Source of the DNA: Mesorhizobium sp. B2-8-5
Lineage (GTDB): Bacteria > Pseudomonadota > Alphaproteobacteria > Rhizobiales > Rhizobiaceae
NCBI RefSeq assembly: GCF_006440675.2
Contig: NZ_CP083951.1
Span: 2,885,501 to 2,949,500 of the forward strand
Length of the DNA: 64,000 bases
Reading direction: 5' to 3'
Under the pieces are notes generated by a model, which was not told the origin of the DNA, searched no databases, and worked only from the letters and a program-made list of their open reading frames with translations. Positions 1 to 64,000 of this stretch are shown in pieces (position 1 is the stretch's first letter; every line of letters starts with the position of its first letter). Both the position numbers and the translations under genes were made by a program.

Positions 1-682
1 GCATCGAAACCACCGTCAGGTCTCCGCCCAGAAGCGACGGCGTGACAAAGAAACCCAGCGAGGTGACGAAGACGATCGTGCAGCCCACCGCCACGTTGGG
101 CATGGAAAGCGGCAGGGTGACGGCGAGGAACTGGCGCCATGGATTGGCTCCGAGCACCGCCGCCGCGCGCGGAAGGTTGGGGTCTATGGCGCGCAGGCCA
201 TTGAGGATGGGCACGACGATGAACGGCACCATGATGTAGGTCATGGCGATCATCACCCCCAGGCCGTTGTCGATGAAGCGGATCGGATCCTCGATAAGGC
301 CGATGCCGACCAGGATGGAGTTGACCGGGCCCTTGCGGCCGAGAAGGATCATCCAGGCAAAGGAGCGGATCACCGTACTCGCCCAGAAGGGCAGGAAGAT
401 CAGGAATATGCCGATGGTGGCCCATCGGCCCCTGAGCCGCGCCAGCACATAGGCTATCGGGTAGGCGATCAGCAGCGAAAAGATCGTCACCATCGCCGCG
501 ACATAGAAGGTGTTGTAGAGGACAGTCCTGATGCCCTGGTCGGTCACGACCTTCGCGTATTCCGCCCCGATCCCTTGCTGGCCGCTGAAACTCTCCGTCC
601 CGATCACCGCCATCGGCGCGAGGAAGAAGGGCGTCAGCAGCAAGGCGACGGGAAGGTAGAGCAGGAAGCTGCGGTGCTTCAT
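1..682 (-). CDS. ABC transporter permease, PotB-like (3' end outside window)
   Basis: Inner-membrane permease of a spermidine/putrescine-type (PotB family) importer, inferred. I translated it by hand because it runs off the left edge: 227 codons are visible. It starts MKHRSFLLYLPV, with a first membrane helix at residues 7-27, others near 57-80, 88-112 and 141-161, and the cytoplasmic EAA-type loop around residues 172-192 (AAAVLGANPWRQF), which contacts the ATPase. The ATG follows a 187-bp gap after the binding-protein gene on the same strand, so the two likely form one operon. A long hairpin lies between them. The ATPase and second permease would be expected beyond the window. Substrate specificity cannot be read from this part. 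Confidence 0.85.
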   Translation of the reverse strand, partial: MKHRSFLLYLPVALLLTPFFLAPMAVIGTESFSGQQGIGAEYAKVVTDQGIRTVLYNTFYVAAMVTIFSLLIAYPIAYVLARLRGRWATIGIFLIFLPFWASTVIRSFAWMILLGRKGPVNSILVGIGLIEDPIRFIDNGLGVMIAMTYIMVPFIVVPILNGLRAIDPNLPRAAAVLGANPWRQFLAVTLPLSMPNVAVGCTIVFVTSLGFFVTPSLLGGDLTVVSM

Positions 683-812
683 GACGTCAACATATCCTCA
701 CATGCGGATCCGGGCGTGTTGGACGGCGCAACCACTTCAACAGATTGTCAGGCTCTCGCACAAGCGGCGCTGGCGGCGTCGAATTGGCGAGCAGTGTCGA
801 ATTGGCACGAAA

Positions 813-854
813 GACGGGACTGCGCGGGTAACGAGTCGCCCGCGCAGTCCCGTC
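813..854 (-). terminator. Intercistronic hairpin between binding-protein and permease genes
   Basis: A perfect 16-bp inverted repeat (arm GACGGGACTGCGCGGG) with a 10-nt loop lies 15 bp after the stop of the binding-protein gene on the minus strand. It is followed only by TTTCG, so a full intrinsic terminator is uncertain. Such hairpins commonly protect the binding-protein mRNA and lower downstream expression. Confidence 0.6.
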
Positions 855-869
855 CCGGGAGGGTCCCGC

Positions 870-1928
870 TTATTTCGTCACGACCCAGGTGTTGAAGCGG
901 TCGTAGATCTTGGTGCCGTTCTCGAGCCAGTAATCGCCATCAATCGCGACCGAAAGCTTACGGTTTTCCGGCGAGCTCGGCATGCGCGCGCGCTCCTCCG
1001 GCGACAGGATGTCGAACGCCTTGTCGTTCGTCGGTCCATAGGGGATCAGCTTGGAGAAGGCGGCTTGGACTTCCGGGTCCATGCAATGCGCGATGAACTT
1101 CATCGCGGTGTCGCGGTTGCGGCCACCCTTCGGCAGGCTCCAGATGCCGGGCGTGTGCAGCGAGTAGTCGAACGTATAATCGATCGGGCCGCCCTGCTGC
1201 TTGACCGGGTCGACACGGCCGTTCCAGCACATGCCGAAATCGGCGTCGCCATTGGCGAGAAGCTGGGCGCTCTGCGCGCCGGACGTCCACCAGGTGATGG
1301 ACGAACGGATGCCGTCGAGCATGGCGAAGGCGCGGTCGATATCCAGCGGATAGAGCTTGTCCAGAGTCTGGCCGGCGCCCAGCGCCGCCACTTCCATGGT
1401 CTGCGCGGCGTTCTTCCAGAGTGTCCTGCGACCCTTGATCTTCGGATCGAAGAATTCCTGCCAGTTCTTCGGGCGGCCGTCCTTGGAATCGGTGTTCCAG
1501 CTAAGGACGCAGCCGGCGATGTAGCACGACGTCCAGTATTTGCTGGCGGCGCCAGCGATGAGCCCTTCCTTCGGAACGACGCTGTAGTCGATCTCGTCGA
1601 GGAGGCCGGCAACGGCCAGCGGCGCGGCTTCCGAGGAATCCGTATCCGTGACGTCGATGTCGACTGCGCCGGCCTCGACCATCGCCTTCAGGCGGGCGCC
1701 TTCCATGTAAGGGGCGCTGATGATCTTGATGCCGTTTTTCTTCTCGAAGGTGTTGAAACATGCGGCCTTGAACGCATCGCCCAGCGCGCCGCCGCCATTG
1801 GCGACGGAGAGCGACGTCGGCGCCGCCCGGCCGATCGCCGGCATTGCAAGAAATGATGCCGCGGCGGCCGTACCGGCGCCCAGCTTCAGCACGCTGCGTC
1901 TGCTCAGACCATTCTTGGTAGTGTTCAT
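870..1928 (-). CDS. ABC transporter substrate-binding protein, PotD/spermidine-type, Tat-exported
   Basis: Periplasmic binding protein of 352 aa, in the polyamine/opine class (SBP_bac_1/8-like). The N-terminus carries a twin-arginine signal: Arg10-Arg11 in SRRSVLKLG, then a hydrophobic stretch ending near PAIGRA. I chose the ATG at 1928 over longer in-frame starts because AAAGGGGA sits just upstream and the Tat signal begins there. It precedes the PotB-like permease on the same strand. It is divergent from an aminotransferase gene, which suggests that the imported compound carries an amino group (inference). The intergenic 1929-2221 holds the divergent promoters and no further gene that I can support. 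Confidence 0.88.
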   Translation of the reverse strand: MNTTKNGLSRRSVLKLGAGTAAAASFLAMPAIGRAAPTSLSVANGGGALGDAFKAACFNTFEKKNGIKIISAPYMEGARLKAMVEAGAVDIDVTDTDSSEAAPLAVAGLLDEIDYSVVPKEGLIAGAASKYWTSCYIAGCVLSWNTDSKDGRPKNWQEFFDPKIKGRRTLWKNAAQTMEVAALGAGQTLDKLYPLDIDRAFAMLDGIRSSITWWTSGAQSAQLLANGDADFGMCWNGRVDPVKQQGGPIDYTFDYSLHTPGIWSLPKGGRNRDTAMKFIAHCMDPEVQAAFSKLIPYGPTNDKAFDILSPEERARMPSSPENRKLSVAIDGDYWLENGTKIYDRFNTWVVTK

Positions 1929-2221
1929 GGATTCCCCTTTGGATTTTTGATTTCCGGTTTCGGTGACGCCGCGTCTTTTGCCGACCGGCCGAGCTCGGAG
2001 CCCCCAGGCAAGGCTGGCTTCTCCGACGATCGATCCTGCCATCAGCTTTTCTCCTCGGACGCTCGGCGCAGCGAGCCGGTCTGCGGTGGCGGCGAATGCG
2101 TCCGCATTGCCCGGCTCCCGGGTTTTGTAGCGGAAAAGCAGCCGGCAATCCATCGGATTCATCATTGATAGTAGATATTTTTCTTGCTATAGGCTGCATC
2201 GCAAATAGGGAAATCACATCA

Positions 2222-3505
2222 ATGACTTGGTCTAACCGTCGGAATTCAGAGCTGCTGGAACGCGCCCGCCGCGTCATACCGGGTGGTATGTATGGCCATG
2301 AATCTACAGCGCTTTTGCCCTCCGACTTCCCGCAGTTCTTCAGCCGCGCCAGCGGCGCGAGGCTGTGGGATGTCGATGGCAATGAATATATCGACTATCT
2401 GAGCGCTTATGGGCCTAATCTATTTGGCTATGGAAATGCCGACGTCGAGGCCGCCGCGCGCCGGCAGGCCGAACTCGGCGACACTATGACCGGACCGTCG
2501 CACCTGATGGTCGAACTGGCCGAAGCGATGGTCTCGATGGTCTCCCACGCCGATTGGGCGATGTTCTGCAAGAACGGCAGCGACGCCACGTCCATGGCGA
2601 TGACGATCGCGCGCGCCTATTCCAAACGCCGCAAGATCTTGGTGGCGACCGGCGCGTATCACGGCTCCCAGCCCTGGTGCACGCCGAACCGCACCGGCAT
2701 CGTCGATGACGAGCGGCGCCAGATCATCGCCTACGAGTACAACAACATCGAAAGCCTCGAGGCCGCGGTGCGGTCGGCCGACGGCGACGTCGCCGGCATT
2801 TTCGCCACGCCGTTCAAGCACGAGGTCTTTGCCGATCAGTTGATCCCCTCCGAAGCGTTCGCCAAGGCCGCGCGCAAGATTTGCGATGCCGTCGACGCGC
2901 CGCTCATCGTCGACGACGTCCGCGCCGGTTTCAGGCTGGCGCGGGACTGCTCGTGGTCAATCCTGGGAGTGGAACCCGACATCAGCTGCTGGGGCAAGGC
3001 CATTGCCAACGGCCATCCGATCTCGGCGATGATGGGGTCGCAGCGTTTCTACGCCGCCGCTCGTTCCATCTTCGCCACCGGCTCCTTCTGGTTCTCCGCC
3101 GTCCCGATGGCGGCCGGCGTCGAGACGCTGCGGCTGATCCGCGAAACCAAGTATCTGGAACATACCGTGGAGTTGGGCGACAAGTTGCGTGCGGGCCTCG
3201 ATGAGCAGGCCGCCGCCTTTGGCTTCTCGTTGCGCCAGACCGGTCCGTCGCAGATGCCGCAGATCCTGTTCCATGACGATCCGGACATGCGCCTCGGCTA
3301 TGCCTGGGTGACGAACGCCCTCAAGCATGGCGTCTATTTCCATCCGTATCACAACATGTTCCTGAACGCGGCCATGACGGCGGCCGACATCGAGCAGACG
3401 TTGAAGGCGAGCGAGCAGGCCTTCGCGGATCTCAAGGCCGAGCGCACGCGAATTCCTGCAAACGAGAATCCGCTCGTCCTGGCAAGGCTCAAAGTCGCTC
3501 GCTGA
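2222..3505 (+). CDS. Class III aminotransferase, glutamate-1-semialdehyde aminomutase-like
   Basis: PLP enzyme of 427 aa in the fold-type I, class III family, closest in pattern to glutamate-1-semialdehyde 2,1-aminomutase. Visible landmarks are the AYHG motif (residues 145-148), the cofactor-aspartate region at 230-238 reading VDDVRAGFR, and the PLP lysine Lys259 in WGKAIANG. The usual DEV triplet is DDV here. It is not expected to be HemL, because Rhizobiales make 5-aminolevulinate by the HemA/Shemin route. The context (amine-type importer on one side, malonic semialdehyde reductase on the other) points to a catabolic omega- or beta-amino transaminase. The start follows TAGGGA at a reasonable distance. 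A paralogue lies at 23081. Confidence 0.85.
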
Positions 3506-3609
3506 AGACGGACCTTGCGGCGGTCCGCCGGATACGGAGCGCCGTATCTTCGGGAGAATATCACCGAATCGTCAGGCACCCTGGTCGCATGAGACGGGGG
3601 CCTGAATTC

Positions 3610-4203
3610 ATGCCCAAGGACGCGCGGATCGCAATGAACGACTACAGCATTTTCACGGAAGCCCGCACACACAACAAGTGGACGGACAGGCCGGTCTCCG
3701 ACGATACGCTGAGGCAGCTCTACGACCTCTTGAAGATGGCGCCGACTTCGGCGAATTGCTCTCCCGGCAGGTTCGTCTTTGTCAGGTCGCCCGAAGCCAA
3801 GGAAAAACTCCGGCCGGCCCTAAGCAGCGGCAATTCCGCCAAGACCATGGCGGCGCCGGTCACCGCGATCGTTGCTTATGACGAAGCCTTCTACGACCGA
3901 TTGCCGGAGCTCTTCCCACATACGGACGCGCGCTCCTGGTTCACGTCGAGCCCCGATATCGCGCATGAGACCGCCTTTCGCAACGGCACCCTCCAGGGCG
4001 GTTACCTCATCCTCGCCGCCCGCATGCTGGGGCTCGATGCCGGACCGATGTCCGGTTTCAAGAACCATCTCGTCGACGAGGCCTTCTTCGCGGGAACGAC
4101 CTGGAAGAGCAACTTCCTGGTCAATCTGGGCTATGGCGATCCGGCAGGCCTGTTTCCGCGGTTGCCCCGGCTTGCCTTTGAAAATGCATGCCGGATCGCT
4201 TGA
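3610..4203 (+). CDS. rutE: RutE-like malonic semialdehyde reductase (nitroreductase family)
   Basis: FMN-dependent nitroreductase-fold protein of about 197 aa. It matches the RutE subgroup, which reduces malonic semialdehyde to 3-hydroxypropionate in pyrimidine-ring catabolism. RutE-typical blocks are all present: EARTHN near the start, [36 protein letters not shown] and GYGD. The start is uncertain (in-frame ATGs at 3589, 3610 and 3634); 3610 has a GGGGG stretch upstream and gives the usual family length. No other rut gene is near. It follows the aminotransferase by 104 bp on the same strand, so it may detoxify a 3-oxo acid made by transamination (inference). A strong terminator follows. Confidence 0.85.
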
Positions 4204-4224
4204 ACAGGCAATCCTGGAAATGCG

Positions 4225-4258
4225 AAAGGCTGCGGCCCTCATGGTCCGCAGCCTTTTT
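4225..4258. terminator. Bidirectional intrinsic terminator between convergent genes
   Basis: Perfect 11-bp stem AAAGGCTGCGG / CCGCAGCCTTT with a 10-nt loop, ending in a run of five T on the plus strand. It lies 21 bp after the rutE stop and between two converging genes, so it probably ends transcripts from the plus strand and perhaps from both. Confidence 0.8.
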
Positions 4259-4312
4259 CGTCCGAGCGGCCCGCTGTCCGCCGTTCGAGCTGAGGCGGCT
4301 GTCCGTCGGCTT

Positions 4313-5272
4313 TCAATAATTGATGGCGAAGCTGCGCATCGGATCGTAATGAGCTTCCCAATAAGCCTTCCAGATTGTTTTGCTGAGCGGACCGACTTCT
4401 CCGCTGCCTACCGGCACCCCGTCCAATTTGGTGATCGGCATGACGCCGCCGGCCGTGGTGACGAACAACAGTTCATCGCAATCATAGGCGGCGCTCACCG
4501 GGACGTCCTCGACATGGCACTCGACGCCATGCGCCTTGGCGACCTCCAGCACGGTCTTGCGCGTCACGCCTTCCAGCACGCCACGCTTCGGTGTCCGCAG
4601 CACGCCGTCCTTGATGATGCAGACGTTGAAGCCGGAACCTTCGGTCAGATTGCCGTCCCCGTCCGTCAGGATCGGGTAGTTGGCGCCGCGATCACGCGCC
4701 TCCAGCATGCCGCGCACGAAATCGCCCCACTGCAGGTTCTTCACAGTCGGGTCGATGGCGCCTGGCGGCACGCGACGAACGTCGCGTGCGATGACGGCCG
4801 AGCCGCCGGTCTTCTGAAGTTCCTCACCCATCACCCACAAGAAGGGCTGCACCATGAGGTAGAGGTTGTTCTCGATTTCATCGGGGCTGTACTGGCGGAT
4901 GAATTTCAGGCCGCGCGTCACGATCATGCACACATAAGCGTCCCGAATGCCGCTCCTTGCCGCCATCTCCACCAGCTTCTGCCGGATGCCGTGGCAGTCG
5001 AGCGAGCTGCGCAGCCGCAACTGCTTCAGGCTGCGCTCGAAACGGTCGAGATGATCATCGAGCCGGAAGAAGCGGCCATCCCAGATCGAGGGTACATCAT
5101 AGGTCAGATCGGAATGGAGGAATCCCTGGTCGAGAATAGGGATGCGGGCTTCGTGGATCGGATAAAGCTCACCCTCGACATAGGCCACCCCCTTCGCGAA
5201 CGGATTGTCGCTGGCCTCGAGTTCGGCAACGCGCTTGCGGTAGGCGTCGAAAATGAAGTCGGTATATGCCAC
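4313..5272 (-). CDS. Class IV aminotransferase, (R)-selective amine transaminase-like
   Basis: PLP fold-type IV enzyme of 319 aa. From memory it aligns almost end to end with the (R)-selective amine transaminase of Aspergillus terreus. Shared blocks are [22 protein letters not shown] (His53, Tyr58), [24 protein letters not shown] with a downstream Arg126, [11 protein letters not shown] (catalytic Lys178, Trp182), NLTEGSGFN (Glu211) and [10 protein letters not shown]. It would move the amino group of an amine or D-configured donor to pyruvate. Translation starts at GTG behind GGAGG, seven bases away. It has its own promoter with a perfect palindrome. A branched-chain or D-alanine aminotransferase is the alternative, but the motifs fit those less well. 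Confidence 0.85.
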
Positions 5273-5286
5273 GGGGCAGCCTCCAC

Positions 5287-5310
5287 GTTAGTCGATTTTT
5301 ATCGACTAAC
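5287..5310. promoter_or_regulatory. Perfect palindromic operator upstream of the (R)-amine transaminase-like gene
   Basis: Ten-bp arms GTTAGTCGAT / ATCGACTAAC separated by TTTT. It lies 15 bp upstream of the GTG start and directly downstream of the proposed -10 element, a classic repressor position. I found no second copy in the window, so the cognate regulator is probably encoded elsewhere. Confidence 0.7.
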
Positions 5311-5312
5311 CA

Positions 5313-5341
5313 AAAATGCGATCAAGACATTGATTTGTCAA
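5313..5341 (-). promoter_or_regulatory. Predicted sigma-70 promoter for the (R)-amine transaminase-like gene
   Basis: On the minus strand TTGACA (a perfect -35, positions 5336-5341) is followed after exactly 17 bp by CATTTT (a weak -10, 5313-5318). The palindrome begins two bases further downstream. The -10 is poor, so confidence is moderate. Confidence 0.45.
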
Positions 5342-5448
5342 CGAGATTCGAGCGGCAATTTACTGCTATGATTGTGCCAGGATAGCAATTGCGGTGGCCA
5401 GGACAGGCGCCCCACCACTGCGGCAATCCAGGAATCTGGTCGAATGGA

Positions 5449-5488
5449 CTGTATCCGCGAGGGCTCCTCAAAGGCCTCGCGGATACAG
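5449..5488 (-). terminator. Hairpin after orphan binding-protein gene
   Basis: Perfect 14-bp inverted repeat CTGTATCCGCGAGG / CCTCGCGGATACAG with a 12-nt loop, nine bases after the stop codon of the upstream binding-protein gene. No T-tract follows on the minus strand, so it may stabilise the mRNA or act as a factor-dependent terminator. Confidence 0.6.
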
Positions 5489-5497
5489 GGATGTCGC

Positions 5498-7108
5498 TCA
5501 GTCGTCGAGCGTGATCTCGTAGAGCGGAACGTTTGAGCTCGGTGAATTGCGAACCCCGTGGACCTTGCTGCCATAGGCCAGGATCGTGTTCGGGCTGATC
5601 ATCGGAATGATGACGTTCTGCGCTTTGATCTTCTCGCCGATATCGAAATAGATTTTCTCCGCCTTTTCGGGCGCTGATTTGAGCGCTTCCGCCAGCATCG
5701 TCTTTGAGTCAGGAAGGACGAAGGAGGGGTCGGTGGCGGCACCCGCGCGCTTGGCCCAGGGTGTATCCGGGGCAAGGCCGAAGTAGTTCACATACTGGGA
5801 GGTGCCGTAGAAGTCGGGCGCGAAGAAGACGAAGGTGATCGGAATGTGATCCTTCGTCGCCGCCTCGCGCCAGTTCGGGAACTCGACGGGCTTGAGCTCC
5901 AGCTTGATGTTCACCGCCGCCAGATCCTGCTGGATCTTCTGCATGGCCAGGGTGAAATCGACGCCGTAGACGTTGAGCTTCGGATAGGTCGCCTCTAGCG
6001 TGAAGCCGTCGGCGTGCCCTGCCTTGGCCAGCAATTCCTTTGCCTTGTCGGGGCTGTATTCCGGGATCGAGTGCCCGGCCCCGCCCGGGAAGTCCAGAGG
6101 GAAGGGCACCGAGATCAGCCGGCCATTGCCTTCGCCCAGCGTGAAGTCGACAAGCGATTTGCGGTCGACGGCGAGCGAGATGGCTTCACGGATATCGGCC
6201 GTGATCGGGAACGGGTTGGCGACCGCGCCTGGGCTGATGGCGAGGTAGACGAAGTTGTTGGACGGAGCCGACTCCGTCTTCACGTTCGGACCGGTGAGCG
6301 TCTTGGCCGTTTCCGGATCGATGTTCATGGCGACGTCGGCCTGGCCGCTCTGCAGAAGCTGGGCCTGAGCCACGGCATCGCCGACCTGACGGATGACGAT
6401 CTCGTCGACCTTCGCCGGCTCGCGCCAGTATTTCTCGTTCCGCTTCAGCCTGAGCTCGGCCCCCGGCTGGTAGGATTCGAGCACGAACGGACCGGCGCCG
6501 GCCGAGTGCGCGAGGAACCACGGTTCGGCCTGGTCCGACTGCGCGGCGTCGGCCGCTGCCGTGGCCTTGCCCTCCGACTGGGCGACGTCGCTGTTGATGA
6601 CGCCAAAATAGCTCGCCGCCAGCACGTTCAGCAGTTCGGAATTGGGCTCGGCGGTCTTGACCACTACGGTCTCGGCGTCGGGAGTCTCGATCGACGAGAT
6701 GCTGGCGGCGAGGTCGGACGGGCTGCCCTTGATGTTCTTCAGGCGCTCCCACGACCATTTCACGTCCTTCGCCTCGACCTTGGAGCCGTCGGAGAAAGTC
6801 GCTTTGGAATTGAGCTTGAAGGTGAAGACCGTCTGGTCGTCGTTGACCGTCCAGCTCTCGGCGATGACCGGAACCAGCTTGTTGTCCTTGTCCAGCGCCA
6901 GCAGCCCGTCATAGACGGCCGCATTGTAGATCATGCAGGTGTCGCACCAGCTCCTGTCGATATCGAGCGAATTGACGTCCATGTCGCGGGCGATGACCAG
7001 CGTCTTGGCCTCCGCCGGCATTGCCGTGGCGGCCAGACCGCCAAGCATCGTCGCCGCCGCAAGGCTCTTCCAGTGTCTAGAAATACGGTTGAAGTTCCCC
7101 AGTCTCAT
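5498..7108 (-). CDS. Peptide/dipeptide-type ABC substrate-binding protein (SBP_bac_5), orphan
   Basis: Periplasmic binding protein of 536 aa in the Dpp/Opp family. A Sec signal spans residues 1-34, with likely cleavage after PAEA. Family features include an early IYNAAVYDGL segment, FKLNSKATFSDG and the long two-lobed C-terminus. AGAAGGAG lies seven bases before the ATG at 7108; an ATG six bases further upstream is too close to that site. It begins 28 bp after the E1 dehydrogenase gene, so it is co-transcribed with acyl-CoA enzymes. No permease or ATPase is adjacent. It could dock on the Dpp-type importer encoded at 14563-18414 (inference). Confidence 0.9.
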   Translation of the reverse strand: MRLGNFNRISRHWKSLAAATMLGGLAATAMPAEAKTLVIARDMDVNSLDIDRSWCDTCMIYNAAVYDGLLALDKDNKLVPVIAESWTVNDDQTVFTFKLNSKATFSDGSKVEAKDVKWSWERLKNIKGSPSDLAASISSIETPDAETVVVKTAEPNSELLNVLAASYFGVINSDVAQSEGKATAAADAAQSDQAEPWFLAHSAGAGPFVLESYQPGAELRLKRNEKYWREPAKVDEIVIRQVGDAVAQAQLLQSGQADVAMNIDPETAKTLTGPNVKTESAPSNNFVYLAISPGAVANPFPITADIREAISLAVDRKSLVDFTLGEGNGRLISVPFPLDFPGGAGHSIPEYSPDKAKELLAKAGHADGFTLEATYPKLNVYGVDFTLAMQKIQQDLAAVNIKLELKPVEFPNWREAATKDHIPITFVFFAPDFYGTSQYVNYFGLAPDTPWAKRAGAATDPSFVLPDSKTMLAEALKSAPEKAEKIYFDIGEKIKAQNVIIPMISPNTILAYGSKVHGVRNSPSSNVPLYEITLDD

Positions 7109-7136
7109 TATCATGCTCCTTCTGGCATTTTTCAGT

Positions 7137-9314
7137 TCAGGCACTTTGGGCAATCAACTCCATCGCCTGGCGCAGTCTCTCGGCGGATCCCAGCGCGGCC
7201 TTGTTTAAAACGGCCGAAACGACAGGCGCTGAAAGGCTGCCGGTGACGTGGAGTATTTCGTGGTCGAGATCGTCGAAGGCGCGCGCCTGGATCTCGGCGA
7301 TCCAGTGGCGGCCAAGCGAAAGGCCGCTCGCGACCTGTTCGACGATGATGACCCGGTTTGTCTTGGCTACGGACGACAGCACGAGAGCCCAGTCGGTCGA
7401 GAGTTGGCCGATGCTGCGCATGTCGATTATTTCGGCGTCGACGCCGGTTTCCTCCGCGACCTTCACGGCGGTGGGAACCATGACGGATGTCGCGAGAACC
7501 GTGCAGGCGCCGCCAGGCTGGACGATCTTGGCCTTGCCGAACGGGATGCAGTAGTCGCGCTCGTCGCGCGGAACCAGGCTTTCGCGCTGATAGAACTCGA
7601 CATGTTCGATGATCGCGACGGGGTCGTTGGTCTTCAGCGCCGTGTTCAGCAATCCGACATAATCGAACGCCGTCGTCGGCGAGACCACGTGCCAGCCGGG
7701 GAACATCCTGAACAGCGCCGCCGGGTCGCTCGAATGCTGCGAGCCGTAGCCGGTGTGCGGGGAAACGCGCACCCGCATGATGAGCGGCACGGGAAATCCA
7801 TCGCCGAACATGTGCCTCACCTTGGCGATGCCGTTGGCGATCTGATCGGCCGCCACGAAGCAGAAATCGCCGAACATGATTTCGACGATGGGCCGCAACC
7901 CGCGCAGCGCAGCGCCAAGCGCCACGCCGGTGAAGCCGTTCTCGGCGATCGGCATGGCCAGCACGCGACCGGGAAACTGCTCGAGGGCGGACCGGGTAAA
8001 GCCGCTCACCCCGCCACGCAAGCGATGGACGTCCTCGCCGAGCACGATGATGGTCGGGTCGGCGGCCATCGCCGCGCCCAGCGCTTCGCCGGCAGCGGTG
8101 ACGAACCGCGCCTTCACCAATTGGTCGGGCGCAAAATCTTCGATCTCGCGATATTTTAGCCCTTCGGCTTCGGCGGGCGGCGCCAGGATGCCGGTGTCGA
8201 CGGACTGCGCGGCGGGCCAGAGGCCGTCCGGGATGCGAAGCTGGTTGCTGCCTGGCGCCGTTTCGGTCAAACGGCTGGCGGCCGACTGGACGACCGTCGT
8301 CACGCGCTCATCGATCAGGGCCAGCGCGGCGCTGTCGAGAATCCCCAGTTTGCCGAGGCGCGCCTCCGCCAGGCGAAGCGGATCGCGCTTCAGCCATTCC
8401 TGCTCTTCTTCCTTGCCGCGATAGCCAAACTCGCTTCCGGCCTTGCTGCCGCTCTGATGGAAGTATCGGTAGCATTTCGCTTCGATGACCACCGGGCCGC
8501 GCCCCGCGCGGATCGTCTCGACGGCGTCGGACATCGCGCGATGCACCGCGACCACATCCATGCCGTCGCATTCGATGCCGGTGAAGCCGAGCATCGGACC
8601 GCGCGAGGCGATCCGATGTTCGGCCGTCACGTCGTCGATATGCGTGGACACGGCGTAGAGATTGTTTTCGACGAAGAAGATGACGGGCAGCTTGTAGGCG
8701 GCCGCGATGTTCATCGATTCATAGGTTGCGCCCTGCAGCGAGGCGCCGTCGCCGAAGAAAGCGACCGAGATCCCGTCCCTGCCGAGGATGTCGTCGGCAA
8801 GCGCGTATCCGACGGCATGCGGAATGTTGCCGCCGACGATGGCGCTGGTGCCGGCCACGCCGGACTCCGCGTGGCGCATATGCATCGAGCCGCCGCGGCC
8901 TCCGCAATAGCCCGGCGAGAGACCCATGATTTCGGCCATGAAGCGGTGCACGGCGTCATCCATCGGCGGCGTGAAGTCCTGGCTCAGTATGTCGAAATCC
9001 GGCTCGGTCTGCGCGTTGACCAGCTTGGTCAGCACCTGGTGATGCGCGCGGTGCGTGCCGTTGATCTGATCGCAGGCGCGCAGCATCGAAACGGCTCCCA
9101 CGGCCGCCGCCTCCTGGCCGATGCTGGCATGGGCAGGGCCATGGATGAGGCCGGCCTTCTCCAGGTCGAGGATCTTTTCCTCGAAGCGCCGGATCAGCTT
9201 CATCTGGGCGTAGAGGCGAACCAGCTCTTGCGCGGGCAGGCTCGACCAGTCGGACTCGTCCGCTTCGATCCGGTACCACGGCGCCGAAGGCTTCAACTCA
9301 TGCTTTTGGACCAA
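7137..9314 (-). CDS. Fused alpha-beta E1 thiamine-diphosphate 2-oxo-acid dehydrogenase-type protein
   Basis: A 725-aa protein joining an E1-alpha domain (about residues 30-350) and an E1-beta transketolase-like domain (about 385-715). The ThDP motif is GDG at 188-190 to Asn217-Asn218; HRAHH (88-92) and GGRGGSMHM (138-146) are typical E1-alpha signatures. Family members decarboxylate pyruvate, branched-chain 2-oxo acids or acetoin and pass the acyl group to an E2 lipoyl protein. No E2 or E3 gene is present in the window. The start is TTG, chosen because GGGGAGGAG lies seven bases upstream. It shares an operon with a hydratase and a hydroxyacyl-CoA dehydrogenase. A similar fusion occurs at 33174. 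Confidence 0.88.
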   Translation of the reverse strand: MVQKHELKPSAPWYRIEADESDWSSLPAQELVRLYAQMKLIRRFEEKILDLEKAGLIHGPAHASIGQEAAAVGAVSMLRACDQINGTHRAHHQVLTKLVNAQTEPDFDILSQDFTPPMDDAVHRFMAEIMGLSPGYCGGRGGSMHMRHAESGVAGTSAIVGGNIPHAVGYALADDILGRDGISVAFFGDGASLQGATYESMNIAAAYKLPVIFFVENNLYAVSTHIDDVTAEHRIASRGPMLGFTGIECDGMDVVAVHRAMSDAVETIRAGRGPVVIEAKCYRYFHQSGSKAGSEFGYRGKEEEQEWLKRDPLRLAEARLGKLGILDSAALALIDERVTTVVQSAASRLTETAPGSNQLRIPDGLWPAAQSVDTGILAPPAEAEGLKYREIEDFAPDQLVKARFVTAAGEALGAAMAADPTIIVLGEDVHRLRGGVSGFTRSALEQFPGRVLAMPIAENGFTGVALGAALRGLRPIVEIMFGDFCFVAADQIANGIAKVRHMFGDGFPVPLIMRVRVSPHTGYGSQHSSDPAALFRMFPGWHVVSPTTAFDYVGLLNTALKTNDPVAIIEHVEFYQRESLVPRDERDYCIPFGKAKIVQPGGACTVLATSVMVPTAVKVAEETGVDAEIIDMRSIGQLSTDWALVLSSVAKTNRVIIVEQVASGLSLGRHWIAEIQARAFDDLDHEILHVTGSLSAPVVSAVLNKAALGSAERLRQAMELIAQSA

Positions 9315-9335
9315 CTCAACTCCTCCCCGGCATGC

Positions 9336-10871
9336 TTATTCTTCCAGCGCCAATCCCAATTCCGCGCGCCGGCGCAGCCATAGGCTTGCGCGGTAGCGAG
9401 GGTCCCGGGTGCGCTCATGCACCGTATCCAGGATGCGCAGAATGCGGGCAGGGCCGAGCTTGTTGCCCCATTCCAGCGGTCCGTGCGGGTAGCCGAGCCC
9501 CAGCCGCACGGCGGCGTCTACGTCCGCTGCCGATGCGATCTTCTGCTCAACGATCTCGCAGCCGATATTGACGATCATCGCCACGACGCGCTGGCAGACC
9601 GCGCCGCAGCTGTCGTTCACCAGCGTCGCCTTGCGGCCGGTGCTTTGGACAAGCGCGACAGCCGCGCTCCTGGCTTTTTCCGATGTCGCCGCAGACGCGA
9701 CGAGCGTGACATGCCGACCCAGACCGAAATAGGAATCGTACCCGACGCATAGAGATGGGGACAAGCCGAGGCGGATCGCCGCGCCGGCGACATCCTCACC
9801 CTCCAGTCCCACGAGGATGAGATCATCCTGCTTGGGCGTCCGATCCTCGGGACTCAGGACCGTGGCGCCGGTCGACGCGACCAGCTTCTGCATATCGCCC
9901 GCGTCATTGTCGGCGAGCACGGCGACACGCTTCGGAAGTGCCGCGGTCTCGGCGGCCTGCGCGGTCTCAAGCGGCATCGCTTGCCGGTTGGCGTCGTAGC
10001 TGTAGAAGCCGCGTCCCGTCTTGCGGCCAAGCAGGCCTGCCGCCACGCGCTGCGCGGCGATCACGGAAGGACGGTAGCGCGGGTCCTGGTAGAACTGGGT
10101 GTAGATGCTTTCCATCACCGGGTGCGAAACGTCGAGGCCGGTCAGGTCCATCAGCTCGAACGGCCCCATCTTGAAGCCGGCCGCATCGCGCAGGATCGCG
10201 TCGATCTCGCCGATCGAGGCCACGCCTTCGCGCAGCATCGCCAGGGCCTCCGTGCCGAAGGCGCGTCCGGCGTGGTTGACGATGAAGCCGGGGGTGTCGG
10301 CGGCGACGACGGGACGATGGCCGAAGCGGGCGGCAAGGTCGACCAGCGCGCGCTCCACCTCGGGCGATGTGTGAGCGCCGGAGATGACCTCGACCAGTTT
10401 CATCACCGGCACGGGATTGAAGAAATGGTAGCCGGCGACCCGCTGCGGCCGTTTCGCCGCCGCCGCGATCGCCGTCACCGAGAGGGAAGAGGTGTTGGTC
10501 GCGATGATCGCGTCGGGCCCGACGATCTCCTCCAACGCCTTGAAGAGCTGACGTTTGGGCTCGATACGTTCGACGATGGCCTCCACGACCAGATCGGCGT
10601 CAGCCAGGCGGTGGAGGGTTTCGACAGGCGCGATGCGGGCAAGCAGTTTCTCGACGGCGTCCGGGCTGATTTTGCCTGCCTGCGCCCTGGCGCGCTGGCG
10701 CGACGCGATCTGCTCGACGGCGGCAGCTGCCTTGCCGGCCGCTTCATCGACGATCAGCACGTCAATGCCCGCCGCCGCCAGAACTTCCGCTATGCCGCAG
10801 CCCATCACTCCGGCGCCCACGACACCGGCTTTTTCGATCCGACTTGTTGAGATCCCTCCCGCGTCCGCCAA
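9336..10871 (-). CDS. 3-hydroxyacyl-CoA dehydrogenase (PaaH/FadB-C-terminal type)
   Basis: NAD-dependent L-3-hydroxyacyl-CoA dehydrogenase of about 511 aa. The Rossmann motif GAGVMG lies at residues 19-24, NTSSLSV and GYHFFNPVPVMKLVEV mark the catalytic domain, and there are two C-terminal helical domains as in the 475-510-aa PaaH/PaaC class. I place the start at a TTG (10871) that immediately follows the upstream hydratase stop, with AAGGGG seven bases before it; an in-frame ATG at 10919 would overlap the hydratase by 47 bp. Together with the hydratase it performs two consecutive beta-oxidation steps. Substrate chain length is not evident. Confidence 0.85.
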   Translation of the reverse strand: MADAGGISTSRIEKAGVVGAGVMGCGIAEVLAAAGIDVLIVDEAAGKAAAAVEQIASRQRARAQAGKISPDAVEKLLARIAPVETLHRLADADLVVEAIVERIEPKRQLFKALEEIVGPDAIIATNTSSLSVTAIAAAAKRPQRVAGYHFFNPVPVMKLVEVISGAHTSPEVERALVDLAARFGHRPVVAADTPGFIVNHAGRAFGTEALAMLREGVASIGEIDAILRDAAGFKMGPFELMDLTGLDVSHPVMESIYTQFYQDPRYRPSVIAAQRVAAGLLGRKTGRGFYSYDANRQAMPLETAQAAETAALPKRVAVLADNDAGDMQKLVASTGATVLSPEDRTPKQDDLILVGLEGEDVAGAAIRLGLSPSLCVGYDSYFGLGRHVTLVASAATSEKARSAAVALVQSTGRKATLVNDSCGAVCQRVVAMIVNIGCEIVEQKIASAADVDAAVRLGLGYPHGPLEWGNKLGPARILRILDTVHERTRDPRYRASLWLRRRAELGLALEE

Positions 10872-10872
10872 G

Positions 10873-11655
10873 TCAGCGCCCCTTGAACGAGGGCTTACGC
10901 TTGTCGATGAAGGCGCCAATGCCTTCCCGCTTGTCGGCGGTATCGAAAAGCAGTTGGAAGGCTTTGCGTTCCAGCCTCAACGCCGTCTCCAGCGGAGCGT
11001 CCTCGCCGTTGACGACGGCTTCCTTGATCTGCTCCACGGCCAGCGGCGGGAGACGGCTGATCTTCTGGGCGATCTGCAACGCCTGCTGCAAGGCCTGGCC
11101 CTCATCCGTGAGGGTACTGACGAGGCCGGCACGCTCGGCCGAAAACATGTCGCCGGTGAGAACGAGCATCAGCGTCTTGTATTTGCCGATCGCCCGCAGC
11201 AGCCGCTGGGTGCCGCCGGCGCCCGGCATCAAGCCAAGCTTGACCTCGGACTGCCCGAACGTGGCTGTGCGTGCGGCAACAATGATATCGGCGTGCATGG
11301 CAAGTTCGCAGCCGCCACCGAGCGCGAAGCCTTCGACCGCGGCAATGACCGGCTTCGGACATCTGGCGATCACATCCCAATAGCGGTGGGTGCGTTGCAG
11401 AAGCATATCGGCCGAGCCGAGTTTTTCGAAGGCCTTGATGTCGGCGCCCGCCACGAAGTTGCCGCCGCGCCCCGCAATCACGATCGCCCGGACTTCCGGA
11501 TCCTCCGAAAAGCCGGCTACCGCGGTGGCCAGCTTCTCCCGCACTTCCAGATTGAGAGCATTGCGCGCTTCGGGACGATTGATTTCGACCAGCCCCACAT
11601 TCTCGACAGGGCGGCTCTCGATGACAACGAGAGATTGATCGTTCGTGGAGCTCAT
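10873..11655 (-). CDS. Enoyl-CoA hydratase/isomerase family protein
   Basis: Crotonase-fold protein of 260 aa. The oxyanion-hole segments are AGADIKAF (from residue 69) and ALGGGCEL (111-118). Both catalytic glutamates of true hydratases appear to be present: Glu117 and Glu137 (SEVKLGLMPG). It is the first gene of a minus-strand operon running through hydroxyacyl-CoA dehydrogenase, the E1 fusion and a binding protein. Its stop codon abuts the next start. A plausible sigma-70 promoter lies about 47 bp upstream. It would hydrate a 2-enoyl-CoA, but the actual acyl group is unknown. Confidence 0.9.
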   Translation of the reverse strand: MSSTNDQSLVVIESRPVENVGLVEINRPEARNALNLEVREKLATAVAGFSEDPEVRAIVIAGRGGNFVAGADIKAFEKLGSADMLLQRTHRYWDVIARCPKPVIAAVEGFALGGGCELAMHADIIVAARTATFGQSEVKLGLMPGAGGTQRLLRAIGKYKTLMLVLTGDMFSAERAGLVSTLTDEGQALQQALQIAQKISRLPPLAVEQIKEAVVNGEDAPLETALRLERKAFQLLFDTADKREGIGAFIDKRKPSFKGR

Positions 11656-11985
11656 TCGTGCCGCGTAATCAGCGAGTGGAATTTAATTTCATATCTGCGC
11701 GACTATAGTCAGCAGCCACGAAGGCCGCAAGGGTATTGTTCGTTGCGGCCGGCGCGATCTGGGGTGGTTTCGCGGGCGGGGGCCGGTTTGTCGGCACGGC
11801 ATTTTCCTCGCGTTCCGAGGCGCTTTCAGGTCCTTGGTCCAGGTCGTCGGTCCGTCACCCGAAATGTTTGAGTGTCCGTGCTTGTGGGAGCGCGGTGGCA
11901 GGACAAACAGGCAAGCAGAGTGGCGGAGCCAGGCCTGCGTTCCGATGATCGTTCGCCGATCAAACGACAAGCCCGCCGCGCAATT
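11656..11985. other. 330-bp intergenic region with promoter but no supported gene
   Basis: Between the hydratase start and the end of the dimethylformamidase-like gene. Apart from the promoter near 11702-11730 I see no coding pattern: the short open frames here are proline/arginine-rich, lack ribosome-binding sites and resemble nothing familiar. Confidence 0.5.
11702..11730 (-). promoter_or_regulatory. Predicted sigma-70 promoter of the hydratase-E1 operon
   Basis: Minus strand TTGCGG (11725-11730), a 17-bp spacer, then TATAGT (11702-11707). The -10 lies inside the 10-bp palindrome GACTATAGTC, which could also serve as an operator half. It sits about 47 bp upstream of the hydratase ATG. Confidence 0.45.
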
Positions 11986-13653
11986 TCATGCGTTGGTAAA
12001 ACGGTCGAGCACGTTGCGGGTGATCTGCTCGGTGAAGCGGTCGCCGCGCTTGAGGCCCATCACCCACTCGCAAGTCGCGGCGGTCAGCACTTCGCCCTTG
12101 CCGCGCGTCATGTGCACCATCATGCCGGCGCCGTATTTATAGCGGGCAAGCCCTTCCGGCGTCACCTCGCCGGTGACGCATTTCACCAGGCCCTCATGGT
12201 CGCTGCTGCGGACATAGTAACGGAAGCCTTCGCCGTCCGGCTCGTCCTCGGCAAGCACCGCCGGCGCCATGGCGAGGATTTGGATCGTTTCCGGCTGACC
12301 GTCGACCGGGACAGGATAGGGGAGGCCATGCCTGAATGTGTAGTCGAGGCCGTCGACCTCGTAGGCGAAGATGCGCTCCTTGTCGCCGAAGATATCGGCA
12401 TAGTGAAGCCCGGTGCGGGCAAACACCCAGTGCTCGGGACGGTAGACGGTGAAGCCCTTCTGGCCGTGCGGCGCGAAGCCGCCCCAGGACGCGTAGAGCC
12501 CATGCAATCCGTTGACGCCGACCGTCGAGGCGCCCGGCCAGGCAACGTCCTTGTCTTCCCATGCGGTCGACAGCAGATGCGCCTTATCGGTGCCGGCGAC
12601 CGGGTCGTTGTTGATGGCGTTGAACTTGTGGCAGATCTGGCGCTTGCCGTCGTCCTCCAGGCGGATCTGCCAGAGGAAGTTGGCGCCGAAGCGCGCAAGC
12701 CTGCCGCCGCGTTCGACATAGGCTTCGACCGCCAGCCGCATCTCGCGGGTCCAGTATTCGTCATGACCGACAATGGTCACGCACGGATAGGCGTCGAGCA
12801 GCTCCGGCCTGTAGTGAAGGTCGGTCTGCGTGATCATGTCGAGCTCGTAGCCTTCCTTCTCCGCCCACAGCACGAAGTGGCGGTCGAACTGCGCCCAGCC
12901 GGCGGCGGCGTAATACTGGCCGAAGCCGTTGGCATAGGCCCATTCCTTCATCGGATAGCGCGGCGCGTCACCGAATTCCGGCAGCGGGTCGGCGCAGATG
13001 CGCGGCGCGCCAGGCGGCAGCCAGACGACGCCGCGGGTCCACGGGCGCTCGAGCGAAAGCACGGGCGAGGGCTGGTCCTTGCCCGGACCGGCAACACCGA
13101 AATAGTGGTTGGCGCCGCCGAAATCATTGTAGGCGGTCCAGGTGCCGGTCGGCAGGATCATTAGGATCTTGGCGCGGCGCGTCGCCGCTGTCGGACGCAC
13201 GATGAAGAAATGGTGCTGGACGAACTTGCCGCCATTGGCGCGGGTGCAGGTCGAGACGACCCGGTAGAAGCCCGAGCGCAGATCGGCCGGCAGCCGCCAG
13301 CGGTGGCTGACGGGCCAGCCGCAGCCGGAGCGATATGCATCCGCCGGCGTCGGCGCGAAGACACCGGCGATGTCCTCGACCTTGTGGACGGTTTCCGGCC
13401 GATAGCCGTCGCGGTAGATCTCCAGCGTCCAATGCGGCGCGGTAGTCGAGGAATGGAAGACCACCTCGTCGCCCGGGTCATAGGACATCGTGTCCGTGTA
13501 GGTATAGACCTCGGGCAGGGCAGGGTCGCCGCGCGGCGCTTCGTACCAGGGGTTGGAGTGCCAATGCTCGTCGGCGGACATGGCCCAGGCTTTGCGTGGG
13601 CGGATGTTGACGGGGCCGAGTTCGGGCGGAACGAAATCGTCTTCACGGGACAT
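11986..13653 (-). CDS. N,N-dimethylformamidase large-subunit-like protein
   Basis: Protein of 555 aa resembling the C-terminal part of the beta (large) subunit of N,N-dimethylformamidase, an iron enzyme that hydrolyses formamides to formate and amines. A beta-rich N-terminal region (about residues 15-155) precedes a core with ILPTGTWTAYNDFGG (167-180) and GHDEYW at 296-301. In the known enzyme the iron site uses tyrosines and a carboxylate, and His297/Glu299 here fit the conserved H-x-E. It is shorter than the characterised subunit (about 760 aa), and no small-subunit gene is next to it. It ends an operon with a peptide-type importer and an SMP-30 protein. Amide hydrolysis is an inference. 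Confidence 0.75.
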   Translation of the reverse strand: MSREDDFVPPELGPVNIRPRKAWAMSADEHWHSNPWYEAPRGDPALPEVYTYTDTMSYDPGDEVVFHSSTTAPHWTLEIYRDGYRPETVHKVEDIAGVFAPTPADAYRSGCGWPVSHRWRLPADLRSGFYRVVSTCTRANGGKFVQHHFFIVRPTAATRRAKILMILPTGTWTAYNDFGGANHYFGVAGPGKDQPSPVLSLERPWTRGVVWLPPGAPRICADPLPEFGDAPRYPMKEWAYANGFGQYYAAAGWAQFDRHFVLWAEKEGYELDMITQTDLHYRPELLDAYPCVTIVGHDEYWTREMRLAVEAYVERGGRLARFGANFLWQIRLEDDGKRQICHKFNAINNDPVAGTDKAHLLSTAWEDKDVAWPGASTVGVNGLHGLYASWGGFAPHGQKGFTVYRPEHWVFARTGLHYADIFGDKERIFAYEVDGLDYTFRHGLPYPVPVDGQPETIQILAMAPAVLAEDEPDGEGFRYYVRSSDHEGLVKCVTGEVTPEGLARYKYGAGMMVHMTRGKGEVLTAATCEWVMGLKRGDRFTEQITRNVLDRFTNA

Positions 13654-13690
13654 TGGCTAGCTCACTCAGATCATCAGCAGGGAAGGTCGG

Positions 13691-14536
13691 TTAAAGCGTG
13701 TACGAGACGAGCTCGCCGGGCAGGCCGCGCGTCACCCAGAGCCGGCCGTCATGGATGCAGCAATTGGTCGGGTCGCCGCCCTCGCCGCAATCGATCATCT
13801 CGACCAGCCGTCCAGTGGTGTCGAGGATCGCGACCCGGTCGCCGGTGCTGCCGGTGACGTAGAGCAGGCCTTGATGGAAGACCATGCCGTCCGGATTGAA
13901 GCGGTCGTCGAAACGAACCCATTCGGTCATCGCGCCGACGCTGCCGTCATTCCAGTCGAAGCGCAGCAGACGATGCTCCATGGTGATGCCGACGATCAGC
14001 GAACCGTCGGGATGGAAGACAAGCCCGTTGGGAAAGCCGGTCATCTTGGCCAGGGCACGGACCTTCCGGTCCCGTCCCGCCGCAAGCAGCTGCCCGCCAT
14101 GGTAGGCCGCGTCGTCGGCGCCCAGAACCTCCCAGTTCTGCGGATCGGTGAAGACGATCCCGCCTTCCGGCGTGAAGATCAAATCGTTTGGCCGCGAAGG
14201 CTTTGCGCCGGGCAGTTGGTCGGCGAAGTTTTCCCAGCGGCCGTCGAGCTCCAGGCGCTGGATGCAGCCGGGGATCAGCGGCGCGGCGAAATGCAGCTTC
14301 TCCAACGATTCCGGTGCAAGCCCGCCATTGTTGCAGATATAGAGCGCGCCGTCGGGGCCGAGCCGCATACCGTTCGGCGCGCCGGGAAGCGTGGCCAGCT
14401 CGCGCACGGCACCGTCCTTGAAGGCGCGGACCTTGGCGTGCAGCAGGTCGACGAAGGCGATCGAACCGTCCGGAAGCGCCACCGGTCCCTCCGGAAAGCC
14501 CAGGCCTGTCACGTGGATTTCCTTCGACCGTTTCAT
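13691..14536 (-). CDS. SMP-30/gluconolactonase/LRE-family hydrolase
   Basis: Six-bladed beta-propeller lactonase-like protein of 281 aa. Metal-ligand signatures of the SMP-30 family are visible: Glu16 in GFPEGP, Asn117 in SRPNDL, Asn170 in FPNGLVFHPDG and Asp216 in FNPDGMVF. GGGAGGAG lies just before the ATG at 14536. It sits 26 bp after an ABC ATPase gene and 37 bp before the dimethylformamidase-like gene, so it likely acts on an imported compound, opening a lactone or similar ester. No signal peptide is seen, so it should be cytoplasmic. Confidence 0.85.
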   Translation of the reverse strand: MKRSKEIHVTGLGFPEGPVALPDGSIAFVDLLHAKVRAFKDGAVRELATLPGAPNGMRLGPDGALYICNNGGLAPESLEKLHFAAPLIPGCIQRLELDGRWENFADQLPGAKPSRPNDLIFTPEGGIVFTDPQNWEVLGADDAAYHGGQLLAAGRDRKVRALAKMTGFPNGLVFHPDGSLIVGITMEHRLLRFDWNDGSVGAMTEWVRFDDRFNPDGMVFHQGLLYVTGSTGDRVAILDTTGRLVEMIDCGEGGDPTNCCIHDGRLWVTRGLPGELVSYTL

Positions 14537-14562
14537 TGCTCCTCCCTCCCTTCGGTGTGTTT

Positions 14563-15582
14563 CTAACTGGCGGCGGCTAGCCCGCGTCGGGCTCGCCCAA
14601 CCTCGGCCCCAGCGCGCGCCGTCTCTTCGGGCGCGAGGTGGCAGGCCACCATCTGGCCGGTGCCGGGCATGGCGCGCAACGGCGGCACTTGTTCCCGGCA
14701 AATGTCGCGCGCCAGATGGCAACGCGGGTGGAACCGGCAACCGGATGGCACGTCGGCAGGATTGGGCGGATCGCCGGTGAGTATGATGCGCTTCCAGCCG
14801 ACCTGGCGGCGCGCGGCAAGCGTCGGCGCGGCCGACAACAGCGCCTGCGTGTAAGGATGCAGCGGCCGCCGCATGATCTCGTCGGCCGTTCCTTGCTCGA
14901 TGATGGTGCCGAGATACATCACAGCGATGCGGTCGGCGACATGGCCGATGACGTCGAGGTCATGCGAGATGATCAGGTAGGAGATGCCGCGCTTGCGCTG
15001 GATCTGCAGCATCAGGTTGACGATCTGCGCCTGGATCGACGGATCGAGCGCGGAAGTCGGCTCGTCGGCGACGATGATTTCCGGTTCGAGCGCCAGCGCC
15101 CTTGCAATAGCGATGCGCTGCAACTGGCCGCCGGAAAACTGGCCGGGCAGTTTTTGGATATCGATGTTCTCCAATCCGACGAAGGAGAGAAGCTCGCGGA
15201 TGCGCCCCTCAAGCCCGGTGCCCAGCTTGACGCCATGCGTGTCGAACGGCTCGCGCATCACTTCGGCAATGGTCATGCGCGCGTTGAGCGAAGCGAGCGG
15301 ATCCTGGAACACGGCTTGCAACCGGCGACGTATCGGCAGCATGCGCCGGCTGGCGAACCCGGTCACGTCGACGCCGTCGAAGCGCACGCGCCCATCCGTC
15401 ACGTCGACCAGCTTGAGCGCCAGCCGGGCGAGAGTGGACTTGCCGCATCCGCTCTCGCCCACCAGCCCCAACGTCTCTCCCTTGCCCACGGTGAGCGAAA
15501 CACCGGCCACCGCCTGCACGCCATGGCCGCCGCGGCGCTGCGAGAAGGTTTTCGAGACGGCATCAAGTTCGAGAAGCGCCAT
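14563..15582 (-). CDS. Dipeptide/oligopeptide ABC transporter ATP-binding protein (DppF/OppF-like)
   Basis: ABC ATPase of 339 aa. Walker A GESGCGKST lies at residues 42-50, the signature SGGQLQRIAIARAL and Walker B IIVADEPTSALD follow, and the C-terminal oligopeptide extension carries the cysteine cluster [23 protein letters not shown] precedes the ATG. It pairs with the ATPase encoded directly upstream on the same strand; together with two permeases and a binding protein they form a complete importer. Confidence 0.95.
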   Translation of the reverse strand: MALLELDAVSKTFSQRRGGHGVQAVAGVSLTVGKGETLGLVGESGCGKSTLARLALKLVDVTDGRVRFDGVDVTGFASRRMLPIRRRLQAVFQDPLASLNARMTIAEVMREPFDTHGVKLGTGLEGRIRELLSFVGLENIDIQKLPGQFSGGQLQRIAIARALALEPEIIVADEPTSALDPSIQAQIVNLMLQIQRKRGISYLIISHDLDVIGHVADRIAVMYLGTIIEQGTADEIMRRPLHPYTQALLSAAPTLAARRQVGWKRIILTGDPPNPADVPSGCRFHPRCHLARDICREQVPPLRAMPGTGQMVACHLAPEETARAGAEVGRARRGLAAAS

Positions 15583-15584
15583 GG

Positions 15585-16571
15585 TCAGCTCCTCGCGATT
15601 TCAAGAGGCTTGGCTGCCTCGATCGGATGATGGCAGGCCAGCTCCACGGCGCCGAATTTGCGCCGCGGCGGCTCGACGGCCTTGCAGTCGTCTTGCGCGC
15701 GCGGGCAGCGCGGATGGAAGCGGCAGCCGGACGGGAAGGCGCCCAGCCCGGGCGCGCCGCCCACGATGGCGTTGAGATCCTGCTTGGCCGGCGTCTGCGA
15801 AATCATGGCGCTGGTCATCAGTGCCGCCGTGTAAGGATGCGAGGGCTGCAGCATGATGGAATCGGCCGGCCCGACCTCGGCGATACGGCCGGCATAGAGC
15901 ACGAGGATGCGGTCGGCTACTTCGGCGACGACACCCATGTCGTGGGTGATCAGGATGATCGTCAGCGCCAGCTCGCGCTTCAGTTCGGCAAGCAGCTCAA
16001 GCATCTGCGCCTTGATGGTGACGTCGAGCGCCGTCGTCGGCTCGTCGGCGATCAGCAGGCTCGGGCCGGCCGCCAGAGCCATCGCGATCATGGCGCGCTG
16101 CCGCATGCCGCCGCTGATCTCGTGCGGATAGGCGGAGGCGACGCGGCGCGGGTCGGGAATGCGTACGCGCTCCAGCATTTCCACGGCGCGCTTGCTTGCC
16201 TCGGCGCGGCCGGCAAGGCCGTGCGCGACGAGGGTTTCCGCAATCTGGTCGCCGACCGGCCAGACCGGGTTCAGCGAGCTCAGCGGATCCTGATAGATCA
16301 GGCCGATCTCCGGGCCGCGCAGCTTGCGCAATTCGGCGTCGGGCCGCTTCAGCATTTCGCGATCCTTGAAGCGGATCGAGCCGGAGACGAAGGCGGTGGG
16401 CGGCTGCAATCCGGCGATCGACATGCCGGTCAGCGACTTGCCCGAGCCGGACTCGCCGATGATGACGAAGGTCTCGCCGTCGGCGACGTCGAAGGAAATG
16501 CCATCCACAGCGACGAGGTTCTGGCCCTCGCGCTGGAAACCGATTGCGAAGTCGCGGACCGAAAGGATCAT
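15585..16571 (-). CDS. Dipeptide/oligopeptide ABC transporter ATP-binding protein (DppD/OppD-like)
   Basis: ABC ATPase of 328 aa. Walker A GESGSGKS is at residues 39-46, the signature [15 protein letters not shown] and Walker [13 protein letters not shown] follow, and the C-terminal cysteine segment is [17 protein letters not shown]. The ATG overlaps the stop of the upstream permease as ATGA, a sign of translational coupling. Only two bases separate it from the partner ATPase gene. Confidence 0.95.
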
Positions 16572-17404
16572 GCGGCCCGCCTCGACGCGAGCGCGTCGCC
16601 GATCAGCGAGAAGGCGGTGGCGGTCAGCATGATCATGGTGCCGGGAAAGACCAGATACCACCAGGCCGAGCCGAAATAGGGGCGCGAGTCGCGGATCAGC
16701 AAACCCCATTCCGGCGTCGGCGAATTGGCGCCGAGACCGAGGAAGGAAAGCGCGGTGACGGCGACCAGCGCGTAGCCGATGTCGGTGGTGACGCGCACAT
16801 TCACCTCCTGGACGACGAAAGGGATGATGTGGCGGCGCAGGATGGTCATCTCCGACACGCCGAGCGCGCGGGCGGCCTCGACATGCGGCCGCTCGCGCAG
16901 GCGCAGCACCTCGCCGCGCACCAGCCGCGCATAACCCGGCCACCAGATGATGGCGAGCGACAGCGCCACGCTGTCGAGGCCGCGTCCGATCGAGGCGGCG
17001 ACGGCGAGCGCCAGCACCAGCGCCGGGAAGCCGAAGAACAGGTCGACGATGCGCATCATCAGGTTGTCGATGCCCTGGCGCGCCATGCCGGAGACCGCGC
17101 CGTAGATCACGCCGAACAAGGCGGAGGCAAAGACGATGGCGATCGCCACGCCGAGCGAATAGCGGGTGCCGTAGACGATACGCGAGAAGACATCGCGGCC
17201 ACCCTCGTCAGTGCCGAAGATGTGCGTGAGGCTCGGCGGCTTCAGCCGGTCGGTCATGGCGAGCGCGATCGGGTCGTGCGGCGCGATCAGGCCGGGCAGA
17301 AGCGTAAAGGCCGCCAGGATCGCCAGCACCAGCAGCGCGAGCGGCAGCAGCACGCCTTTCGGCCTCGCGATGGTCCGGCGCGTAGGCTGTGTGGAAACGC
17401 TCAT
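16568..17404 (-). CDS. Dipeptide-type ABC transporter permease (DppC/OppC-like)
   Basis: Inner-membrane permease of 278 aa. A cytoplasmic N-terminal tail precedes helix 1 (about residues 17-38), the typical DppC segment FGTDEGGRDVFSRIVYGTR follows, and the EAA loop is HVEAARALGVSEMTILRRH. There are about six membrane helices. The start ATG overlaps the stop of the preceding permease gene (ATGA), and its own stop overlaps the next ATPase start. Confidence 0.95.
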   Translation of the reverse strand: MSVSTQPTRRTIARPKGVLLPLALLVLAILAAFTLLPGLIAPHDPIALAMTDRLKPPSLTHIFGTDEGGRDVFSRIVYGTRYSLGVAIAIVFASALFGVIYGAVSGMARQGIDNLMMRIVDLFFGFPALVLALAVAASIGRGLDSVALSLAIIWWPGYARLVRGEVLRLRERPHVEAARALGVSEMTILRRHIIPFVVQEVNVRVTTDIGYALVAVTALSFLGLGANSPTPEWGLLIRDSRPYFGSAWWYLVFPGTMIMLTATAFSLIGDALASRRAA

Positions 17405-18414
17405 GAGCCGACACTCTGCACACGCGGATCGATCACCGGATAGAGCAGATCCATCACCAGGTTGATGATCACGAAGCCGGCCGTCGAGACGATCGCCAGC
17501 GCAATCACTGGCGAATAGTCGAAGACCTGGAACGACTGGTAGGCGTAGAGGCCGATGCCGGGCCAGTCGAAGATGACCTCGACCAGGATCACCCAGCTGA
17601 TCATGTAGCCGAACTGCATGGTGGTCGCCGTCAGGATCGGCGACAGCGCATTGCGCAAGATGTGCTTGAACAGGATGCGATTGGGCGACAGGCCCTTGCC
17701 GCGCGCCGTGCGCACATAGAGCCGGCTTTGCTCCTGGATGAGGGCGGCGCGCGATAGCCGGGTGCCGACCGCAAGCAGGTTGACGACGATGGTCGCGGCG
17801 GGAAGCGCCAGGTGTTTCAGGCTGGCGAGAAAGGCCGAGAGGCTGCCGGCCAGCAGGGAATCGATGAGCAGGAAGCCGCTGACCACGGGCGGCGCCGTCT
17901 CGCGGATCGGGAAGCGCGCGCCGAGCGGCAGCCAATGCAATTTGTAGAAGAAGAGGAACTGCAGCGTCATGCCGAGCCAGAACACCGGGATGCCGGTGCC
18001 GATCATGGTGATGAGGCGGATCGCGCCGTCCACCGCGCCGCCGGGGCGGCGGGCCGCGAGCACCGCCAGCGAGAAGCTGATCGCCGAGTAGAGGACGAAG
18101 CTGACGATCAGGAGTTCCAGCGTGGTCGGCAGGTACTGCTTGAGGTCGGTGCTGACGCTGCGGCGTGTGCGGATCGACTCGCCGAGGTCACCCTTGGCGA
18201 GGCCGATCATATAGGTGGCGAATTGTTCCGGCAGCGGGCGGTCGAGACCGTGCTCGACGCGGATGCGCTGCACGGTCTCTTCGGAGGCGTTCTGGCCGGC
18301 CAGGAAGGCGGCGGGGTCGGCCGGGACGACACGACTGAGGAAGAAGGTTATGACCGCGACGGCGATGAGGACGACAAGACCCCAGACCAGACGCTTGAAC
18401 AGGAAGGCGATCAC
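17401..18414 (-). CDS. Dipeptide-type ABC transporter permease (DppB/OppB-like)
   Basis: Inner-membrane permease of 337 aa with the DppB hallmarks: N-terminal helix LVVLIAVAVITFFLSRVVPADPA, the periplasmic loop with EHGLDRPLPEQF, GDLGESIRTRRSV, and the EAA loop YVRTARGKGLSPNRIL. The start is GTG and lacks a strong ribosome-binding site, so translation may depend on coupling to the binding-protein gene 30 bp upstream. Confidence 0.94.
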   Translation of the reverse strand: MIAFLFKRLVWGLVVLIAVAVITFFLSRVVPADPAAFLAGQNASEETVQRIRVEHGLDRPLPEQFATYMIGLAKGDLGESIRTRRSVSTDLKQYLPTTLELLIVSFVLYSAISFSLAVLAARRPGGAVDGAIRLITMIGTGIPVFWLGMTLQFLFFYKLHWLPLGARFPIRETAPPVVSGFLLIDSLLAGSLSAFLASLKHLALPAATIVVNLLAVGTRLSRAALIQEQSRLYVRTARGKGLSPNRILFKHILRNALSPILTATTMQFGYMISWVILVEVIFDWPGIGLYAYQSFQVFDYSPVIALAIVSTAGFVIINLVMDLLYPVIDPRVQSVGS

Positions 18415-18444
18415 AACCGTGCTGTCCGCATGCTTACCCCGCTG

Positions 18445-19977
18445 TTACTTGCTGTACATTTCCCAGAAGCGGGCGTTGATGTACTCGGCCGGGTCGATGC
18501 GATAGCCGCCGATACGGTCAGGTTCGGGCACCACGGTCTTGGGCCGCGCGGTCCAGATGATGTAGTGGGAGTCCACCACGATATCGGCCGCCTGCTTGAG
18601 CAGCTTGCCGCGCTCGGTCGGGTCGGCGATCGTCGGCAGCTTCGCCACGAGGTCCTGCAGCGTCTGGTCGAAGAATTTGCCCGAATTGTAGAACCCGCCC
18701 TTGAGATAATGCGCCGCGAAGAACTTGGTCGCGTCGGACGGACTGAGGTTGGCGTTGCCGAGCACGAAGCAGTTGCTCTTGTCGGATTTGATGGCGGTGA
18801 TCGCCTCGACGAAGGGCTGCTCCTCGATCTCGACGGTGACGCCGAGCTGCTGGGCCGATGATTGGAGCACGGTCGCGGCAAAGCGGAATTCCGGGAAGCC
18901 GGCGGGGACCGAGCACTTCATCTTGGCATTGGCGAGACCCGATTTGGCAAGTGCTGCCTTGGCGCCGTCGAGATCGGTCTTGATCTCGGCCTCCTCCTTT
19001 TCCGGGCTGCCGGGGAACCAGGACGGCACCGGGCCGCGGCCGACTTCGGCCTTGCCCTGGAAGGACTGCACCATGGCGTTGTAGTCGAACGCCTTGACCA
19101 GCGCCTCGCGGAAATCCTTGTTGTTGGTCGGCGCCAGATCCATGTTGAGATAGATCGCCGGCCATGCCCACAGATTGTTGCCTTCGACGAGATGGAAGCC
19201 GCTGCTGGTGCCGATGCGAAGCGCCTCGTCGAGCGGAACGAAATTGGCGAGGTCGAACTCGCCGCCTTCAAGGCCACGGGCGCGGTTGGCGCCGTCGGTG
19301 ACGAAACGGTCGAGCACGCGGTCGAACGGCTTTTCCGGGAACTTGCCCCACCATTTGTCGTTGCGTTTCAGCTCGATCTGGGTGCCGCGCGTCCAGGACA
19401 CGAATTCGTAGGGACCGGTGCCGTTGGCGTTCTCGTTGAACCACGCCTGGCCGAGGTCGTCCTTGTGCTTGGCGATGTCCTCGTCGGACAGCATTTCGAT
19501 GCGGCTGAGGTTGGAGGCGAGGAAGACGGTCGGCGCCTTGGTCTCGATCTTGACGGTCTTGGGGTCGACCACGGTGACGCTGGCGATGTCGTCGACCAGA
19601 TAGGACTGCCCCTGGCCGATCTTCAGCAACCGGTCGAGCGTCGCCTTGACGTCGTTGGCGTCAAAGGCGGTGCCGTCGTGGAAGGTGACGCCGTCGCGCA
19701 GCTTGAAGGTCCAGACCTTGCCGTCCTGCTGCCATTCCGTCGCCAGGGCCGGCAACAATTTGGATGGATCATTAAGATCGAAGTCGATCAGGCGATCGTA
19801 GATGTTGCGGGTGACCGTGAACTCCCAGTTCACGTTGGCCTTGGCCGGGTCGATAGTGCTCGGCTCGCCGGCATCGGCATAGACGAAGGTGGATGCGTCG
19901 TCGGCGAATGCCGAGAAGGAGACGCCGCCCATCAAAAGGCCGAGCGCCATTCCCAAAATCCCATTGCGAAGCTTCAT
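18445..19977 (-). CDS. Dipeptide-type ABC transporter substrate-binding protein (SBP_bac_5)
   Basis: Periplasmic binding protein of 510 aa with a Sec signal at residues 1-24 (cleavage after SAFA). Family segments are YADAGEPSTIDPAKAN, IYDRLIDFD, FKLRDGVTFHDGTAFDANDV and YINARFWEMYSK at the end. AAGGGGAG lies just before the ATG. It heads the importer operon, downstream of a GntR regulator gene. A palindromic element shared with other promoters lies about 35 bp upstream. The ligand need not be a peptide: the family also binds nickel, haem, opines and polyol derivatives. Confidence 0.93.
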   Translation of the reverse strand: MKLRNGILGMALGLLMGGVSFSAFADDASTFVYADAGEPSTIDPAKANVNWEFTVTRNIYDRLIDFDLNDPSKLLPALATEWQQDGKVWTFKLRDGVTFHDGTAFDANDVKATLDRLLKIGQGQSYLVDDIASVTVVDPKTVKIETKAPTVFLASNLSRIEMLSDEDIAKHKDDLGQAWFNENANGTGPYEFVSWTRGTQIELKRNDKWWGKFPEKPFDRVLDRFVTDGANRARGLEGGEFDLANFVPLDEALRIGTSSGFHLVEGNNLWAWPAIYLNMDLAPTNNKDFREALVKAFDYNAMVQSFQGKAEVGRGPVPSWFPGSPEKEEAEIKTDLDGAKAALAKSGLANAKMKCSVPAGFPEFRFAATVLQSSAQQLGVTVEIEEQPFVEAITAIKSDKSNCFVLGNANLSPSDATKFFAAHYLKGGFYNSGKFFDQTLQDLVAKLPTIADPTERGKLLKQAADIVVDSHYIIWTARPKTVVPEPDRIGGYRIDPAEYINARFWEMYSK

Positions 19978-20010
19978 TGTTCTCCCCTTATTTTTGACCT
20001 CTGGAAATAG

Positions 20011-20028
20011 AATATATCATATATGATG
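20011..20028 (-). promoter_or_regulatory. Class A operator (GATNATACATGATATATC-like), copy 1
   Basis: Minus-strand CATCATATATGATATATT, containing the perfect 12-bp palindrome ATCATATATGAT (20016-20027). It matches the element at 23003 in 14 of 18 positions. It lies upstream of the dipeptide-type importer operon, so a FadR-type GntR protein encoded nearby probably binds it. Confidence 0.6.
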
Positions 20029-20197
20029 AAGGTCGCAAGCGCGCATGATGACGTTTCCGCGCCGCGTGGCGAGCGGTGAAATCGAGGATAGACGCAAGCG
20101 TTGCGACACGGCGGAAAGGCTCGGTCCTCACGGCCCATCCGGAGATTTTCCTTGAATGAAGCGAGGCCTGGATGTCGGGTTTTCTGTGGGGTGCCGA

Positions 20198-20908
20198 CTA
20201 GCGCCGCGACCGCTGCGGAGGCTTGTCTTCGGTATCTTCCTTGCTCTCGATACCGGCGAGATGCTCGATGAATTTGCGGCCGCCCTCGATCAGGTCCTGT
20301 TCGAAGGCGCCGCGGAGCGCCGCCTCGTCCTTGGCGCGCAAGGCCGCGATCACGTTGACATGCTGATGTTGGCCTTCATAGGTCGGGTGGCCATGCGGGT
20401 AGAGCAGGCTGAGCAACGGGCCGGCCTGGATCCACAGTCTCTCGATCATCTCGATCAGATGCGGCATTTCCGATTTGCGATGAACCGCGAAGTGGAAGTC
20501 GTAATTGTGCTGAAGCGCGGCCGCGTAATCCTTGGTGCGCTCAGCCTCGATCAGCTTGTGATGGATATCTTCGAGGGTTGTCAGGAACGGCTCGTCGATA
20601 TGCGGCATCGCCTTGGCGGCGGCATAGGGTTCGAGCACCAGCCGGATGTCGCGAAGCTCCAGATATTCCTTGAGGCTGATCCGCCGCACGCGGATATAGT
20701 AACCCGGCTTCATCTCGAGCGCGCCGTCCTTGACGAGTTGGAAGATAGCCTCGCGCACAGGCGTCTCGCTGGTGCCGAGTTGCTGGGCCAGGTCGCGGAT
20801 CTTCAGCCGGTCGCCGGGATGAAGCCGCGCCGACATCAACTCCTGGCGAAGACGCAGGTAGATCTGCGAAGACAGGCTCGTCGCCTGAATCTCAGGCAGG
20901 TTCTGCAT
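20198..20908 (-). CDS. GntR-family regulator, FadR/FCD subfamily
   Basis: Transcription factor of 236 aa. The winged helix-turn-helix lies at about residues 10-75 (RDLAQQLGTSETPVREAIFQL), followed by a helical FCD ligand domain with the metal-type residues of the family (HNYDFHFAVH, then a later HQHVNVI). The ATG at 20908 gives a normal family length; a GTG at 20962 would add 18 residues. It is the upstream neighbour of the importer operon and likely represses it, releasing it when a small carboxylate-containing metabolite binds. It is a paralogue of the regulators at 24329 and 36669. Confidence 0.9.
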   Translation of the reverse strand: MQNLPEIQATSLSSQIYLRLRQELMSARLHPGDRLKIRDLAQQLGTSETPVREAIFQLVKDGALEMKPGYYIRVRRISLKEYLELRDIRLVLEPYAAAKAMPHIDEPFLTTLEDIHHKLIEAERTKDYAAALQHNYDFHFAVHRKSEMPHLIEMIERLWIQAGPLLSLLYPHGHPTYEGQHQHVNVIAALRAKDEAALRGAFEQDLIEGGRKFIEHLAGIESKEDTEDKPPQRSRR

Positions 20909-21044
20909 TTTCAGCGGACTCGCTTTTGCATCTGGCCGACTGTCCTCATGACCATACAGCACCAGGCATGTCCATATCGCGTCCCCGGCAGCGTTCGAAA
21001 ATCCGGTTCATAACGAGGCTCATCGCTCCTTGCGGCCACGCTCG

Positions 21045-21689
21045 TTAGCCGGGCAGCAAACCCGTCCCATAATTGCCGTAACGCTCGCCGACACGCAGCA
21101 TTTCTTCTTCCGGGAGCAGCACCGGCTCGCCGCCTTGCAGCGCCATCAGGTACTGGCGCGCCAGGGTTTCGAGCTTCACCGTGGTCTGGAAGGCAGCTTC
21201 CAGCGTCTTGCCGATGGCGATCATGCCGTGATTGGCGAGCAGGCAGGCCGTGCGATCCTTGAGCGCCTCGACCGCCGATGTTCCGAGATCGACCGTGCCA
21301 AAGGTGGCGTAGCGGGCGCAACGCACATCGGCGCCGCCGAAGGCCGCGACCATATAGTGGAACGACGGCAGCGGCTTGCGCAGGCAAGCCAGCGCCACGC
21401 AGGCATCGGCATGGGTATGGATCACCGCGTTGGCGGCCCGATAGGCGTCGAGGATCGCGGCATGCATGTGCCATTCGCTCGACGGAATGCCGCCAATCGC
21501 ACCGCCGTCGGCTTCGACGCGGACAAGCCTGGACGGCGTCAGATTGGCGCTGTTTGCCCCGGTAGGCGTGATCAGCATGCCGCCGGCAATCCGGCAGCTC
21601 ACATTGCCGCTGTTGCCGTGATTGAAGCCCTCGTCCTGCAGACGCTTCACTGTGTCGACTATCGCCTGGCGCGGTGTGTCTTCGTCCAT
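21045..21689 (-). CDS. otnC: 3-oxo-tetronate 4-phosphate decarboxylase-like class II aldolase
   Basis: Class II aldolase/adducin-family protein of 214 aa. Zinc-site residues are clear: His91 and His93 in VIHTHAD, and His154 in ANHGMI, with the catalytic Glu72 in SSEWHMH. In the tetronate pathways OtnC decarboxylates 3-oxo-tetronate 4-phosphate to dihydroxyacetone phosphate. It lies five bases after the kinase OtnK on the same strand, which is the standard pairing and supports the call over fuculose-phosphate aldolase. Confidence 0.85.
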   Translation of the reverse strand: MDEDTPRQAIVDTVKRLQDEGFNHGNSGNVSCRIAGGMLITPTGANSANLTPSRLVRVEADGGAIGGIPSSEWHMHAAILDAYRAANAVIHTHADACVALACLRKPLPSFHYMVAAFGGADVRCARYATFGTVDLGTSAVEALKDRTACLLANHGMIAIGKTLEAAFQTTVKLETLARQYLMALQGGEPVLLPEEEMLRVGERYGNYGTGLLPG

Positions 21690-21694
21690 CGTCG

Positions 21695-22972
21695 TCAGTG
21701 CTCCGGATGCCGCATGGATTCCAGCGTCGGCAGGAACATGTCCACAGGGCCAAGCTTTCCCGATTTGAGGCTGAGGGCGACGATCTCGCCATCTTCCGTT
21801 GTCGCCCGCGCAATGCCAGGACCCTGGTAGGCGCCAACCCTCAAGCGATCTATTCCAAGCTGCTCGACGACCGTCCCTGACGTCTCGCCGCCCGCAACGA
21901 GGAAGCGCCGCACGGCGCGCTTGCGCAGTTCCACAGAGAGCCTGCCAAGAATAGCCTCGGCGAGGCTTGCTGCGCCTTCGCGCCCATGTCTTGCCTGTGC
22001 GGTGCCAACCTGCTCCGGGCCGGCGGAGGTGGCGATCGCGATCGGGCCGGCTTCGAGATGTGTGCCTGCCCAAGCGAGCGCCTCCGCAACCGCCGCATCG
22101 ACGTTTCCGACCGAAGCGATGTCGATGCGATGCACCGGCCTTGCCTGCTCGAACGCAGCGAGCTGCTCCAGCGTCCGTTCCGCGCAACTGCCTGCCAGCA
22201 CGACGCCCGCGCTTTCCACCGCCGGGAGCGGCCGCTTCGGTGGCGCGTGGTCCAGCCAGCCGCGCTCGCGCCAGAGCACGGGATAGTGGCGCATGACCGG
22301 CGCGTTGCCGGTCATCAGCGGCCAATCGACGGTGAGCGCCGCGACCGCGGCAAGATCTTCCGCATAGATCGCGTCCATGATGATGTGCCGGATGCCTTGG
22401 GCGGCCAGTTGGTCGACATAGGCGCGCCGGGTCGAAGGCTCGGCCCGAACGACATTGTGCGGCAACAGCCCGACGGCGAGTTTCGACTGCCGCTGCAGCA
22501 CGCGAACGAGATTGGGGTCGGTCATCGGGGTCAGCGGATCGAACCGTTTGGGCGATTCCGAAACGAGCTGCGCGCCGACGAACAGATGGCCCTGGAAAAC
22601 GCTGCGCGCGAGATCGCCGGAACTCGGGCAGAAACCGGTGTGGGTGGCCCGCGTCAGGGCAAGCAGACTGTCGGCCACCGGACCGATATTGCCGTCCTCG
22701 GTAGAGTCGAAGGTGGCGCAATATTTGAAGAACAGCCGTCTCGCGCCGATGTCGAGCAGCCGCTGCGCGGCGTCTTCCGATTTCCGCACGGCCTCGGCGG
22801 CCGGAACGACGCGGGTCTTTTGCGCGACGACGACGGCGGGCGAGTTGGCGAAATGCTGGACCAAAGCAGGCCTGGTCACGAATCCGCAGTCGACGCCGAG
22901 CGCCACCAGCATCGCGGCCGTTTCCATGCCGCCGGTGAGATCGTCGGCAACGATGCCGATGATGGGCTGCAT
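21695..22972 (-). CDS. otnK: 3-oxo-tetronate kinase (four-carbon acid sugar kinase family)
   Basis: Kinase of 425 aa from the former DUF1537 family. N-terminal GIVADDLTGG and the OtnK-like block KYCATFDSTEDGNIGPV are visible, and a C-terminal nucleotide-binding domain contains VAGGETSG. It phosphorylates 3-oxo-tetronate derived from threonate or erythronate. The 4-carbon acid dehydrogenase (LtnD/DenD) and isomerase OtnI that usually accompany it are absent here, so the oxo acid may come from another source. Divergent from an aminotransferase gene, with a class A operator between them. Confidence 0.87.
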   Translation of the reverse strand: MQPIIGIVADDLTGGMETAAMLVALGVDCGFVTRPALVQHFANSPAVVVAQKTRVVPAAEAVRKSEDAAQRLLDIGARRLFFKYCATFDSTEDGNIGPVADSLLALTRATHTGFCPSSGDLARSVFQGHLFVGAQLVSESPKRFDPLTPMTDPNLVRVLQRQSKLAVGLLPHNVVRAEPSTRRAYVDQLAAQGIRHIIMDAIYAEDLAAVAALTVDWPLMTGNAPVMRHYPVLWRERGWLDHAPPKRPLPAVESAGVVLAGSCAERTLEQLAAFEQARPVHRIDIASVGNVDAAVAEALAWAGTHLEAGPIAIATSAGPEQVGTAQARHGREGAASLAEAILGRLSVELRKRAVRRFLVAGGETSGTVVEQLGIDRLRVGAYQGPGIARATTEDGEIVALSLKSGKLGPVDMFLPTLESMRHPEH

Positions 22973-23002
22973 TTTCTCCGCGTCCCCAAACTATTGTGCG
23001 CG

Positions 23003-23020
23003 GATGATACATGATATATC
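23003..23020 (+). promoter_or_regulatory. Class A operator, copy 2
   Basis: GATGATACATGATATATC between the divergent otnK and aminotransferase genes. It shares 14 of 18 positions with the element upstream of the dipeptide-type importer and 14 of 18 with the one upstream of the GntR gene at 24329. Its position would allow control of both directions. Confidence 0.6.
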
Positions 23021-23080
23021 GAATGCTGCAAACAAGTCTTGGCGAGTCGGGCGGCACGGCGCCAGGCGGGGCATCCTTCC

Positions 23081-24313
23081 ATGGACCAACATTCGAAGAG
23101 CATCGACGGCGCCTTGCGTGCCCGGGCAAAGCGCGTCATCCCCGGCGGCATGTGGGGGCATCAAAATGCGCCACGCTTGCCGGCCGGCTATCCGCAATAT
23201 TTCTCCCGCGCCCAAGGGTGCCGCACCTGGGACGCAGACGGGCGCGAATACATCGATTTCCTCTGCGGGTGGGGGCCGATGATCCTGGGCTATGGCGACG
23301 CCGACGTCGAGGCGGCGGCCGACGGGCAGCGGGCACTTGGCGATGCGATGAACGGCCCGAGCGAGCGGCTTGTCGAATTGGCGGAATTGATAGTCGAGAC
23401 CGTCCCGCATGCCGATTGGGCGATGTTTTCCAAGAACGGAACCGACGCCACGACGGCTTGCCTCACGATCGCGCGCGCGGGCACCGGGCGCCGCAAGATC
23501 CTGGTCGCGCGCGGCGCCTATCATGGCGCCATTCCCTGGTGCTCGCCATCGGTCGCAGGCGTTACCGAGGAAGACCGGGCGCATCTTGTCTATTACGACT
23601 ACAACAACGTCGAGAGCCTCGAGGCCGCGGCCGAGCTGTGCAGGGGTGATCTCGCCGCGATCCTGGTCTCGGCCTTCAAGCACGACCTTGGCAAGCCGCA
23701 TGAATTGCCGACCGTGGCGTTCGCGCGAAAGGCGCGGGCGCTCGCCGACGGCGCCGACGCAGCGCTGATCGTCGACGACGTCCGCGCCGGCTTCCGCCTA
23801 GACATGGGCGGCAGCTGGGAACCGGTCGGCGTGCGCCCGGATATGGCCGCCTGGAGCAAGGCGATCGCCAACGGCCATGCGCTGGCCGCTGTCACCGGCA
23901 ACGATCGGTTCCGCGAAGGAGCGACACGCATCTTCACCACTGGCTCCTTCTGGACCGCCGGCGTGTCGATGGCGGCGGCGATCGCCACAATCCGGAAGCT
24001 GCGCACGGTCGATGCCGTGGCGCATATGCAGGTCATGGGCCAGTGTTTCCGCGACGGCCTCGACGCGCAGGCGAGGAAGCATGGTGTGCCGCTCATGCAG
24101 AGTGGACCGGTGCAGATGCCGGTGCTTTTGTTCGAGAACGATGTGGATCGGAAGCTCGGCGACAGGTTCTGCCTGGAAGCGCTCGCCCGGGGCGTCTACT
24201 TGCATCCCGCACACACGCTGTTCCTGTCGGCTGCCCACCAGCAGGCCGATATCGATCAGGCGCTGGCGGTGACGGACGAGGCTTTGGCGGCGGTCGCGCG
24301 GCTGGTGGCCTGA
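23081..24313 (+). CDS. Class III aminotransferase, glutamate-1-semialdehyde aminomutase-like (paralogue)
   Basis: PLP enzyme of 410 aa, clearly paralogous to the one at 2222. Shared blocks are [40 protein letters not shown] (residues 231-239) and Lys260 in SKAIANGHA. As in the paralogue, DEV is replaced by DDV. I prefer the ATG at 23081, which has GGCGGGG upstream, over a TTG 42 bp earlier. It is divergent from otnK-otnC and convergent with a GntR gene 15 bp away. It could supply or consume an amino/oxo form of a sugar-acid-like compound (inference). Confidence 0.85.
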   Translation: MDQHSKSIDGALRARAKRVIPGGMWGHQNAPRLPAGYPQYFSRAQGCRTWDADGREYIDFLCGWGPMILGYGDADVEAAADGQRALGDAMNGPSERLVELAELIVETVPHADWAMFSKNGTDATTACLTIARAGTGRRKILVARGAYHGAIPWCSPSVAGVTEEDRAHLVYYDYNNVESLEAAAELCRGDLAAILVSAFKHDLGKPHELPTVAFARKARALADGADAALIVDDVRAGFRLDMGGSWEPVGVRPDMAAWSKAIANGHALAAVTGNDRFREGATRIFTTGSFWTAGVSMAAAIATIRKLRTVDAVAHMQVMGQCFRDGLDAQARKHGVPLMQSGPVQMPVLLFENDVDRKLGDRFCLEALARGVYLHPAHTLFLSAAHQQADIDQALAVTDEALAAVARLVA

Positions 24314-24328
24314 CAAGGGTTACGGCGG

Positions 24329-25006
24329 TTACGGCGCGACGAAGCCTTCGTGCCCCTGCAGGAAGCGCAGGAAATCCTCGCCGCCCAGGATGAGGTCTTG
24401 CTCCATGGCGGCGCGCGCCTTTTCCGAATTCTTCTCGCGCAGGCCCTCTATCACCGTCTCGTGCTGGGCGGCGCCGACATATTTGTGCTCGCCTTCCTTG
24501 AAGAAGACGGTCAGCATCGGCCCCATCGACACCCACAGGCTCTCGATATGAGCGACCAGCATTTCCATGCCGGACAGCCGATAGACGGTGAAGTGGAAGT
24601 CGCGGTTGTAGCGAAATGAAAGTTCCGGATCGCTGGCTCGGTCCGCCTTCTCGAACACCTTCTGGATGGCGGTCAGCTTATCGATGTCATCCTTCGTCGC
24701 GTTCTGTGCCGCGAGCCCGGCGGCAAGGCCCTCCAGCGACAGCCTTATGGTGCGGACCTCCATGTAGCGCGCCAGCGTCAGCGCCGGCACGGTGACGAAA
24801 CGCCCCGAGCGCAGCTCGAGCCCGCGCTCGCTGACCAGCCGCAGGCAGGCTTCGCGGGCAGGGGTGACGCTGGTGCCGAGCTGGTCGGCGAGATCCTGCA
24901 TCACCAGGCGCTGCCCGGGCCGGAACTGCCCCGCGATCAAGCCTTCGCGAAGGGCGACATAGGCGCGTGCGGAAAGGTTGCCTTGCTCGAGCGGCTGAAT
25001 GTTCAC
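24329..25006 (-). CDS. GntR-family regulator, FadR/FCD subfamily
   Basis: Transcription factor of 225 aa. The winged HTH is in residues 10-75 (QDLADQLGTSVTPAREACL), then an FCD domain with NRDFHFTVY and HETVIEGL. It starts at GTG with GGAGA about nine bases upstream. A class A operator copy lies about 48 bp before its start, which fits autoregulation; the same element sits before otnK/aminotransferase and the dipeptide-type importer. Confidence 0.9.
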   Translation of the reverse strand: MNIQPLEQGNLSARAYVALREGLIAGQFRPGQRLVMQDLADQLGTSVTPAREACLRLVSERGLELRSGRFVTVPALTLARYMEVRTIRLSLEGLAAGLAAQNATKDDIDKLTAIQKVFEKADRASDPELSFRYNRDFHFTVYRLSGMEMLVAHIESLWVSMGPMLTVFFKEGEHKYVGAAQHETVIEGLREKNSEKARAAMEQDLILGGEDFLRFLQGHEGFVAP

Positions 25007-25053
25007 GGCAAAGGTCTCCTCGGCATTGTTATCTGGCGTCTTCTGCCGGCAGT

Positions 25054-25071
25054 GATTCTACAGGATATAAC
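25054..25071 (+). promoter_or_regulatory. Class A operator, copy 3
   Basis: GATTCTACAGGATATAAC in the promoter of the GntR gene at 24329. It matches the copy at 23003 in 14 of 18 positions. Probable autoregulatory site. Confidence 0.5.
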
Positions 25072-25110
25072 CAATAGACGCTTTTTCCTTCACTGTATTG
25101 TGGAGCCTGC

Positions 25111-25213
25111 TAGAGCAGGATGACGTTACGTTGAATCGTCATCCTGCTCAGCTGTTTGTTGGGAGCATGATCTTTTCCGAAAACCGGTTCCCACTTTTCG
25201 GGATCATGCTCTA
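25111..25213. repeat. RIME-type rhizobial palindromic intergenic element, copy 1
   Basis: Two adjacent hairpins. The first has a perfect 13-bp stem GAGCAGGATGACG / CGTCATCCTGCTC; the second has outer arms GAGCATGATC / GATCATGCTC enclosing CCGAAAACCGGTTCCCACTTT. The second unit is a familiar repeat of Mesorhizobium and Rhizobium genomes. The element's end supplies the TAG stop codon of the adjacent transketolase gene. Confidence 0.85.
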
Positions 25214-26188
25214 AGCGAGCAGGGATTGGGCGACGCTTTCGACGCCGGGAGCGTCGAGCTTGTAGTGGCGATAAAGGTGGGTCGGCGGCGCGATCAGGCT
25301 GTATTCGTCCTTGATGCCATGCCGCACAAGCCGTGCGCCGCCGCCTTCCTCGGCCAGCACTTCGGCGACGGCGCCACCCAGGCCGCCGAGGATATTGTGT
25401 TCCTCGACGGTCAGGATGAAGCGCGACTTGCGCGCCGCTGCCATCACCGCCTCGCGGTCGAGCGGCTTGATCGTGTGCATGTCGATGAGGCCGACGGAAT
25501 GCCCCTTGGCGTTCAATGCTTCCATCGCCTGTTTGGCCGAGTGCACCGCCATGCCGCAGGCGATGATGGTGAGGTCGTTGCCGATGCCGTGGACCACGGC
25601 CTTGCCGAATTCGAACGGCGCGTCCTCGGCATAGACGACCGGGTCGTGGCCGCGCGAGATGCGGAAATAGATCGGCTGCGGATGGTTGACGGAAGCGCGC
25701 AGCGCCGCGGCGAATTGCGGGCCGTCCGCGGTGGAGACGACGGTGAGGTCGGCAATCGAGCGCATGATCGCGATGTCTTCCGTGGCGTGATGCGAGGTGC
25801 CGTAGAAACCGAGCGAGATGCCGGTGTGGTGACCGATCAGGCGAACCGGCTGCGCGCAATAGGCGACGTCCATGCGGATCTGCTCGCAGCAAAGCAGCGC
25901 GAGGAAAGACGCGAAGGTCGCCACATAGGGCATGACGCCGGTCGTCGCCATGCCGGCCGCGGCCGAAACCATGTTCTGCTCGGAAATACCGAATTGCGTA
26001 AAGCGCTCGGGAAAGCGCCGGGCAAAGCCGACGAGGCCGTTGGAATGCTGCAGGTCGGCGGTGCCGGCAACGACCGGATGGCCGGCTTCGGCAAGCTCGA
26101 TCAGCGTGTTGGCCAAAGTGGCAAGCGAAGGCGCGCGCTTGTTCAGCTCGCGGTACTGCCAGCTGTCGGGATGCAAGGCCGCGCTCAT
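25211..26188 (-). CDS. Transketolase, C-terminal (pyrimidine-binding) subunit
   Basis: Protein of 325 aa equivalent to the second half of transketolase: the pyrimidine-binding domain with GISEQNMVSAAAGMA (catalytic Glu near residue 75), then the C-terminal domain (VEEHNILGGLG). It forms a two-subunit enzyme with the product of the overlapping upstream gene (ATGA overlap). Such split transketolases near aminotransferases may act on an aldehyde or oxo acid rather than in the pentose phosphate pathway (inference). Its TAG stop lies within the adjacent repeat. Confidence 0.9.
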   Translation of the reverse strand: MSAALHPDSWQYRELNKRAPSLATLANTLIELAEAGHPVVAGTADLQHSNGLVGFARRFPERFTQFGISEQNMVSAAAGMATTGVMPYVATFASFLALLCCEQIRMDVAYCAQPVRLIGHHTGISLGFYGTSHHATEDIAIMRSIADLTVVSTADGPQFAAALRASVNHPQPIYFRISRGHDPVVYAEDAPFEFGKAVVHGIGNDLTIIACGMAVHSAKQAMEALNAKGHSVGLIDMHTIKPLDREAVMAAARKSRFILTVEEHNILGGLGGAVAEVLAEEGGGARLVRHGIKDEYSLIAPPTHLYRHYKLDAPGVESVAQSLLA

Positions 26189-27072
26189 TCCGCACCTTCG
26201 AGGATCATATCGCGGGCACGCGCTTCGTCCTCCGGCGCGAGATAGCCGAGATGCCAGCCGGGTTCGGTTTCCATATAGTCGATGCCTTTGCCCTTGACCG
26301 TTTTGGCGATGACGCAGCAGGGTTTTTCGCGGCCGGTGTCGGCCTTGACCTTGCGCAGCAGGTTGGCGAGCGCGACGACGTCGTGGCCGTCGACCTCATG
26401 CACTTCCCAGCCGAAGGCACGCCACTTCTCATCGAGCGGTTCGATCGTCGCGACGTCGTCGACCTTGCCGTCGAGCTGGTAGCCGTTGCGATCGATGATC
26501 GCGACGAGCTTGCCCAGCCGGTGGGTGGTGGCGCTGATGGCCGCCTCCCACACCTGCCCTTCCTGCATCTCGCCGTCGCCGAGCAGGACGAAGACGTTGA
26601 AATCCTTTCCATGGAAGCGGCCGCCGAGCGCCATGCCGACGCCATTGGACAGGGCATGGCCGATCGAACCGGAGCTGAAGTCGATGCCCGGCACCTTGCG
26701 CATGTCGGGGTGATCGCCGAGCGGGCTGCCGAGGCGGGTGTAATCGTCGAGCCAGGAGCGGTCGAAGAAGCCGAGATCGGCGAGGATTGGAAACTGGCCG
26801 ACCGCCGCATGGCCCTTGCCCATCAGGAAACGATCGCGTTCCGCCCAGTTCGGCTCGCCGCGGCGCAGCCGCATCGTGTCGTAGTAGAGCGTCGAGAAGA
26901 TCTCGGCGCAGGAGAAGACCGACGAGTAGTGGCCGACCTTGGCGATCGAAATCAGCCTGATCGTCTCCAGCCGCACGAAGCGCGCGCGCTCGCGCAGGCT
27001 GGCAGCCTGTTCGTCCGAGATCCCGTCATTGCCGCCGTTGCTCGGCCATCGGCTCTCGCCTGAAGACGCCAT
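26185..27072 (-). CDS. Transketolase, N-terminal (diphosphate-binding) subunit
   Basis: Protein of 295 aa with the ThDP motif GDGEMQEGQ starting at residue 165 and Asn196 in RNGYQ, plus GKGHAAVGQF (85-94). The ATG at 27072 is preceded by GGAGGAG; a TTG six bases further upstream is also possible. Its stop overlaps the start of the C-terminal subunit gene. It is divergent from an omega-aminotransferase gene with class B operator sequences between them. Confidence 0.92.
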   Translation of the reverse strand: MASSGESRWPSNGGNDGISDEQAASLRERARFVRLETIRLISIAKVGHYSSVFSCAEIFSTLYYDTMRLRRGEPNWAERDRFLMGKGHAAVGQFPILADLGFFDRSWLDDYTRLGSPLGDHPDMRKVPGIDFSSGSIGHALSNGVGMALGGRFHGKDFNVFVLLGDGEMQEGQVWEAAISATTHRLGKLVAIIDRNGYQLDGKVDDVATIEPLDEKWRAFGWEVHEVDGHDVVALANLLRKVKADTGREKPCCVIAKTVKGKGIDYMETEPGWHLGYLAPEDEARARDMILEGAE

Positions 27073-27110
27073 GCTCAATCTCCTCCGTTTCCAGTTATCC
27101 GACCCTCGAC

Positions 27111-27132
27111 AACTTATAAGTTATAAGATATC
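27111..27132. promoter_or_regulatory. Class B operator (TTATAAGATAT-type), copy 1
   Basis: The perfect 12-bp palindrome AACTTATAAGTT (27111-27122) overlaps TTATAAGATATC (27121-27132). It lies in the 104-bp gap between the divergent transketolase and omega-aminotransferase genes, 45 bp before the latter. The core ATAAGATAT recurs at 37403 and 38955. Confidence 0.6.
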
Positions 27133-27176
27133 TGGTTGAGCCGCAAGAACAATCATCCGCTCTTAGGGAACAGGAA

Positions 27177-28544
27177 ATGCTGCACAATTCGGCTCGGGCA
27201 ATCGACATGAGCCTGCATCTGCATTCGCAGACGGACCCGCGGCGGCACGAGCAGGATGGGCCGCTGATCATCTCGGGCGGCGACGGCGTCTATGTCCACG
27301 ATGATGCCGGAAACCGCTATATCGAAGGCATGGCCGGCCTGTGGACGGCGTCGCTCGGTTTCAACGATCAGAGATTGGCCGCCGCTGCGGCTGCCCAATT
27401 CGCCAAGCTCGCCAACTACCATACGTTCAACCATCGTTCGAACGAGCCCTGCATCGACTTGGTCGAGCAGCTTGCGGCGGTCTCGCCAATTCCGGACTGC
27501 AGGATATTCCTGGCCAATTCGGGCTCCGAAGCCAACGACTCCATGGTCAAGCTAGCCTGGTACTATCAGGCGGCGCGCGGCAAGCCCGGGAAGCGGCGCA
27601 TCATCAGCCGCAACGGCGCCTTCCATGGCAGTACGGTGATGGGCGCAGTGCTGAGCGGCCTGCCGCACATGCACCGCTCGTTCGGCATGAACACCGATGA
27701 CGTCCTCTTTGCCGGCAAGCCGCATTTCTACCGCGAGGCGCGGGACGGGGAGAGCGAGGAGGCGTTCGCCGACCGGCTGATCGCCGAACTGGAGGCGATG
27801 ATCCTGGCGGCCGGCCCCGAGACGATCGCGGCGATGATCGCCGAGCCGGTGATGGGGGCGGGCGGTGTCGTCGTGCCGCCGCAAGGTTACTTCCCCAAGC
27901 TGCGCAAGCTGCTCGACGAGCACGACATCCTGCTTCTGGCCGACGAAGTGGTCTGCGGCTTCGGCAGGACCGGCAATTGGTTCGGCAGCCAGACTTTCGG
28001 TTTCAAGCCCGACATGTTCTCGGTCGCCAAGGGTCTGTCCTCGGGCTACCTGCCGATCGCGGCGGTGGTCGTGTCGGACGCGACCTACCAGGCGATCGCG
28101 GACGAAGGGCACCGGAACGGCGTCTTTGGGCACGGCTTCACCTATTCAGGCCATCCCGTCGCCTCGGCCGTCGCCGCCGAAGCGTTGCGCATCTATCACG
28201 AGATCGATGTCGTCGGCCGTGCCCGGACGCTGGGCGCGCAGATGTTGGAAGCGCTTCGCAACGCGCTTGCCGACCATCCGATGGTCGGCGAGATCCGCGG
28301 TGTCGGCCTGCTGGCCGGCATTGAGCTGGTCGCCGATCGGCGCACCAAACAGGGTTTTCCGGCCGAGGCCAGGGTTGGCGCGCAGGTTGAACGCGCTTGC
28401 CGGCAACGCGGCATCATCCTGCGCAACATGGGCGACGTGTTGGCGCTCTGCCCGCCTTACATCATCGAGCCGGACCAGATCGACGAACTCGTCCGCGCGC
28501 TTTTTCTCGCTATCGAAGACACCAGGGAGAGCCTCTCGCTCTGA
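27177..28544 (+). CDS. Class III omega-aminotransferase (beta-alanine/amine:pyruvate type)
   Basis: PLP enzyme of 455 aa. It contains GMAGLWTASLGF (51-62), NSGSEAND (114-121), AFHGSTV, the cofactor triplet Asp256-Glu257-Val258 in LADEVVCGFGRTG, and Lys285 in SVAKGLSSGYLP. This set is typical of omega-amino acid or (S)-amine:pyruvate aminotransferases. It is followed 42 bp later by an aldehyde dehydrogenase, the standard amine-to-aldehyde-to-acid pair. Divergent from the transketolase genes. Confidence 0.92.
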   Translation: MLHNSARAIDMSLHLHSQTDPRRHEQDGPLIISGGDGVYVHDDAGNRYIEGMAGLWTASLGFNDQRLAAAAAAQFAKLANYHTFNHRSNEPCIDLVEQLAAVSPIPDCRIFLANSGSEANDSMVKLAWYYQAARGKPGKRRIISRNGAFHGSTVMGAVLSGLPHMHRSFGMNTDDVLFAGKPHFYREARDGESEEAFADRLIAELEAMILAAGPETIAAMIAEPVMGAGGVVVPPQGYFPKLRKLLDEHDILLLADEVVCGFGRTGNWFGSQTFGFKPDMFSVAKGLSSGYLPIAAVVVSDATYQAIADEGHRNGVFGHGFTYSGHPVASAVAAEALRIYHEIDVVGRARTLGAQMLEALRNALADHPMVGEIRGVGLLAGIELVADRRTKQGFPAEARVGAQVERACRQRGIILRNMGDVLALCPPYIIEPDQIDELVRALFLAIEDTRESLSL

Positions 28545-28586
28545 GGCTTGGCTGCCATGACAATCACCATCAGACAGGACAAAAGC

Positions 28587-30020
28587 ATGTACCCAGAAGT
28601 CGAGCTTTTCATCGACGGCAAGTGGGGACCGGCGGCTGGCGGCAAGACGCTCGAGGTTCGCAATCCCGCCACTGACGAAGTCATCGGCTCGGTTGCGGTG
28701 GCTGGCGCCGCCGATCTCGATCGGGCGCTCGCAGCAGCCGAACGCGGCTTCAAGGTCTGGCGCAAGGTCTCGGCCTTCGAGCGCGGCAAGGTGATCCGAG
28801 AAGCCGCACGGCTGATGCGCGAGCGTGCCGGCAGGATCGCCGGCCTGCTCTGCCTCGAACAGGGCAAGCCGCTGAGCGAGGCGACGATCGAAGTTCTTGC
28901 CTCGGCCGATATCCTCGACTGGTTCGCGGAGGAGGGGCGTCGCACCTATGGGCGCATCGTGCCGGCGAGAGCCAGCAACGTCCATCAATTGGTCGTGCGC
29001 GAGCCGGTCGGGCCGGTCGCGGCGTTCACGCCGTGGAACTTCCCGGTGTCGCAGACGATCCGCAAGATCGGCGCCGCGCTCGCCACCGGATGCTCGATCA
29101 TCGTCAAGCCGCCGGAAGGGACGCCGGCCTCGCCCGCCTGCCTCGCCGACGCTTTCAAGGATGCCGGGCTTCCCGACGGCGTGCTTAATCTCGTCTATGG
29201 CAACCCGCCGGAGATTTCGAGTTACCTGATCCCGCATCCGGTGATCCGGAAGGTGTCCTTCACCGGCTCCGTCCCCGTCGGCAAGCAACTCGCCGCGCTC
29301 GCCGGCCAGCATATGAAGCGCGTGACGATGGAACTCGGCGGGCATGCGCCGGCGATCGTCTTCGACGACGCCGACCTCGACAACGCGGCGGCCCTGCTGG
29401 CGGCTGCCAAGTTCCGCAATGGCGGCCAGGTCTGCGTCTCGCCGACGCGTTTCCTTGTCCAGGAGAAATCCTATGCGCCGTTCGTCGACAAGCTCGTCGG
29501 CCATGCGCGCGCTATCAAGGTCGGCGACGGGCTGACCGAGGGCACCCGCATGGGGCCATTGGTCAATGAACGCCGGCTGCAAGCCGTCGAGGCGATGATT
29601 TCCGAAGCGGTGGCCGAGGGCGCCAAGCTCGAGACCGGCGGCAAGCGCATCGGCAACAAGGGCGCTTTCTTCGAGCCGACCGTGCTCAGCGACCTGCGCC
29701 CCGGCATGCGCATCATGAACGAGGAGCCATTCGGTCCAGTGGCGCTGGCGATGCCGTTCGCGACGTTCGACGAGGCGGTGGCCGAGGCTAACCGGCTGCC
29801 CTACGGGCTCGCGGCTTACGCCTTCACCCGTTCGCTGAAGACGGCGACCGAGCTTGGCGCGGAGATCGAGACCGGCATGCTGACGACGAACCATCTCGGC
29901 CTGGCGCTGCCGGAAGTGCCCTTCGGCGGCGTGAAGGACAGCGGCTACGGTTCCGAAGGCGGCTCGGAAGCGCTGGAAGCCTATCTCGTCACCAAGTTCA
30001 TCAGCCAGGCGGGATTCTAG
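28587..30020 (+). CDS. NAD(P)-dependent aldehyde dehydrogenase, succinate-semialdehyde dehydrogenase-like
   Basis: ALDH-superfamily enzyme of 477 aa close to GabD. Catalytic residues are Asn151 (TPWNFP), Glu249 (TMELGGHAP) and nucleophile Cys283 ([10 protein letters not shown]). AGGAC lies seven bases before the ATG at 28587; another in-frame ATG occurs 30 bp upstream. It should oxidise the aldehyde made by the preceding omega-aminotransferase. It ends 15 bp from a convergent GntR gene. Semialdehyde identity is not determinable. Confidence 0.92.
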
Positions 30021-30035
30021 TGGTTCGCGCCTGGG

Positions 30036-30716
30036 CTAGGCGAACATCTCGGTGTGTTGTTCGAGCTGCAGGCGGGTGCGACGGATGTGGCCGTAGAGAA
30101 TGAGGCCGGCCTGTTCGCCGTCATGCCGCTTCAGCGCTTCGAGGATCAGTCGATGCTCGTGATGCACCGCCGTCATGCCGGCCTTGCCGACCGATGCGGC
30201 GAACGCGCGGCGGTATTGCTGGGTGGTGTTCCAGAATTTGTGGATCATCTGGGCGAGCTGAGGCATCCGCGCGCCCTCATAGCTCAGGAGATGAAACTCG
30301 CGGTCGAGCTGCAGGAACTCGTCGATGCCGTCAGCGGCCTCGATGCGCGAGACGAGGTCTTCCAGGCGCGCAAGCGTTTCGGGCGAAAGGTTGGCGCTGC
30401 TTTCGGACAGCGCCAGCGGCTCCAGCCGCTCGCGGATCTTGTAGATCTCGATGCATTCGGCGCGGTCGAGCTTGGAAATCCAGGCGCCGCTGTTGGGCAC
30501 GAGGATGACCAGCCCCTCGCTTTCCAACTGCCTCAGCGCCTCGCGCACCGGAATGCGGCTGATACCGTACTCTTCGGCGAGCTCCTCCTGGCGGACGCGG
30601 CTGCCCGGCCGCAGCCGCCCCGACAGGATGGCGTCGCGCAGCGCGTCGGTGACGCGGCCGCTGGCCAGGGCGGCGCCGTTGCCCTCGGTTCCGCCGCTTG
30701 TGCGTCTGCCGGCCAT
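30036..30716 (-). CDS. GntR-family regulator, FadR/FCD subfamily
   Basis: Transcription factor of 226 aa. The HTH is in residues about 20-85 (EEYGISRIPVREALRQLESEG), then an FCD domain (LQLDREFHLLSYEG; HHEHRLILEAL). The ATG at 30716 follows GGGGA nine bases away. It is more divergent from the other regulators here. No class A or B element precedes it, so it is the best local candidate to read the class C sites (ATTGGATACAAT) at 31384-31458, 35401-35475 and 39004-39077; this is inference from proximity only. Confidence 0.9.
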   Translation of the reverse strand: MAGRRTSGGTEGNGAALASGRVTDALRDAILSGRLRPGSRVRQEELAEEYGISRIPVREALRQLESEGLVILVPNSGAWISKLDRAECIEIYKIRERLEPLALSESSANLSPETLARLEDLVSRIEAADGIDEFLQLDREFHLLSYEGARMPQLAQMIHKFWNTTQQYRRAFAASVGKAGMTAVHHEHRLILEALKRHDGEQAGLILYGHIRRTRLQLEQHTEMFA

Positions 30717-30797
30717 GATCTCAATTCCCCGCATCGTGTCGATCCCGAAGATGTTAGTGCATCGGTGAGCGGGTGGGAATCGGCACGAACCAACCAC

Positions 30798-31352
30798 TCA
30801 CAGGTGAGGGCTGGCGGGATGCCAGAGCCGGCGGTCCGTCTCGCGCTCATAGGCCTTGCCCTTGGGAAAGGAGACCAGCTCGAGCTGCATGCCCCAGGGG
30901 CTCAGGAAATAGACCCAGCTCTGACCGGCGCTCGGCCCCTCGATGCGCACCGTCGGCTCGCCGAGCACACGCACGCCATGCGATCTGAGATAGGCGACAG
31001 CCTCGCCGATATCGTCGACATAGAAGGCGAGGTGGTGTCCGCCGACGTCACTGTTGCGGGGCTGGGTGCCGTTGCTGCCGGGGGCGGAATATTCGAAGAT
31101 TTCGAAGTTGGAGCCGTGACGGCAGCGCAGGAATTTGAGCCGCTTCATCACCGTCCGGGGGTGGACGTTGAGATGGGTTTCCATCCAGTCGCCGTCGGAC
31201 TGGAAAGGCCCGAGCTCATAGAACGGCTCGCAGCCGATCACCTCGACGAAGAAACGGACGGCTTCGTCGAGATCGGGCACGGTGAAGCCGATATGCTCGG
31301 TGCCGCGCAGTCCGGGCAGGCCTTTCATGGTATCCGTCGCTTCCATGCTCAT
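30798..31352 (-). CDS. VOC-superfamily (glyoxalase/dioxygenase fold) protein
   Basis: Small metal-binding protein of about 184 aa. The paired beta-alpha-beta-beta-beta modules carry probable ligands His20 (TEHIGFTVPD), a Glu near 84-87 (FEIFEY), His107 (GGHHLAFYVDD) and Glu158 (MQLELV). Methylmalonyl-CoA epimerase, lactoylglutathione lyase and extradiol-type enzymes share this pattern. The start is unsure (ATG at 31352, 31346 or 31328; none has a strong ribosome-binding site). It is divergent from the class IV aminotransferase gene and shares a promoter region with two class C sites. Confidence 0.75.
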   Translation of the reverse strand: MSMEATDTMKGLPGLRGTEHIGFTVPDLDEAVRFFVEVIGCEPFYELGPFQSDGDWMETHLNVHPRTVMKRLKFLRCRHGSNFEIFEYSAPGSNGTQPRNSDVGGHHLAFYVDDIGEAVAYLRSHGVRVLGEPTVRIEGPSAGQSWVYFLSPWGMQLELVSFPKGKAYERETDRRLWHPASPHL

Positions 31353-31383
31353 GATCGGTACGATATCTCGCAATTCCTGCGGA

Positions 31384-31395
31384 AACGTATCCAAT
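31384..31395 (-). promoter_or_regulatory. Class C operator, pair 1 proximal to VOC gene
   Basis: Minus-strand ATTGGATACGTT, 10 of 12 to the consensus ATTGGATACAAT. Exactly 63 bp from its partner site at 31447. Confidence 0.65.
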
Positions 31396-31446
31396 TGATG
31401 GTCGTTGGCAAGAGAAATAGCCATTCTGGCCGAATAAATCGTAGCC

Positions 31447-31458
31447 ATTGTATCCAAT
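31447..31458 (-). promoter_or_regulatory. Class C operator, pair 1 proximal to aminotransferase gene
   Basis: Minus-strand ATTGGATACAAT, identical over 12 bases to the site at 35464. It lies 27 bp before the aminotransferase ATG, so binding would block that promoter or its clearance. Confidence 0.7.
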
Positions 31459-31485
31459 ACTAGCGCCGCTTTGGAGGAGGTTTGC

Positions 31486-32406
31486 ATGAACGACAGGACA
31501 GAATACGATCCCGCATTGGGCATAGCCTTCGTCAACAGAAGCTACGTGCCGCTCGCCGAGGCCACGATCCCGATCACCGACCGGGGTTTCGTCCGGTCCG
31601 ATTCGACCTATGACGTCACCCATGTCTGGAAGGGCCGCTTCTTCAGGCTCGACGATCATCTCGAGCGCTTCCTGGCTTCCATGCGCGGCCTGCGCATGAG
31701 CCTGCCGCTGTCCAAGGCGGAAATGGCCGATATCCTCGTCGAATGCGTGCGCCGCAGCGGACTTCGCGACGCCTATGTGCAGATGACCTGCACACGCGGC
31801 GTGCCGCCGGCAGGCACGCGCGATCCGCGGCTTTGCCAGAACCGGTTCTATGCCTTCGCGCAGCCTTTCGTCTGGATCGCCAATGACGAGCAGCGCCGCG
31901 ACGGGCTGAAGATGGTGGTGAGCTCGGTGCAGCGCATCCCGCCCGAATCGCTCGATCCGCGCATCAAGAATTTCCACTGGCTCGATCTCACCATGGGCAT
32001 CTTCGAGGCCTACGACAAGGACGCCGTCGTCGCCGTGCTCAACGATGGCAAGGGCAATGTCACCGAAGGCGCGGGCTTCAATGTCTTTTCGGTGAAGGGC
32101 AACGTCATCGCGACGCCGGACCGCGGCGTCTTCGAGGGCATGACGCGCCGCACGGTGATCGAGATGGCCGGCGAAGCAGGCGTGACCTGCGAGGTGCGGC
32201 CGCTGCCGATCGAGGAACTGCGCGACGCCGACGAGATCTTCATCTCCAGCTCCGCCGGCGGCATCATGCCGGTGACGGTGCTTGACGGCCGCATCTACGG
32301 CAACGGCAAGCCCGGACCGATCACCAACCGCATCCACGATCTTTACTGGGCAGCACACAGGGCGGGTCCGCTCTGCACGCCGGTCAGTTACGAGACGGCC
32401 GCATGA
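31486..32406 (+). CDS. Class IV aminotransferase, second (R)-amine transaminase-like enzyme
   Basis: PLP fold-type IV enzyme of 306 aa, related to the one at 4313: RSDSTYDV (Tyr42), [39 protein letters not shown] (catalytic Lys161), NVTEGAGFN and SSAGGIMPVT. The shared Tyr/TRG/KN..W pattern places it in the (R)-amine transaminase-like branch rather than with D-alanine or branched-chain enzymes, though less tightly than its relative: Gln-Trp is His-Trp here. GGAGGAGG precedes the ATG. It overlaps the following SDR gene by ATGA, so the two products likely act consecutively. Confidence 0.82.
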   Translation: MNDRTEYDPALGIAFVNRSYVPLAEATIPITDRGFVRSDSTYDVTHVWKGRFFRLDDHLERFLASMRGLRMSLPLSKAEMADILVECVRRSGLRDAYVQMTCTRGVPPAGTRDPRLCQNRFYAFAQPFVWIANDEQRRDGLKMVVSSVQRIPPESLDPRIKNFHWLDLTMGIFEAYDKDAVVAVLNDGKGNVTEGAGFNVFSVKGNVIATPDRGVFEGMTRRTVIEMAGEAGVTCEVRPLPIEELRDADEIFISSSAGGIMPVTVLDGRIYGNGKPGPITNRIHDLYWAAHRAGPLCTPVSYETAA

Positions 32407-33170
32407 GCGCGCAAGCACAACGTGTCTTCCTGGTGACCGGCGGCACGCGCGGTATCGGCGCGGCCTGCGTCGAGCGGCTGGCGGCGGATGGCGCGCGGGT
32501 CGTCTTCACCGGGCGCGACCGGGCCGCCGCCGATGATGTGATCGCCGCGGTTCCCGGCGCCGTCTTCGCCGCCGGCGACGCGACCAGCGAGGCCGACTGC
32601 AAGCGCGCGGTCGACGTCGCGCTGGAACTCGGTAGGGGGTGCATCGCCGGCCTGGTCAACAATGCCGGCGCCGGCGGGCGCGGCGCCTTCGACCAGACGA
32701 CGCTCGACGATTGGAACAGGACGATGACGGCCAACGCGACCTCGGCATATCTGTTCACGCGTCATGCGCTCGCGGGTCTGCGGGCCGCTCGCGGCGCCGT
32801 GGTGACGATCTCGTCGGTGGCCGGCCTGGTCGGCGAGGAGGGGCTTGCGATCTACACCGCCTCCAAGGCAGCGCTGATCGGCCTGACACAAGCGCTGGCG
32901 CTCGAATACGGCTCGGAGGTGCGCTTCAACGCTGTCTGCCCGGGTCAGATCGCAACGCAGATGATGGCAAAGACGCTGGCCATTCCGGGCCGGCGCGAGA
33001 AGCTGGAAAAGCGCATTCCCGCGGCGCGCCTCGGCACACCGGAAGATGTCGCGGAGGCGGTCGGCTGGCTGCTGTCTCCCGCGGCGGGCTTCGTCAACGG
33101 TGCGGTGCTCAGCGTCGACGGTGGCGAGACCGCCGGCTTCATGACGCCGCGCGACGATCCGAAGGCCTGA
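32403..33170 (+). CDS. Short-chain dehydrogenase/reductase (SDR)
   Basis: Classical SDR of 255 aa. TGGTRGIG cofactor loop (12-19), VNNAG (85-89), and catalytic Ser138, Tyr151 and Lys155 (YTASK). It ends with the family's usual GAVLSVDGG. Translationally coupled to the class IV aminotransferase, so it could reduce the ketone or oxo acid that enzyme forms, or oxidise an amino alcohol upstream. It converges with the E1 fusion gene with only 3 bp between them. Confidence 0.9.
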   Translation: MSAQAQRVFLVTGGTRGIGAACVERLAADGARVVFTGRDRAAADDVIAAVPGAVFAAGDATSEADCKRAVDVALELGRGCIAGLVNNAGAGGRGAFDQTTLDDWNRTMTANATSAYLFTRHALAGLRAARGAVVTISSVAGLVGEEGLAIYTASKAALIGLTQALALEYGSEVRFNAVCPGQIATQMMAKTLAIPGRREKLEKRIPAARLGTPEDVAEAVGWLLSPAAGFVNGAVLSVDGGETAGFMTPRDDPKA

Positions 33171-33173
33171 CTT

Positions 33174-35360
33174 TCAGCCAAGCGGCCGACCTTGGTCGGC
33201 CATCACCTGGCGCAAGCCGCGCTCGATGTCGGCGGGGCGTGCGCAAGCGGCGCCCTCGAGCACCTTGGAAATGCTCGGCGAGGCCTCGCCGCCATGGACA
33301 CGCTGGATCGGCTGGTCAAGCCAGTCGAAGCAGCGGTTCTGGATCTCGGCGGCGAGCAGGCCGCCATAAGACGTGCCGCGCGCGCCTTGCTCGACCACCA
33401 GCACATTGCCGGTCTTGCGGATCGAAGCTTCGATGGTCTGCCAGTCCAGCCCGGCGCGATCGAGCGAGCGCAGGTCGATGACCTCGGCGTCGACGCCGAG
33501 ACGTTCGACCGCTTCAAGCACTGGCCGCACCGTGGCGAGGTAGGTGAGGATCGTCATGGCCGTGCCCTGGCGCACCACCTTGGCCTTGCCGAGAGGGATG
33601 AAGTAATCGAGGTCGTCGATCGGCGCCGGTCCGGTCGAATTGTAGAGATCGACATGCTCGATGACGAGCACCGGGTCCTTGCAGCGCAGCGCGCTGTTCA
33701 TCAGACCGACATAGTCGAAGGGCGTCGATGGGGCGACGATGCGCCAGCCGGGCGAGGTGGCGAAGATGCCGGCCGGATCCATGGAGTGCTGCGAACCGTA
33801 GCCGGTGCCCATGGCGACCTTGGTGCGCAGCACCAGCGGCACGTCGATATCGCCGCCGAACATGTGGCGCGCCTTGCCGATCTGGTTGAAGACCTGGTCG
33901 GCGGCCACCCACATGAAGTCCGGATACATGAACTCGACAACCGGAATATAGCGGCCATCCATGGCGATGCCGCCGCCGAGCCCGGTAAAGGCGGCTTCGC
34001 TGATCGGCGTGCCGAGCACCCGGTCGGGGAAGGCGGCGGCAAGGCCGCGCGTCGCGCCATTGGTGCCGCCCTTCAGCCGGTGCACATCTTCGCCCATGAC
34101 GACGATGCGGTCGTCCGTCGCCATGCGCCGCTGCATGACATTGGCGACGGCGTCGATGAATTTGGCGTTGCCGTCGATCGCGCCGCCGAAGGTTTCCAAT
34201 TCCTCGGTGCGCGTCCTCGCGAATTCCGAGAGGTCGCCGCGTATGCCGTGGTCGCGGAAACCTTCGTCCGGCCAGAGCGCGGGCTTGATGCGGTTTTTGC
34301 CGTCCACCTGCTCGACGAGTTCGGCGGCGACATCGGCCATCAGCGCAAGCGCGCGTTCGTGCAGAGCGGCAACGCCCGAGCTGCCGATGATCTGACGCTG
34401 TTCCATTTCGCTCGCCAGCCGGTCGAGCGGGTCGCGCGCCCGCCAGGCCGCTTCCTCCGCCTTGTCGCGATAGCCGAAGGCGCTGCCGGGCAGAGGGCCG
34501 TTCTGATGGAAGTAGCGATAGACGTCAGCCTCGATGATGGCCGGCCCGCCGCCGTTGCGCATCAGCTCCATGGCTTCCTTCGTCGCAAGATAGACGGCGA
34601 GGGGATCCATGCCGTCGACTTTCCAGGCGGGAATGGCGAAGGCCGATCCGCGTGCCGACAGGCGCGGCTCGGCGGTCGCTTCCTCGACATGGGTCGAGAC
34701 GGCATAGCGGTTGTTCTCGATGAAGAAGCAGAGCGGCAGCTTCCAGGCGGCGGCGATGTTCATCGTCTCCAGCACCGAGCCGATATTGACCGCGCCGTCG
34801 CCGAAATAGGCAAAGGCGACGTCGCCTTTGCCGGCCCGCTTGTGCGCCCAGGCGGCACCGGCCGCCAGCGGCACGCCGCCTCCGACGATCGCGTTGGTGC
34901 CGAGATTGCCGGCCTCGGCCCAGCGCAGATGCATCGAGCCGCCGCGTCCCCGGCAAAAGCCTTGCGCCAGGCCGAGGATCTCGGCGAGCGACCTCTTGGC
35001 CAGACCGCGGATTGCCGATGAGAACTCCGCCGCGGGCAAGAGGCCGTCGGGCGCGACATAACGGATCGACTTGGCGAGAAACTGGTGATGCGCGCGATGG
35101 GATCCATTGATCTGATCGCCAGCGCGCATCAACGCGGCCGAGCCGACGGCGCCGCCTTCCTGGCCGACCGCGGAATGGGCCGGACCGTGCACCAGGCCCT
35201 GGCCCGCGAGCTCCAGCACTTTCTCCTCGAAGGCGCGGATGAGATGGGCCGAAACAAGCATCGATTCCAGCGCGGCCGGATCGGCGTCGTCCCAGTCGGC
35301 GCTTGTCGTGCGCAGTTCGCGCCAGGGGGCTGATGGGGCCAATGTTGCGTAGTCGGGCAT
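33174..35360 (-). CDS. Fused alpha-beta E1 thiamine-diphosphate dehydrogenase-type protein (second copy)
   Basis: Fusion protein of 728 aa, paralogous to the one at 7137 with the same domain order. ThDP motif GDG at 187-189 to Asn216-Asn217, HRAHH (88-92), GRGGSMHLRW in the alpha half, and GEDVHRLKGG and GYGSQHSMDPA in the beta half. AGGAAG precedes the ATG. It appears to be a single-gene transcription unit with two class C operators upstream. As with its relative, no E2 or E3 gene accompanies it, so either a distant E2 is used or the enzyme does not follow the classic 2-oxo-acid dehydrogenase scheme. Confidence 0.88.
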   Translation of the reverse strand: MPDYATLAPSAPWRELRTTSADWDDADPAALESMLVSAHLIRAFEEKVLELAGQGLVHGPAHSAVGQEGGAVGSAALMRAGDQINGSHRAHHQFLAKSIRYVAPDGLLPAAEFSSAIRGLAKRSLAEILGLAQGFCRGRGGSMHLRWAEAGNLGTNAIVGGGVPLAAGAAWAHKRAGKGDVAFAYFGDGAVNIGSVLETMNIAAAWKLPLCFFIENNRYAVSTHVEEATAEPRLSARGSAFAIPAWKVDGMDPLAVYLATKEAMELMRNGGGPAIIEADVYRYFHQNGPLPGSAFGYRDKAEEAAWRARDPLDRLASEMEQRQIIGSSGVAALHERALALMADVAAELVEQVDGKNRIKPALWPDEGFRDHGIRGDLSEFARTRTEELETFGGAIDGNAKFIDAVANVMQRRMATDDRIVVMGEDVHRLKGGTNGATRGLAAAFPDRVLGTPISEAAFTGLGGGIAMDGRYIPVVEFMYPDFMWVAADQVFNQIGKARHMFGGDIDVPLVLRTKVAMGTGYGSQHSMDPAGIFATSPGWRIVAPSTPFDYVGLMNSALRCKDPVLVIEHVDLYNSTGPAPIDDLDYFIPLGKAKVVRQGTAMTILTYLATVRPVLEAVERLGVDAEVIDLRSLDRAGLDWQTIEASIRKTGNVLVVEQGARGTSYGGLLAAEIQNRCFDWLDQPIQRVHGGEASPSISKVLEGAACARPADIERGLRQVMADQGRPLG

Positions 35361-35400
35361 CAGGACTTCCTGGCGGGTTCGTGACTGGGTCGAGAAGCGT

Positions 35401-35412
35401 ATTGGATACGAT
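35401..35412 (+). promoter_or_regulatory. Class C operator, pair 2, E1-proximal
   Basis: ATTGGATACGAT, 11 of 12 to consensus, 40 bp upstream of the E1 fusion ATG and exactly 63 bp from the partner at 35464. Confidence 0.65.
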
Positions 35413-35463
35413 AGAGACGTTTATTGCCTTTTGAAAGGCGAAAATTGTCAAAATAGGTTTGTC

Positions 35464-35475
35464 ATTGGATACAAT
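35464..35475 (+). promoter_or_regulatory. Class C operator, pair 2, distal
   Basis: ATTGGATACAAT, a perfect consensus copy in the 184-bp gap between the E1 fusion and the flavoprotein gene. Confidence 0.7.
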
Positions 35476-35544
35476 TAATATGTCAGCTTTCGTTGCGGTA
35501 GGCGCGCGGGTACCGACCGGCCTCAATGCTGCGCGTCGGCGCCG

Positions 35545-36666
35545 TCAGTCCGCCTCAGGCGCGAGAATGCGTGTCACATGTTCGGCAATCGCCAGGCTGG
35601 AGGTCAGGCCGGGGCTTTCGATGCCGAACAGATTGACCAGCCCGGCGCTCCCATGGGTCGTCGCATCCTGGATGACGAAGTCGCTGGTTTCTTCGCCCGG
35701 GCCGGAGAGTTTCGGCCGAATGCCGCTATAGGCAGGCTGCAGGCTGTCGTCGGCCAGATCCGGCCAGTATTTGCGGATCGCGTCGTAGAAGCGTTTGCCG
35801 CGCGCCGGATCGACGCGGTAGTCGAGCGTGTCCGTCCATTCGACGTCGGGCCCGAACCGAGCCGTACCGCCGAGATCAAGTGTCAGGTGGACGCCAAGCC
35901 CGCCCGGTTCAGGCACCGGGTAGACCAGCCGCGAGAAGGGCGCCCGGCCCACCACCGAGAAGTAGTTGCCCTTGGCGTAGCGAAGTGTCGGCAAAAACCG
36001 CCGGTCGAAGCCTTCGAGCGAGCCCGCCAGCGCAACGGCGCCGAGGCCGGCCGCGTTGACGAGGCGCGACGTAGCGATCTCGAAACCCTCGCCGCTTGCC
36101 GTGTCCATCGTCTGGAGCACGATGCGGCCGGCATCGATGCGGCCCGAAACGATGCGCGTGTTGAGCGACAGCATGGCGCCGCTTTCTTCGGCGTCGCCGA
36201 GCAAGGCGAGCATGAGCGCTTTGCTGTCGATAATGCCGGTGGAAGGCGAGAGCAGCGCTTTGGTGCAATGAAGCGCCGGCTCCAGGGCTTGCGCTTCAGC
36301 GGCGGAAACGAAGCGCAAATCTTCCACGCCGCAGGCTGCGGCGCTGGCGCGGATCGCGGCAAGCACGGGTTCCTGGGCCTCGTCGGTTGCGACGATCAGC
36401 TTGCCGGAGCGCCGATGCGGGATAGCGCGTTCCGCGCAGTAGCGGTAGAGCATGTCGCGGCCGGCGACGCAGAGCCGGGCCTTCAGCGATCCTTGCGGAT
36501 AGTAGATGCCGGCATGGATCACTTCCGAATTGCGCGAGCTCGTCTCGGTGCCGATGGCATCCGCCGCCTCGACGATGAGCGTGTCCAGGCTGCGCGCGGC
36601 CATCTTGCGCGCAATCGCCAGACCGACGACGCCGGCACCGGCGACGATGCAGTCGATCTGTTCCAT
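35545..36666 (-). CDS. FAD-dependent oxidoreductase, L-2-hydroxyglutarate oxidase (LhgO)-like
   Basis: Flavoprotein of 373 aa in the D-amino-acid-oxidase/glycerol-3-phosphate-dehydrogenase fold family. The dinucleotide motif is GAGVVG (10-15), followed by the L-2-hydroxyglutarate dehydrogenase-like signature [15 protein letters not shown] (46-60); there is a C-terminal FAD segment near [14 protein letters not shown]. It would oxidise an L-2-hydroxy acid to a 2-oxo acid and pass electrons to the membrane or oxygen. It lies two bases after a GntR gene on the same strand. The true substrate may differ from 2-hydroxyglutarate, given the catabolic context. Confidence 0.82.
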
Positions 36667-36668
36667 TC

Positions 36669-37358
36669 TCAGCCCGCCTTGGCCGTGTCGGCGGCGCGCC
36701 TGCTGAACAGCCGTTCGAGAATCACGTTTCCGCCCTCGGTGATGTCGGCGATGATCGCACGTTCGGCGCCATCGGCATCTTTCCTTTCGACCGCGGCGAG
36801 CACTGCGTGGTGATTGTCGATCATGGTCCTGCCGCCTTCATGATAGGATTCCGCAATCAGGGGACCCATCTGCAGCCACAGCCGGTTCAGGATGCCGCGT
36901 AGCACAACCATGTCGCCGATGTCGGCAAGCGCGAAATGGAAGGTCTGGTTGAGCTCCAGCGCTTCCGTCCAATTCCTCTCGGTAATGGCGCTTTCGTTGC
37001 GGGCAATCAGATGGCGCAGCCGCTCGACATCCCTGGCCGTCGCCTTGAGCGCGGCCTCGCGCGCGGCGAGGCCTTCGAGCTTCAGCCTGATCTGGCGGAT
37101 CTCCCGATAGCGTTCCAGCGTGATGATGGGCACGCGCACCTCGCGCGCCGATTTCTGCACCAGCGCCTCGTCCTGGATCAGGCGCAGGATCGCATCCCGC
37201 ACCGGCGTGACGCTGGTTCCGAGCGACTGGGCGAGGTCGCGGATGGTCAGCCTGGCATCCGGCGCGAAGCGTCCCTTGACCAGCGCCTCGGCGACGCGCG
37301 CATAGACGGTCTCGCCGAGATTTTCGCGCTCGAGCGTTTCGAAGCTGAAGCTCGCCAT
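36669..37358 (-). CDS. GntR-family regulator, FadR/FCD subfamily
   Basis: Transcription factor of 229 aa with [24 protein letters not shown] and an FCD domain ([22 protein letters not shown]). The ATG at 37358 is preceded by GGGACGGGAA. It is co-transcribed with the LhgO-like flavoprotein and divergent from an omega-aminotransferase. A class B element sits 45 bp before its start, which suggests autoregulation and joint control of the aminotransferase. Confidence 0.9.
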
Positions 37359-37402
37359 GCCGTTCCCGTCCCATTTTTGGCTGCCGGCCCAAAAGGGCTT
37401 GA

Positions 37403-37418
37403 CAGTATATCTTATAAG
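37403..37418 (-). promoter_or_regulatory. Class B operator, copy 2
   Basis: Minus-strand CTTATAAGATATACTG between the divergent GntR and omega-aminotransferase genes. It shares TTATAAGATAT with the site at 27121 and contains the palindrome CTTATAAG. Confidence 0.6.
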
Positions 37419-37521
37419 AAACATGATGCATCAAACAGCATAAAGCAAGAGGGAACTGCGACCCTTGGACGAGGGGGAGGCAGGGCAATTTCCGCTTGGA
37501 CACCTGCAGACAGGAGCCGTG

Positions 37522-38898
37522 ATGGACGCCAGACCGAATTCCCCCGAAGCCCGCGACATCCGCTATCACCTGCATGGCTATACCAATGCCCGCAAGCATC
37601 AAGAGACGGGTCCGCTGGTCATCGAAAAGGGCGATGGCATCTATGTCGAGGACATTGCAGGCAATCGCTACATCGAGGCGATGGCGGGCTTGTGGAGCGT
37701 CGCCGTCGGCTTCTCGGAAAAGCGTCTGGTGGATGCTGCGACAAGGCAGATGTCGAAGCTGCCCTTCTATCACGACTTCGGCTCGAAGGCGCATTCGCCG
37801 CTGATCGACCTGGCCGAGCAGCTGGTGCAGATGGCGCCGGTGCCGATGAGCAAGGCCTATTTCACCAATTCCGGTTCCGAGGCCAACGATACCGCGATCA
37901 AAATGATCTGGTACCGGTCGAACGCGCTCGGCCAGCCGGCGCGCAAGAAGATCATCAGCCGCAAGCGCGGCTATCATGGCGTCACCATCGCCTCGGCGAG
38001 CCTGACCGGGCTGCCCAACAATCATCTCTCCTTCGACCTGCCGATCGCCAATATCCTGCACACGTCGACGCCGCATCATTGGCGCGACGCCCAGCCCGGC
38101 GAGAGCGAAGAGCAGTTCTCCGCGCGGCTCGCCGACGACCTGGAAAGACTCATCCTTGCCGAGGGGCCTGAAACGATCGCCGCCTTCATCGGCGAGCCGA
38201 TCATGGGCGCCGGCGGTGTCGTCGTTCCGCCCGCCGGCTATTGGGAAAAGATCCAGGCGGTGCTGTCGAAATATGACATCCTGCTGGTGGCCGACGAGGT
38301 CATCTGCGGCTTCGGCCGCACCGGCGAGATGTTCGGTTCGCAGACATTCGGCATCAAGCCCGACATCATGGTGCTGTCGAAGCAGATTTCCTCCTCCTAC
38401 CTGCCGATCTCGGCGCTCATCATCAACGACAAGGTGTTCGAGCCGATTGCCGACGAGAGCGACCGCATCGGCACGTTCGGCCACGGCTTCACCGGCGGCG
38501 GTCATCCGGTCGCCGCGGCCGTCGCGCTGGAGAACATCAAGCTGATCGAGGAGCGCGACCTGGTCGGCAATGCGCGCAAGGTCGGCGCGCATCTGCAGGC
38601 AAGGCTCAACAAGCTCGCCTCGCATCCACTGGTGGGCGAGGTGCGCGGCGTCGGTCTCATCGCCGCGGTCGAGCTCGTCGCCGACAAGGCAAGCAAAGCG
38701 CCGTGGGGCAAGCCGGCGGCGCTCGGCGCGCTGGTCAACGGCTTTCTGCAGCAGAACGGCGTCATCTCGCGCAATATGGGCGACGCGATCGCCTTCTGTC
38801 CGCCGCTGATCATCACCGAAGCGCAGGTCGACGCCTTGGTCGATGCTTTCGAGCGATCGCTCGACGCCGCCCTGCCGCAGGTTCATCCGCGGGGCTAA
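37522..38898 (+). CDS. Class III omega-aminotransferase
   Basis: PLP enzyme of 458 aa with AMAGLWSVAVGF (53-64), NSGSEAND (116-123), GYHGVTIAS, the cofactor triplet Asp258-Glu259-Val260 in VADEVICGFGRTG, and Lys287 in LSKQISSSYLPIS. It resembles amine:pyruvate and Chromobacterium-type omega-transaminases. ACAGGAG lies before the ATG at 37522. Divergent from its probable regulator. It has no aldehyde dehydrogenase next to it, unlike the similar enzyme at 27177. Confidence 0.92.
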   Translation: MDARPNSPEARDIRYHLHGYTNARKHQETGPLVIEKGDGIYVEDIAGNRYIEAMAGLWSVAVGFSEKRLVDAATRQMSKLPFYHDFGSKAHSPLIDLAEQLVQMAPVPMSKAYFTNSGSEANDTAIKMIWYRSNALGQPARKKIISRKRGYHGVTIASASLTGLPNNHLSFDLPIANILHTSTPHHWRDAQPGESEEQFSARLADDLERLILAEGPETIAAFIGEPIMGAGGVVVPPAGYWEKIQAVLSKYDILLVADEVICGFGRTGEMFGSQTFGIKPDIMVLSKQISSSYLPISALIINDKVFEPIADESDRIGTFGHGFTGGGHPVAAAVALENIKLIEERDLVGNARKVGAHLQARLNKLASHPLVGEVRGVGLIAAVELVADKASKAPWGKPAALGALVNGFLQQNGVISRNMGDAIAFCPPLIITEAQVDALVDAFERSLDAALPQVHPRG

Positions 38899-38954
38899 GC
38901 CAGCCTATGGCAGTCGAAACGCCCTGTCGGGTGAGCGGCCTATCGCGCATTGAC

Positions 38955-38968
38955 ACATAAGATATAAG
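38955..38968 (+). promoter_or_regulatory. Class B operator, copy 3
   Basis: ACATAAGATATAAG, with the shared core ATAAGATAT, in the 256-bp gap upstream of the TorT-like transporter operon. Two class C sites follow it, which suggests that two different regulators act on this promoter. Confidence 0.5.
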
Positions 38969-39003
38969 ATGTAAGTTGAGAGTTAAGCGACCTGAATAGG
39001 CTA

Positions 39004-39015
39004 AATGGATACATT
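39004..39015 (+). promoter_or_regulatory. Class C operator, pair 3, distal
   Basis: AATGGATACATT, 10 of 12 to consensus and itself a near palindrome. Its TGGATAC core is 62 bp from that of the partner at 39066. Confidence 0.6.
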
Positions 39016-39065
39016 TAGGCGAAATTCAGCGTTTGAAGTTTGAAATGCCAACGAAGAAGTGGCAG

Positions 39066-39077
39066 ATTGGATACAAA
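39066..39077 (+). promoter_or_regulatory. Class C operator, pair 3, proximal
   Basis: ATTGGATACAAA, 11 of 12 to consensus, 77 bp before the TorT-like binding-protein ATG. Confidence 0.65.
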
Positions 39078-39154
39078 ACTGATCGGGCTAAACCGGTCGA
39101 TCGGGTCAACAACTCCAGGCCCTCCAAGGGCAGCTGTTCAAATGGGAGACTGAT

Positions 39155-40213
39155 ATGAGTGGATTGAAGAAGTCACTGGCTTTGGCGCTGTCGGCGACGG
39201 TGCTGTCGGCCGGAATGGCGCATGCCGCCGACTGGTGGCCGTTCAAGATCGCCTCGGCGAAGGATGGCGACCTCAAGAACGTGGGAGAGATCGAATACAA
39301 GCCGCTCGACAAGGCAGAGAAGCCCTGGAAGCTCTGCGTGCTCTTTCCGCATCTGCAGGACAGCTATTGGGTGTCGGTGGACTATGGCATCGTCGAGGAG
39401 GCCAAGCGCCTGGGCGTCAAGGTGACGGTGCTGCAGGCGGGTGGATACACCGCGCTGCCGAAGCAGATCTCGCAATATGACGACTGCGTCGCGGCGGGCG
39501 CCGACGCCATCCTGATCTCGGCGATCTCGGAAGCCGGCGTGGCAGCCAAGATCAACGAGGGCATGGGCAAGGGCATCGTCAACATCGCCGTCGCCAACCC
39601 GATCCTCGAGACGCCGATCACCGCCCGCATCACGCCCGACTTCTACCAGAAGGGCTTTCAGACCGGCGAGTATGTGAAGAAGTTCCTCGGCGACAAGCAG
39701 GGCACCGCCGTGGCGTTCCCGGGCCCGCAGGGCAGCGGCTGGGCCGAAACCTACATGAACGGCTTCCGCGACAGCACCAAGACCGGCAACATCAAGCTGG
39801 TCGGCGAAATGTTCGGCGAGGCCAGCGTGCCGGCGCAGCTCAAGCTGGTCGAGGATGCGCTGCAGACCCATCCGGACGTCAACGTCATCTGGGGCGGCGC
39901 GCCGACGGCGGAAGCCGCGATCGGCGCCGTCGCCGACGCCGGCCTGAGCAACGTGACGATCATGTCCTCCTACGAGAACCAGACCATGCTGAAGGCCGTC
40001 AAGGACGGCTCTGTGCTGGGCTTCGCCACCGAGTATCCGGTCATCATGGGACGCATCGGCGTCGACCTCGCGGTTCGCGCGCTGGAAAAGAAGGATCACG
40101 AGAAGGTCCTGCTGGTTGCCCCCGGCATCGTTACCAAGGACAATGTCGACAAGATCGACACGACCCAGATCTTCGCGCCGGACAACTGGCGCCCCGAGTT
40201 CTCGGTCGAATAG
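39155..40213 (+). CDS. TorT-like periplasmic binding protein of a ribose-type ABC importer
   Basis: Periplasmic binding protein of 352 aa with a Sec signal (residues 1-24, cleavage after MAHA). After it, DWWPF and KPWKLCVLFPHLQDSYWVSVDYGIVEEAKRLGV resemble E. coli TorT, the trimethylamine-N-oxide sensor partner, more than RbsB; the rest is a periplasmic binding fold type I. It heads an operon with an ATPase and two permeases, so here the protein delivers a ligand for uptake rather than (or as well as) sensing. An N-oxide, betaine-like or amine ligand is conceivable but unproven. No TorS/TorR-type histidine kinase is near. Confidence 0.85.
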   Translation: MSGLKKSLALALSATVLSAGMAHAADWWPFKIASAKDGDLKNVGEIEYKPLDKAEKPWKLCVLFPHLQDSYWVSVDYGIVEEAKRLGVKVTVLQAGGYTALPKQISQYDDCVAAGADAILISAISEAGVAAKINEGMGKGIVNIAVANPILETPITARITPDFYQKGFQTGEYVKKFLGDKQGTAVAFPGPQGSGWAETYMNGFRDSTKTGNIKLVGEMFGEASVPAQLKLVEDALQTHPDVNVIWGGAPTAEAAIGAVADAGLSNVTIMSSYENQTMLKAVKDGSVLGFATEYPVIMGRIGVDLAVRALEKKDHEKVLLVAPGIVTKDNVDKIDTTQIFAPDNWRPEFSVE

Positions 40214-40264
40214 CGTAGCCGCATACGCGGCCCGCACATCGCGGTTGGATCGCGATCCTCCCGG

Positions 40265-40292
40265 CCTGGCCGCTTCGTCGGAAGCGGTCAGG
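40265..40292 (+). terminator. Hairpin between TorT-like gene and ATPase gene
   Basis: Arms CCTGGCCGCTTC / GAAGCGGTCAGG (11 of 12 paired) with a four-base loop GTCG. No T-run follows; it likely protects the abundant binding-protein mRNA. Confidence 0.5.
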
Positions 40293-40322
40293 CGACTTAG
40301 CTCGCCAGCCTTGGGTTTTTGG

Positions 40323-41810
40323 ATGCTGGAAGTTACAGGATTCACCAAGAGATTCCGCGGCATCGCCGCGCTCGACAATGTCGACTTCTCCCTCAATGAG
40401 GGCGAGGTCCACGCGTTGCTTGGCGAAAACGGCGCCGGCAAGTCGACGCTCATCAATCTCATCGCCGGCACCTTCCCGTGGGCGGAAGGCGTCTACCGCA
40501 TCAATGGCCGCACCATCACCAGCCTGACGCCGCAGGTGGCGCAGGAGATCGGCATCGCCGCCGTTTTCCAGGAATTCAGCCTGGTGCCCGATCTCACAGT
40601 GGTCGAGAACATCTTCCTCGGCCGCGAGCAGTCGTCCGGCCTGTTCCTCAAGCGCAAGCAGATGCGCCAGGCGGCGGCGGAGCTGCTGGACAGCCTCGGC
40701 TTCCATCTGCCGCTCGACGAGAAGGTCGCCTTCCTGTCGCGCGCGCAAAAACAGATGGTCGAGATCGCCAAGGCGTTGCGCATGCGGCCGAAGGTGCTGA
40801 TCCTCGACGAGCCCACGGCCTCGCTCACCGATGGCGAGGCGGAAAAGCTCTTCAATGCCGTGGCGCTGCTGAAAGCGCGCGGCGTCGGCATCATCTATGT
40901 CTCGCATCGCATGAGCGAGATCCGCAATCTCTCCGACCGCGTCACCGTGCTGCGCGGCGGCAAGAAGATCGGCACGGTTGTCACCGCCGAGATTTCGGAC
41001 GAGGGGCTGATCGAGATGATGGTCGGCCGCCCCGTCGAACAGCTGTTTCCGAAGATCGAGCACAAGCCCGGCCCGGTCAGGCTCGAGGTGCGCGACCTTA
41101 CAACCGAGAAGCGCTCCGTCATCGGCGCGTCATTCATGGCGCGGGCGGGCGAGGTGGTCGGTCTTGCCGGTCTCGTCGGCTGCGGGCGCAGCGAGCTCTG
41201 CCGCGCCGTCTTCGGCCTCGAGACCATCGAGGCCGGCTCGATCATGCTGGGCGACAAGGCTGTCGAGCGGCCGACGCCCACGTCGATGCTCGCCGCCAAT
41301 GTCTGCTATTTTCCGGCCGACCGCGGCTCGGAGGGGTTGGCGCTGGCGCGCTCGGCGCGCGAGAACGCAACCATGAGCTCGCTCGACCTGCCGGAACTGT
41401 CGTCCGGGCCGGTGCTGAAATTCTGGCGCGAGAACGAGACGATCAAGACGCCGCTCGCCAATCTTGCGCTCAGACCCATGGCGCCCGAGCGCAAGGCGTC
41501 CGCCTTCTCCGGCGGCAACCAGCAGAAGCTGATGCTGGCGCGCGGGCTGATGAAACCGTTCGACGTCTACCTGTTCGACGAGCCGACCGTCGGCATCGAC
41601 GTCGGCGCCAAGGCCGATGTCTACAACCTCATCAAATCGCTGGTCGAGGCCGGCGCCTCGGTCGTGGTCTCGACATCCGAATTGCCGGAGCTGATCAATC
41701 TCGCGTCGCGGGTCTATGTCATGCATGAAGGCAAGGTGGTCGCCGAGCTTGCTCAGCACGAGCTCAGCGAAGCCCAGGTCCTGTCCCACTATTTCGGAGG
41801 GCGCGCATGA
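40323..41810 (+). CDS. Ribose-type ABC transporter ATP-binding protein (two ABC domains)
   Basis: RbsA-family ATPase of 495 aa. The first domain has Walker A GENGAGKST (34-42), LSRAQKQMVEIAKAL and LILDEPTAS. The second has the degenerate Walker A GLVGCGRSE, then SGGNQQKLMLARGL and LFDEPTVGIDVG, the pattern usual for this family. I placed the ATG at 40323, which gives the normal length, although no strong ribosome-binding site is seen. It overlaps the next permease gene by ATGA. Confidence 0.94.
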   Translation: MLEVTGFTKRFRGIAALDNVDFSLNEGEVHALLGENGAGKSTLINLIAGTFPWAEGVYRINGRTITSLTPQVAQEIGIAAVFQEFSLVPDLTVVENIFLGREQSSGLFLKRKQMRQAAAELLDSLGFHLPLDEKVAFLSRAQKQMVEIAKALRMRPKVLILDEPTASLTDGEAEKLFNAVALLKARGVGIIYVSHRMSEIRNLSDRVTVLRGGKKIGTVVTAEISDEGLIEMMVGRPVEQLFPKIEHKPGPVRLEVRDLTTEKRSVIGASFMARAGEVVGLAGLVGCGRSELCRAVFGLETIEAGSIMLGDKAVERPTPTSMLAANVCYFPADRGSEGLALARSARENATMSSLDLPELSSGPVLKFWRENETIKTPLANLALRPMAPERKASAFSGGNQQKLMLARGLMKPFDVYLFDEPTVGIDVGAKADVYNLIKSLVEAGASVVVSTSELPELINLASRVYVMHEGKVVAELAQHELSEAQVLSHYFGGRA

Positions 41811-42832
41811 GCTCGGAAACGGCGACCATGACCGTTGCCAACGCGCCATCGCATCGCGCCAGCCGGCTCGACCGCTTCCTCATGCAGGGCGGCATCGTCA
41901 TCACATTCCTGGTCGTGGCGGTGGTCGCGACCGCGCTGATCGAGCCGCGCTTCCTCAACCGGCTCAACCTGCTCAATGTCATGCGCAATTTTGCGCTGCT
42001 GCTCATTCCGTCGCTGGCGCAGATGCTGGTGATGACGGCCGGCGGTTTCGACCTTTCCGTCGGCGCGGTGGTGGCGGCGACCTCGGTGGTGACGGCTGCC
42101 GTGATGCTGGTCGGCAGCGGCTATTTCCCAGGCATGGAGCTGATCGTCATCCTTGCCTCGCTGGTCATCGCGCTCGGCGCCGGCGCGCTTGTCGGGCTGG
42201 TCAATGCCGGGCTTGTGGCGACCTTCTCGCTCTCGCCCTTCATGGTGACGCTGGCGATGATGTCGGTGCTGATGGGCATCGCGCTCTATTTCACGCAAGG
42301 TATCCCGATCTACGGCGTGGCCGATTCCTTCATCGTCAATGTCGGACGCGGCCAGTTCCTGGGCCTGCCGATCGTGCTCTGGGTCGGGTTGGCGGTGCTT
42401 GCCGCCTGCATCGTCATGCAGCGCTTCACCGCGCTCGGCCGCCATATCTATGCGGTCGGCAGCGACCAGCGCTCGGCGCGCTTGTCGGGTGTCGCCACCG
42501 GCCGCACGCTGATGGCGGCCTATATGCTTGCCGGCCTGCTCGCCGCGCTCACCGGCTTCCTGATGACGTCGCGGCTCGGCTCCGGCCAGTCGACGATCGG
42601 CGGAACCCTGGCGCTCGAAACCATTGCCGCCGCCGTCATCGGCGGCGTCTCGCTGCGCGGCGGCGTCGGCCGCGCAGAACTGGTGGCGCTCGCAGCGCTG
42701 TTCCTGTCGGTCATCGCCAACGCGATGAACCTGGTGCAGGTCGACAGCAAGTACCAGACGCTGGTGCTCGGCGCCGTCTTGATCATAGCCTTGGCCATCG
42801 AACGGCTTCTGCTGAGGAAGCGGCAGTCATGA
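41807..42832 (+). CDS. Ribose-type ABC transporter permease (RbsC-like) 1
   Basis: Integral membrane protein of 341 aa (BPD_transp_2 family) with eight to ten helices. Characteristic segments are MTAGGFDLSVGA, LFLSPFMVTLAM-type loops around residues 135-155, AVGSDQRSARLSG and GGVSLRGGVGR. Translationally coupled to both the ATPase before it and the permease after it. With the second permease it probably forms a heterodimeric channel. Confidence 0.94.
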   Translation: MSSETATMTVANAPSHRASRLDRFLMQGGIVITFLVVAVVATALIEPRFLNRLNLLNVMRNFALLLIPSLAQMLVMTAGGFDLSVGAVVAATSVVTAAVMLVGSGYFPGMELIVILASLVIALGAGALVGLVNAGLVATFSLSPFMVTLAMMSVLMGIALYFTQGIPIYGVADSFIVNVGRGQFLGLPIVLWVGLAVLAACIVMQRFTALGRHIYAVGSDQRSARLSGVATGRTLMAAYMLAGLLAALTGFLMTSRLGSGQSTIGGTLALETIAAAVIGGVSLRGGVGRAELVALAALFLSVIANAMNLVQVDSKYQTLVLGAVLIIALAIERLLLRKRQS

Positions 42833-43818
42833 GCATGGAGGCCAAGACACAACCGATGGCTCAGAGCTCCGGCCTTTCGCTGAAAGAGATCTTGCGCGCG
42901 GCGCGCCTGCCGATCGCCATTGTCGTTGTCCTCATCCTGTTCGGCCTGGTCGAGCCGCGTGTTCTGTCCCTCGGCAATTTCCGCAACATCGCGCTGCAGG
43001 CGAGCTATCTTGCGATCTTCGCCATGGCGCAGACCATGGTGCTTCTGACGCGCGGCTTCGATCTTTCGCTCGGCTACACCGTCTCGCTGGTCAGCGTCGC
43101 CGCCTCGATGGCGATGGTGGCAATGGGCGGCGGCGATGTCTCGATCCTCTACGGCGTCGGCGCCGCGGTGCTGATCGCCGGTGCGATCGGCCTCGCCAAC
43201 GGCGTTCTGATCGCCGGCATCGGCATCAACCCGCTGGTGACGACGCTCGGCATGGCCAACATGGTGCTGGCCTTCGCCTCGACGATCAGCGGCGGCTTCC
43301 CCGTTACCGGCCTGCCGAAGAGCCTCACCGCCGAATTCGCGCAGGGATCGCCGCTCTCGATTCCGATGCCGATCTGGATTGCCGCCCTGGTGTTCGTGCT
43401 CTTGTTCCTCGTGCTCAAGGCGACGCGCTTCGGCCGCAGCCTCTACATCATCGGCGCCAATCCAAGGGCGGCGGTCGCGGCGGGCATTCGCACCGTGCCG
43501 GTGCTGGTGCTGGCCTACACGCTATGCGCGCTGCTTGCCGCGCTCGGCGCGCTTCTGCTCACCGCGCGCACCGGCTCGGGTGAGCCCAATCTCGGCGGCA
43601 ATCTCACATTGGAGGCGATCGCGGCCGCCGTGGTCGGCGGCGTGCGCCTCTCCGGCGGGGAGGGCGGCGTGGGCGCGGCCGTGCTCGGCGCGCTGTTCGT
43701 CACCGTGCTCTCCAACGGCATGAACCTCGTCCAGATCGACGGCTATCTGCAGCAGATCTGCCTGGGCGTCATCATCATCGTCAGCCTGATCGTCAATCGC
43801 GACGAAGCCAGGCGCTGA
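42829..43818 (+). CDS. Ribose-type ABC transporter permease (RbsC-like) 2
   Basis: Integral membrane protein of 329 aa of the same family: LLTRGFDLSLGYTVSL, GIGINPLVTTLGMANM, IGANPRAAVAAGIRT and GGVRLSGGEGG. Its ATG overlaps the stop of the first permease. It ends 26 bp before hyuA, so importer and hydantoinase-type genes form one operon. Confidence 0.94.
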   Translation: MSMEAKTQPMAQSSGLSLKEILRAARLPIAIVVVLILFGLVEPRVLSLGNFRNIALQASYLAIFAMAQTMVLLTRGFDLSLGYTVSLVSVAASMAMVAMGGGDVSILYGVGAAVLIAGAIGLANGVLIAGIGINPLVTTLGMANMVLAFASTISGGFPVTGLPKSLTAEFAQGSPLSIPMPIWIAALVFVLLFLVLKATRFGRSLYIIGANPRAAVAAGIRTVPVLVLAYTLCALLAALGALLLTARTGSGEPNLGGNLTLEAIAAAVVGGVRLSGGEGGVGAAVLGALFVTVLSNGMNLVQIDGYLQQICLGVIIIVSLIVNRDEARR

Positions 43819-43844
43819 TACTCCAACCTCTTCGGGAAGCTCGT

Positions 43845-45905
43845 ATGGCCTATCAAGTTTGCATCGATATCGGCGGCACCTTCACCGACTGCCTTGTCTC
43901 GAACAGCAAGGGCGAGATCGCCATCTTCAAGTCGCCGACGACGCCCGGCGAATTCGAAAAAGGCTTCATCAACGTGCTGCATGTCGCGGCTGAGGGCTAC
44001 GGCCTGAGCGGCGCCGACTTCATGAAGCAGATCGACCTCGTCGTGCACGGCTCGACCGTGTCGACCAACGCGCTGGTCGAGCGCAAGACGGTCAAGGTCG
44101 GCCTCATCCTGACCGCCGGTCACCAGGACATACTGGTGCTGCGCGAAGGTCCGCGCAAAGGCGCTTTCCAGTGGCGGCTGAACTATCCCGATCCCTATGT
44201 GCCGCGCCATCTCACCAAGACCGTCGCCGGCCGTATCGATGCCCGCGGTCGCGAGCTCGCGCCGCTTTCGCTGGATGACGTCCGCAAGGCCGCCGCCGAG
44301 TTTCGCGGTCTCGGCGTCGAGGCGATCGCCGTCGGCCTGCTGTGGTCGGTGGTCAATCCGGCGCATGAGCTCGCCGTGCGCGAGATCCTGAACCAGGAGT
44401 TGCCCGGCGTCCCGGTGACGCTCAGCCATGAGATCAACCCGATGCCGCGCGAGTACAAGCGCATCATCGCGGCCGCGATCGATGCTTCCATCAACCCGAT
44501 CGTGCGCACCTATATCGAGAAGCTGAAGACGGCGCTCGACGAGGAAGGTTTCGAGGGCGAATTGCTGCTTGCCAACTGCGTCGGCGGCATGATGCCTTTG
44601 GCCGACATGATCCGGAAGCCGATCTACAGCGTCATGTCCGGTCCGACGCTGGCGCCGATGGCGGCACTGGCATTGTCCGACGAGCCCGACATCATCGTCG
44701 GCGACATGGGCGGCACCACCTTCGACGTCTCGGCGCTGCGCGACCACCAGATCATCGTCACGCCGGACAGCATGATCCATGACGATTCGCTCGGCATTCC
44801 CAAGGTCGATGTGCGCTCGGTCGGCGCCGGCGGCGGCTCGATCGCCTTCGTCGATGAAGGCGGCCTGCTGCAGGTCGGCCCGCGCAGCGCGGGCGCCCGA
44901 CCGGGTCCTGCCTGCTACGGCCAGGGCGGCACCGAGCCGACAGTGACCGATGCCAATGTCGTGCTCGGCATCGTCGATCCGGATTATTTCCTCGGCGGCA
45001 AGATGCAGCTGAAGCGGGAGCTGGCGGAGGCGGCGGTCGACAAGATCGCGATGCGGCTCGGCGTGTCGCGGCAGGAGGCGGCCTACGCGATCTACACCAC
45101 CAGCAATCACAACATGGTGGCGGCGATCGAAGAGATCACGGTGCGCGAGGGCATCAATCCGCGCGACTCCTTCTTCGTCTGCGGCGGCGGCGCCACCGCC
45201 ATCCACATCGCCGAGATGGCCGACATCCTCGGCTTGAAGCGCTACATGGTGCCGCGCTTCATGGCCGGCCTCAGCGCTTTCGGCGGCCTGATCTCCGACA
45301 TCCGCTCCGAAGAGAGCGCGGTGCTGCTCACCTCCGATGCCGACTTCAACGTCGCCGGCGTCAACGATGCGCTGAAGCGGCTGAAGCAGGCCGGCAACAA
45401 CTTCCTCGCCGAAGCCGGAGTCGCGGTGGAGAACCGTCAGTTCGAGTTCTCCTTCCTCGGCCGTTACGAATACCAGTCCTTCGAGATCGAGGTCCCGTTC
45501 GAGGCCAAGGACGGCATGGTGTCCGAGGGCGATCTGCCGGGTCTGGTCGAAGCCTTCCACAAGATGCATGAGCGCATCTATTCGATCCGCGCCGACAATG
45601 ACGTCGTCGAGTTCACGGCCTGGAAGCTGCGCGCCATCGGCAAGCGCTCCGGCCAGGACATCTGGCAGAAGAACACGCTGCCCGACCAGGTCGGCGCCAT
45701 CGACCTGAAGGCCAAGCGCGGGATCTACCAGCAGGAGAGCGGGCGTGTCGAAACGGTGCCGGTCTACGAACTTGCGCAATTGCGCGCGGGTGCGCAGGTT
45801 GCCGGCCCCTGCCTGGTCGAGGCCGAGACCTTCACCGCCTATCTCAAGGACCAGCACCAGGGCCAGATCGACCGTTACGGCAATCTCGTCGTGAACATCG
45901 CCTAG
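43845..45905 (+). CDS. hyuA: Hydantoinase A / oxoprolinase-type ATP-dependent subunit
   Basis: HyuA-family protein of 686 aa with an actin/sugar-kinase-like ATPase fold: phosphate loops DIGGTFTD (8-15) and GDMGGTTFDV, VHGSTVSTNAL, and the terminal hydantoinase-A domain (GPCLVEAETFTAYL). With HyuB it forms ATP-consuming enzymes such as N-methylhydantoinase, 5-oxoprolinase or acetone/acetophenone carboxylase. The operon position behind a TorT-like importer suggests the pair acts on the imported compound, either opening a cyclic amide or carboxylating a ketone. Sequence alone does not tell these apart. Confidence 0.9.
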   Translation: MAYQVCIDIGGTFTDCLVSNSKGEIAIFKSPTTPGEFEKGFINVLHVAAEGYGLSGADFMKQIDLVVHGSTVSTNALVERKTVKVGLILTAGHQDILVLREGPRKGAFQWRLNYPDPYVPRHLTKTVAGRIDARGRELAPLSLDDVRKAAAEFRGLGVEAIAVGLLWSVVNPAHELAVREILNQELPGVPVTLSHEINPMPREYKRIIAAAIDASINPIVRTYIEKLKTALDEEGFEGELLLANCVGGMMPLADMIRKPIYSVMSGPTLAPMAALALSDEPDIIVGDMGGTTFDVSALRDHQIIVTPDSMIHDDSLGIPKVDVRSVGAGGGSIAFVDEGGLLQVGPRSAGARPGPACYGQGGTEPTVTDANVVLGIVDPDYFLGGKMQLKRELAEAAVDKIAMRLGVSRQEAAYAIYTTSNHNMVAAIEEITVREGINPRDSFFVCGGGATAIHIAEMADILGLKRYMVPRFMAGLSAFGGLISDIRSEESAVLLTSDADFNVAGVNDALKRLKQAGNNFLAEAGVAVENRQFEFSFLGRYEYQSFEIEVPFEAKDGMVSEGDLPGLVEAFHKMHERIYSIRADNDVVEFTAWKLRAIGKRSGQDIWQKNTLPDQVGAIDLKAKRGIYQQESGRVETVPVYELAQLRAGAQVAGPCLVEAETFTAYLKDQHQGQIDRYGNLVVNIA

Positions 45906-45931
45906 TCAAATCTACACAAGGGAACGATCCT

Positions 45932-47725
45932 ATGGACTCCATCAACAGGCTCGAACTCGACGTCGCGGAACGGCGGGTCGACCCCTTTCTGATGTCAGTG
46001 CTGAAAAGCCGTTTCGAGGCGATCGTGCGCGAGATGACGCTGGTCGTCATGCGCGCCAGCCGCTCGGCCGTGATCAAGAACGCGCGCGACTTCTCCTGCG
46101 CCATCCTGACCTACGATCATCGGCTGGTCTCGGTCGAAGACGCGCTGCCGATCCACGTCATGTCTATGGACATGGCGACGCGGCCGCTGACCGACCTGTT
46201 CGACGACATCACGCAAGGCGACATCTTCCTCAACAACTGCCCCTACACCGGTGGCACCCACCACGCCGACCTGATTATGGCGATGCCGGTGTTCTTCGAC
46301 GGCGAGCCGCTGTTCTGGGTCGTGGCGCTGTCGCACCACGCCGACACCGGTGCGCCGGTGCCGTCGACCTATCTGCCCTTCGCCAAGAACATCTTCGAGG
46401 AGGGGATGCATTTCCCTTGCGTGCGCGTCGCGCAGAACTACGAGGAGAAGAAGGACATCCTGCGCATCGGCACGATGCGCAACCGCGTGCCAGACATGTG
46501 GCTGGGCGACGTGCGCGCGCAGATCGGCGCCTGCCGCACCGGCGAGCGCCGCATCGGCGAATTGTTCGCCCGCTACGGCCGCGACACCATCCTCGGCTTC
46601 GTCGAAGACTGGTTCGACTACGGTGCGCGCTGCGCCAAGGCGGCGATCGCCAAGCTGCCGGCCGGCAGCTACAGCTACGAGACGCGCCATGACCCGGTGC
46701 CCGGCGTCGCCGACGAAGGCATTCCGGTCAGGGTGACGATCAATGTCGATCCGGAAAAGGGCGAGATCGTCGTCGACGTGCGCGACAACATCGACAATGT
46801 GCCGGGCGGGCTCAACCTGTCGGAAAACACCGCAACAGGCTCCTGCCGGATCGGCGTTTTCAACAATCTCGACGAGAGCATTCCGCACAATGAGGGCGCG
46901 AAGTCGCAGATCAAGGTGCTGCTGCGCGAGGGAAGCGTCGTCGGCAAGCCGAAATATCCGGTCGGCACTTCGGTCGCCACCACTAACGTCAACGACCGCC
47001 TGATGATTGCCGGCAACTGCGTCTTTTCGCGCATGGGCGCGCCTTACGGCCAGGCCGAGAGCGGCTCGCACCTGCCGGCCGGCGTCGGCGTCATCTCCGG
47101 CGAGGATCCGTTCAAGCACGGCAAGTCCTATGTCAACCAGGTCTTCGTCGGCTATGCCGGCGGCGGCGCCCGCCATGGCTTCGATGGCTGGCTGACCTAT
47201 TGCGGCCCGGCCAATGCCGGCCTCATTCAGCTCGACTCGGTCGAGGTCGACGAATCGATGTATCCGATCGTCATCGAGCGCCGTGGCGTGCTGCCTGGAT
47301 CGCAGGGTTTCGGCGAGTTCGAGGGCGCGCCGGCGACCGGCGGCGTCTTCTATCCGCTCGACCACGACATGACGATCGTCTACGCCGCCGACGGCACCAG
47401 CTTCCCGCCGCGCGGCGTGCTGGGGGGCGGCGACGGCAAGGAGAGCGAGACGATCAAGCTTCGGGCCGACGAGAAGATCGTGTTGCCGGCCTTCAGCGAA
47501 GAGACGATCGAGAATGGCGCCCGTATCGAGTTCACCGCCTGCGGCGGCGGCGGTTACGGCGACCCGCTGAGGCGCGATCCGAAGCGTGTCGCGGCAACCG
47601 TCAATCGCGGCTGGCTGAGCCGCGAGGATGCCGAGACGGTCTACAAGGTGGTTCTGGTCGATGCCGACGAGCCTGGCCTGCTCAAGGTCGACGAAGCCCG
47701 TACAGCCGCCCTCAGAACCGTTTGA
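45932..47725 (+). CDS. hyuB: Hydantoinase B / oxoprolinase-type subunit
   Basis: HyuB-family protein of 597 aa. Conserved blocks are FLMSVLKSRFEAIVREM near the start, NNCPYTGGTHHADLIM (101-116) and ALSHHADTGAPVPS (132-145), whose His/Asp residues probably bind a metal, and a glycine-rich ENGARIEFTACGGGGYGDP near the end. AAGGGAAC precedes the ATG. It begins 26 bp after hyuA and is the last gene of the operon; a RIME-type repeat follows. Confidence 0.92.
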   Translation: MDSINRLELDVAERRVDPFLMSVLKSRFEAIVREMTLVVMRASRSAVIKNARDFSCAILTYDHRLVSVEDALPIHVMSMDMATRPLTDLFDDITQGDIFLNNCPYTGGTHHADLIMAMPVFFDGEPLFWVVALSHHADTGAPVPSTYLPFAKNIFEEGMHFPCVRVAQNYEEKKDILRIGTMRNRVPDMWLGDVRAQIGACRTGERRIGELFARYGRDTILGFVEDWFDYGARCAKAAIAKLPAGSYSYETRHDPVPGVADEGIPVRVTINVDPEKGEIVVDVRDNIDNVPGGLNLSENTATGSCRIGVFNNLDESIPHNEGAKSQIKVLLREGSVVGKPKYPVGTSVATTNVNDRLMIAGNCVFSRMGAPYGQAESGSHLPAGVGVISGEDPFKHGKSYVNQVFVGYAGGGARHGFDGWLTYCGPANAGLIQLDSVEVDESMYPIVIERRGVLPGSQGFGEFEGAPATGGVFYPLDHDMTIVYAADGTSFPPRGVLGGGDGKESETIKLRADEKIVLPAFSEETIENGARIEFTACGGGGYGDPLRRDPKRVAATVNRGWLSREDAETVYKVVLVDADEPGLLKVDEARTAALRTV

Positions 47726-47731
47726 CTCCGA

Positions 47732-47856
47732 TAGAGCGTTTCACCGTTTCACGGAAACGGCGAACCGCTCTATCCCTTTGTTTTTACGCAATTCCGGACG
47801 GAAGGTTACGGCGAAGACGCCGAACTTAACCGCTCACACTTTTCCTGGAATTGCTT
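47732..47856. repeat. RIME-type rhizobial palindromic intergenic element, copy 2
   Basis: Begins AGAGCGTTTCACCGTTTCA, with the hairpin AGAGCG..CGCTCT, and continues to TTACGCAATTCCGGACGG and CTTTTCCTGGAATTGCTTA. This is the second common form of the rhizobial element, with inverted AATTCC/GGAATT arms. It sits directly after hyuB and may act as a transcript end. Confidence 0.75.
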
Positions 47857-47934
47857 AGGCGCGGAACTGGTCTGCGAGAGACCTCGAATTCCGGGCCGGT
47901 GGTTGGAGAGGGAGCGCCTGCCCGGCGGTGTGCG

Positions 47935-48846
47935 ATGCATGACGACCGACCCGTGCCGAGCCGCGGCCTGCCACCGATAGACGCTGCTCTTCTGCTCCTG
48001 GCAGCAGCGATCTACGGCGGCATCTTTCCGATCAACCGGCTGGCCGCCGAGACGCAATGGCCGCCTGTGGGTTTCGCCTTTGCCCAATCGCTTGCGGCAG
48101 GCGTGATCCTGGCTCTGGCGGCGGTAGCCGCCGGCGGTCGGTTCGCCGTCACCGTCGGGCAGATGGGCACGTACCTGATCATGGGCGGCCTGGTGGTTGG
48201 CCTGCCGATCGGCATACTGGTGTCGGCCGCTCCGCATGTCGACGCCTCGGTGCTCACCCTGGTGCTTTGCCTATCTCCCATATTCACCCTCGCCATCGGC
48301 GCGCTGGCGGGCCTTGATCGCTTCGATTGGCGCACTTTCGCCGGCATGATGCTCGGATTGGCCGGCGTGGCTGTCCTCGCGCTGCCCGGTGTAGGCGTTG
48401 TCGGTTCGGACGGCATCGTTTGGTTTCTGGTGGCCCTCATTGCCCCGGTCATGTTTGCTGCCGCCAACAACTGCGCCAAATGGCTGCGCCCCGAAGGTGC
48501 GTCCTCCGTAATGATGGCGGCTGGAACGTTGCTGGGAGGGGCCGTCGTTGCCGGCGTTGTCATGCTTGCGCTCGGCGGTGCGGCGTTGCCGTCCGAGTGG
48601 ACGGGCAGGACCGCGATGCCGCTCGTCCTGGCGACGGCGATCAATGCCGTCTTCTTCGTCCTGTTCTTCGTATTGGTCGCTCGTATTGGGCCGACGCGCT
48701 TTTCGGTCTTCAACTATCTGGCCGTGGCCGCCGGTATCTTCTGGAGTCTGGCCGTCTTCGACGAACGACCGGCCGCCTCGTTCTGGGTGGCCCTGTTCCT
48801 GATGCTTGCAGCCATGTACCTGGTGCTGTCGCGCAAGCTCGACTGA
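47935..48846 (+). CDS. DMT/EamA-family transporter
   Basis: Inner-membrane protein of 303 aa with about ten helices and the internal duplication of EamA proteins (repeat 1 residues about 18-145, repeat 2 about 155-300). Family members export amino acids or metabolites, or take up nucleotide-sugar-like compounds. The ATG at 47935 lacks a close ribosome-binding site, and further upstream starts are open. It is isolated by a repeat from hyuB and converges with an RraA-like gene, so membership in either module is uncertain. Confidence 0.85.
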   Translation: MHDDRPVPSRGLPPIDAALLLLAAAIYGGIFPINRLAAETQWPPVGFAFAQSLAAGVILALAAVAAGGRFAVTVGQMGTYLIMGGLVVGLPIGILVSAAPHVDASVLTLVLCLSPIFTLAIGALAGLDRFDWRTFAGMMLGLAGVAVLALPGVGVVGSDGIVWFLVALIAPVMFAAANNCAKWLRPEGASSVMMAAGTLLGGAVVAGVVMLALGGAALPSEWTGRTAMPLVLATAINAVFFVLFFVLVARIGPTRFSVFNYLAVAAGIFWSLAVFDERPAASFWVALFLMLAAMYLVLSRKLD

Positions 48847-48878
48847 CCATCTGGTTACCGCTGGTCGGCCACGGCCTT

Positions 48879-49580
48879 TCACATGATGCCGAAGGTCTTG
48901 TAAGCATCCACCGCGCTCATTCCCTCGCGGATCGCCTTGGCGACGCGTTTTTCTCCGCGGACTTTTTCGAGGGCCAGGCGCACCACTTCTTCCTCGGCTT
49001 CAGCGGGGACAACAAGGACACCTTCCTTGTCGCCGAACAGCAGTGTTCCCGGCTCTATGCGCACGCCGCCGATTTCGAGCGCGCAGCGATAGTCGACGAC
49101 TTTGCCGCGCACGCCTTGGTCCTGCGCGTAATAACCGGCGCAGAAGCAGGGAAATCCCAGCGCCTTGATGCCGTCCGTGTCGCGGGCGAAACCGTCGACC
49201 AGCGCGCCGCGCGCGCCAAGGATCTTCGCACGCGTCGACATCAACTCGCCCCACAGCGCGTAGCGGGGCGAGGCGCCGCTGGCGACGTAGATCTCGCCGG
49301 GCTTCAAATCGTCGAGCGCTTCGAACATCAGCCCGAACGGCTTGCTCATCAGTGGGTTGTGCGTCGGTCCGTTGGACGGGAAGATATCGGTCTCGAGCAC
49401 GGGCATGGCACGGCCAAGCAATCGCGTGCTTTCGTCAACTGGCTTGAACACCGGCGGCAGGAACTGATGCTGCAGCCCCAGCGTGTCCATTACGTCGCCG
49501 ACCACCGCAACGAAGAGTTCGGTTTCGAACAGGCGGTACATTTCGCCGTCGTCGGCATAGAGGCGCGTCAATCTGGTCAT
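48879..49580 (-). CDS. RraA/4-hydroxy-4-methyl-2-oxoglutarate aldolase-family protein
   Basis: Protein of 233 aa of the RraA/HMG-aldolase family (also mislabelled dimethylmenaquinone methyltransferase). Family residues include GEL (111-113) and Arg133-Asp134 in VDGFARDTDG, the divalent-metal/pyruvate site of class II HMG aldolases. It could cleave a 4-hydroxy-2-oxo acid or decarboxylate oxaloacetate. Its ATG overlaps the stop of the UxuA-like gene by one base, so it belongs to the SDR/UxuA-like operon under the GntR regulator at 51501. Confidence 0.85.
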   Translation of the reverse strand: MTRLTRLYADDGEMYRLFETELFVAVVGDVMDTLGLQHQFLPPVFKPVDESTRLLGRAMPVLETDIFPSNGPTHNPLMSKPFGLMFEALDDLKPGEIYVASGASPRYALWGELMSTRAKILGARGALVDGFARDTDGIKALGFPCFCAGYYAQDQGVRGKVVDYRCALEIGGVRIEPGTLLFGDKEGVLVVPAEAEEEVVRLALEKVRGEKRVAKAIREGMSAVDAYKTFGIM

Positions 49581-50701
49581 CAGGCTTGCATCCGGATGTT
49601 GGTGGATTGAATGGTCCGCGAAGGTCCCAGCGCTGCGGCATTCTGCACCAGCGCGCGCATATAGCCGAGCGCAAAGGCCTTCCCCGCGTGCCAGGGCGCG
49701 TCGCAGAACATTTCCGGCGTGTGGTCGGGGATGATGACGCCCTCATAGTTTTCGTCGCGCAGGATGCGGACGATCTCGGCCATGTCGATGTCGCCGTCGT
49801 CGACGAAGGTCTCGTGATAGTTCGGCACCTTGCCGCGCACGTTGCGAAAATGGATGTAGCCGATGCGCTTGCGTCGGGCGAAGCGCCGGACATGCCCGTA
49901 AATCTCGTCGGCGCCCGGCATTTCCTGCAGCGAGCCGAGACAGAGTTCCAGCCCGTTGGACGGTGAATCGACGATTTCCATCAGCCGGTCGTATTTTTCC
50001 GGCCGGTTGACGAGCCGCGCCGCGCCCCGCAGCGCTTCGGCCGGCGGATCGTCCGGATGCGCGGCGAGCACCACGCCGGCTTCCTCGGCTACCGGAACGA
50101 CTTCCCGCAGGAAGGCGCCGAGCCGCTGCCAGAGCTCATCGCTGCTCACCGTCACCGGCGCGGCGGCCGGCCGGCCGGCGCGGTAGCGCATGTTCCAGAC
50201 CACGCCGTCGGGGAGGGGCAAATCGGGGTCGATGGCCGCAAGGTCGAGCCCAACCGACATAGCCTCGCCGCGCGCGAAGGGCCCGCGCGACCAGCCCCAG
50301 ACACCGGCGATGGAGAAGTTGTAGCCGATGCACGGGATGCCGGCGCGGCCGGCATCCTGGATAAGCCGCTTCAGCCCTTCGATCTGCTTCGCCCTGTCGG
50401 GACCATCGAGCAAAATGTCGGACCAGAAGCGCGGCGAGAAATTCTCGATCGCGGCGATTTCCAGCCCGTTGTCGCGCACGGTCCTGACCAGGCCGGCGAA
50501 GTCCTCGTAGTTCCACAGCGCATCGGTGGAGCAATCGCCCCAGCCTTCCTTCTCGCTGCCGGCCGACAGCGAAGGATCACGCCCGCGAAAATAGTTGGTG
50601 AGGTGGGCAACGATGTGGGTGGCGCCCGCCTGGCGGGCGAAGCGGAAATTGTCCGGTGTCAGCGACTCCCGGTAAAGACCAAGACCGATCTTCATGGTCA
50701 T
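49580..50701 (-). CDS. Mannonate dehydratase (UxuA)-family protein, divergent
   Basis: TIM-barrel protein of 373 aa in the UxuA/xylose-isomerase-like superfamily. Metal-site motifs are HPDDPP (215-220), Cys254 (LELCLGS), His284 (YIHFRNV) and Asp326-His327. The last motif is DHTPEM where classical UxuA has DHGH, and the long N-terminal region differs, so it may dehydrate another sugar acid. The ATG overlaps the stop of the SDR gene (ATGA). A canonical UxuA is encoded divergently at 52422. Confidence 0.85.
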   Translation of the reverse strand: MTMKIGLGLYRESLTPDNFRFARQAGATHIVAHLTNYFRGRDPSLSAGSEKEGWGDCSTDALWNYEDFAGLVRTVRDNGLEIAAIENFSPRFWSDILLDGPDRAKQIEGLKRLIQDAGRAGIPCIGYNFSIAGVWGWSRGPFARGEAMSVGLDLAAIDPDLPLPDGVVWNMRYRAGRPAAAPVTVSSDELWQRLGAFLREVVPVAEEAGVVLAAHPDDPPAEALRGAARLVNRPEKYDRLMEIVDSPSNGLELCLGSLQEMPGADEIYGHVRRFARRKRIGYIHFRNVRGKVPNYHETFVDDGDIDMAEIVRILRDENYEGVIIPDHTPEMFCDAPWHAGKAFALGYMRALVQNAAALGPSRTIQSTNIRMQA

Positions 50702-51483
50702 TTCACGCCAATGCCAGCGGTCAGGCCGCCGTCGATCTTGTAGTCCGCGCCGGTGCAGAAGCCGGCCTTGGAAGAGCACAGAAAGGCGATGAGCTCCGCC
50801 ACTTCCTCGGGCTCGCCGATGCGGCCGAGCGGATGGGCCGCGCCGAAGCGCCTGTAGGCTTCCTCGACGTCGGCATCGCTGCCGTTTTCGCCACGCGCGG
50901 CCTTCTCCAGGATCGGCGTGCGGATCGAGCCGGGGCTGACCGAATTGACCCGGATGCCGGCGGCCGCATAGTCGAGCGCCAGCGAACGCGTCAGCGTGTG
51001 GATGGCGCCCTTGGTGGTGGCATAGGCGGCGACGTTCTGCTGGCAGGCGAAACCCTGCACCGAGGCGACGTTGACGATCGCCCCGCCACCGCGCTTGATC
51101 ATTTCCGGGATGCCGAAATGGGCGGTCAGATAGATCGAGCCGACATTGACCGTCATTGCCTTGTTCCAGGTTTCCCAGTCGGTCGTCGTCGCGGTTCCAT
51201 AGGGATGGACCGCCGCCGAATTGACGATCACGTCGAGGCCGCCGAAGCGCGCCACGCCGGCAGCGACGGCGTCGCGGACCTGGTCTTGCACGGAGACGTC
51301 GGTGTCCACGACCAGCGTGCCGGCCCCTGAGCTTCCCAACTCCGCTCGCATCGCGGCATTGGCCAAGCGGTCGATGCCGCAGGCGACGATCGCGGCGCCG
51401 CCGGCGGCAAGGCGCCTGGCGGTCGCGAGACCGATCCCGGTCGTCCCTGTCACCAGCGCGACCTTGCCTTCAAAATCCTTCAT
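50698..51483 (-). CDS. SDR oxidoreductase, mannonate/sugar-acid dehydrogenase-like
   Basis: Classical SDR of 261 aa: TGTTGIG (12-18), catalytic Ser141, Tyr154 and Lys158 (YATTK), and C-terminal YKIDGGLTAG. AAGGAG lies eight bases before the ATG at 51483. In a UxuA-containing module an SDR commonly replaces UxuB, interconverting fructuronate and mannonate; that role is inferred from context. First gene after the GntR regulator on the same strand (17-bp gap) and coupled to the UxuA-like gene. Confidence 0.88.
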   Translation of the reverse strand: MKDFEGKVALVTGTTGIGLATARRLAAGGAAIVACGIDRLANAAMRAELGSSGAGTLVVDTDVSVQDQVRDAVAAGVARFGGLDVIVNSAAVHPYGTATTTDWETWNKAMTVNVGSIYLTAHFGIPEMIKRGGGAIVNVASVQGFACQQNVAAYATTKGAIHTLTRSLALDYAAAGIRVNSVSPGSIRTPILEKAARGENGSDADVEEAYRRFGAAHPLGRIGEPEEVAELIAFLCSSKAGFCTGADYKIDGGLTAGIGVK

Positions 51484-51500
51484 TGCGGGAACTCCTTCAT

Positions 51501-52235
51501 TCACGTGTCGGAAGCCGGCTCTTCCGGCAGGAATCGCAGGGCGAAATCGAGATGGCGGCTCATCAGATAGGCGTAAGCCAGCCTGTCGCGAGCGCGTAGC
51601 GCGGCTATGATCTCGCCATGCGCGGCGCGGGTGTCGGCCAGCACCGGGCGCATTTCCTTGCCGATGGTCATGATCCGCAGGATCACGGGCGACAGGAAGG
51701 AATACATGTCGGTGAGCATGCGGTTGTCCGCCAGCCCGATCAGGGACATGTGGAAATTGAAATCGTTCTCTGCGGCTTCCTCGATCGAGCGGCTGTCGAC
51801 GATCCGGGCATTGATCTCATCGAGCGCTTCGATCTGCTCGCTCGTGGCATTGAGCACGATGTGGTCGCCGATGCCGACCTCGATGATGCGCCTAAAACCC
51901 TGGATGTCGGCAAAGGACGAGCGCGAAACATCCATGTGGGCGGCGAAGAAATTCTGGATGGCGATGCTCTGCCCGTCGGCGAGCACCGCGCCGACGCGCG
52001 GTTTGGGCTCGATCAGTCCATAGGTGCGGATGGTGCGCAACGCCTCGCGCACCGTGTTGCGACTGGCGCCGGTGATCTCGCTGAGCTCGCGTTCCGTCGG
52101 CAGCACGTCGCCGACATTGAGCTGTCGCGCGCGAATAAGGTCGAGGATCCGTCCTGCCGCAGTGTCGACCGCGGAGCTGCCGCCAGCGCGGCGGGCAACG
52201 ACGTTATCGCGCACGGCTTGCGAATTTTCAGGCAT
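51501..52235 (-). CDS. GntR-family regulator, FadR/FCD subfamily (UxuR/ExuR-like role)
   Basis: Transcription factor of 244 aa. HTH is in residues about 25-90 (ERELSEITGASRNTVREALRTI), then an FCD domain (AENDFNFHMSLIG; AAHGEIIAAL). AGGAGG lies just before the ATG at 52235. It heads the SDR/UxuA-like/RraA-like operon and is divergent from uxuA. Two TTGTTGG-A/T-CCAACA operators flank the shared promoter region, so it very likely represses both directions. Confidence 0.92.
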   Translation of the reverse strand: MPENSQAVRDNVVARRAGGSSAVDTAAGRILDLIRARQLNVGDVLPTERELSEITGASRNTVREALRTIRTYGLIEPKPRVGAVLADGQSIAIQNFFAAHMDVSRSSFADIQGFRRIIEVGIGDHIVLNATSEQIEALDEINARIVDSRSIEEAAENDFNFHMSLIGLADNRMLTDMYSFLSPVILRIMTIGKEMRPVLADTRAAHGEIIAALRARDRLAYAYLMSRHLDFALRFLPEEPASDT

Positions 52236-52248
52236 CGATCCTCCTAAT

Positions 52249-52261
52249 TGTTGGACCAACA
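52249..52261. promoter_or_regulatory. Class D operator, GntR-proximal
   Basis: TGTTGGACCAACA, a perfect 13-bp palindrome (TGTTGG-A-CCAACA) 14 bp before the GntR start codon. It resembles known FadR-subfamily operators of uronate regulators. Partner site at 52373. Confidence 0.75.
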
Positions 52262-52372
52262 TATCGTATGATCTAAGGAAAACAACCGGTTTTGGGGTTG
52301 ATGTTGGGGAATTTTCGGGGCTTTCCCCGAGAGGTCAGCCATTCGTGAGCGCCAAATTTTAATTTGACTCCC

Positions 52373-52388
52373 ATTGTGGTCCAACAAT
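52373..52388. promoter_or_regulatory. Class D operator, uxuA-proximal
   Basis: ATTGTGGTCCAACAAT: the right arm CCAACAA is perfect, while the left arm TTGTGG lacks one T. It lies 33 bp before the uxuA ATG. Its centre is 125 bp from that of the first site, close to twelve helical turns. Confidence 0.7.
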
Positions 52389-52421
52389 AAGTTGCCGACC
52401 TCTCACGGAGGAAAGCGGCAA

Positions 52422-53606
52422 ATGGAACAAACCTGGCGCTGGTACGGTCCGGACGATCCGGTGACCCTCGATCACGTCAAACAGGCGGGCGCGACGGGCG
52501 TGGTCTCGGCCCTGCACGGCATCTATGACGGGCGCGTCTGGCCGCTGGAAAATATCCTCGAGCGCAAGCGGATCATCGAGGCGGCAGGACTGACCTGGTC
52601 GGTGGTCGAGAGCATTCCCGTCCACAACTCGATCAAGATCGGTTCGCCGGAGCGACTCCGCTATGTCGGCTTCTACAAGGATACGATCCGTGCCCTCGCC
52701 AAGGCCGGCATCGCGACGATCTGCTACAACTTCATGCCTGTGGTCGACTGGACCCGCACGGATCTGGCCTACCGCCTGCCGACGACAGGTTATGCGCTGC
52801 GTTTCGATGCGATCGATTTCGCCGCCTACGACCTGTTCGTGCTGAAGCGCCGGAATGCCGAGGCCGGCTATACGCCTGCCCGCATCGCCGAGGCGGAAGC
52901 GCGGCTGAAGGAGCTTAGCGACGAGAAGATCGACGGGATCGAGCGCAATCTCATCGCCGGCCTGCCCGCCACCGAGCGCGCCTACAACCGCGACAGCTTT
53001 CGCGAGGCCTTGGCCGACTACGATGCGATCGGGCCGAAGGAATTGCGCGAGAACCTGGCCTGGTTCTTGCGCGAGATCATTCCGGTGGCCGAGGAGGAAG
53101 GGGTGCGCATGTGCATCCATCCCGACGATCCGCCGTTCTCGCTCTACGGCCTGCCGCGCATCGTCTCGACCGCCGAAGATGCGCGCTTCATCCTCAATGC
53201 CGTCGACAGCCCGGCCAATGGCCTGACCTTCTGCACCGGCTCCTACGGCACGCGCGCCGACAACGACATCGTCGCCATGGTCAAGGAGTTCGCCAGCCGC
53301 ATCCATTTCGTCCATCTGCGCAACGTCACCATCGAGGATGACGGCTCTTTCCACGAGGCCGAGCACCTCGAGGGCGGCACCGACATGGCGCATGTCATCC
53401 TCGCGCTGATGCAGGAGGAGGCGCGCCGTCGCAAGGAAGGCCGCGCCGACTGGCGCATTCCGATGCGGCCGGACCACGGGCATCTGCTCGCCGACGACAT
53501 CGGCAAGACCAGGATCAATCCCGGCTACTCGCTGATCGGCCGGCTGAAGGGCCTCGCCGAATTGCGGGGCATCATGCGCGCCGTCGAGCGGTTCGGGCTG
53601 GCTTGA
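52422..53606 (+). CDS. uxuA: Mannonate dehydratase
   Basis: UxuA of 394 aa, the family's standard length. It converts D-mannonate to 2-keto-3-deoxygluconate. Manganese-site residues are evident: HPDDPP (233-238), Cys271 (FCTGSYG), His298 (FVHLRN) and Asp351/His352/His354 (RPDHGH). GGAGG precedes the ATG. It is transcribed alone, divergent from the GntR/SDR operon, with class D operators in between. KDG kinase and aldolase genes are not in the window. Confidence 0.93.
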
Positions 53607-53636
53607 GGCGGTTTGCGTATGTAAAAACTGTTTGCT

Positions 53637-53652
53637 CAGGTAAAAATACCTG
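53637..53652. promoter_or_regulatory. Palindrome upstream of the right-hand operon (possible IclR operator)
   Basis: CAGGTA-AAAA-TACCTG, a perfect inverted repeat with a four-base spacer, 54 bp before the first gene of the operon that contains an IclR regulator. A second GTAAAAA stretch lies about 20 bp upstream. IclR proteins often bind short AT-centred palindromes. Confidence 0.5.
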
Positions 53653-53706
53653 CTAGTGGTTTGCGGACCGGGCACATGCCCGGTTTGCAGGGAGGAATTG
53701 CCGGAT

Positions 53707-54849
53707 ATGACAAGACTGCGCGGTCTTGCGTGGGATCATCGACGTTGCTGGGGTCCGCTGGATGCCAGTGTCGGGCCGTATCGCGCCGCCAATCCCGGCC
53801 TGGAGATCGAATGGGACCGGCGCAGCCTCTATGAATTCGGCGAGGGCGCGCTCGGCCCCGTGCTCTCGGCCTACGATCTGGTGGTGTTCGACCATCCCTT
53901 CATCGGCGACATCGCGCAGGACGAGCTGATGGTGCCGTTCGACGCTTATCTGTCGGCGGAGCAGGTCCGCTTCTTCGAGCAGGATTCCGTCGGTCCGTCC
54001 TGGCGGTCCTACGAGAAGAGCGGGCGCCAATGGGCATTGCCGATCGATGCCGCCTGCCACGTCGCCTCGTATCGCCCGGACCTGCTGGAACGCTACGCAC
54101 CGGTGCCCCGCACGCATGAAGAGGTGGTCGCGCTCGGCCGGCTGGCGCGCAAGGACGGGAAATGGCTCGGCCTGCCTTTCGTGCCGACGGACGCCATGTG
54201 CCTGCTGTTGACGCTTGGCGACCCACAGGAGGACGGCGAGCAATTCATCGCGACGGACATGGTCGAGCAGGTCGTCGGGCAATTGCGCGAGCTTGCGGCG
54301 CTGTCGCATCCGAACTCGTCCGGTTGGAATCCGATCCGCTGCTACGACCACATGGTCGCGCATGACGACGTTGTCTATGTGCCGTTCGCCTTCGGCTACG
54401 TGAACTATGCCGCGAAGACCGACAGGCCGTATCTGCGCTTTGCCGACGTGCCGACCCCGCGATCGGCCGGCGCCCTGCTCGGCGGCGCCGGCATCGGCGT
54501 CAGCGCCCAGTCGAAGCACAAGCAGCAGGCGATCGACTACGCGCTGTTCCTATGCTCGCCCGACTATCAGCGCGGCGACTATGTGAAGTCGGGTGGACAG
54601 CCGGGATCGCTGGCAGCCTGGAAGGACGCCGAAGTCAATCGTCTCTCCGAAGATTTCTTCTCCTCGACGCTGCGCACGATCAGCTCGTCCTATCTGCGTC
54701 CGACACATCCAGGCTTCATCGCCTTCTTCCGCGAATGCGCGCCGCGCGCGGCCGCGGCCATAGCCGGCGACATCGGCGCTGCGGAGCTCGCCGACCACGT
54801 GAACCGCCTCTATCGCGAAACCAGGCAACCGGAACGGAGCATTGCGTGA
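53707..54849 (+). CDS. Binding-protein-like protein (SBP_bac_1 fold) lacking a signal peptide
   Basis: Protein of 380 aa that looks like an extracellular solute-binding protein family 1 member (YEFGEGALGPVLSAYDLVVFDHP, then GYVNYAAKTDRPYLRFADVP, with late AIDYALFLCSP). The N-terminus MTRLRGLAWDHRRCW has no hydrophobic signal in any in-frame start, so it should remain cytoplasmic. GGGAGGAA lies upstream of the ATG. Its stop overlaps the ATG of an IclR regulator (TGATG). Related signal-less proteins in Rhizobiales lie, as I recall, beside CaiB-type CoA transferase and hydratase genes, as here. Function unknown; a cytosolic ligand sensor or carrier is a guess. Confidence 0.75.
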   Translation: MTRLRGLAWDHRRCWGPLDASVGPYRAANPGLEIEWDRRSLYEFGEGALGPVLSAYDLVVFDHPFIGDIAQDELMVPFDAYLSAEQVRFFEQDSVGPSWRSYEKSGRQWALPIDAACHVASYRPDLLERYAPVPRTHEEVVALGRLARKDGKWLGLPFVPTDAMCLLLTLGDPQEDGEQFIATDMVEQVVGQLRELAALSHPNSSGWNPIRCYDHMVAHDDVVYVPFAFGYVNYAAKTDRPYLRFADVPTPRSAGALLGGAGIGVSAQSKHKQQAIDYALFLCSPDYQRGDYVKSGGQPGSLAAWKDAEVNRLSEDFFSSTLRTISSSYLRPTHPGFIAFFRECAPRAAAAIAGDIGAAELADHVNRLYRETRQPERSIA

Positions 54850-55700
54850 TGGCTGCCGGTATTGCCGAAACGCTCGAGGAAAGTGAAAGCGGCCGCAATG
54901 GATATCGCGTGCCGGCGGTGGAGAAGGCGCTCGACGTGCTGGAGTTCATGGCCTCCAGCGCCGATGCGATGACCCAGACCGAGATCGCGACCGGCCTTGG
55001 CAGGTCCATCCACGAAATTTACCGCATCCTGCTTTTGCTGGAGAAGCGCGGCTACATCTTCCGCACGCAATCGGACCGCTTCCGGCTGTCGCTGAAACTG
55101 TTCGAGCTGGCGCATATGCATCCGCCGGTGAACAGGCTCGTCGAATCCGCGCTGCCGGCGATGCGCGAATTGACCGCCAATGCCGACCAGAGCTGCCACC
55201 TTGTGGTGCGTGAAGGGCAGAACGCGCTGGTGGTGCTGCAGATCGATTCACCGCTGCCGATGCGCTATTCGGTTGCGCTCGGATCGCATTTCCCGATCCT
55301 GGAAACCAGTTCCGGCGCGGTGCTGCTCGCCCACTCGAACCGGTCCGAGCGCGACCGCATCGTCGAGCGCATCGTCGCCGTCGGCGAAGGCCAGGGAACG
55401 CGCGGGGAAATCGAGGCACGGCTGAACGAGGTGGCCAGGCTTGGCTACGAGATGCGCGCGTCGCTGGCTGTCGAGGGCTGCACCAACATCTCCATGCCCG
55501 TGCGCGACCATGTCGGCGCCGTCATCGCCGCGCTTACGGTCCCGCTGCTGCCGCAGAAAGCAGCACGTTTCGACCGTCAGACCGTCTTCGAACGAACCCG
55601 GACAGCCGCCGAGAAGATATCGGCCGCGCTCGGTTGGGGCGAAGCCAACAGCTCTTCACGTGCCGACCCGGAACGGCGGGATTACCCGTTCAGCGACTGA
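54849..55700 (+). CDS. IclR-family transcriptional regulator
   Basis: Regulator of 283 aa. The winged HTH lies in residues about 22-85 (TQTEIATGLGRSIHEIYRILLLLEKRGY), followed by the GAF-like IclR effector domain (SCHLVVREGQNALVVLQI; LETSSGAVLLAHS; GCTNISMPV). It overlaps the preceding gene by one base and lies 26 bp before a binding-protein gene, so it is embedded in the operon it probably controls. The effector is likely an intermediate of this pathway. Confidence 0.92.
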   Translation: MAAGIAETLEESESGRNGYRVPAVEKALDVLEFMASSADAMTQTEIATGLGRSIHEIYRILLLLEKRGYIFRTQSDRFRLSLKLFELAHMHPPVNRLVESALPAMRELTANADQSCHLVVREGQNALVVLQIDSPLPMRYSVALGSHFPILETSSGAVLLAHSNRSERDRIVERIVAVGEGQGTRGEIEARLNEVARLGYEMRASLAVEGCTNISMPVRDHVGAVIAALTVPLLPQKAARFDRQTVFERTRTAAEKISAALGWGEANSSSRADPERRDYPFSD

Positions 55701-55726
55701 GACAAACGAAAACCTGGGAGAGAAAA

Positions 55727-56758
55727 ATGCACTGGTCCAAATCAATCCTGCTCGCATCCGCGGCCATGCTGGCCATTGGCGCGGCGGCGGCGCATGCCGA
55801 GAACATGCCCAAGCACATCGGCTACGTCACCAACTACGCCACGCATGAGTGGTACCAGAACGTCATCAAGGGCATGAAAGCGCATGGCAAGGAACTGGGA
55901 ATCGAGGTCGAGGTGCAGGACGCCAATCTCGACATAGCCAAGCAGGTCGCCGCGGCCGAAGACTTCATCGCCAAGGGCGTCGACGTGCTGATCATCACCC
56001 CGGTGAATGAGGAAGGCGTGGTGCCGCTGCTGCGTCAGGCCAAGGCCGCCAACATCCCGGTGGTGCTCGAGGGAAACCCGGTCAAGGGCATGACCACGAT
56101 GGTCGCCATCTGCGACTACGACACCGGCTATTTCTCGGGCGTCGAGGCCGGCAAATATGCCAAGGAAAAGCTCGGCGGCGTCGCCAAGGTGATGAATGTC
56201 GGCCTGCCGTTGCTGTCGGCGACGGTGCTGCGTTCGCAAGGCTTCATGGACGGGCTGAAGACCATCGTCCCCGACGCGGTCATGGTCCACGACCTTGACG
56301 GCGGCGGTAATCCGGACCGCGCGCTTGAAGTGTCGTCGGCCGCACTCGCCAAGAATTCCGACATCAACATCATCTACGGCATCAACGATTCGTCCTCGCT
56401 GGGCGGCCTGCAGGCATGGAAGGCTGCCGGCAAGTCGCAGGACGGCCTGCTGACGGTCGGCACCGGCGGCGAAGGACTTGCCTTCATCAACGCCATGCAG
56501 AACGAGCCGTCCTACCGCATCGAGGCCGCCATGTTCCCGGAAAAGGAAGGCTTCACGACCATCGACGCGGCGGTCAAGCTGTTCAACAACGAGCAGGTGC
56601 CGGAGCACATCGTCAGCCCGACCGCGCCGATGACTGGCGACGAGTGGAAGAAATACTATGATTATGACGGCACGACCCGCACCATCAAATGGGATGCCGT
56701 CAATGCGCTCCAGCCGCCGGCAAAGTGCATGAAGACCTCGGCCGACCTGAAGAAATAG
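55727..56758 (+). CDS. Ribose-type ABC transporter substrate-binding protein (RbsB-like)
   Basis: Periplasmic binding protein of 343 aa, fold type I, with a Sec signal at residues 1-24 (cleavage after AAHA). YVTNYATHEWYQNVIKGM, DANLDIAKQVAAAEDFIAKGVD and the later TVGTGGEG are typical. GGGAGAGA precedes the ATG. First of the second ribose-type importer; it is separated from its permease by a hairpin and a RIME-type repeat. Ligand unknown: this family binds sugars, polyols, autoinducer-2 and similar compounds. Confidence 0.93.
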   Translation: MHWSKSILLASAAMLAIGAAAAHAENMPKHIGYVTNYATHEWYQNVIKGMKAHGKELGIEVEVQDANLDIAKQVAAAEDFIAKGVDVLIITPVNEEGVVPLLRQAKAANIPVVLEGNPVKGMTTMVAICDYDTGYFSGVEAGKYAKEKLGGVAKVMNVGLPLLSATVLRSQGFMDGLKTIVPDAVMVHDLDGGGNPDRALEVSSAALAKNSDINIIYGINDSSSLGGLQAWKAAGKSQDGLLTVGTGGEGLAFINAMQNEPSYRIEAAMFPEKEGFTTIDAAVKLFNNEQVPEHIVSPTAPMTGDEWKKYYDYDGTTRTIKWDAVNALQPPAKCMKTSADLKK

Positions 56759-56770
56759 GTCGATCGACAC

Positions 56771-56797
56771 GGTCCTTCCCGCGTCGCGGGAAGGACC
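56771..56797 (+). terminator. Hairpin after RbsB-like gene
   Basis: Inverted repeat GGTCCTTCCCGCG / CGCGGGAAGGACC around a central T, 12 bases after the stop codon. There is no T-run. Likely an mRNA-stabilising or attenuating hairpin ahead of the permease genes. Confidence 0.6.
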
Positions 56798-56847
56798 ACC
56801 AGCCAGGCGCCGACGGCCAGCGAAAACACGGCGCCGGCGCCTGACCT

Positions 56848-56963
56848 TAGAGCCGGATGATTTCAGGTCTGTTCGACCTGAAATCTGAATCCGTCTCTAA
56901 ATCCGAGAGATAGAGCATGATGTCGTCCGAAAACCGCTTCACACTTTTCGGCATCATGCTCTA
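56848..56963. repeat. RIME-type rhizobial palindromic intergenic element, copy 3
   Basis: The first hairpin unit is based on TTTCAGGTC..GACCTGAAA. The second unit is GAGCATGATG..CATCATGCTC enclosing TCCGAAAACCGCTTCACACT, clearly the same family as the copy at 25111. It is inserted inside an operon between the binding-protein and permease genes. Confidence 0.85.
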
Positions 56964-56982
56964 GCGACGGGAACGGACTGAT

Positions 56983-57966
56983 ATGAGCGAGCTTATACAC
57001 GCTTCCGCGCAGAAGCGTTTCATCGGCGGCCAGCTTCTCGGCAGCAGCCAGTTGGTGCTGGGCGCCATCCTGGCGGTGCTTTGCATCGCCATCTCGGTCG
57101 CGGCGCCGCAGTTCTATTCGGAGGCCAACATCATCGCCATCCTGCGCCAATGCGCGCTGGTGCTGATCGTCGCCTCGGGCATGACCATGCTCATCATCAC
57201 GGCGGAAGTCGACCTGTCGGTCGGCGCCTCGCTTGCCTTTGTCGGCTGCATCGGCATGGCGGTGCTCAATTCCACTCACAGCCTCGCGCTCGGCATGCTG
57301 GCGGCACTCGCCTTTGCCGGCGGCGTCGGCCTGTTCAACGGGCTCGTCGTCACCAGGCTCAGGGTGAATTCGCTGATCGCCACCATCGGCACCATGATGA
57401 TGCTGCAGGGTGGCGTCTATCTGTTCACGCGCGAAGCGGTGCAGAACCACAATCAACTGGCAAGCTTCACCGATCTCGGCGCCGGCTATGTCGGCGCCGT
57501 GCCGGTCCCCGTCATCCTGGCGGCGCTGATCTTCCTTGTTGCCTATGTGACGCTGCGCTTCACCACGCTCGGCCGCTATCTCTACGCGGTCGGCGCCAAC
57601 GAAAAGGCGGTGCGCCTGTCCGGCCTGCGTTCGGAACGGCTCAAGCTGCTTGCCTTCGTCGTCACCGGCCTGTGCGTCGGCGTTGCCGGCATGATCCTGT
57701 CGTCGTTGATGAATGCCGGCCAGCCGACCGCCGGGCGCGGCTTCGAGCTGACGGTGATCGCCGCCGTCATCCTCGGCGGCACCAGCCTGCTCGGCGGCCG
57801 CGGTTCGCTGTTCGGCACGCTGCTCGGCGTGCTGGTGCTGAAGGTGATCGACAATGGCATCATCATCCTCGGCTGGAACCAGGACCTGCAGATGGTGGTG
57901 CCGGGCATCGTCATCATCCTGGCGACCTATCTCGACATCATCCGGAACAAAGCCAATGTCCGTTGA
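56983..57966 (+). CDS. Ribose-type ABC transporter permease (RbsC-like) 3
   Basis: Integral membrane protein of 327 aa: ITAEVDLSVGASLAF, LRVNSLIATIGTMMM, AVGANEKAVRLSG and GGTSLLGGRGS. It starts 20 bp after a RIME-type repeat. Its end overlaps the ATPase start by 11 bp. Confidence 0.94.
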   Translation: MSELIHASAQKRFIGGQLLGSSQLVLGAILAVLCIAISVAAPQFYSEANIIAILRQCALVLIVASGMTMLIITAEVDLSVGASLAFVGCIGMAVLNSTHSLALGMLAALAFAGGVGLFNGLVVTRLRVNSLIATIGTMMMLQGGVYLFTREAVQNHNQLASFTDLGAGYVGAVPVPVILAALIFLVAYVTLRFTTLGRYLYAVGANEKAVRLSGLRSERLKLLAFVVTGLCVGVAGMILSSLMNAGQPTAGRGFELTVIAAVILGGTSLLGGRGSLFGTLLGVLVLKVIDNGIIILGWNQDLQMVVPGIVIILATYLDIIRNKANVR

Positions 57967-59488
57967 TTTCCTTCATCCCGGCGAAGGCGCGGCCATCGAC
58001 ACGAACGTGTCGGCGCTGGAGATGCGCGGCATCGGCAAGCGGTTTCCGGGCGTGGTGGCGCTGGACAATGTCGACTTCACCCTGGAGCCCGGCAAGATCC
58101 ATGCCCTGATGGGTGAGAACGGCGCCGGCAAGTCGACGCTGATCAAGATCATGGCAGGGGTCTACGGCAAGGACGCCGGCACGGTGCGCATGCGCGGACG
58201 CGAGGTCGACATCAAGTCGCCGCGCGACAGCCTGAAGGAAGGCATCAAGGTCGTGTTCCAGGAGATCGCGTTGATCTCCGAATTCACCGTCGCGGAAAAC
58301 ATCTTCCTAGAAGGCTATCCGACCGGCAGGACCGGCTCGATCGACTGGAAAAAGATCCGCGCCGACTCGGCGGCGCTGTTCAATCGCATCGGCTTCAACG
58401 TCGATCCGGCGGCGCGGACGGGATCGCTGCCGGTGAGCCAGCAGCAGATGGTCGAGATCGCCCGCGCGCTCGCCCACGAGGCGCGTGTGGTGGTGATGGA
58501 CGAACCGACATCCTCGCTGACGCCGAACGAAGTCTCGCTGCTGTTCACCGTCATCCGCCGCCTGGCATCGCTCGGCATCGCCGTGGTCTATGTCAGCCAC
58601 AAGCTCGACGAGGTGTTCGAGATCGCCGACACAGTGACGGTGCTGCGCGATGGACGCCACATATCGACCAAGCCGATCGGCGAGCACACCAACGACACGT
58701 TGATCCAGGACATGATCGGCCGCCGCATCGACAACCTCTTTCCCCGTCAGCGTGGCGCGGCGGGCAGCAAGGTGGCGCTCTCCGTCGAGAAGCTCAGCAC
58801 GGCGAAGAAGCTCATCGACGTGTCATTCGAGGCGCGCGCCGGCGAGGTGCTCGGTTTCTTTGGATTGATGGGCGCCGGCCGGACCGAGCTCGCCAAGGCG
58901 ATCGTCGGCTACGATCCGATCATTTCGGGCACCATCGCGGTCGACGGTCAGCGCCTCGCGCCGCACGACACGCGCACCGGCGTGCGGCTCGGCATCGGCC
59001 TGCTCACCGAGGACCGCAAGAGCGAAGGCCTGATGGGCGAGCTGCCCGTCTACCAGAATGCCAGCCTCGCCTCGCTCGGCGCGTTCGCCCGCCTGGGCTT
59101 CGTCGACAAGGCGAAAGAGCATCAGGCGGTGCAAGACTATGTCGACCGCTTCCGCATCAAGACGCCCAGCCTGTTCCAGCAGATCAAGAATCTGTCGGGC
59201 GGCAACCAGCAGAAGGTGCTGATCTCGCGCTGGCTGATGCGCGGCCTGAAGGTCATCGTCGTCGACGAGCCGACACGCGGCATCGATGTCGGCGCCAAGT
59301 CGGAAATCTTCGCGCTGATCGACCGGCTCGCCGGCGAGGGCCTGGCGGTCGTCATGATGACGTCGGAAATGCCGGAGCTGCTCGGCCTCGCCGACCGCAT
59401 CGCGGTGATGTGCGAGGGCCGCCTGACCTCGATCATGTCGCGCGAGGAAGCCACGCAGGAAAAGATCCTCAATGCGGCGATCGGATAG
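57956..59488 (+). CDS. Ribose-type ABC transporter ATP-binding protein (two ABC domains)
   Basis: RbsA-family ATPase of 510 aa. First domain Walker A GENGAGKST (53-61), LPVSQQQMVEIARAL and VVMDEPTSSL. Second domain GLMGAGRTE, LSGGNQQKVLISRWL and VVDEPTRGIDVG. It has an N-terminal extension of about 20 residues before the first domain. It overlaps the preceding permease gene by 11 bp. It serves two different permeases, one encoded on each side. Confidence 0.94.
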   Translation: MSVDFLHPGEGAAIDTNVSALEMRGIGKRFPGVVALDNVDFTLEPGKIHALMGENGAGKSTLIKIMAGVYGKDAGTVRMRGREVDIKSPRDSLKEGIKVVFQEIALISEFTVAENIFLEGYPTGRTGSIDWKKIRADSAALFNRIGFNVDPAARTGSLPVSQQQMVEIARALAHEARVVVMDEPTSSLTPNEVSLLFTVIRRLASLGIAVVYVSHKLDEVFEIADTVTVLRDGRHISTKPIGEHTNDTLIQDMIGRRIDNLFPRQRGAAGSKVALSVEKLSTAKKLIDVSFEARAGEVLGFFGLMGAGRTELAKAIVGYDPIISGTIAVDGQRLAPHDTRTGVRLGIGLLTEDRKSEGLMGELPVYQNASLASLGAFARLGFVDKAKEHQAVQDYVDRFRIKTPSLFQQIKNLSGGNQQKVLISRWLMRGLKVIVVDEPTRGIDVGAKSEIFALIDRLAGEGLAVVMMTSEMPELLGLADRIAVMCEGRLTSIMSREEATQEKILNAAIG

Positions 59489-59551
59489 AACCATGGCGCA
59501 TCGCCGCAGCATTCCTTGCGATAAGTGCAATTCCTTCGAAGGGAGCAAGCG

Positions 59552-60547
59552 ATGAGCCTTGCAAGCACGGCTTCCGCAAAAGACCGGCCATCCATGCTGG
59601 CGCGGCTCTTTGCCCGGCAGGAACTGGCGCTGCTCGTCTGCCTGATCCTGGTGCTGGCGTTCTTTTCCGCGACGGTCGAGAATTTCTTCTCCGTGCGCAA
59701 CATGACCAACGTGCTGGGCCAGGCCTCGCTGGCGCTCACCGCCGGCATCGGCTGCGCCATCGTCTTCATATCCGGCGAGGTCGATATCTCGATAGGCTCG
59801 CTGCTGGCGACCATCGCGCTGCCGCTGATCATCATCATGAACGATACCAACTCGCTGCTGCTCGGCGTCAGCGGAGCGCTGCTGTTCGGCCTGATCATCG
59901 GTATGGTGAACGGCTATCTCGTCGCCTACGCCGGCATCAACTCGCTGATCGTGACGCTCGGCACGATGTTCATCATGCGCGGCGGCGTCTATCTCTACAC
60001 CGGCCAGCGCGCGATTCCCGACGACGCCAGCCTCGACAGCTTCATCGCGCTGTCCGACGGTCGTCTGTTCAACATCATCCCGTATTCGGCGGTGATCGCC
60101 ATCATGCTCCTCGCCGCCTTCGGCTACATGATGCAGCACCGGCCGTTCGGGCGGCAGATCTACGCCGTTGGTGGCAACCAGGAAGTGGCGCGGCTGGCAG
60201 GCTACGACGTACGGCGCGTCAAGTTCATCTGCTTCATCATCAGCGCGCTGCTGGCGACGGTCGCCGGCATCATCTTGGCGGCGCGAGTCGGCTCGGCGCA
60301 GCATACGGCGGGGCTCAACTTCGAATTCCAGGTCGTTGCCGCGACGGTCCTCGGCGGCGTGAGCCTTGCCGGCGGCATCGGCAGCCTGACAGGGATGGCG
60401 CTGGGCGTGCTGATCCTGCAATTCCTGTCGAACGGCCTGCGCGGGCTCGGGCTGCCGACCGAATGGCAACTTGTCATCACCGGCATGATCATCATCGCCG
60501 CGGTCGCCTTCGACGAAGCGAAGCGCCGGCGCGCGAATGGAGGCTGA
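59552..60547 (+). CDS. Ribose-type ABC transporter permease (RbsC-like) 4
   Basis: Integral membrane protein of 331 aa: FISGEVDISIGSLLA, AGINSLIVTLGTMFIM, AVGGNQEVARLAG and GGVSLAGGIGS. AAGGGAG lies upstream of the ATG. It probably pairs with the permease at 56983 to form a heterodimeric channel. Confidence 0.94.
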   Translation: MSLASTASAKDRPSMLARLFARQELALLVCLILVLAFFSATVENFFSVRNMTNVLGQASLALTAGIGCAIVFISGEVDISIGSLLATIALPLIIIMNDTNSLLLGVSGALLFGLIIGMVNGYLVAYAGINSLIVTLGTMFIMRGGVYLYTGQRAIPDDASLDSFIALSDGRLFNIIPYSAVIAIMLLAAFGYMMQHRPFGRQIYAVGGNQEVARLAGYDVRRVKFICFIISALLATVAGIILAARVGSAQHTAGLNFEFQVVAATVLGGVSLAGGIGSLTGMALGVLILQFLSNGLRGLGLPTEWQLVITGMIIIAAVAFDEAKRRRANGG

Positions 60548-60548
60548 C

Positions 60549-61334
60549 ATGGCTCGTCTTGAAGGAAAAACCGCAGTCATCACGGGTGCGGCCGACGGCA
60601 TCGGCCACGCGATCGCCGAGGCGATGGCGCGGGAAGGGGCGCATGTCTTCCTCGGCGACATCGCCGACGAGGCCGGCGAGGCGTTCGCCGCGGCACTTCG
60701 CGCGGCCGGCCGCCGCGCCGACTATGTCCATTGCGACGTCTCCCAGGAAACCGATATCGCCGGCCTGATCGACAGCGCGGTGAAGAAGACCGGACATCTC
60801 GACATCCTGGTCAACAACGCCGCCATCGCCATCGGCGGCATGCCGGTGCACGAGATGACCGACGAGCAATGGCACCGGCTGATCGCCGTCAACCTGACCA
60901 GCGTGTTCCGCGGTTGCAAATACACGCTGCCGCACATGATCGCGCAGAAGTCGGGATCGATCATCAACATGGCCTCGGCGCAGGGCCATATCGGCCTCGA
61001 CGGCTGGACCGCCTATGCCGGCGCCAAGGGCGCGGTGATGGCGATGACGCGCCAGATGGCGGTGGAGTTCGGGCCGATGAACATCCGCGTCAATTCGATC
61101 TCGCCCGGCACCATCAACACGCCGATGAACGACAGGCTGATCAAGGAGATCGGCGGCAGCCTCGCCAAGGCCTGGGTCAAGATGCATCCGCTCGGCCGCA
61201 TCGGCGAGCCTTCCGAAGTGGCCGAGGCCGCCGTCTATCTGGCCTCCGATGCGGCCGGCTTCACCACCGGCACCGACCTGCGCGTCGATGGCGGGCTGAC
61301 GGCGGCACCCCGCTACGTTCCCGAACTGCTTTGA
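60549..61334 (+). CDS. Short-chain dehydrogenase/reductase (SDR)
   Basis: Classical SDR of 261 aa: TGAADGIG (12-19), VNNAA (88-92), and catalytic Ser143, Tyr156 and Lys160 (YAGAK). GGAGG overlaps the end of the permease gene just before the ATG. Within this operon it most likely oxidises the imported alcohol or polyol before activation to a CoA ester, but the direction and substrate are inferred. Confidence 0.9.
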   Translation: MARLEGKTAVITGAADGIGHAIAEAMAREGAHVFLGDIADEAGEAFAAALRAAGRRADYVHCDVSQETDIAGLIDSAVKKTGHLDILVNNAAIAIGGMPVHEMTDEQWHRLIAVNLTSVFRGCKYTLPHMIAQKSGSIINMASAQGHIGLDGWTAYAGAKGAVMAMTRQMAVEFGPMNIRVNSISPGTINTPMNDRLIKEIGGSLAKAWVKMHPLGRIGEPSEVAEAAVYLASDAAGFTTGTDLRVDGGLTAAPRYVPELL

Positions 61335-61353
61335 AAACGAAACGAGACATGAA

Positions 61354-62559
61354 ATGAACAAGGCCCTCGAAGGCGTCCGTATCCTCGATTTCAGCCATCT
61401 GCTGCAGGGGCCGTTCGCCACGCAGCTGCTCGGCGACATGGGCGCCGACGTCATCAAGATCGAGCGCGCCGGCGCCGGCGACATGTTCCGCGGCATGACC
61501 TTCTTCGCCAAATGGGTCGGGGGCTCCGAGAGCCCGAACTTCCTCGCCTGGAACCGCAACAAGCGCTCGATCGCGCTCAACCTGAAAAGCCGCAAGGTGC
61601 ACGCCATCATCATGGCGATGGCCCGGACCGCGGATGTCGTGGTGCAGAACTTCCGCCCCGGCGTGCTGGCCAAGCTCGGCTACGGTTACGAGGACTTCAA
61701 GGCCGTCAATCCGCGCATCATCTACTGCTCGGGCTCGGGCTATGGCGAGGAGGGGCCTTACGTCGAGCGCCCGGGGCAGGACATGCTGATCCAGGGACTG
61801 GCGGGGCTGATCGCCAATACGGGCCGCGGCGATCAGGCGCCGGTTCCGGCAGGCGCCGGCCTCGCCGACCAGATCGGCGCAATGAACATGGTCTACGGCA
61901 TCCTGTCGGCGCTCTATTATCGCGAGAAGACCGGCAAGGGCCAGAAGATCGAGGTCAATCTGCTGGCCGGCCTGCTGGCGCATCTCAACCAGGAATATGT
62001 CGCCGTGCTCAATCTCGGCGAGGATTTCGTGCGGCCGAATTCCGGCATCGGCCATCCTGGCATGCAGGCGCCGTTCGGCATCTACGAGACCAAGGATGGA
62101 GGCTATGTGTCGATCGCCATGAGCCCGTTCAAGACGCTCTATGAGGTGCTGGAAGCGCCGCAGCTCGCCGTCTACGACGATCTCAAGACTTTGTTCGACA
62201 AGCGCGACGAGGTGTTCGAGAAGGTCAATGCCGAGACGAAGAAATTCGCCACGCAGGACCTGTTGGCGCGGCTGCTCAAGGCCGACATCTGGTGCGCCGA
62301 GGTGAAGGACATTCGTCGCGCGGCGGAAGACCCGCAGGTCACGCATATGGGCATGATCACCAGCTACGATCATCCGCGCGGCGGCAAGGTGAAGGTGGTG
62401 GCGCCAGCGGTCAAGATGAGCGAGACGCCCGCGACCATCGAGCGTCCGGCGCCGCTGGTCGGCCAGCATGGCCGCGAGATCCTGGCCGAGTTCGGTCTGT
62501 CGAAGGACGAGATCGCTGCACTCGAAGCGTCGGGCGACATGACCGTGGACGCGGTCTGA
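61354..62559 (+). CDS. Class III (CaiB/BaiF) acyl-CoA transferase
   Basis: CoA transferase of 401 aa: LLQGPFATQLLGDMGADVIK (16-35), NRNKRSIALNLKS and NFRPGVLAKLG. Asp143 in RPGQDMLIQG matches the catalytic aspartate that forms the enzyme-anhydride intermediate. It moves CoA between carboxylic acids and would activate the acid produced upstream. It is followed two bases later by an enoyl-CoA hydratase gene. Confidence 0.93.
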   Translation: MNKALEGVRILDFSHLLQGPFATQLLGDMGADVIKIERAGAGDMFRGMTFFAKWVGGSESPNFLAWNRNKRSIALNLKSRKVHAIIMAMARTADVVVQNFRPGVLAKLGYGYEDFKAVNPRIIYCSGSGYGEEGPYVERPGQDMLIQGLAGLIANTGRGDQAPVPAGAGLADQIGAMNMVYGILSALYYREKTGKGQKIEVNLLAGLLAHLNQEYVAVLNLGEDFVRPNSGIGHPGMQAPFGIYETKDGGYVSIAMSPFKTLYEVLEAPQLAVYDDLKTLFDKRDEVFEKVNAETKKFATQDLLARLLKADIWCAEVKDIRRAAEDPQVTHMGMITSYDHPRGGKVKVVAPAVKMSETPATIERPAPLVGQHGREILAEFGLSKDEIAALEASGDMTVDAV

Positions 62560-62561
62560 GG

Positions 62562-63344
62562 ATGGGCGCCTACCAGACACTCACGGTCGAAACCCAGGGC
62601 CGGGTCGCGGTCGTCACCTTCCGCCGCGCCGACCAGCTCAACGCCATGAACCGGATCATGCAAGGTGAGATCACGGAGGCGTTCGAGGCTCTCTCCTCCG
62701 ACCCCGGCGTCGGCGCGATCGTGGTGACAGGCGAGGGGCGCGGCTTCATGGCCGGCGCCGACATCAAGGAATACGGCGCCCAGACGGCGGCAGAGTTCGA
62801 CACGTTCCAGGCTGCCGGGACGCGCATGTATGCGGCGATCGAGAACAACCGTAAGCCGGTGATCGCGGCGGTCAACGGCTTCGCACTGGGCGGCGGCATG
62901 GAGTTGGTGCTGTGCTGCGATATCGTGATCGCCAACCAGTTCGCGAAACTCGGCTTGCCGGAAATCAAGCTCGGGCTGATCCCCGGCGGTGGCGGCACGC
63001 AACGCAGCGTCGCCAAGCTCGGCCGCAACCGCGCCAATCTTCTGCTGATGACCGGCGCCATCGTGGCGGCCTCCGAATTCGTGAGCACCGGCCTGGTCAA
63101 CGAGATCGTCGATGTCGAAAGGCTGATGCCGCGCGCGCTGGAACTGGCTGGGATGATCGCCGCCGAACCCGCCGCCGCGATCGAAGGCCTGAAGGCCCTG
63201 ACGGCCCATGCCGTGTCCGGCGATCTGGCGGATGGCCTCGCCATGGAGCGCAACATATTGGGCGGCCTCTACCGCAGCGAGATCGGCCAGCGGCGCGTCA
63301 AGGAGTTCGCCGAGAGGAGCGCCGTGAAGAAGGCCGGCTCATGA
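62562..63344 (+). CDS. Enoyl-CoA hydratase/isomerase family protein
   Basis: Crotonase-fold protein of 260 aa: AGADIKEYG (64-72), ALGGGMEL (108-115) with Glu114, and LPEIKLGLIPGGGGTQR with Glu134, so both hydratase glutamates are present. GAG from the preceding stop region serves as a short ribosome-binding site. It overlaps the next gene by ATGA. Similar in architecture to the hydratase at 10873. Confidence 0.92.
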   Translation: MGAYQTLTVETQGRVAVVTFRRADQLNAMNRIMQGEITEAFEALSSDPGVGAIVVTGEGRGFMAGADIKEYGAQTAAEFDTFQAAGTRMYAAIENNRKPVIAAVNGFALGGGMELVLCCDIVIANQFAKLGLPEIKLGLIPGGGGTQRSVAKLGRNRANLLLMTGAIVAASEFVSTGLVNEIVDVERLMPRALELAGMIAAEPAAAIEGLKALTAHAVSGDLADGLAMERNILGGLYRSEIGQRRVKEFAERSAVKKAGS

Positions 63345-64000
63345 GTGACGACGACAATCGCGGCCTCGGCTGGGCGCATGGCGCGCTGACCGTGCAGCGG
63401 CTCGGCGCTGTGACAGATCGCAGGTCAGTTTCCCTGGTCAAGCCGAACCGGCCCCGCTTCACCGATATCGAGGGGCTGGCGGCGATGGTCCGCGACGGCG
63501 ACGCTTTCGGCGTCGGCGGCCACCACTTCGCCCGGCTGCCGATCGCGTTGCTGCGCGCGATCGCCGGGTCCGGCGTGAAAGATTTGCGCTATGTCTCCTG
63601 GGCCGGCGGGCTGCCGCTCGAGCTGCTGCTCGAGGCGGGCGCGGTGGCGGAAATCGAGCTGTGCTTTTCCAGCCTCGACATCTTCGGGCTGCCGCCGAGG
63701 TTTCGCGCGGCGGCCGAGAACGGCGCGATCCCCGTCCGCGACTGGACGGCTCTGGCCATGATCCAGGCGCTGCGGGCGGCGCAGCAGAACCTGCCGTCGA
63801 TGCCGTTCCAGGTGCCTCAGGGCTCCGACATGCTGGCGCGCGTGCCGGGTGCGGTCGCCAGGCCCGATCCGCTTGCCGGGACCGATACGGGGTTCGTCCC
63901 ACCGCTCAGGCTCGATACGTTCATCGCCCATGCCCAGCGCGCCGACGCAAGCGGCAATGTCGAGATCATCGGGCCGCGGGCGCTGGACTTCGCCATGGCG
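63341..64000 (+). CDS. Glutaconate/3-oxoacid CoA-transferase alpha subunit-like (3' end outside window)
   Basis: I translated 220 codons by hand up to the right edge: MSDDDNRGLGWAH, then FGVGGHHFARLPIALLRAI, LRYVSWAGGLPLELLLEAGA, and ADASGNVEIIGPRALDFAMA at the edge. The glycine-rich N-terminal loop and PLELLLEAGA-type helix are typical of glutaconate CoA-transferase subunit A and related family I CoA transferases. The ATG overlaps the hydratase stop. A beta-subunit gene should follow beyond the window. Confidence 0.8.
   Translation, partial: MSDDDNRGLGWAHGALTVQRLGAVTDRRSVSLVKPNRPRFTDIEGLAAMVRDGDAFGVGGHHFARLPIALLRAIAGSGVKDLRYVSWAGGLPLELLLEAGAVAEIELCFSSLDIFGLPPRFRAAAENGAIPVRDWTALAMIQALRAAQQNLPSMPFQVPQGSDMLARVPGAVARPDPLAGTDTGFVPPLRLDTFIAHAQRADASGNVEIIGPRALDFAMA

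Follow-up and report, generated by a model that had tools for sequence, protein, structure and literature searches.

Paired 12-bp elements at three Mesorhizobium promoters are candidate same-face operators of an FCD-type GntR regulator

Six copies of a 12-bp element form three pairs, one at each of three promoters, in a 64-kb window (the whole stretch of DNA that was analyzed; G000:C1:2885501-2949500) of the single-contig, 6.46-Mb genome of Mesorhizobium sp. B2-8-5. The pairs are conserved, the distances within them differ among lineages mostly by whole helical turns, and their presence coincides with that of a gene for one regulator, which we call GntR1. Judged from sequence, cooperative binding on one face of the helix, or repression through a short loop, is the mechanism that would best account for these pairs. 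The elements are located as follows.

31384..31395, minus strand: putative operator 1a, ATTGGATACGTT, proximal to VOC-gntR1; kept in 7 of 7 aligned genomes
31447..31458, minus strand: putative operator 1b, ATTGGATACAAT, the copy nearer to the class IV transaminase gene, whose ATG is at 31486; at a distance of 63 bp from 1a
35401..35412, plus strand: putative operator 2a, ATTGGATACGAT, the copy nearer to the E1 gene, whose ATG is at 35360 on the minus strand
35464..35475, plus strand: putative operator 2b, ATTGGATACAAT, distal to the E1 gene; 63 bp from 2a
39004..39015, plus strand: putative operator 3a, AATGGATACATT, the copy farther from the importer gene
39066..39077, plus strand: putative operator 3b, ATTGGATACAAA, proximal to the importer gene; 62 bp from 3a

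The two members of each pair have the same orientation. All six copies contain TGGATAC and agree with one another in 10 to 12 of 12 letters, with 1b and 2b identical. The 12-mer is an imperfect palindrome, in which the half-sites ATTGGA and ATTGTA face each other. We reproduced the six positions, the distances of 63, 63, and 62 bp, the two identical copies, and the 10 to 11 matching letters of the rest, all of which had been described in the initial annotation. When up to 3 mismatches are allowed, the 64-kb window shows no enrichment of the motif (22 matches versus 16.0 expected, a count equaled or exceeded in 11 of 100 shuffles), and, because of this, we take the pairing and the conservation of the sites as the evidence. 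With up to 2 mismatches, the whole window contains six matches, which are exactly the six sites, while 300 dinucleotide shuffles contain 1.24 sites on average and 6 at most; a pair at 61 to 64 bp is found in none of these shuffles.

Across the whole genome, the pattern WTKGGATACRWW, which does not cover the site at 39004, is matched nine times: at five of the six window sites and at four unpaired locations elsewhere. Given that about 4.9 matches are expected from base composition and that the reversed control pattern has 2, the four unpaired copies are at chance level. The earlier statement that the element occurs only as pairs is thus correct inside the window but not genome-wide, and the single copies show no excess over chance. 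In a genome-wide search for same-orientation pairs with up to 3 mismatches, pairs 1 and 2 were the only ones at 63 bp; at 62 bp, pair 3 and one 3-mismatch match were retrieved.

To evaluate conservation at orthologous promoters, we aligned three promoters from each of seven genomes (the window, L007 to L011, and L108). Pairwise identity of the sites is 87 to 96%, versus 64, 43, and 63% for the aligned spacers at the three promoters. TGGATAC is unbroken in 40 of the 42 sites, and the spacing is 62 to 64 bp in all 21 promoter-genome combinations. Such strong conservation across diverging spacers supports the view that the pairs behave as real operators. One of the aligned contigs, L007, is from M. 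plurifarium. A second conserved motif, unrelated to the 12-mer, is present at the importer promoter (pair 3), and the promoter of GntR2, another regulator in the window, bears a different conserved motif.

The genes that surround the pairs, together with the three FCD GntR genes of the window, are listed below.

24329-25006: third FCD GntR gene
30036..30797, minus strand: gntR1, FCD-type GntR regulator (Pfam GntR and FCD; co-occurrence; predicted fold)
30798..31535, minus strand: VOC (glyoxalase-like) ORF, which precedes gntR1 on this strand and, with the start given here, overlaps 1a and 1b
31471..32406, plus strand: class IV aminotransferase ORF (ATG at 31486; Pfam Aminotran_4)
32403..33170, plus strand: SDR oxidoreductase, adjoining the aminotransferase (Pfam adh_short_C2)
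33174..35360, minus strand: fused E1 (alpha + beta) of the 2-oxoacid-dehydrogenase type (Pfam E1_dh, Transket_pyr, Transketolase_C)
36669-37424: GntR2 (FCD GntR)
39155..40213, plus strand: TorT-like periplasmic binding protein, the first gene behind pair 3 (Pfam Peripla_BP_4)
40116..47725, plus strand: ABC ATPase, permease, HyuA, and HyuB genes, behind the binding protein (Pfam)

Because the listed VOC ORF overlaps operators 1a and 1b, the true start of this gene is probably an ATG downstream of 1a. Pair 1 precedes VOC and then gntR1 on one strand, and gntR1 would therefore be autoregulated, with pair 1 controlling gntR1 in addition to VOC and the transaminase side. The start of gntR1 itself is probably at 30734, as in the homolog P0001. 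The TorT-like protein scores above the cutoff of NCBIfam NF008185 and below that of TIGR02955. From the adjacency of the importer-to-HyuAB genes, we infer that they share transcription. The best NCBIfam names for HyuA and HyuB, caprolactamase CapA and CapB, were rejected at scores of 556.8 and 273.5 versus a cutoff of 1000. Since the operator is common to the three promoters, one regulon is likely. The initial annotation had deduced one pathway from one regulon; the regulon is well supported, whereas a common pathway, for which no substrate could be named, is a possibility. At the L160 locus, a 62-bp pair is located between a VOC gene, which is followed by a gene for a lipoyl 2-oxoacid-dehydrogenase acyltransferase (E2), and a shikimate-dehydrogenase-like gene. 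A fused E1 is encoded in the same stretch, and this gene set fits an E1 that would work in a 2-oxoacid dehydrogenase complex.

GntR1 has the N-terminal winged helix and the C-terminal FCD domain of the FCD subfamily of the GntR superfamily (Pfam GntR, 71.6 bits, cutoff 27; Pfam FCD, 88.5 bits, cutoff 24.3). The FCD metal ligands, described as D/N-x3-H plus two further His (PMC7797058, in the parts compared), are kept in GntR1 as D165, H169, H215, and H237 and are invariant in an alignment of 44 sequences (D144, H148, H194, and H216 in P0001 numbering). The protein, predicted as a monomer (pLDDT 90.8), has a fold that resembles McbR, AlkR, and PmiR, and, at a somewhat lower level, Atu1419. Because three of the four best fold matches and Atu1419 tie within a few Z units in VIA-align, the fold gives no preference for a tetramer. 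In sequence, GntR1 matches Atu1419 at 47 bits, and PmiR, 3c7j, and McbR score higher.

We propose, as the probable explanation, that the pairs are operators of an autoregulated, FCD-type GntR1, whose dimers on the same face of the DNA either touch each other or form one tetramer. Each imperfect palindrome (ATTGGA/ATTGTA) would be bound by one GntR1 dimer, and the DNA between two bound dimers would be constrained into a short bend or loop, shutting a promoter that is in or beside it. Binding of a metabolite by the FCD domain would release GntR1, and VOC-gntR1, transaminase-SDR, E1, and importer-HyuAB would then be switched on together.

The spacing of the elements was compared across 23 GntR1 loci (the window, 14 of 80 loci, and L108, L112, L113, L114, L150, L151, L160, and L161). 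Beyond the genus, the element occurs in pairs or triples, mostly at distances of 31, 52, 62 to 63, 74, 83, and 95 bp, which correspond to 3, 5, 6, 7, 8, and 9 helical turns. In other families it is found in either orientation, as its near-palindromic form permits, and near-symmetric variants are present in L057 (ATTGGATCCAAT) and L112 (AATGGATCCAAT). The distances are 31+52 bp in Xanthobacter (L013, L014, and L016), 52 and 62 bp in L112, 74 bp in L021, and 83 bp in L114 and L150; L161 and L019 have triples at 31+52 or 32+51 bp. In L012, they are 63 bp at VOC, 95 bp at E1, and 62+31+126 bp on the importer side. Two loci deviate in part: L151 has 62, 62, and 161 bp, of which the 161-bp pair, at E1, misses the phase by one-third of a turn, and L160 has 62 and 40 bp, the latter being two bases off phase (marginal). 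No pair was found with the fixed score limit at 4 of the 23 loci (L039, L057, L071, and L113). A looser palindrome retrieved pairs at 61 bp in L039, 63 bp in L057, and 74 bp in L071, which are weaker evidence because this search was run after the strict one, and no pair in L113.

After distances of 61 to 64, 31 to 32, and 51 to 52 bp were merged, nine spacing classes were obtained (31, 40, 52, 63, 74, 83, 95, 126, and 161 bp), with the two poorer-fitting ones (161 and 40) kept in and the control loci L035 (33 bp) and L049 (62 and 145 bp) left out. For the nine classes, a period of 10.5 bp gives a phase concentration of 0.73 (simulated P = 0.005); when the period is left free, the best value is 10.8 bp (P = 0.005). 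Targets thus carry two operators held in helical phase: the reading of 63 bp as six turns, made in the initial annotation, holds in the window and mostly holds where lineages change the distance. It may be that GntR1 requires two or three operators, all on the same face of the helix, so that the distance evolves only by whole turns (3, 5, 6, 7, 8, and 9); the spacings of different bacterial families would then form a natural series indicative of a very short loop or bend held by the protein. We consider the case for this stronger proposition to be evenly balanced.

Alternatively, each of the two sites could be occupied on its own by a GntR1 dimer, with no contact between the dimers and no loop, and the second site would then raise occupancy or each site would serve one divergent gene. 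Many GntR double sites in divergons do look independent (PMC4494728, in the parts compared), a single palindrome can be bound by Atu1419 (PMC7797058, likewise), and the 161- and 40-bp spacings are poor in phase. Pairs 2 and 3, however, are not located between divergent target genes as pair 1 is, yet they have an equal spacing; moreover, the distance is retained in all 21 aligned cases despite diverging spacers, and the changes in other lineages are mostly of whole turns. We regard independent binding as unlikely.

The contact or loop reading that we prefer assigns the sites to GntR1, which the initial annotation had named for a binding test, and the distribution of this protein tracks the pairs. 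Within the genus, TTGGATAC-N50-62-TGGATAC is present in 6 of 146 genomes, and these are the 6 in which GntR1 is 78 to 100% identical. At E ≤ 1e−45, a GntR1 homolog is detected in 9 of the 146 genomes, and none of the 137 genus genomes without GntR1 has the pair. The three remaining homologs are 55 to 58% identical; two of them are at the loci with triples (L161 and probably L019) and the third is at L160. Elements paired within 170 bp are found at 19 of the 23 GntR1 loci versus 2 of the 66 E1 loci without GntR1 (L041, with a 29% match to GntR1, was kept among these controls), and site density is 2.16 versus 0.19 per 10 kb. Contigs already represented (L105, L106, L107, L109, L145, and L149, as judged from their lengths) were counted once, and the 3-kb loci L152 to L159 were outside the scan. 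The two pair-bearing exceptions without a local GntR1 are L035 and L049. L035 is from Salipiger abyssi; in another strain of this species, a plasmid encodes a 54% homolog of GntR1. Two of nine plasmid matches were examined. Elsewhere, GntR1 was found in 2 of 297 genomes in the order search, 1 of 385 in the class search, and 5 of 394 in the family search, each with its own E limit and with the window's genome included in the counts.

These observations suggest that GntR1 is the likely reader of the sites, its own promoter included. Because the co-occurrence is with a gene cluster (VOC, gntR1, and E1) and the genomes are related, GntR1 is not singled out beyond doubt, and Fisher P values overstate independence. 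The association with a cluster and the presence of three FCD GntR genes in the window are compatible with a different reader, be it GntR2, the third FCD GntR, or a protein encoded elsewhere. Pair 1, however, precedes VOC-gntR1. GntR2 was set aside, as it was not found in the examined stretches of the motif-keeping loci L013, L014, L016, L021, L112, L114, and L150, which have GntR1 beside the motif, and the conserved motif at its promoter is not the 12-mer. A reader other than GntR1 is, in our assessment, quite improbable.

It is still harder to believe that the 12-mers are promoter elements and not operators, as their TACAAT-like end (similar to a −10 hexamer), a TTGCCA-N16-TACnnT arrangement that terminates in the VOC-proximal site, noted on visual inspection of the aligned pair 1 promoters, and the chance-level number of single genomic copies might suggest, because both copies of the pairs are conserved, other families have either orientation and the near-symmetric variants of L057 and L112, and the sites co-occur with GntR1. 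Nothing like TTGCCA-N16-TACnnT was seen by eye in the alignments of pairs 2 and 3, and, since the arrangement is found at pair 1 alone, we make no claim about start sites.

For GntR proteins, operator pairs in helical phase are of a known kind, with Atu1419, AraR, and BusR as precedents. The effector domain of AraR from Bacillus subtilis is other than FCD. In the parts of the source compared, AraR resembles GntR1 in its GntR-type DNA-binding domain and in having two in-phase operators at each of three promoters, on which it binds cooperatively and forms a small loop, and differs in its operator, which is other than the window 12-mer (PMC4218819). Atu1419 of Agrobacterium fabrum is a tetrameric FCD GntR repressor of the VanR group, named by its authors the first tetrameric GntR regulator, and electron micrographs show its tetramer looping 190 bp of DNA (PMC7797058, in the parts compared). 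Like GntR1, for which autoregulation is predicted, it is an autoregulated FCD GntR with short palindromic operators paired at its targets; its operator, ATGTATACAT, has the general palindrome form of the window 12-mer but another sequence, and its pairs are 190 and 109 bp apart versus 62 to 63 bp in the window (PMC7797058). BusR of Streptococcus agalactiae, as described in the parts compared, is a tetrameric member of the GntR family that depends on two motifs, three turns apart, on the same face of the DNA; in contrast to GntR1, it carries coiled-coil and RCK_C domains instead of an FCD domain, and its motifs are half-motifs of one bipartite site, for which its authors found no loop (PMC8517857). 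GntR double sites in divergons are likewise spaced rather uniformly, which has been taken as a sign of cooperative control, but they were described for divergons, and a helical-turn series across lineages is not in the parts of that paper compared (PMC4494728). A literature text search on the operator spellings gave no GntR-regulator paper by title among the matches listed. Beyond these precedents, the present case offers a three-promoter regulon that would belong to an FCD member, and distances that drift between families mostly by whole turns.

Operator pairs that stay mostly in helical phase across families offer independent, evolutionary evidence for two-site bridging by FCD regulators, and the natural spacings of 31 to 95 bp provide a ready set for probing the lower size limit of a loop held by a GntR protein. 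Tying three unlike operons to one signal narrows the substrate search for the uncharacterized importer, HyuAB, and fused-E1 set. If the loop reading is true, one repressor would grip both sites of a pair and shut three neighboring promoters together.

Paired copies of the 12-bp operator, the likely target of the FCD-type regulator GntR1, were located in other genomes that carry a GntR1 locus. At one of these loci (L112), two near-symmetric sites at 15446 and 15508 form a pair with a spacing of 62 bp, and this pair is found upstream of a gene encoding a family 5 solute-binding protein, which is followed by a permease gene. An importer of another type may have been recruited into the regulon at this locus. 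At a second locus (L151), two of the pairs have a spacing of 62 bp each, while the good sites at 15897 and 16058, located on the E1/GntR2 side, are 161 bp apart and out of helical phase.

On a Salipiger abyssi plasmid (L113, 3834-8488), a pqqABCDE cluster lies directly behind the GntR1 homolog (54%) and the glyoxalase-like VOC gene; the 12-bp operator motif was not found in the 11 kb of this locus that were searched. In the relative with locus L160 (8110-15684), the genes near the GntR1 homolog include VOC and one for a sugar-type binding protein, along with those for a lipoyl E2 and for a shikimate-dehydrogenase-like protein.

Within the window, a second motif, resembling TATAAGATA/TATCTTATA, occurs at three places, and a third FCD-type GntR gene is also present:

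27122, second motif, ahead of class III aminotransferase and transketolase-like genes
37408, second motif, in the gntR2/aminotransferase intergenic region
38951-38978, second motif as ATAAGATATAAGATG, preceded by TTGACA, in the importer promoter
24329-25006 (-), third FCD-type GntR gene, next to transketolase-like genes

The copy at 37408 shows no variation across the 6 aligned genomes. We suggest that the second motif may be the operator of either GntR2 or the third FCD-type GntR and that, therefore, the importer promoter that carries the operator pair at 39004/39066 may be under the control of two regulators.
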